Shown here: one piece after another, positions 1 to 20,106 of the stretch
How the letters are laid out: each line of letters starts with the position of its first letter
Position numbering within the stretch: the stretch's first letter is position 1
Made by a program: the position numbers and the translations under genes
The notes under the pieces: generated by a model
What the model was told of the DNA's origin: nothing
What the model saw: only the letters and a program-made list of their open reading frames with translations
Database searches by the model: none
Origin: Burkholderiales bacterium
GTDB lineage: Bacteria > Pseudomonadota > Gammaproteobacteria > Burkholderiales > Burkholderiaceae_C
Direction: 5' to 3'
NCBI GenBank assembly: GCA_006227785.1
Contig: SBFU01000506.1
Location: 1-20,106, forward strand
DNA: 20,106 bases

Positions 1-1
1 A

Positions 2-742
2 CGCCGCCTCTGGCTGCTGCAGATGGGCGCTGGCCTGGCCGTGCTGGCCGGATGCGGTGGCGGCGGCGACTCGCCCGATCCGGCGGCCGGAGGCACGGCC
101 ATTGCCCGCGAGTTCAGGGGCACCGTGACCGAGGTGCTGGGGCCTGACACCTTCACCGTCGAGGGCATCCAGGTCGACGCCAGTGCCAGCAGCGTCCCGA
201 CCAACCTGGCGGTGGGAACGGAAGTGACCGTCAGCGGCGTCATGACCAACGGGGTCATCCAGGCCACCCGGATCGAGTTCCGGGGCATCGAGGTCAATGA
301 CGACAGCCGTCGTCCCAACCGCATCGAGGGAAGGGTGACCTCGTTCACCAGCCTCGGATCGTTCACCGTCAACGGCATTCCGGTCGACGCATCCGGCGCC
401 GAGCGGATCCGCGGCACCGTGGCCGTGGGCGTGTTCGTCGATGTGCGAGGCATCGTGGTCGACGGCGTGCTGGTCGCCAACCGCGTCCGGGTGGAAGACC
501 GCGACGACCGGGATGACGACAGCAACGACGACAGCAATGACGACAACGGCGTGATCGACGAAATCAAGGGCCGCATCACGTCCTACAGCAGCAGCGCCAA
601 TTTCATGATCGGCTCCACCCGTGTGGATGCATCGAACGTGGGCAACCTGCCCGCGGGTCTTGGCGTGGGTGTGATCGTCGAAATGGATGGCCGGTTCGTC
701 AACGGCGTGTTCGTGGCCAGCACGCTCAAGATCGACGACTGA
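2..742 (+). CDS. DUF5666 repeat lipoprotein, 5' end outside the window
   Basis: The frame is open from base 2, and the first ATG (23) lies inside a signal peptide, so the true start is upstream of the window. The visible start reads RRLWLLQ, then a hydrophobic stretch, then the lipobox LAGC, predicting an exported, lipid-anchored protein. The paired arginines could mark Tat export, but the residues before them are missing. Three DUF5666-type beta repeats follow, at about residues 30-87, 100-158 and 180-238 counted from the ATG at 23. Each contains an F-x-V/I-x-G/S-x-x-VDAS-like core and a V-x-V/M-x-G-x-x-x-x-G-V turn. Repeats two and three are joined by a very acidic linker (about 159-175) made mostly of Asp, Asn and Ser. 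The family has no assigned function. The protein is probably periplasmic or outer-membrane-anchored, and the acidic linker may bind cations (inference). Confidence 0.85.
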   Translation, partial: RRLWLLQMGAGLAVLAGCGGGGDSPDPAAGGTAIAREFRGTVTEVLGPDTFTVEGIQVDASASSVPTNLAVGTEVTVSGVMTNGVIQATRIEFRGIEVNDDSRRPNRIEGRVTSFTSLGSFTVNGIPVDASGAERIRGTVAVGVFVDVRGIVVDGVLVANRVRVEDRDDRDDDSNDDSNDDNGVIDEIKGRITSYSSSANFMIGSTRVDASNVGNLPAGLGVGVIVEMDGRFVNGVFVASTLKIDD

Positions 743-797
743 GCGGACGCGCAGCACCCACCGGCCGGCCGTGTCCGGTCGGCGACGGGCCCGGATG

Positions 798-827
798 ATT
801 TATGCCAAGCAATCGCTTGCTATAAAT
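798..827. promoter_or_regulatory. 30-bp interrupted palindrome, probable TetR operator
   Basis: The sequence has the form ATTTAT-N2-CAAGC-N4-GCTTG-N2-ATAAAT, with 12 of 15 base pairs symmetrical about 812.5. It is an AT-rich island in GC-rich DNA, 25 bp before the start of a TetR-family gene. Size, symmetry and placement fit a TetR dimer site. Its right arm overlaps the predicted -10, so binding would block transcription of the regulator's own operon. No second copy was noticed in the other intergenic gaps. The assignment to this regulator is inferred. Confidence 0.7.
818..827 (+). promoter_or_regulatory. Extended -10 promoter of the nine-gene operon
   Basis: TG-C-TATAAA at 818-826 matches an extended -10 element (TGnTATAAT), which can work without a good -35 box. 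No convincing -35 is seen at the expected spacing (the hexamer at 798-803 is ATTTAT). Transcription would start near 833-836, leaving about 20 nt before the ATG at 853. The element lies inside the right half of the palindrome at 798-827. Confidence 0.55.
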
Positions 828-852
828 CTCGGGGCCTGCTAATTTCGGGGTC

Positions 853-1533
853 ATGCCAGCGGCGACCCCCACTTCAGATCCTCCCGAATCCGTCCCCCGC
901 TCCCGGGGGCGTCCCCGCAAGACGGCCCATGAGCGCGACGACGGCAACCGACGACAGGAGTTGCTGCGGGTGGCAGCGCGGCTGTTCCGCAGCCAGGGCT
1001 TCGACGCCACCAGCACGCGAGACATTGCCGCAGCGGCCGGCATGCGTTCAGGCTCGCCGTTCTACCACTTTGAAAGCAAGGAAGCCCTGCTGACGGCGGT
1101 GATGCAGGAGGGCATGGAGCGCGCCTTGCGCCGGCAGGCCGATGCGATGGCGCAGGCCGGGCTAGATGCCCAGCGCCGCCACCAGACGCTCACCGCACGC
1201 GAATGCCTTCGGGTGCTGGTGCGCAACCACTTTGACGTGCTGGTGGGCCCGGAGAGCGACTTCATCCCGGTGATGTTGTACGAATGGCGCTCGCTCTCGC
1301 CCAGCGAGCGCTCGGCGGTGAAGGCACTCAAGGACCGCTACGAAACGGTTTGGGTGCCGGTGCTGGACGCGCTGCACGCCAGCGGTGAACTCAGCGGCGA
1401 TGCACGGCTGGCCCGGTTGCTGATCTTTGGTGCCCTCAACTGGACCGCGCAGTGGTACCAGCCGAATGAGCGCGCCTCGCTGGACGCATTGACGGATGCG
1501 GCGCTGCAGCTGTTTCTGAAGGACAAGCCATGA
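853..1533 (+). CDS. TetR/AcrR family transcriptional regulator
   Basis: This 226-residue protein is the first gene of the operon. The N-terminal helix-turn-helix lies at about residues 33-80. It contains the typical ARLF-x-x-x-GF-x-x-T-S/T-x-x-DIA-x-x-AG stretch and an F-YHF-x-SKEAL end, which mark TetR DNA-binding domains. The ligand-binding C-terminal half (about 90-226) is all-helical and unspecific in sequence. Before the HTH there is a basic, proline-rich arm with SRGRPRK (about 17-23), an AT-hook-like core. The start has only a weak ribosome-binding site (GGGG, 847-850), but no better in-frame start precedes the HTH. The stop codon overlaps the next gene's ATG by 4 nt. It probably represses its own operon through the palindrome at 798-827, with an acyl-CoA as inducer; both points are inferred from context. 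Confidence 0.92.
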   Translation: MPAATPTSDPPESVPRSRGRPRKTAHERDDGNRRQELLRVAARLFRSQGFDATSTRDIAAAAGMRSGSPFYHFESKEALLTAVMQEGMERALRRQADAMAQAGLDAQRRHQTLTARECLRVLVRNHFDVLVGPESDFIPVMLYEWRSLSPSERSAVKALKDRYETVWVPVLDALHASGELSGDARLARLLIFGALNWTAQWYQPNERASLDALTDAALQLFLKDKP

Positions 1534-2417
1534 GTGAGCACTACCGTTCGGTTTTTCGACCGGGCCTGTTCGAAGGCCGCACCGTCATGGTGACGGGGGG
1601 TGGCTCGGGCATCGGCCGATGCACCGCCCATGAACTGGCCAGCCTGGGAGCCCATGTGGTTCTGGTGGGCCGCAACGAAGACAAGCTGCGACAGGTCTGC
1701 GCCGAGATTGCCGAGGACGGTGGCCAGGCCAGCAGCCAGGTTTGTGACATCCGCCAGGAGGCCGCGGTGCAGGCCATGGTGGCGCAGGTCGTGCAGGCCT
1801 GGGGCCGCATCGACGGCCTGGTCAACAACGCGGGCGGACAGTACATCTCGCCGCTGGAGAAGATCAGTGCCAAGGGCTGGCAGGCGGTGATCGACACCAA
1901 CCTGACTGGTGGCTTCCTGGTGGCGCGCGAGTGCCACCTGCAGTCGATGCAGGCCAACGGTGGCAGCATCGTCAATATCGTGGCCGACATGTGGGGCTCG
2001 ATGCCGGGCATGGGCCACAGCGGCGCAGCCCGCATGGGCATGGTCGGTTTCACCGAAACCGCCGCTGTCGAGTGGGCACGCTGCGGCGTGCGGGTGAATG
2101 CGGTGGCGCCAGGCTACATCGCGTCCAGCGGTATGGACCACTACCCGCCCGAGGCGGGTTCCATGCTGCGCGAGATGCGCGAAACCGTGCCCGCCGGGCG
2201 TTTCGGCAACGAGGCCGAAACCTCGGCCGCCATCGTGTTCCTGCTGTCGCCAGCGGCCAGCTTCATCAGCGGCAGCGTGTTGCGGGTCGATGGTGCTCGA
2301 CCCCAGGTGCGCATGGGCTGGGGCCAGGTGGCCGCGACGGACGATGTTCAGCAACGCGACGCGGTCCGGCCGTTTGACGGCTTCCACCGCTACGTCGTCC
2401 CCAAGGTGTTCCAGTGA
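1530..2417 (+). CDS. SDR family oxidoreductase, citronellol-dehydrogenase/enoyl-CoA-reductase-like
   Basis: A 295-residue Rossmann-fold short-chain dehydrogenase/reductase. The cofactor loop TGGGSGIG lies at about 22-29, the NNAGG motif at 99-103 and the LLSPAASFISG segment near 238-248. Where classical SDRs carry YxxxK it has H163-SGAA-R168, and the usual upstream Ser is absent (NIVAD). From memory, mammalian peroxisomal trans-2-enoyl-CoA reductase has a near-identical HSGAAR stretch. SDRs of acyclic-terpene (atu) clusters, often named citronellol/citronellal dehydrogenase, share the C-terminal FDGFHR-x-VVPKV ending. A redox step on an acyl-CoA or on the alcohol/aldehyde precursor is therefore likely, but the substrate is unknown. 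It overlaps the regulator gene by ATGA and touches the carboxyltransferase start. Confidence 0.85.
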   Translation: MSEHYRSVFRPGLFEGRTVMVTGGGSGIGRCTAHELASLGAHVVLVGRNEDKLRQVCAEIAEDGGQASSQVCDIRQEAAVQAMVAQVVQAWGRIDGLVNNAGGQYISPLEKISAKGWQAVIDTNLTGGFLVARECHLQSMQANGGSIVNIVADMWGSMPGMGHSGAARMGMVGFTETAAVEWARCGVRVNAVAPGYIASSGMDHYPPEAGSMLREMRETVPAGRFGNEAETSAAIVFLLSPAASFISGSVLRVDGARPQVRMGWGQVAATDDVQQRDAVRPFDGFHRYVVPKVFQ

Positions 2418-4024
2418 TGCGCTTCGAATCGCGATTTGACCCCCACAGCCCCGTGGTCCTGCAGCGGCGCGAGGCCATGCTGGCCCGCATCGGCGAGTTG
2501 CGCGCGCTGGAGGACCGCGCGGCGCAGGCATCGGCCCGCTCGAAGCCGGTGTTCGACAAGCGGGGACAGCTGTTGCCGCGCGAACGGGTGGGCCTGTTGC
2601 TGGACCCGGGCGCCCCCTACCTGCCGCTGTGCACGTTGGCCGGGTATCTCCAGGACCACAAGGACCCCGCCAGGTCGGTGCCCGGCGGTGGCATGCTGGC
2701 CGGCATCGGCTTTGTCGGTGGCGTGCGCTGCATGGTGGTGGCCAGCGATTCGGGCATCGACGCGGGCGCCATCCAGGCGCGCGGGCTGGAGAAGATCCTG
2801 CGGGTGCAGGAACTGGCGCTGGAGAACCGTCTGCCCTTTGTGCACCTGGTCGAAAGCGCGGGCGCCAACCTGATGAAATACCAGGTGGAGGGCTTTGTGC
2901 TGGGCGGCGGCCTGTTCCGCAACCTGGCGCGCTTGTCCGCCGCCGGTCTGCCGGTGATCACCGTGCAGCACGGCTCGGGCACCGCTGGCGGCGCCTACAT
3001 GCCAGGGCTGTCGGATATCGTGGTCATGGTGCGGGGCCGCTCGCGCGCCTTTCTGGCCGGACCACCCCTGCTCAAGGCGGCCACCGGCGAGATTGCCACC
3101 GAAGAGGAGCTGGGCGGTGCCGAGATGCACAGCGCGGTCTCCGGCCTGGGAGAGCACCTGGCCGAAGACGATCGGCACGCCCTGGGCATCGCGCGCGAGA
3201 TCGTGTCCCGCACCGGCTGGCAGACACCGGCCCGGCCCGAGGCGACCGTCCCCCGATACGGGGCAGACGACCTCCTGGGGCTGATGCCGGAGCACCATCG
3301 TGAACCGGTGGACATGCGCGAGATCATGCTGCGCATCACCGACGGCTCCGCCCTGCTTGAATTCAAGCCCATGTACGGTCCTGGCACGGTGTGTGTGCAG
3401 GCGCACATCGGTGGACACGCGGTGGGCCTGATCAGCAACAACGGACCGATCGACGTCGCAGGCGCGAACAAGGCCACCCACTTCATCCAGTGGATGTGCC
3501 AGTTGGGCCACCCCATCATCTACCTGCAGAACACGACCGGCTACATGGTCGGCAAAGACAGCGAGCAGGGCGGCATGATCAAGCACGGCAGCAAGATGAT
3601 CCAGGCGGTCACCAATGCCACCGTGCCGCAGATCACCATCCAGTGCGGAGCCTCGTTCGGGGCTGGCAACTACGGCATGTGCGGGCGCGGCTACGCACCG
3701 CGCTTCCTGTTCAGCTGGCCGAACGCGCGCACCGCAGTGATGGGTGGCGAGCAGGCTGCCACCACCATGCGCATCGTGGCCGAAGCCGGTCTGGCCCGCA
3801 AGGGCATCACGCCCGACCCGGCGCAGATGCAGGCCCAGTACGACGCCATCGTGCAGCTGTTTGAAAGCCAGGCCGATGCTTTCTACACCAGTGGCCTGGT
3901 GCTGGACGACGGAGTGATCGACCCGCGCGACACGCGGGCGGTGCTGGCTTTCTGCCTCGACACCGTGGCCGAGGCGGCCCAGCGCGATCCGCGCCGCATG
4001 CAGTTCGCTGTGGCGCGCATGTGA
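2417..4024 (+). CDS. Acyl-CoA carboxylase, carboxyltransferase (beta) subunit
   Basis: A 535-residue biotin-dependent carboxyltransferase with two crotonase-fold halves. The first oxyanion loop is GTAGGA (about 188-193), and FLAGPPLLKAATGE and LGGAEMH follow. The second half has QNTTGYMVG (371-379) and GASFGAGNYGM (411-421), then FSWPNAR and VMGGEQAA. It should transfer CO2 from biotin on the 7182-9116 product to an acyl-CoA. Overall architecture resembles methylcrotonyl-CoA carboxylase beta, but the FPDR-x-x-FGR stretch I expect of methylcrotonyl and geranyl enzymes is absent. Residues 148-170 read instead AGANLMKYQ then GFVLGGG. It is closer in feel to actinobacterial AccD2 proteins (from memory). 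The ATG at 2417 shares its first base with the SDR stop and has AAGGTG at 2403-2408; a GTG at 2414 is the alternative start. Confidence 0.93.
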   Translation: MRFESRFDPHSPVVLQRREAMLARIGELRALEDRAAQASARSKPVFDKRGQLLPRERVGLLLDPGAPYLPLCTLAGYLQDHKDPARSVPGGGMLAGIGFVGGVRCMVVASDSGIDAGAIQARGLEKILRVQELALENRLPFVHLVESAGANLMKYQVEGFVLGGGLFRNLARLSAAGLPVITVQHGSGTAGGAYMPGLSDIVVMVRGRSRAFLAGPPLLKAATGEIATEEELGGAEMHSAVSGLGEHLAEDDRHALGIAREIVSRTGWQTPARPEATVPRYGADDLLGLMPEHHREPVDMREIMLRITDGSALLEFKPMYGPGTVCVQAHIGGHAVGLISNNGPIDVAGANKATHFIQWMCQLGHPIIYLQNTTGYMVGKDSEQGGMIKHGSKMIQAVTNATVPQITIQCGASFGAGNYGMCGRGYAPRFLFSWPNARTAVMGGEQAATTMRIVAEAGLARKGITPDPAQMQAQYDAIVQLFESQADAFYTSGLVLDDGVIDPRDTRAVLAFCLDTVAEAAQRDPRRMQFAVARM

Positions 4025-4027
4025 GGC

Positions 4028-5170
4028 ATGCCCGTGGCCGTCACTTTGCAGTACCTCATTCCGGCCGAAGCGCCGCGCCTGCTGGGCGAGCAGCTGGCCA
4101 AAGCCGGCTCAGGAATACGGCCACAGGCTTTCGCCCGTTCGGTTGGCGCGGACTTCGACACGCTCGGCCTGATGGACCGCGGCCGGCGTCTGGCCGAGGT
4201 GCTGGCGCAGCACCTGCCCGGCCACTTCCCCGAGGCGGCTGCACTGCTGGTGGCCTCCATGGGTCGGCCGCTGGGGCTGGACGCCAAGGGGGAACCGGTG
4301 GCCAGCGGCGACGTACCCAGCAGCTTCTTCTACCTGCCGCACAGCCTGTTCATTGGGACGCAGGGCCTGGACCACCTGGACGAGGCGGTGGCGGCCCAGC
4401 ACGCCCTGACCCAGCGATTCACCGCCGAGTTCAGCCTGCGCCCCTTTCTGCAGCACCACAGCGAGGCCACGCTGGTCCACCTGAAGGGCTGGAGCACGGA
4501 CGCCAGCGCCCACGTGCGCCGCGCGGTCAGTGAATCGACCCGTCCGCGACTGCCCTGGGCACCCCGGCTGCGGGTGTTTGACGACGACCCCGAACGGGTG
4601 CTGGCGCTGTTGACCGGGCTGCGGGACGACCCGTCGTCCTATGTGCGCCGTTCGGTGGCCAACCACCTGAACGACCTGGCGACGCGTCACCCCGACCGGC
4701 TGCTGTCGCTGGCCGGCGAGTGGCTGGGCGGCCGGTCTGTGCCGCGCACCCGTGAGGCCTTGGTCCGTCATGCCCTGCGCACGGTGATCAAGCGCGGTGA
4801 CCCGAGGGCGCTGGCGCTGTTCGGCCATGGCGAGCCGTCGGTGATCCGGGTGACGCAGGCGCAGGTCAAGCCGGCGCGGCCACGGGTAGGCGAACGGGTC
4901 GAACTGAGCTGTGAACTGCACAACCCGACCGGCCAGACCGCCTCGGTACTGGCGGACTGGCGGGTGCACTACGTCAAGGCCGACGGAAGCCGCAGCCCCA
5001 AGGTGTTCAAGGGCCAGGAGCTGACGCTGGCGCCCGGCGGGCGTGTCGACTTGAGAAAAACATTGTCTTTGCGCCAGATGACGACACGCACCCATCACCC
5101 AGGCCGTCACCTGGTCGAGCTGGCCCTCAATGGTCAGGCCTACGCCATCGGCCAATTCGATCTTCATTGA
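4028..5170 (+). CDS. AlkC-like DNA alkylation repair glycosylase with C-terminal Ig-like domain
   Basis: A 380-residue protein that I place in the DNA_alkylation (AlkC/AlkD) superfamily of HEAT-like-repeat glycosylases, which remove alkylated bases such as 3-methyladenine without flipping them out. Helical repeats span about residues 15-268. The most telling parts are KGWSTDASAHVRRAVSES (about 153-170) followed by TRPRLPW, and DDPSSYVRRSVANHLNDL (200-217). Residues 271-378 look like an all-beta Ig-like domain (VELSCELHNPTGQ, then LAPGGRVDLRKTLSL). Such a tail has been described for some AlkC proteins (from memory). It starts 3 nt after the carboxyltransferase stop and ends 29 nt before the acyl-CoA dehydrogenase ATG, so it is co-transcribed with catabolic genes. 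Nothing in the sequence explains that placement. The family call is firm; activity is not proven. Confidence 0.82.
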   Translation: MPVAVTLQYLIPAEAPRLLGEQLAKAGSGIRPQAFARSVGADFDTLGLMDRGRRLAEVLAQHLPGHFPEAAALLVASMGRPLGLDAKGEPVASGDVPSSFFYLPHSLFIGTQGLDHLDEAVAAQHALTQRFTAEFSLRPFLQHHSEATLVHLKGWSTDASAHVRRAVSESTRPRLPWAPRLRVFDDDPERVLALLTGLRDDPSSYVRRSVANHLNDLATRHPDRLLSLAGEWLGGRSVPRTREALVRHALRTVIKRGDPRALALFGHGEPSVIRVTQAQVKPARPRVGERVELSCELHNPTGQTASVLADWRVHYVKADGSRSPKVFKGQELTLAPGGRVDLRKTLSLRQMTTRTHHPGRHLVELALNGQAYAIGQFDLH

Positions 5171-5187
5171 ACCTCCCACGACACCCC

Positions 5188-5193
5188 AGGAGA
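5188..5193 (+). promoter_or_regulatory. Ribosome-binding site that fixes the ATG at 5200
   Basis: AGGAGA lies 6 nt before the ATG at 5200. It decides against the TTG at 5167, which would overlap the AlkC-like stop and add 11 residues (NLPRHPRRHA-like) not seen in acyl-CoA dehydrogenases. Confidence 0.75.
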
Positions 5194-5199
5194 CACGCC

Positions 5200-6372
5200 A
5201 TGCAATTCACGCACGAACACCGCGAGATCCAGAAGACGCTCAAGCGCTTCATCGACGAGCAGATCAACCCGCACGTGGACGAATGGGAGGCGGCCGAGAT
5301 GTTCCCGGCACACGAGGTGTTCAAAGGCCTCGGCCAGCTGGGCCTGCTGGGCCTGACCAAGCCCGAGGCCTATGGCGGCATGGGGCTGGACTATTCCTAC
5401 AGCGTGGCCATGGCCGAGACGCTGGGACACATCCACTGCGGTGGTGTGCCGATGGCCATTGGTGTGCAGACCGACATGGCCACGCCGGCCCTGGCCCGCT
5501 TCGGCAGCGATGAGCTGCGCGCGCAGTTCCTGGCGCCGGCCATCGCCGGGGACATGGTCGGCTGCATCGGGGTCAGCGAACCCGGGGCGGGCAGCGACGT
5601 GGCCGGCATCAAGACCTACGCCCGCAAGGACGGCGACGACTACGTCATCAGCGGCCAGAAGATGTGGATCACCAACAGCCTGCAGGCCGACTGGATGTGC
5701 ATGCTGGTGAACACCGGCGAGGGACCGGCGCACAAGAACAAGAGCCTGGTGATGGTGCCGCTGCGCGAGAACGGCAAGACGGTCAAGGGTTTCGAGGTGG
5801 GCCAGAAGATCAAGAAAATCGGCATGAACAGCAGCGACACCGGACTGCTGTTCTTCGACGAGGTACGCGTGCCCCAGCGCTACCGCATCGGTCAGGAGGG
5901 TGCGGGCTTCATCTACCAGATGCAGCAGTTCCAGGAAGAGCGCCTGTGGGCGGCGGCCAGCTGCATCCAGAGTCTGTCCAACTGCATCGAGTGGACGGTG
6001 GCGTATGCGCAGGAGCGCAAGCTGTTCGGGGCATCGCTGGCCGACCAGCAGTGGGTGCAGTTCAAGCTGGCCGAACTCAAGACCGAGGTTGAAAGCCTGC
6101 GTGCGCTGACCTACCAGTCGTGCGAGCACTACGTGGCCGGCGAAGACGTGACCGAATGGGCCACCATGGCCAAGCTCAAGGCCGGCCGCCTGAACCGGCT
6201 GGTGCCCGATACCTGTCTGCAGTTCTGGGGTGGCATGGGCTTCACCTGGGACAACAAGGTCTCGCGCATGTACCGCGACGGGCGGCTGGCGTCCATCGGC
6301 GGTGGTGCCGATGAGGTGATGCTGGGCATCCTCACCAAGATCATGGGTATCGCCAAGAAGCCGGTGCATTGA
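5200..6372 (+). CDS. Acyl-CoA dehydrogenase (first of two)
   Basis: A 390-residue FAD-dependent acyl-CoA dehydrogenase that should introduce an alpha-beta double bond into an acyl-CoA, passing electrons to electron-transfer flavoprotein. The three usual domains are visible: an N-terminal helical domain, a middle beta domain with CIGVSEPGAGSDVAG (about 122-136) and WITNS (156-160), and a C-terminal helical domain with QERKLFG and QFWGGMGFTWD. The catalytic base is not in the common MCAD position, where the sequence reads SIGGGADEV. E247 in QEERLW aligns instead with the base of isovaleryl-CoA and long-chain dehydrogenases. That suggests a bulky or branched substrate (inference). It is read from AGGAGA at 5188 and followed after 12 nt by the hydratase gene. 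Confidence 0.94.
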   Translation: MQFTHEHREIQKTLKRFIDEQINPHVDEWEAAEMFPAHEVFKGLGQLGLLGLTKPEAYGGMGLDYSYSVAMAETLGHIHCGGVPMAIGVQTDMATPALARFGSDELRAQFLAPAIAGDMVGCIGVSEPGAGSDVAGIKTYARKDGDDYVISGQKMWITNSLQADWMCMLVNTGEGPAHKNKSLVMVPLRENGKTVKGFEVGQKIKKIGMNSSDTGLLFFDEVRVPQRYRIGQEGAGFIYQMQQFQEERLWAAASCIQSLSNCIEWTVAYAQERKLFGASLADQQWVQFKLAELKTEVESLRALTYQSCEHYVAGEDVTEWATMAKLKAGRLNRLVPDTCLQFWGGMGFTWDNKVSRMYRDGRLASIGGGADEVMLGILTKIMGIAKKPVH

Positions 6373-6384
6373 CAGGAGGCAGAC

Positions 6385-7185
6385 ATGAGCAACTTTCTCG
6401 TGGTGCGGCAGGGTGATACAGAGCGCTGGACGCTCAACGACCCGGCCACGCGCAATGCCTTGTCCGACAGCATGGTGGTCGACCTGTTCGAGGCCTGTTT
6501 GCGCGCCAAGGCGGACACGTCGCTGCGCATCGTGGTGCTGACCGGTGCCGCCGGTGCCTTTTGCGCCGGTGGCAGCCTGGGCCACTTCGCCAGTGCCATC
6601 GGCAAGCCGCTGGCGCCGGGAGAAAGCGACCCCTTGGTCACGGCCAATCGGGCGTTTGGTGACGTGCTGCACGCGCTGTGCGAGCTGCCCCAGCTGCTGG
6701 TCTGCGCGGTGGATGGCGCCGCCATGGGCGGGGGCTTTGGGCTGGTGTGTTGCGCGGACCACGTGATCGCCACTCGCCGCTCGGTGTTTGCCACCCCGGA
6801 GGTCACACTGGGCCTGCCGCCGGCGCAGATTGCGCCTTTTGTCTGGGCGCGTCTGGGCGACGCGGTGGCCCGTCAGTGCCTGCTGCAGGGGCGCAGCCTG
6901 CACGCCGAGGCGGCGCTGCAGGCCGGGCTGGTCGACGACCTCGTGGCCGATGGCGAACTGGAGGACGCCCTGACCGACAGCCTGCAGCGGCTGCGGCGCG
7001 CCGCGCCGGGTGCCGTCACGGCGACCAAGCAGTTGCTGGGGCGCCTGCGCTCGAAGATGCCGGATCTGCGCGACGAGGCGGCGCTGGCATTTGCCGGCGC
7101 GTTGCGTGGACAGGAGGCGGCCGAGGGGCTGGCCGCATTCGCCGGCCGAAGACCGGCGCGCTGGGCGGATGGGGAACAACGATGA
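6385..7185 (+). CDS. Enoyl-CoA hydratase/isomerase family protein, glutaconyl-CoA-hydratase-like
   Basis: A 266-residue crotonase-fold enzyme. The first oxyanion segment is AFCAGGSLGHF (about 58-68), and the second is VDGAAMGGGFGLVCCADHV (109-127). Of the two classical hydratase glutamates, the first is replaced by Gly (G119), while the second is kept as E139 in ATPEVTLGL. The sequence then reads PPAQIAPFV (145-153), which I associate, from memory, with isohexenylglutaconyl-CoA hydratase (AtuE) and relatives acting after geranyl-CoA carboxylation. Hydration of a 3-methylglutaconyl-type product of the neighbouring carboxylase is the likely job. AGGAGG at 6374-6379 is a near-ideal ribosome-binding site. 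The stop overlaps the next ATG by 4 nt. Confidence 0.9.
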   Translation: MSNFLVVRQGDTERWTLNDPATRNALSDSMVVDLFEACLRAKADTSLRIVVLTGAAGAFCAGGSLGHFASAIGKPLAPGESDPLVTANRAFGDVLHALCELPQLLVCAVDGAAMGGGFGLVCCADHVIATRRSVFATPEVTLGLPPAQIAPFVWARLGDAVARQCLLQGRSLHAEAALQAGLVDDLVADGELEDALTDSLQRLRRAAPGAVTATKQLLGRLRSKMPDLRDEAALAFAGALRGQEAAEGLAAFAGRRPARWADGEQR

Positions 7186-9116
7186 AGCGACTGCTGATCG
7201 CCAACCGGGGTGAGATCGCCAGGCGCGTGATCCGCACCGCCCGGCGCATGGGCATCGCCACGGTGGCGGTCTGTTCCGACCCGGACCGGCAGGCGCTGCA
7301 TGTGCGAGAGGCCGACATCGTGGTGCCGCTGGGTGGTCTCAGCTCGGCCGAGAGTTACCTGTGCATCGACAAGCTGATCGATGCGGCGCGAACCAGTGGC
7401 GCCGATGCGGTGCACCCCGGCTACGGCTTCCTCAGCGAGAACGCCGACTTCGCCCAGGCGGTGATCGACGCGGGACGGGTCTGGGTCGGTCCGCCGCCTG
7501 CAGCCATTCGGGCCCTGGGCAGCAAGTCGGCGGCCAAGGCCGTGGCCTTGCAGCAGGGGGTGCCGGTGCTGCCGGGTTACTTTGGCGATGACCAGCGCGA
7601 CGCCACCCTGTTGGCCGAGGCGGATCGCATCGGCTATCCGGTCATGGTCAAGGCGGTGGCCGGTGGCGGTGGTCGCGGCATGCGCCTGGTGCACAGCGCC
7701 GACCAGCTCCCGGCCGCGCTGCTCAGCGCCCGGTCCGAGGCCCTTGCCAGTTTCGGCTGTGCCGATCTGCTGATCGAACGGGCCTTGTTGCGACCACGCC
7801 ATGTCGAGGTCCAGGTGTTTGCCGATGCCCACGGGCATTGCATCCACCTGGGTGAGCGTGACTGCTCGGTGCAGCGGCGTCACCAGAAAATCATCGAGGA
7901 AGCCCCCAGTCCGGCCGTCTCGCCCGAACTGCGCGCCGAACTCGGCCGCTGTGCCATTGCCCTGGCGCAGGGCGCAGGCTACGTCGGCGCCGGCACGGTG
8001 GAGTTCTTGCTGGACGGAGATGCGTTCTACCTTATGGAAATGAACACGCGGCTGCAGGTTGAGCATCCGGTGACCGAAATGTTGACGGGACTGGATCTGG
8101 TGGAGTGGCAGATCCGGGTGGCACGAGGTGAAGCCTTGCCGCTGAGGCAGGAAGAGGTGCAGCTCCAGGGTCACGCCATCGAAGTCCGGTTGTGCGCCGA
8201 AGACGAGCTCTTCACCCCGCACACGGGCAAGGTGCAACTGTTCAATGAGCCGCCCCTGTCGGAGGGCTTGCGCTTTGACCACGCGCTGGAGAGCGGCACT
8301 GTGGTCTCGCCCTACTACGACGCCATGCTGGGCAAGCTGATCGCGCATGCGCCGACCCGTGACCAGGCGCTGAACCGGCTGGCCCGGGCGTTGGACGACA
8401 CCGTGCTGCTGGGTTTGCCGAGCAACCGCGCCTTTCTGGCGGCCTGCCTGCGTCACCCGGTGTTCCGTGCGGGCGAAGCAGGCATCCCTTTTCTGGCCGA
8501 GCATGGCGATGCCTTGCGTGCGGTGCTGGTGCCATCGACCCAGACACGGATCGCGGCGGTGGTGGCCGCCTGCTACGCGGGCCGAACCCTGACCATGAAC
8601 CTGTCCTCGCCTTTTCCCCGTGCCCAGCGCTGGCTGGTCGGCGAGCACGCGCTGGACCTTGTGCTGCACGAGCACGGCGGTGGCCGGGTGTCGGTGCAGG
8701 CAGGCGATGCCCGATACGAGGTGGTACTCACCGCGGACTCGCTGACACTGGATGGCGTGTGTCGAACCTGCAGCGTGGTGTCGGTCGACGGTGCCAACCC
8801 GCCGGCCGTGGTGGTGCGCTGGGGCACGGAGGTGGTTGAGCTGGTCGATCTGAGTCTGCTGGCCCCCGAAGGCGCCGGTGGCGGTGCCAGCGCCAACGAG
8901 TTGCGGGCGCCCTTCAACGGCCGGCTGGTGGCACTGGCCGCCCAGGCGGGCGACCGGGTGGCCCGCGGCCAGACCTTGATGACCATCGAGAGCATGAAGA
9001 TTGAACACCAGATCACCGCCCCCCGCGACGCCGCCGTGGCCGCGGTACCCGTGGCGCCCGGTCAGCAGCTGACACCCGGCCAGGTGCTGCTGGTGTTCGA
9101 GCCGGAGGCCACATGA
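7182..9116 (+). CDS. Acyl-CoA carboxylase alpha subunit: biotin carboxylase plus biotin carrier domain
   Basis: A 644-residue biotin-dependent carboxylase alpha chain. It begins with the canonical LLIANRGEIA-x-R at residues 4-14, then HPGYGFLSEN, the ATP-grasp loop KAVAGGGGRGM, GERDCSVQRRHQK and EMNTRLQVEHPVTE. A less conserved linking region follows (about 450-570). The C-terminal biotin carrier domain ends with ESMKIEH, in which K606 is the predicted biotinylation site. It uses ATP and bicarbonate to carboxylate its own biotin, then delivers CO2 to the 2417-4024 subunit. The ATG at 7182 overlaps the hydratase stop (ATGA) and coincides exactly with the family's N-terminal motif. The frame stays open far upstream into the hydratase gene, but that part is not family-like. 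All ATP- and biotin-site motifs are intact. Confidence 0.95.
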   Translation: MKRLLIANRGEIARRVIRTARRMGIATVAVCSDPDRQALHVREADIVVPLGGLSSAESYLCIDKLIDAARTSGADAVHPGYGFLSENADFAQAVIDAGRVWVGPPPAAIRALGSKSAAKAVALQQGVPVLPGYFGDDQRDATLLAEADRIGYPVMVKAVAGGGGRGMRLVHSADQLPAALLSARSEALASFGCADLLIERALLRPRHVEVQVFADAHGHCIHLGERDCSVQRRHQKIIEEAPSPAVSPELRAELGRCAIALAQGAGYVGAGTVEFLLDGDAFYLMEMNTRLQVEHPVTEMLTGLDLVEWQIRVARGEALPLRQEEVQLQGHAIEVRLCAEDELFTPHTGKVQLFNEPPLSEGLRFDHALESGTVVSPYYDAMLGKLIAHAPTRDQALNRLARALDDTVLLGLPSNRAFLAACLRHPVFRAGEAGIPFLAEHGDALRAVLVPSTQTRIAAVVAACYAGRTLTMNLSSPFPRAQRWLVGEHALDLVLHEHGGGRVSVQAGDARYEVVLTADSLTLDGVCRTCSVVSVDGANPPAVVVRWGTEVVELVDLSLLAPEGAGGGASANELRAPFNGRLVALAAQAGDRVARGQTLMTIESMKIEHQITAPRDAAVAAVPVAPGQQLTPGQVLLVFEPEAT

Positions 9117-10279
9117 ACCCTGCCGACCACCCCCATCTGGATGAAGGCGAGCTGCAGGCCTTGCTTGACACAGTACGCCGATTCGCGGTCGAGCGCGTGC
9201 GGCCGAACCTCGATGACTGGGAAGCCCAGGGACAGTTTCCCCGCGAGTTGTACCCGCAGGCCGCCGAACTCGGCCTGCTGGGTCTGGGCTATCCGGAACA
9301 CCTGGGCGGCACGCCCGCCAGCTGGCGGGTGCGCAACGCGTTCTCGCAGACACTGGCGCGCCATGGCACCAGCGGTGGACTGATGGCCAGTCTGCTTTCA
9401 CTCAACATCGGCTTGCCGCCGGTGCTGGCGCACGGCACGCCCGAATTGCAGGGCGAGGTGGTGCCGCCGGTTTTGCGTGGCGAGAAGATCGCAGCGCTTG
9501 GCATCACCGAACCGGGTGGCGGCTCCGATGTGGCGGCCCTGCGCACCACCGCGCGCCGCGACGGCGACGACTACGTCATCGACGGCGAGAAGGTGTTCAT
9601 CACCTCCGGCGTGCGCGCCGACTGGGTGACGCTGGCGGTTCGCACCGATGCCCACAACAAGGGATCGGGAGGCATCAGCATGATCTTGGTGCCCATGGAC
9701 CGGCCCGGCATCTCGCGCACCGCCTTGCAGAAAATGGGCTGGCACTGCTCGGACACCGCGCATCTTCGTTTCGACGCTGTGCGGGTGCCCGTGCGCTACC
9801 GCCTGGGAGAAGAGGGCGCCGGCTTTCGCATGATCATGACCAACTTCAACGGTGAGCGGCTGGCCATGTCGGCGATGGCACTGGGCTTTGCCCAGGCCTG
9901 TTACGACGAGGCGCTGGACTGGGCCCGCCAGCGGCAGACCTTCGGCGCCGCGCTGATCGAGCGGCAAGTCATCCGGCACAAGCTGATGGACATGCGCATG
10001 CGCATCGAAAGCACGCAGGCCTGGGTCGATGCGGTCACGACGCGCGCCGACGCCGGAGACACCGCTGCCGACTGGGTGGCACACGTTTGCCTGCTGAAGA
10101 ACCACGCCACCCAGACCATGCAGTTCTGCGCCGACACCGCGGTGCAGATTCTGGGTGGCATGGGCTACATGCGGGGCACCGCCAGCGAGCGCATCTACCG
10201 GGAAGTGAAGGTGATGATGATCGGCGGAGGCGCCGAGGAAATCATGAAAGAACTGGCCGCGCGACAATCCGGACTATGA
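9113..10279 (+). CDS. Acyl-CoA dehydrogenase (second of two)
   Basis: A 388-residue flavin-dependent acyl-CoA dehydrogenase, only distantly similar to the first one in the operon. Visible are LGITEPGGGSDVAAL (about 129-143), VFITSG (161-166), RQRQTFGAAL and QILGGMGYMRG. As in the first enzyme, the usual C-terminal catalytic Glu is missing (MIGGGAEEI). E248 in NGERLAM takes the isovaleryl-CoA-type position. Two dehydrogenases in one operon imply two oxidation rounds or two substrates of different length. GGAGG at 9104-9108 serves the ATG at 9113, which overlaps the biotin carboxylase stop by 4 nt. From memory, Mycobacterium tuberculosis fadE12 and fadE13 flank accA2/accD2/echA7 in a comparable gene set. 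Confidence 0.93.
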   Translation: MNPADHPHLDEGELQALLDTVRRFAVERVRPNLDDWEAQGQFPRELYPQAAELGLLGLGYPEHLGGTPASWRVRNAFSQTLARHGTSGGLMASLLSLNIGLPPVLAHGTPELQGEVVPPVLRGEKIAALGITEPGGGSDVAALRTTARRDGDDYVIDGEKVFITSGVRADWVTLAVRTDAHNKGSGGISMILVPMDRPGISRTALQKMGWHCSDTAHLRFDAVRVPVRYRLGEEGAGFRMIMTNFNGERLAMSAMALGFAQACYDEALDWARQRQTFGAALIERQVIRHKLMDMRMRIESTQAWVDAVTTRADAGDTAADWVAHVCLLKNHATQTMQFCADTAVQILGGMGYMRGTASERIYREVKVMMIGGGAEEIMKELAARQSGL

Positions 10280-10758
10280 CCCGACATACACCACCCCCGG
10301 AGGCCTTTGAGCCTGCCTTCATCAACGGCCTCAAGCTGATCTTCGAAGAGAAGATCGTCTTCAACCAGGTCCTGGGTCTGAAGATCACCGACCTGCGCCC
10401 GGATCGGGCCATCGCACGCATCGACATGCGCCGTGAGCTGATTGGCCACTATGCCCACAACCGGGTGCATGGCGGCGTCATCAGTGCCGGACTGGATGCC
10501 ATGGGTGGGTTGGCGGTGATGGCCGCCATTGGCGCCCGGCACATGGATGAGGCCCCCGAGCAGCGCCTGCTGCGCTTTGCCAAGCTGGGCACCATCGACC
10601 TGCGCATCGACTACCTGCGCCCGGGCATTGCCGAGTGGTTCGAACTCAGTGCCGAGGTGCTGCGCCTGGGCTCCCGCGTGGCGTCGACGCGGATGGAATT
10701 CCGAGGACCGGACGGCAAGCTGTTTTCGGCTGGTTCAGGCGCTTACATCGTGTCTTGA
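10276..10758 (+). CDS. PaaI/YiiD-like hotdog-fold acyl-CoA thioesterase
   Basis: A 160-residue hotdog protein and the last gene of the operon. The hallmark is NRVHGGVISAGLDAMGGLA (about 62-80), close to the N-x-HGG...D pattern of PaaI-type thioesterases, with D74 the likely catalytic acid. The second strand region reads IDLRIDYLRPG (104-114). It should hydrolyse an acyl-CoA to free acid and CoA, either as a proof-reading step that frees trapped CoA or as a product-releasing step. The ATG overlaps the preceding stop by 4 nt; in-frame sequence further upstream lies inside the dehydrogenase gene and is not family-like. Downstream are 84 bases before a convergent kinase gene, without a convincing terminator. 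Confidence 0.88.
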   Translation: MTRHTPPPEAFEPAFINGLKLIFEEKIVFNQVLGLKITDLRPDRAIARIDMRRELIGHYAHNRVHGGVISAGLDAMGGLAVMAAIGARHMDEAPEQRLLRFAKLGTIDLRIDYLRPGIAEWFELSAEVLRLGSRVASTRMEFRGPDGKLFSAGSGAYIVS

Positions 10759-10842
10759 TGCCATGCCACCTTGCCCGGTTTGGCGCATGTGGAGATCGGC
10801 TTGTCTGGCGCGTCTGGTCATCACATCCAGGCACCCTGAGGA

Positions 10843-12843
10843 TCAGGAAGACTCGAGCAGCTGGGCAACGGTCGAGCAGAAGTCACGCACGGAGGTTTCC
10901 TTGTAGAGGACGGCTCGAACCCCGAGAGCCTGGGCCTTCGAGTGCAGTTCCTCGGTGACGTAGCCAGAAACGATCACCACGGCCAGTTCGGGCCGAATCG
11001 TCTTGAGGGCGCTGGTGACGTCCAGTCCGGACAAGCCCGGCATGTTGAAATCGGTGACCACCATGTCGATTTCGCCGGCGGTCATTGCTATCTCGTCCAG
11101 TGCGGCTTGCGGCTCTGTGAAGCCACGTACGTCGAATCCCGCCCGTTTGAGCAAGAGGCAGACCAGCGTGACCAGCGACTCATCGTCGTCGATGTACACC
11201 AGGCGACGTCCCTGACCGACCACTTGGGTGCCGCTTGCGGGCGGTTCCTCAAGCGGTTGTGCCACTGGCTCTTGCTGAACCAGTGGCAGGTAGATGGTGA
11301 ATTCGGCACCCAGGCCAGGGGTGCCGTCGGCCACGATCATGCCGCCGTGGTCGCGGACGATGCCGTGGATGAGGGCCAGTCCCATGCCGGTGTTCCGGCC
11401 CAGCTCGCGCGTGGTGAAGAATGGATCGAACAGGCGCTCCCTGACCGCGTTGTCAAACCCGCAGCCGTCGTCGCGGAAGCGGATGCGTGCGTAGGCGCCA
11501 GCGCGTGTGCTGCCGAGTTGCTCTGCCTGCGAGAATTCGAGTTCAACCCGGTCCACCAGAACATCGATGGTTCCCTGTTTCCCGCTCATGGCCTGTTCCG
11601 AGTTGCTTCCCAGGTTGATCAGGACCTGGAGCAGTCCGCCCGAGTTCAGCCTGGCATAAAGGGGCTCTTCGGGCAGCTCCGAATGTATGCGGATGGAGCC
11701 TGGCAGCATGGACCGCAGCGTGGTCAAACCCCGTTCGATGACGGGACGCAACGACAGGACTTCCAGGGTCTGGTGTCGCTTTTGGCTGAAGATCATGAGC
11801 TGTTCGACCAGGCGCCTGGCCCGCTCTGCTGCCTTGTCGATTTCCTCCAGCATCGGCCTTGATGCGTGGCCTTCATCGGTGTGCCCGCGAGCCAGCACCA
11901 CATTGCCGACGATGGTGGCCACGATGTTGTTGAAATCGTGGGCCAGACCCCCGGCCAGCGTACCAAGCGCATCGAGCCGCTGCAACTCTCGGACTCGCTG
12001 TTCCAACGCGTGCCGCTCGGTCAGATCGCGCATGAGGGTCACCGCTTCCATTTCACCGCTGGCTGCCCGCCACAGCGATGAGGAGAGTTCACATTCGAAT
12101 CGCGTGCCGTCCTTGCGGATCATGGTGAGCACACCACGCGCCGTGCTGTTTCGCCGGCGTTCGGCCAGTCGCTCGGGCAATCGTGGATCGGTCAGGTCGG
12201 TGACGTCCTGACGCCGCATGTTGCGCAACTCTTCAGCGCTGGCACCGAGCATTTCGCAGGCTGCGGGGTTGGCTTCCAGGATCGGTCCGTTTTCTGTTCC
12301 GTAGAGGATCCCGTCAAGGCTGTGCTGGAAGATCAACTGGTAACGCTGGGCCTGGGCCTGGACCAGGGCCTGGGCTTCAAAATCGTCGGCGAGACGTTGA
12401 GCCAGGATGGCCATCGTGGGCACAGGGGTTCGGTCCACGGCCAGGGGCTCGAAGGACAGCCTCAGTCTCAGCGCGCCGGCTTGCGGTGTCGGTATCTCGA
12501 CCCGGCACACTTGCCGGCTCATCGATCCGACCGCCAAGTCAAACGCCTGACTCGACCAGAAGCCCGCCTTGCCGAGCACCTCGTGCAATCGGCGACCGAC
12601 CAGATCAACCCCCGGACTGCCCAACAGTTCGGCAAAACCCGTGCCAGTCCAGAGAATCGTTCCATCCTTGCCCGCCATCGCGGTGGCGGTCGATTCGATG
12701 GGTTCGGGCAGCTGCCTGTTCACGATGAATGCAGGGATTGAAGCGTGGTCCGTCCGTGCATCATGGTCCCAACGCACTGACCGACAGAAGTTTTGTGCGC
12801 GCTGTCGTTCCGCCCGAGGTGCAACCTCAGGCACCGAACTCAA
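10843..12843 (-). CDS. Hybrid sensor histidine kinase with two PAS domains and C-terminal receiver
   Basis: A 666-residue two-component hybrid with no membrane segment, so probably cytoplasmic. PAS-like domains lie at about 50-150 and 165-285. The phosphoacceptor helix has H302 in GLAHDFNNI. The ATPase domain has the N-box (LINLGSN, near 408-414), DDGCGFD (458-464) and FDPFFTT followed by GMGLA (487-490). A receiver domain (about 546-664) has the acid pocket DDD 552-554, the phosphoacceptor D598 in VTDFNMPG and K648. No DNA-binding output domain is attached, so a partner is needed. The start is uncertain: no ATG precedes the first PAS domain. TTG at 12843, behind a weak CAGGTGG, gives the longest form, and GTG codons at residues 23 and 41 are alternatives. 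The signal sensed is unknown. Confidence 0.9.
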   Translation of the reverse strand: MSSVPEVAPRAERQRAQNFCRSVRWDHDARTDHASIPAFIVNRQLPEPIESTATAMAGKDGTILWTGTGFAELLGSPGVDLVGRRLHEVLGKAGFWSSQAFDLAVGSMSRQVCRVEIPTPQAGALRLRLSFEPLAVDRTPVPTMAILAQRLADDFEAQALVQAQAQRYQLIFQHSLDGILYGTENGPILEANPAACEMLGASAEELRNMRRQDVTDLTDPRLPERLAERRRNSTARGVLTMIRKDGTRFECELSSSLWRAASGEMEAVTLMRDLTERHALEQRVRELQRLDALGTLAGGLAHDFNNIVATIVGNVVLARGHTDEGHASRPMLEEIDKAAERARRLVEQLMIFSQKRHQTLEVLSLRPVIERGLTTLRSMLPGSIRIHSELPEEPLYARLNSGGLLQVLINLGSNSEQAMSGKQGTIDVLVDRVELEFSQAEQLGSTRAGAYARIRFRDDGCGFDNAVRERLFDPFFTTRELGRNTGMGLALIHGIVRDHGGMIVADGTPGLGAEFTIYLPLVQQEPVAQPLEEPPASGTQVVGQGRRLVYIDDDESLVTLVCLLLKRAGFDVRGFTEPQAALDEIAMTAGEIDMVVTDFNMPGLSGLDVTSALKTIRPELAVVIVSGYVTEELHSKAQALGVRAVLYKETSVRDFCSTVAQLLESS

Positions 12844-12884
12844 TTCATGCGGCCACCTGCCCAGCGACGGTGGTCATGCAGGCG

Positions 12885-13532
12885 TTACTTCTTGCCGCCG
12901 CCGTTGCCGCGGCCGCCGCCTTTGTTGCCGCCCTGACCGCCGCCACGAGATGCACCGCCGCCCTTGGAGCCGCCTGCGCCGCCGGCACTGGCGCCACCTT
13001 TGGAACCGCCTGCCGAGCCACCGCCACTGGCGCCACCCTTGGCGCCTTGGCCGCTACCGGCCCCGCCCATGCCCGGGCTGCCTTTGCGGCCCAGTCCAGC
13101 GGTGGTGACGCTGCCATCGGAGGGGGCGGTGGCCAGTCCGTCGTCGCCGGGCATCTTGCCTGCCCGCTTGAGCGAGGCCTGGGGAGAGCGGTTTTCAGCA
13201 CTCACCAGACTGCCGAGGTTCACACCGAGCGAGTTGGCAATCGCGCCCCAACCCATGCCGGAAGCCCGCATGGCTTCGACAGCCGATTCGGCCACCCCCA
13301 CATCGTCGGCCGTCGGGCTGGTCACCCCTTGTTGTTCCAGGCTGGCCCGTGCCAGCATGCCAACGAAGTTCTGCCCTTTCTTGACCGCGATCGTGGGCGC
13401 AGTGGTCGGGGTCGGGGCATCGGGCGTCTCACCGGCCAGCGGCTCTGCCATGGCGGAGGTGCTGGCCAGCAGGGTGACGCAGAGCAGGGAACGGATGGTG
13501 GGCTGGAGGGTGAACGTGAAGGGGCGCGACAT
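12885..13532 (-). CDS. Secreted protein with glycine-rich low-complexity tail
   Basis: A 215-residue protein of unknown function. The first 29 residues form a Sec signal peptide with a predicted cut after AMA. A short conserved-looking helical block follows at about 79-114 (ESAVEAMRASGMGWGAIAN, then SLGVNLGSLVSAENR). I have seen similar blocks in Burkholderiales hypothetical proteins but know no name for them. Residues 147-215 are roughly half Gly, the rest mostly Ala, Ser, Lys and Arg, ending in GGGKK, so the tail is basic, flexible and probably disordered. The ATG at 13532 is preferred because it gives a proper signal peptide. An in-frame ATG 42 bases upstream (13574-13576) would add 14 residues. 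It ends 41 bases before the kinase start. Binding to polyanions, cell wall or RNA is possible but unsupported. Confidence 0.75.
   Translation of the reverse strand: MSRPFTFTLQPTIRSLLCVTLLASTSAMAEPLAGETPDAPTPTTAPTIAVKKGQNFVGMLARASLEQQGVTSPTADDVGVAESAVEAMRASGMGWGAIANSLGVNLGSLVSAENRSPQASLKRAGKMPGDDGLATAPSDGSVTTAGLGRKGSPGMGGAGSGQGAKGGASGGGSAGGSKGGASAGGAGGSKGGGASRGGGQGGNKGGGRGNGGGKK
12888..13090. repeat. Imperfect GC-rich tandem repeats encoding the Gly-rich tail
   Basis: This stretch is built from degenerate units such as CACTGGCGCCACCTTTGG (12986-13003), repeated with one mismatch at 13025-13042, and TTGGAGCCGCC/TTGGAACCGCC. On the minus strand they encode GSKGGAS-like units. Such DNA can expand or contract by slippage in steps of three bases. 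Confidence 0.6.
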
Positions 13533-13543
13533 GATATGAATCC

Positions 13544-13585
13544 GGGGGGGGTATGGCTGTGACTCAATGGTAACCATCCCCCCCC
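13544..13585 (-). other. G8/C8 hairpin in the leader of the Gly-rich protein gene
   Basis: A run of eight G at 13544-13551 and a run of eight C at 13578-13585 face each other, extended by ATGG/CCAT. In minus-strand RNA they form a 12-bp stem with one bulge and a 17-nt loop, ending 11 nt before the start codon at 13532. It has no U-tract, so it is not a normal terminator. It could control translation or act as a slippage-prone switch (inference). Confidence 0.55.
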
Positions 13586-13714
13586 ACCATGGGCCTGCCC
13601 TTTGTGTGCGTTTGTGACAAAGTTGAACGCCTGGCACGGGCGATCTAACCGCCCGTCGGCTGATGGCTGGGGCGGTCGGCTTGAACGCACCGGTCCGACC
13701 CCACAGCTGGGTCG

Positions 13715-14131
13715 TCAGCCCGGACCCGACGCTGGTCCCCGTGGGCGGACCAGCACCCAGGTCAGGACGACGGCCAAGGCGAAACCGGTGTACGCCAGGG
13801 TGAAAACCCACCAGGGAGCGTCCCAATAGATCAGGCGGGAGAGCCAGTGTCCGATGAAGCTCTCCTGATGGGTGGCCTGTCCGGCCAGTCGGCGCAGGTC
13901 CTGCTCCCAGACGGTCAGTGGACACAGCTGGCCCAGCCAGGTCTGAACAGCGATCCAGACGCACATGAGCAGGTGCAGGCCCCGCCAGCCGCGCCGATGC
14001 ACCCATGACCAGTGCCGCCAGCGGCCGATCCATGCCAGGCACAACCCCAGCAGGACAAACGCAATCACCGCCAGGTGCAGGACCAGCAAGGCATCGGCCA
14101 GCAGGGCGGCGAAGGCGGGACTCAGGCGCAT
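13715..14131 (-). CDS. DUF2784 family membrane protein
   Basis: A 138-residue integral membrane protein of the DUF2784 family, which has no known function. Hydrophobic segments lie at about residues 8-35, 51-67 and 106-127. Between them is the family hallmark CPLTVWE (70-76), then SFIGHWLSRLIYWDAPWWVF (91-110). Length and motif order fit the family. The ATG at 14131 is the natural start, but it has no Shine-Dalgarno sequence: only 5 bases separate it from the U-tract of the transporter operon's terminator. It must be expressed from a promoter not recognised here, by readthrough, or by weak or leaderless initiation. The 182 bases after its stop hold the G8/C8 hairpin and otherwise nothing I can name. 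Confidence 0.85.
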   Translation of the reverse strand: MRLSPAFAALLADALLVLHLAVIAFVLLGLCLAWIGRWRHWSWVHRRGWRGLHLLMCVWIAVQTWLGQLCPLTVWEQDLRRLAGQATHQESFIGHWLSRLIYWDAPWWVFTLAYTGFALAVVLTWVLVRPRGPASGPG

Positions 14132-14136
14132 GGGAC

Positions 14137-14169
14137 AAAAAAGGCCGCCGGCACAAGGTGCGGGCGGCC
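14137..14169 (-). terminator. Intrinsic terminator of the transporter operon
   Basis: On the minus strand a 12-bp GC-rich stem (GGCCGCCCGCAC with GTGCCGGCGGCC, one mismatch, 3-nt loop) is followed directly by six T. It lies 32 bases after the stop of the binding-protein gene, which is the last gene of the operon. Confidence 0.9.
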
Positions 14170-14201
14170 GGCCAGATCAGGTGCCCGAAGGCACCCGAGG
14201 C

Positions 14202-15368
14202 TCAGTTGGTCTTGAAGTACTCCGACACCACCTTCCAGCGGCCATCCTCGATGCGGGAGAGCCGGGACGAGTTGCTGCCCAGGCGCTTCTGGGGACCGAA
14301 GGTCATCTCGGCGCTGCCGAAGATGTCCGGCGGAATCACCATGGTGTCCATGGCCTTGATGAAGCTGTCGGTGGTCAGGTTCTGACCAGCCTTGCTGGCT
14401 GCACGGATGAAAGCGTCGACCAGGCTGTAGCCATAGACCGAGAACACGGTGGGGTCTTCGTTGAACTTGGTCTTGTACTTGGTGGCCCAGAAGCGGATGG
14501 GTTGCGAAGTGTCGTCCAGATAGGGGTTCTGCACCGTCATGGTGGCGTAGAGGCCGTTCATGGCCGGACCGCCCAGCTTGTGGATCAGGTCGGTGTAGGA
14601 AGCGCTGGACCCGAGGAAGGTCGGATTGAAGCCCAGGCGCCGGGCCGTCGCGATGCCGCCGATGGTTTCCCGGATGATGGTGCCCAGCACGACGAAGTCG
14701 CACTGCGCCGAAGCCAGGCGCTGCATCTGCGACGAGAAGTCGGTGGCGCCACGCTTGAAGCTGGTGCGCTCTGCCAGCGCCATGCCCATGCCCTTGAGGC
14801 CTTCTTCGGCGCCACGCAACACCTCCAGGCCGAACTCATCGTCCTGGTACATGGCGCACACCTTCTTGGCGCTCTTTTCCTTGACCAGCAGCGGCACAGC
14901 CACCCGCATCTGGTCGTAGTAGGTGGCGGCAAACGAGTACTTGAGCTTGTGGAAGGGCTCATACATCTCGCGGGCAGCGGTCACCGGGAAGAAGTTGATC
15001 ACGTTGCGCTGGAACTGCACCGGCATGGCCGCCATGTTCTGTGCCGTGCCGATGTGACCGACCATGGCAAAAATCTTGTCCTGGTTGACCAGCTTCTGGG
15101 CCGCCAGCACGGCGCGGCGTGGCTCATAGCCCGAGTCTTCCACCACCAGACGGATCTTGCGGCCGTTGACACCGCCCTGCTCGTTGGCTTCGTCCACACG
15201 CAGCATCATGCCGAAGCGGACCTGCTTGCCAAAACCCGCGATCGGGCCCGACAGATCCTGGATCGACCCCAGGACGATTTCGTCCTTGGACACACCCTGT
15301 GACTGGGCCAGGGCGGTTCCGCTGGCCAGCACGAGGCTGGCGGCGATCAACGTGAGTCTTCGATTCAT
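14202..15368 (-). CDS. LivK-type ABC transporter periplasmic substrate-binding protein
   Basis: A 388-residue type I periplasmic binding protein (Peripla_BP_6/Leu-Ile-Val-binding family). Residues 1-21 are a Sec signal peptide ending ALA, followed by the mature start QSQGVSKDEIVLGS. Typical elements are LGSIQDLSGPIAGFG (about 33-47), DEANEQGGVNGR-x-I and LVVEDSGYEP, with a late SVYGYSLVDAFIRA stretch. It should capture the ligand for the LivHMFG permease encoded upstream in the same operon. The family also binds aromatic and other carboxylic acids, so branched-chain amino acids are only one option. A strong AAGGAGA (15376-15382) precedes the ATG by 7 nt, allowing high expression as expected for a binding protein. 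It is the last gene before the terminator at 14137-14169. Confidence 0.92.
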   Translation of the reverse strand: MNRRLTLIAASLVLASGTALAQSQGVSKDEIVLGSIQDLSGPIAGFGKQVRFGMMLRVDEANEQGGVNGRKIRLVVEDSGYEPRRAVLAAQKLVNQDKIFAMVGHIGTAQNMAAMPVQFQRNVINFFPVTAAREMYEPFHKLKYSFAATYYDQMRVAVPLLVKEKSAKKVCAMYQDDEFGLEVLRGAEEGLKGMGMALAERTSFKRGATDFSSQMQRLASAQCDFVVLGTIIRETIGGIATARRLGFNPTFLGSSASYTDLIHKLGGPAMNGLYATMTVQNPYLDDTSQPIRFWATKYKTKFNEDPTVFSVYGYSLVDAFIRAASKAGQNLTTDSFIKAMDTMVIPPDIFGSAEMTFGPQKRLGSNSSRLSRIEDGRWKVVSEYFKTN

Positions 15369-15402
15369 GCGTGTGTCTCCTTGGTGAATGGAACGGGTGG
15401 GA

Positions 15403-17259
15403 TCAACGGTACATGGCCTCGATCTGCTCGGCGTATTTCTGCTGCACCAGTTTGCGCTTGAGCTTCATGGTCGGGGTCAGTTCCTCGTCTTCGGCGCTCA
15501 GCTGGGTGTCCAGCAGCCAGAACTTCTTGACCTGCTCGACGCGGGCGAACTTCTTGTTGACGCTGTCGATGAGGTCCTGGATGAGCTGCTGCACTTCAGG
15601 GGAGCGGGTCAGGCTGGCGTAGTTGGAGAACGGCACGTCGTTGTCCTGGGCGAATTTCTCGACGTTCTCCTGGTCGATCATGATGATCACGGTGAGGTAC
15701 GGACGCTTGTCGCCGATGACCACGGCATCGGTCACATAGGGCGAGAACTTCATCTCGTTCTCGATTTCGCTGGGGGTGATGTTCTTGCCCCCGGCGGTGA
15801 TGATGATGTCTTTCATGCGGTCGGTGATGCGGAAAAACCCTTCCTCATCGACCAGGCCCACGTCGCCGGTGTGGAGCCATCCATCCGCGTCGATCGTCTC
15901 GGCGGTCTTCTCGGGCAGGTTCAGGTAGCCCATGAACACATTGGGGCCCCGCACCAGGATCTCGCCCGTGGCAGGGTCCAGCCGGACCTCGTTGTACTGC
16001 GCTGCTGGTCCGATGGAGCCGGGCTTGATGCGCTCGGCCGGAATGCCGGTGGAGGCGCCGCAGGTCTCTGTCATGCCCCAGACTTCCAGCATGGGCACGC
16101 CCAGGGCCAGGTACCAGCGCACCAGATCGGGCGAGATGGGGGCGGCGCCGGTCACCAGAAAACGGGAGCGGTGGATGCCGATGAGCTTGCGCACGTTGTC
16201 CAGCACCAGTGCGCGCGCGATGCGGAACTGCAGACGCAGCCCGCCCGGAACTTCCTTGCCTTCCAGCACCAGGTCGGCCACACGCTGACCCACGCCGATG
16301 GCCCATGCATAGGCGGCCTGCTGCGTCGCGCTGGCCTCCTTGAGCGCGATCATGACGCCCGAGTAGAACTTCTCCCACACCCTGGGCACGGCGGTGAAGA
16401 CCGTGGGCGCGATCTCGCGCACGTTCTCGGGCACGGTCTCGGGGTTCTCGACGAAGTTGAGCTTGGCGCCGGTGTAGAGCGAGAAATACTCGCCACCCAT
16501 GCGCTCGGCGATGTGGCACAGCGGCAGGAAGCACATGCACTCGTCGTTCTCGTCGCGGGCGATCAGCGTGTTGTAGCCGCGCACCGTGTAGACCAGCCCC
16601 TTGTGGGCGTGCATGGCGCCCTTGGGCTTGCCGGTGGTGCCCGAGGTGTAGACCAGGATCGCCAGGTCGTCCGGTGAAACCGCCGCCGTGCGCTCCTTCA
16701 GCGCATTCGGGTGGGCGCGGGCGTGCTCGCGGCCCAGCGCCCGCAGGGCGTCCAGGCTCATGACCTGTTCGTCGTGGAAGTCGCGCAGACCCTCCATGTC
16801 GAACACCACGATCTTGCGCAGCTGGGGCAGACGCGAGCGCACCTCCAGTGCCTTGTCCAGTTGCTCGTCGTCTTCCACGAACAGCACGGTGGTGCGCGAG
16901 TCCTCGCACAGGTAATGCACTTGCTCGGCCGCGTCGGTGGGGTAAATGCCGTTGGCCACCCCGTTGGCACTGAGCACCGCCAGATCGCTGAGGACCCATT
17001 CGATGTTGGTGTTGGACAGGATGGAAGCGGTTTCGCGGTTGGCAAAGCCCAGCGCGAGCAGGCCGTGTCCGATCTCCTCGACCGCCTGGCCGACCTGCTG
17101 CCAGGTCCAGCTGCGCCAGATGCCCAGGTCTTTCTGTCGAAGCCAGACATGGGCGCCTCGCTGCTCGACCGCATTCCAGAACATGGACGGAATGGTTTCA
17201 CCCGGCAGCACCACCTCGGTCTGCGGTTTGATGTTGGAGAGGTCCCAGAGGTAGCTCAT
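15403..17259 (-). CDS. AMP-dependent acyl-CoA synthetase, long-chain type
   Basis: A 618-residue adenylate-forming ligase that should activate a carboxylic acid with ATP and CoA. The AMP-binding P-loop VYTSGTTGKPKG lies at about 203-214. VTGAAPIS, the WGMTET motif, DGWLHTGDVG and ITDRMKDIIITAGGKNI follow, and the C-terminal catalytic lysine lies in TPTMKLKRK. Length and the GKNI/LTPTMKLKR pattern match the long-chain (FadD15/Faa-like) group rather than the acetyl-CoA group. It lies between livF and the binding protein with gaps of 4 and 34 bases, so transport and CoA activation are co-expressed. This argues that the imported compound is an acid destined for acyl-CoA metabolism. The chain-length preference cannot be read from the sequence. 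Confidence 0.92.
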   Translation of the reverse strand: MSYLWDLSNIKPQTEVVLPGETIPSMFWNAVEQRGAHVWLRQKDLGIWRSWTWQQVGQAVEEIGHGLLALGFANRETASILSNTNIEWVLSDLAVLSANGVANGIYPTDAAEQVHYLCEDSRTTVLFVEDDEQLDKALEVRSRLPQLRKIVVFDMEGLRDFHDEQVMSLDALRALGREHARAHPNALKERTAAVSPDDLAILVYTSGTTGKPKGAMHAHKGLVYTVRGYNTLIARDENDECMCFLPLCHIAERMGGEYFSLYTGAKLNFVENPETVPENVREIAPTVFTAVPRVWEKFYSGVMIALKEASATQQAAYAWAIGVGQRVADLVLEGKEVPGGLRLQFRIARALVLDNVRKLIGIHRSRFLVTGAAPISPDLVRWYLALGVPMLEVWGMTETCGASTGIPAERIKPGSIGPAAQYNEVRLDPATGEILVRGPNVFMGYLNLPEKTAETIDADGWLHTGDVGLVDEEGFFRITDRMKDIIITAGGKNITPSEIENEMKFSPYVTDAVVIGDKRPYLTVIIMIDQENVEKFAQDNDVPFSNYASLTRSPEVQQLIQDLIDSVNKKFARVEQVKKFWLLDTQLSAEDEELTPTMKLKRKLVQQKYAEQIEAMYR

Positions 17260-17263
17260 GTCT

Positions 17264-18052
17264 TCATCTCCAGTTCTTCTTTTTCTTCCAGCGGCGGTCG
17301 GCGCGCACGCCCTCTTCCTTCATGCCCAGGTAGAACTCCTTGATGTCCTCCTTCTCTCGCAGGCGGGCACAGGTGTCTTCCATGACAATGCGGCCGTTTT
17401 CCAGCACATAGCCATAGTCGGATGCGTTGAGTGCCATGTTGGCGTTCTGCTCGACCAGCAGGATGGTGGTGCCGCGTTCGCGGTTGATACGCACCACAAT
17501 CTCGAAAATCTCCTTGGTCAGCTTGGGGCTGAGGCCCAGGCTGGGTTCGTCCAGCAGGATCAGGTCGGGGTTGGCCATGAGCGCTCGGCTGATCGCCAGC
17601 ATCTGCTGCTGACCACCCGAAAGCAGGCCGGCGTCCTGCGTGGCCCGCTCGCGCAGGATGGGGAAGTAGTTGAACACCAGTTCCATGTCGCGCGCCACGC
17701 CGTCGCGGTCGTTGCGCGTGTAGGCCCCCATGAGCAGGTTGTCGCGTACCGACAGCAGCGGGAACACTTCACGACCCTCGGGCACGTGCATCAGGCCCTG
17801 TTGAACGATGTGGGCGGGGTCCTGGGCCGTGATGTTCTCGCCCTTGAATTCCACCGAGCCTTTGCGGGGGTCGATGATGCCGCTGATGGTCTTGAGGATG
17901 GTGGTCTTGCCGGCGCCGTTCGAACCCAGCACGGTGGCGATCTCGCCGCGACGCACCTGCAGGCTCACCCCGCGGATGGCCTTGATCGGACCGTAGGCGC
18001 TTTCGACGTTGAGCAGCTTGAGGACTGCGTTGTCGGTCAAGGGGGCGGTCAT
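17264..18052 (-). CDS. livF: LivF-type ABC transporter ATP-binding protein
   Basis: A 262-residue ABC ATPase of the branched-chain amino acid/HAAT type. Walker A GSNGAGKT lies at 43-50, the Q-loop region reads MHVPEGREVFP, the signature LSGGQQQ is at 144-150 and Walker B with the catalytic Glu is LILLDEP (165-171). It couples ATP hydrolysis to uptake through LivH/LivM on the cytoplasmic side. The C-terminus carries an unusual basic tail (about 246-262: KEEG, then DRRWKKKKNWR). I have seen such tails in LivF proteins encoded beside an acyl-CoA synthetase, but their role is unknown. The ATG at 18052 overlaps the livG stop by 4 nt; the frame is open further upstream inside livG, but that part is not family-like. 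Confidence 0.93.
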   Translation of the reverse strand: MTAPLTDNAVLKLLNVESAYGPIKAIRGVSLQVRRGEIATVLGSNGAGKTTILKTISGIIDPRKGSVEFKGENITAQDPAHIVQQGLMHVPEGREVFPLLSVRDNLLMGAYTRNDRDGVARDMELVFNYFPILRERATQDAGLLSGGQQQMLAISRALMANPDLILLDEPSLGLSPKLTKEIFEIVVRINRERGTTILLVEQNANMALNASDYGYVLENGRIVMEDTCARLREKEDIKEFYLGMKEEGVRADRRWKKKKNWR

Positions 18053-18903
18053 GCGCTCACCCCCGCGCTGGCCTGGTTTTCGCGACGCAGGGCCGACACG
18101 TCGTCCACCGATCCGAGGTAGGCCTCGATCACGCCCGGGTGGCTCTGTACCTCGGACGGCGTGCCGGTGGCCAGTTCGGCGCCCATGCTCATGGCCAGCA
18201 CCCGGTCCGATACCTTGGAGACCAGGCTCATGTCGTGCTCGACCATCAGCACCGAAATGCCCAGTTCGTTCTTGATGTCGGCAATCCAGAACGCCATGTC
18301 GTCGGTTTCCTCCACGTTCAGCCCGGATGAGGGTTCGTCCAGCAGCAGCAGGCGCGGTTCGGTGCACAGGGCCCGTGCCAGCTCGACCACCTTGCGCACG
18401 CCGTAGGGCAGGCCGGCGACCATGCTCTCGCGGTGGTGCTGCAGATCGAGGAAATCGATCACCTGCTCGACCTTTTCGCGCGCCTCGATCTCGGCCTGCC
18501 GGGTCTTGCGGGTGAAGAAGGCCTCGCTCCAGAAACTGGTGCGGCGGTGGGTGTGCCGGCCGATCAGCAGGTTCTGGAGCACGGTGGCGTGCTCGAACAG
18601 TTCGATGTTCTGGAAGGTGCGCGCGATGCCCAGCCCGGCAATGCGGTGGGGTGGCTGTTCGGTCAGCACCAGGCGGCCGTTCGGGCCCAGGTACTCGATG
18701 CTGCCCTGGGTCGGCTGGTAGATGCGGCTGATCAGGTTGAACACCGTGGTCTTGCCGGCCCCGTTGGGTCCGATCAGGGTGAATACCTCACCCTGGCGGA
18801 CATCGAAGCTGACGTCGTTGACGGCGAGCACGCCGCCGAAACGCACACTCAGGTTGCGTGCCGACAGCAGCACGTCCGCCGGATCGGTCTGGATATGGCT
18901 CAT
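18049..18903 (-). CDS. livG: LivG-type ABC transporter ATP-binding protein
   Basis: A 284-residue ABC ATPase, partner of LivF. Walker A GPNGAGKT lies at 45-52, IARTFQNIELF (93-103) is the usual LivG Q-loop region, LPYGVRKVVELARAL (165-179) replaces the plain LSGGQ signature as is normal for LivG, and LLLLDEPSSGLN (185-196) is Walker B. EHD (222-224) contains the switch histidine. The C-terminal AYLGS (261-265) is typical; a short extra tail follows. The start at 18903 overlaps the livM stop by 4 nt. No strong ribosome-binding site is visible, consistent with translational coupling. Confidence 0.93.
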   Translation of the reverse strand: MSHIQTDPADVLLSARNLSVRFGGVLAVNDVSFDVRQGEVFTLIGPNGAGKTTVFNLISRIYQPTQGSIEYLGPNGRLVLTEQPPHRIAGLGIARTFQNIELFEHATVLQNLLIGRHTHRRTSFWSEAFFTRKTRQAEIEAREKVEQVIDFLDLQHHRESMVAGLPYGVRKVVELARALCTEPRLLLLDEPSSGLNVEETDDMAFWIADIKNELGISVLMVEHDMSLVSKVSDRVLAMSMGAELATGTPSEVQSHPGVIEAYLGSVDDVSALRRENQASAGVSA

Positions 18904-19976
18904 TTGAGTCGGTCCGATTTCTGGAACGATTTCTGGCGCTTGAACATCCCCTTGCGGTAGAAGGGGAACAGCTGGAACCAGGTCCTGATCTTGAGCCAGC
19001 GCCCGTACAGACCCATTGGCTCGAACAGAACAATGGCGATCAGCACCATGCCGTAGACCACCGCCTTCAGCCCGGTCGCCTCGGCAATGGCCGCCGGCAG
19101 GAAGTCCTTGCCGATCGAGATGAGCTGCGGCATCACGATGATGAAGATCGCGCCCAGGAAGGCGCCATGGATCGACCCGAGACCTCCGATCACGATCATC
19201 AGCAGCAGGTCGATCGACTGCAGCAGGTTGAACTGCTCCGGCGACAGGAACATGATCTTGTGCGCGTACAGCGCGCCACCCACACCGGCCAGTGCCGCCG
19301 AGATGGCGAAGCTCAGCGTCTTGTAGCGCGCCAGGTGGATACCCATGCTCTGGGCCGAAATCTCGGAGTCGCGGATGGCCACGAAGGCCCGCCCGGTGGA
19401 CGAGCGCAGCAGGTTGATGATGAACAGGGTGGCCGCCACCGTCACCACCAGGCACAGGAAGTAGAACTCGCTCGACGAGTCGAGCTCCCAGCCGAACAGT
19501 TTGGGGTAAGCCACCATCAGGCCGGCATTGCCGCCGGTCACACTTTCCCAGCGGGCCATGCCCTCCTCGACGATGAAACCGAAGGCCAGGGTGGCCATGC
19601 CCAGGTAAATGCCCTTGACCCGAAGGGCCGGCAGGCCCACGATCACGCCCACCGAGGCGGCCAGCAAACCCGCGCAGGCCAGTGCGATGGGAAAAGGAAT
19701 GCCGGCATTGACCATCACCGCCTGTGTGTAGGCACCCACGCCCAGGAAAGCGGCGTGTCCGAGCGAGAACAGGCCCGTGAAGCCGGCCAGCAGCATCAGC
19801 CCCAGCCCCACAATGGAATAGATCAGGACAAAGGTCAGCTGGGCCAGCCAGTACTCGTCGATCACCCAGGGTGCCACCAGCAGAAACAGGCCCAGCAGCG
19901 AATACCAGAAAACATGGCCGCCGTGCTTGGCCAGCCGGATGTCCTGGTCGTAGTCGGTCTTGAAGATAAATCGCAT
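18900..19976 (-). CDS. livM: LivM-type ABC transporter permease
   Basis: A 358-residue integral membrane permease with about eight to nine hydrophobic segments. Family marks are GLFSLGHAAFLGVGAY (about 68-83), GLPALRVKGIYLGMATLAF (114-132), GRAFVAIRDSE with a nearby SAQSMGI (the loop facing the ATPases), and IVIGGLGSIHGAFLGA. With LivH it forms the transmembrane channel. The C-terminus is basic (FYRKGMFKRQKSFQKSDRLK). It lies 16 bases downstream of the livH stop and overlaps livG by 4 nt, so it belongs to the same transcript. Confidence 0.93.
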   Translation of the reverse strand: MRFIFKTDYDQDIRLAKHGGHVFWYSLLGLFLLVAPWVIDEYWLAQLTFVLIYSIVGLGLMLLAGFTGLFSLGHAAFLGVGAYTQAVMVNAGIPFPIALACAGLLAASVGVIVGLPALRVKGIYLGMATLAFGFIVEEGMARWESVTGGNAGLMVAYPKLFGWELDSSSEFYFLCLVVTVAATLFIINLLRSSTGRAFVAIRDSEISAQSMGIHLARYKTLSFAISAALAGVGGALYAHKIMFLSPEQFNLLQSIDLLLMIVIGGLGSIHGAFLGAIFIIVMPQLISIGKDFLPAAIAEATGLKAVVYGMVLIAIVLFEPMGLYGRWLKIRTWFQLFPFYRKGMFKRQKSFQKSDRLK

Positions 19977-19992
19977 GGGTACGGTTCCGGTG

Positions 19993-20106
19993 TCAGACCT
20001 TCTTGCGCAGCTGCTCGCCGAACAGCCCGTTCGGCTTGAGCACCAGCATGATCAGCACGACGATGTAGGGAGCGATGTCCTTGAATCCCTCGGGCAGGTA
20101 GAAGCC
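19993..20106 (-). CDS. livH: LivH-type ABC permease, C-terminal 37 residues only
   Basis: An open frame enters from the right edge and ends at TGA (19993-19995). The 37 visible residues include FKDIAPYIVVLIMLVLKPNGLFGE and a lysine-rich end. This is the usual last membrane segment and KPNGLFG ending of LivH permeases. Its place immediately before livM supports the call. The promoter and the start of the operon lie outside the window. Confidence 0.85.
   Translation of the reverse strand, partial: GFYLPEGFKDIAPYIVVLIMLVLKPNGLFGEQLRKKV

Follow-up and report, generated by a model that had tools for sequence, protein, structure and literature searches.

The question raised by this locus is which acid its carboxylase operon serves to degrade, as the original prediction had described a substrate matching neither leucine nor terpene catabolism. 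In the window, that is, the whole stretch of 20,106 nucleotides analysed here, nine genes (TetR-SDR-CT-AlkC-ACAD1-ECH-BC-ACAD2-TE; Table 1) form one tightly packed, co-directional operon covering 853-10758, with ATGA overlaps at the TetR/SDR, ECH/BC, BC/ACAD2 and ACAD2/TE junctions. The gene set first proposed (SDR, CT, ACADs, ECH, BC and thioesterase) is borne out, all members being packed in one direction. Nevertheless, its start had been placed too late, at 2417, as the SDR and TetR genes come earlier, and the 380-codon AlkC-type gene between CT and ACAD1 had been overlooked. Among the nine operon proteins, the thioesterase alone scored above an NCBIfam cut-off, the TetR, SDR, CT, ACADs, ECH and BC having no passing model among the matches listed.

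Table 1. Features of the window, with the evidence for each assignment.
Feature	Position	Strand	Evidence
Predicted operator (inverted repeat)	797..828	.	12/14 arm positions pair; recurrence in close relatives
TetR-family regulator, AtuR-like by position	853..1533	+	Pfam TetR_N, TetR_C_24
Short-chain dehydrogenase (SDR), AtuB position	1530..2417	+	Pfam; 55% to same-position SDR of L206
Carboxyltransferase (CT) beta subunit, GCC/AtuC type	2414..4024	+	Pfam, PDB match, signature, tree
AlkC-type alkylpurine DNA glycosylase, predicted	4028..5170	+	5vhv/5vi0 208 bits
Acyl-CoA dehydrogenase 1 (ACAD1), AtuD position	5200..6372	+	Pfam; 61% to L206 ACAD
Enoyl-CoA hydratase (ECH), AtuE position	6385..7185	+	Pfam; 40% to L206
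Biotin carboxylase + BCCP alpha subunit (BC), AtuF position	7182..9116	+	Pfam Biotin_lipoyl; 48% to L206
Acyl-CoA dehydrogenase 2 (ACAD2)	9113..10279	+	Pfam; best PDB 3oib, 318 bits
Hotdog thioesterase (TE), NF008675 (PRK11688)	10276..10758	+	199 bits vs cut-off 107
LivK-like substrate-binding protein	14202..15368	-	Pfam Peripla_BP_6
AMP-forming acyl-CoA ligase	15403..17259	-	Pfam AMP-binding
LivF-like ABC ATPase	17264..18040	-	Pfam ABC_tran
LivG-like ABC ATPase	18049..18870	-	Pfam; NCBIfam LivG below cut-off
LivM-like permease	18900..19976	-	Pfam BPD_transp_2; synteny with L162

By its sequence, the window CT is of the geranyl-CoA-carboxylase (GCC/AtuC) type. Its best PDB match is the GCC-beta chain 5ikl (585 bits, against 454 bits for PaMCC), with 53% identity to PaGCC-beta and 45% to PaMCC-beta. 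According to the published discriminator, GCC has a glycine and no insert where MCC has a phenylalanine and a three-residue insert (PMC4673880). The window CT carries Gly at the MCC Phe191 position and lacks the three-residue insertion preceding it, so that the MCC hallmark (Phe191 plus the PDREHFGRIF insertion motif) is absent. Among 159 aligned CTs, 126 share the Gly/no-insert state (counting the window CT twice, as WINDOW and L185), 32 have the MCC phenylalanine and three-residue insert, and one (L208) has Gly with a single inserted residue. The tree, for which close orthologues were thinned to leave 94 of the 159 sequences, with one outgroup added (95 in total), groups the window CT with AtuC/GCC-beta 5ikl (UFBoot 96); the GCC-type clade has a support of 100, and all 32 MCC-type sequences of the tree fall outside it. 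The window clade is a subclade separate from 5ikl and is not nested among Pseudomonas sequences. Therefore, the proposal that this CT differs from both LiuB and AtuC holds at the level of identity and fails at that of type, and the placement of the beta subunit outside the AtuC clade is largely contradicted by this grouping. Propionyl-CoA carboxylase was also considered and rejected, as the chains named PCC mostly score about 217 bits or less, far below the GCC-beta match; a 9tps chain labelled PCC (434 bits against the window CT) is MCC-type by motif. For the BC alpha subunit, the best PDB match is PaMCC-alpha (574 bits), and no GCC-alpha chain was found among the best 60 PDB matches listed.

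The gene set recurs next to the CT in other genomes. Of the 80 named loci, 54 have enough flanking sequence to be scored; in these, TetR, ACAD1 and BC accompany the CT in all 54 and the SDR in 53, followed by ACAD2 (48/54), ECH (45/54) and the thioesterase (26/54), one ACAD match being scored for one ACAD only. With such recurrence, a chance association is of no concern.

The absence of atuA and of the HMG-CoA lyase gene liuE, on which the first reading had relied, is correct for the window, where neither is found among the genes, but not for the genome or for the locus in relatives. The bases beyond LivM correspond to the 3' end of LivH, and in relatives AtuA comes after LivH; its position in the closest named relative is about 1 kb past the equivalent of the right end of the window, behind the Liv transporter and the acyl-CoA ligase. 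The same MAG carries an HMG-CoA lyase above the curated cut-off on contig C249 and AtuA on contig C304. The latter was rejected as a direct continuation of the window: their 345-base overlap is only 79% identical, showing that C304 stems from a related strain or a paralogue. HMG-CoA lyase was present outside the operon in 12/12 genomes searched.

AtuA was found in all 20 named operon genomes, a chosen sample, no more than 50 kb from the operon on one contig in 14 and unlinked to it in six. In the family sample, genomes with a CT at least 55% alike have AtuA in 42/47 cases (within 50 kb in 23/47, absent in 5/47), compared with 29/83 where no GCC-type CT was listed (Fisher 6e-10, uncorrected for kinship) and 5/19 in the sister CT band, where it is never linked. 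These identity bands were drawn among the matches listed, and three genomes with weak partial matches (G037, G055 and G107) were left out of the AtuA-positive set. Such proportions reject AtuA as a family-wide background; nevertheless, its occurrence in 29/83 genomes without a listed GCC-type CT means that it is not a specific marker. Nor is it a strict requirement: among the matches listed, PF07287 is absent from 4/27 genomes with the closest CTs, including the nearly complete G015, G072 and G054, all of which carry HMG-CoA lyase. The gene itself varies in form and place. In Hydrogenophaga and Limnohabitans AtuA is split, the AtuA_ferredoxin domain being a gene of its own, while window-type operons in L170, L172 and L137 are linked to an AtuA of the canonical long form, and locus L171 presents TetR-AtuA-ferredoxin domain-SDR-CT-ACAD1-ECH-BC-ACAD2 in a single row.

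Upstream of the TetR gene lies a near-perfect palindrome, GATTTATGCCAAGC-AATC-GCTTGCTATAAATC, with the core CAAGC-N4-GCTTG. In close relatives two further places carry it: the divergent LivH/AtuA region and an ACAD//thiolase-FadB beta-oxidation unit. Searching 19 genomes, we found 17 exact sites in 12 of them (12 upstream of the operon TetR and five in the LivH divergent region) and none in the other seven, the reversed-palindrome control giving no exact match in the 19. The beta-oxidation unit has no exact copy, and its site appears at one mismatch. When one mismatch was allowed, 34/46 sites fell at the three units and 12/46 elsewhere (control, 7), amounting to one to five sites per genome, with a site upstream of TetR in 15/19 genomes. 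A scrambled-palindrome control gave one match in 20 scrambles, covering 14 of the 38 scanned loci; the genome-wide reversed control is the one relied on. The operator-like site is confined to close relatives: none was seen within six mismatches in L101, L174, L098, L137 and L206, and L164, L167 and L175 gave no LivH/AtuA copy at up to two mismatches, despite their linked AtuA. Three Limnohabitans have the beta-oxidation unit physically linked to the operon, and two Acidovorax have it linked to the Liv unit. Thus, an atu locus can occur as several units with a common operator-like site that are rejoined in other genera, so that the lack of atuA on a single contig misleads annotation.

Together, the gene set and its order, the carboxylase type, the physical linkage in relatives and the operator-like sites common to close relatives are observed, and the operon most probably constitutes the centre of a pathway and regulon of the Atu type (acyclic terpene utilization), by which a Hydrogenophaga-like Comamonadaceae bacterium would degrade an acyclic isoprenoid acid; the enzymatic steps, TetR binding and the substrate chain length are what we infer. 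Import and activation of an acyclic 3-methyl-branched isoprenoid acid would fall to the Liv-type transporter and the AMP ligase, ACAD1 would produce the 3-methyl-2-enoyl-CoA, and the GCC-type carboxylase (CT and BC) would carboxylate its 3-methyl group. ECH would then hydrate the carboxylated product, an AtuA-type lyase past the window edge, or LiuE, may release acetate, and the 3-oxoacyl-CoA product could pass to the thiolase, FadB and ACADs of the third unit. The operon TetR would repress all three units via the CAAGC-N4-GCTTG palindrome. The isoprenoid acid first suggested as substrate class is likely, given the grouping of the CT with AtuC/GCC-beta. In the relatives of freshwater bacteria, the operon looks like a variant of the known breakdown of plant-terpene acids via addition of CO2 to a methyl branch. 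What was an "unknown carboxylase operon" becomes a testable, nearly complete catabolic system of uptake, activation, carboxylation, cleavage and beta-oxidation, spanning Hydrogenophaga, Limnohabitans and their relatives; a limited literature search retrieved hardly anything linking such a system to these groups.

The chain length of the substrate leaves room for another reading, in which the same gamma-carboxylation would act outside the C10 monoterpenes, on a longer isoprenoid (farnesoate or chlorophyll-derived phytenate) or on some other 3-methyl-branched acid. We regard this as possible, although doubtful. The window subclade is distinct from that of PaGCC at 53% identity, its CT has one extra residue, and FRNLARL in place of FANQARI, next to the specificity glycine, the operon has a second ACAD, and AtuA has the different, split form in Hydrogenophaga and Limnohabitans, freshwater groups to which many of the named loci belong. 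However, the canonical long AtuA linked to some window-type operons suggests that the chemistry is the usual one, with a substrate that may be similar.

Two further readings would remove the operon from terpene catabolism. That it is a diverged leucine/isovalerate (liu, MCC) operon is extremely improbable, even though the chemistry is shared and BC matches PaMCC-alpha best: the CT lacks the phenylalanine and the insert and lies outside the MCC clade, no HMG-CoA lyase is found among the window genes, and genome G114 encodes an MCC-type CT (L132) at another locus, some 6 kb away from an HMG-CoA lyase. Because of the CT signature, the tree and this separate liu-type locus, the leucine pathway was rejected, and the part of the original prediction that set leucine aside very probably stands; its exclusion of terpenes does not, in view of the GCC-type CT and the atuBCDEF order. 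The palindrome could also be the site of a general fatty-acid regulator (the FadP-type TetR of Betaproteobacteria), making the operon a branch of general beta-oxidation, as one site-bearing unit encodes thiolase-FadB and FadP is the predicted controller of fatty acid degradation in Comamonadaceae (PMC5343134). Nevertheless, the one to five sites per genome at one mismatch contrast with 194 predicted FadP sites in 25 genomes (PMC5343134), and the TetR is the operon's own first gene, with the site upstream of it in most genomes, which makes this reading very unlikely.

The AlkC-type gene, a repair enzyme accompanying terpene catabolism, is a small puzzle. Its match to 5vhv is near full length (residues 31-379 of 380 against 29-359), its Pfam DNA_alkylation score of 20.4 is slightly below the cut-off of 21, its dN/dS is 0.18 (against L009), and AlkC occupies the same operon slot in several genera. 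It is conceivable, but unlikely, that these loci form an undescribed three-unit Comamonadaceae regulon for a longer isoprenoid (phytenate, farnesoate) in which AlkC would be co-expressed because a pathway intermediate (an electrophilic enal/enoyl-CoA derivative) damages DNA, catabolism and repair being switched on jointly.

Several known systems resemble the preferred Atu-type reading to different degrees. By description, the accA2-accD2 genes of Mycobacterium tuberculosis, with fadE12, fadE13 and echA7, form a gene set similar to that of the window. AccD2 departs from the MCC signature, and its role is left as an open question (PMC4347857). The liuRABCDE system (leucine/isovalerate, MCC) has the ACAD, CT, ECH and BC chemistry in common with the window, but differs in CT signature and clade and occupies a separate locus in G114. 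In Thauera linaloolentis (Betaproteobacteria), a GCC-type carboxylase is found outside Pseudomonas; its AtuC is described as 54% similar to that of PAO1 and its atu genes as having another arrangement, with a linalool isomerase (PMC4847356). Set side by side with that published description, its 54% similarity is comparable with the 53% identity of the window CT.

The closest counterpart in order is atuRABCDEFGH of Pseudomonas (GCC being AtuC/AtuF); L206 is an atu locus of canonical order (TetR | AtuA-SDR-CT-ACAD1-ECH-BC-SDR). Like the window, the Pseudomonas cluster has the SDR-CT-ACAD-ECH-BC (atuBCDEF) order, into which AlkC is inserted here, the GCC-type CT signature, a TetR gene heading the cluster and CAAGC/GCTTG half-sites; an AtuA-type lyase is linked in many relatives of the window as well. 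The AtuR operator half-sites are AGCAAGCGCTTGG / CCAAGCGCTTGCT (PMC9973270), matching those of the window palindrome, although spaced by 0 bp instead of the 4 bp seen here. In contrast to Pseudomonas, AtuA belongs to a separate unit and is split from its ferredoxin-like domain in the nearest relatives of the window, the operon contains an extra ACAD2, which has no counterpart in the atu set as described, and an extra thioesterase, and the Liv transporter, the ligase and the beta-oxidation unit are placed under a common operator-like site.

Contig C121, which forms the window, comes from a metagenome-assembled genome (MAG) that is 67.6% complete in 506 contigs; its named relatives belong to Hydrogenophaga, Limnohabitans, and other Comamonadaceae. 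ATGA overlaps are present at four of the operon gene junctions. Among the 80 named loci, 54 had sufficient flank to be scored for the genes adjoining the carboxyltransferase beta gene (CT): TetR, ACAD1, and the biotin carboxylase (BC) adjoined it in all 54, the short-chain dehydrogenase (SDR) in 53, ACAD2 in 48, the enoyl-CoA hydratase (ECH) in 45, and the thioesterase in 26. In five Comamonas loci (L062, L070, L071, L072, L081), the thioesterase is replaced after the operon by acyl-CoA ligase-like and SDR genes, an arrangement that suggests a variant in substrate or entry route. A Limnohabitans-like locus was also seen in a record titled Akkermansia muciniphila MAG (L038), which is probably mislabelled or contaminated. 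In the window, a DUF5666 protein (23-742) lies immediately 5' of the TetR promoter region, and a PAS hybrid histidine kinase with a receiver domain (10843-12843, reverse strand) separates the operon from the Liv unit.

Genes of the carboxylase operon in the window
Gene	Positions	Remark
TetR	853-1533	
SDR	1530-2417	
CT	2414-4024	
AlkC	4028-5170	PDB match to 5vhv/5vi0
ACAD1	5200-6372	
ECH	6385-7185	
BC-BCCP	7182-9116	
ACAD2	9113-10279	
Thioesterase	10276-10758	

The CT scores 585 bits against the geranyl-CoA carboxylase (GCC) beta subunit of P. aeruginosa (5ikl; 53% identity) and 454 bits against its methylcrotonyl-CoA carboxylase (MCC; 45%). According to Jurado et al. (PMC4673880), swapping Gly162 (GCC) and Phe191 (MCC) by mutagenesis shifts the preference between geranyl- and methylcrotonyl-CoA, and the proposed annotation rule opposes Gly in GCC to Phe plus a three-residue insertion in MCC. 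Across 159 aligned CT sequences, in which that of the window is counted twice (as WINDOW and L185), 126 have Gly without the insertion, 32 have Phe with it, and L208 alone has Gly plus one inserted residue. In the CT tree (95 sequences, LG+G4, 1000 UFBoot), the GCC-type and MCC-type clades received supports of 100 and 96, respectively, and the window's CT falls in the former, grouping with 5ikl (UFBoot 96) and outside a sister clade made up of other family members. The original prediction of an uncharacterised carboxylation route is therefore largely contradicted by this tree, and, by Atu chemistry and gene anatomy, the operon is very probably a variant of the known acyclic terpene utilization (Atu) pathway. 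The sister clade (L108-L115, L124-L127, L135, L136; UFBoot 100) is also GCC-type, with SDR-CT-ACAD-ECH-BC in many loci.

The gene between CT and ACAD1 had been overlooked in the original prediction and is AlkC-type, the alkylpurine DNA glycosylases 5vhv/5vi0 being the only strong PDB relatives of its product (208 bits, residues 31-379). AlkC occupies this position in 13 of the 74 named loci where both CT and ACAD1 were seen, and lies at the contig end in L008 and L032. Family-wide, 37 of 150 sampled genomes have an AlkC match, and it adjoins a CT, among the matches listed, in three of the 150, including this MAG. In the AlkC tree, the operon copies cluster weakly together with L219 (UFBoot 68), a locus with TetR-AlkC-ACAD1-thioesterase and an exact operator pattern, but no adjoining CT. 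Relative to L009, AlkC has the highest dN/dS of the nine operon genes (0.18; 0.02-0.15 in the other eight); since this is far under 1, the gene is kept rather than decaying.

The absence of liuE and atuA, although true of the window, is an edge effect. HMG-CoA lyase (NF004283, above cut-off) was found in all 12 genomes searched, this MAG among them. In Pseudomonas, a review (PMC4097962) assigns the lyase role to LiuE, encoded outside atu, while AtuA is the alternative lyase in PMC4847356. As for AtuA, the window's right end falls within LivH, with AtuA expected about 1 kb further on, judging by the layout of the closest named relative (L009 in G150; CT 94-95% identical). There, LivH is followed on the opposite strand by AtuA, an AtuA_ferredoxin gene, and ECH; the LivH/AtuA layout is shared by G114, G152, the MAG's own AtuA contig C304 (L006/L007), and, up to its contig end, G045. 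C304 overlaps window positions 19765-20106 (LivH-LivM junction) over 345 bases with just 79% identity, and so represents a related strain or a paralogue. The MAG contains two copies of this junction, through strain mixture or a paralogous locus.

A PF07287 (AtuA) match was found in all 20 named operon genomes hand-picked from the 80 loci; in 14 of them it shares a contig with the CT, 1.7 to 30 kb away, and in six it lies elsewhere. The 150 family genomes were banded by identity to the window's CT, using the CT among the matches listed. On these listed CTs, AtuA occurs in 23 of 27 genomes at 73% or above, 19 of 20 at 55-68%, and 5 of 19 at 50-55% (the sister band); the remaining 83 genomes include 29 with AtuA (two closest bands versus these 83, Fisher 6e-10, kinship ignored). 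Linkage to the listed CT within 50 kb is seen in 10/27, 13/20, and 0/19 genomes of the first three bands, respectively. Window-type operons are linked to a long canonical AtuA in L170, L172, and L137, and to a short AtuA plus a separate ferredoxin-like gene in Hydrogenophaga and Limnohabitans. Three nearly complete genomes (G015, G072, G054) have the operon and no PF07287 match, which speaks against AtuA being strictly required.

Close relatives share, at the corresponding site, the near-perfect palindrome that lies 5' of TetR in the window (797-828); further copies stand between LivH and AtuA in C304, G150, and G152. A search of 19 whole genomes for the exact pattern TTT-N5-AAGC-N4-GCTT-N5-AAA gave 17 sites, spread over 12 of them, and no hit in the other seven; the reversed control gave none. 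Twelve of the sites lie 5' of the operon TetR. The other five are in the divergent region at LivH, where the gene opposite is AtuA in three cases and ECH-thioesterase in two (both Acidovorax). With one mismatch, 46 sites were obtained versus seven control hits in the 19 genomes (by tally, TetR 15, LivH 7, an ACAD / thiolase-FadB unit 12, elsewhere 12). The sites at the ACAD / thiolase-FadB unit are mostly between divergent genes, that of G166 being 5' of ACAD; in this MAG, the contig holds the ACAD side only. This ACAD immediately precedes TetR in three Limnohabitans, and the unit adjoins LivK in two Acidovorax. By their common predicted operator, the operon TetR, LivH/AtuA, and beta-oxidation units form one putative regulon. 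Less probably, the motif could belong to FadP rather than to the operon TetR, this fatty-acid TetR regulator being predicted in Comamonadaceae (PMC5343134). The motif is confined rather than family-wide: none was seen within six mismatches in L101, L174, L098, L137, and L206, nor was a LivH/AtuA copy found within two mismatches in L164, L167, and L175.

In the proposed pathway, an acyclic isoprenoid acid would be taken up and activated, desaturated by ACAD1, and carboxylated at its 3-methyl group by CT and BC; hydration of the carboxylated product, release of acetate by AtuA or LiuE, and final beta-oxidation would follow. We infer every step from family membership and Atu chemistry as described in PMC4847356 and PMC4097962. 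Among the open-licence papers searched, none was found on acyclic terpene utilization in Burkholderiales or acyclic terpenes in Hydrogenophaga, nor on geranyl-CoA carboxylase with Comamonadaceae beyond a milkweed metagenome paper.

In Pseudomonas, AtuR governs the atuABCDEFGH genes, whose products include two dehydrogenases (AtuB, AtuG), the carboxylase AtuC/F, an acyl-CoA dehydrogenase (AtuD), and a hydratase (AtuE) (PMC4847356). A similar order, AtuA-SDR-CT-ACAD1-ECH-BC-SDR with TetR set apart, is found in L206, whose AtuA is a long reading frame and whose CT is, among the matches listed, 70% identical to 5ikl. The window's SDR, ACAD1, ECH, and BC are 55, 61, 40, and 48% identical to their L206 counterparts. 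Compared with the P. aeruginosa GCC, the window's CT subclade has one extra residue and reads FRNLARL instead of FANQARI next to the glycine. The AtuR operators AGCAAGCGCTTGG and CCAAGCGCTTGCT, as quoted in PMC9973270, have the half-sites of the window's palindrome but lack its four-base spacer, and CAAGCGCTTG lies between AtuA and TetR in L206.
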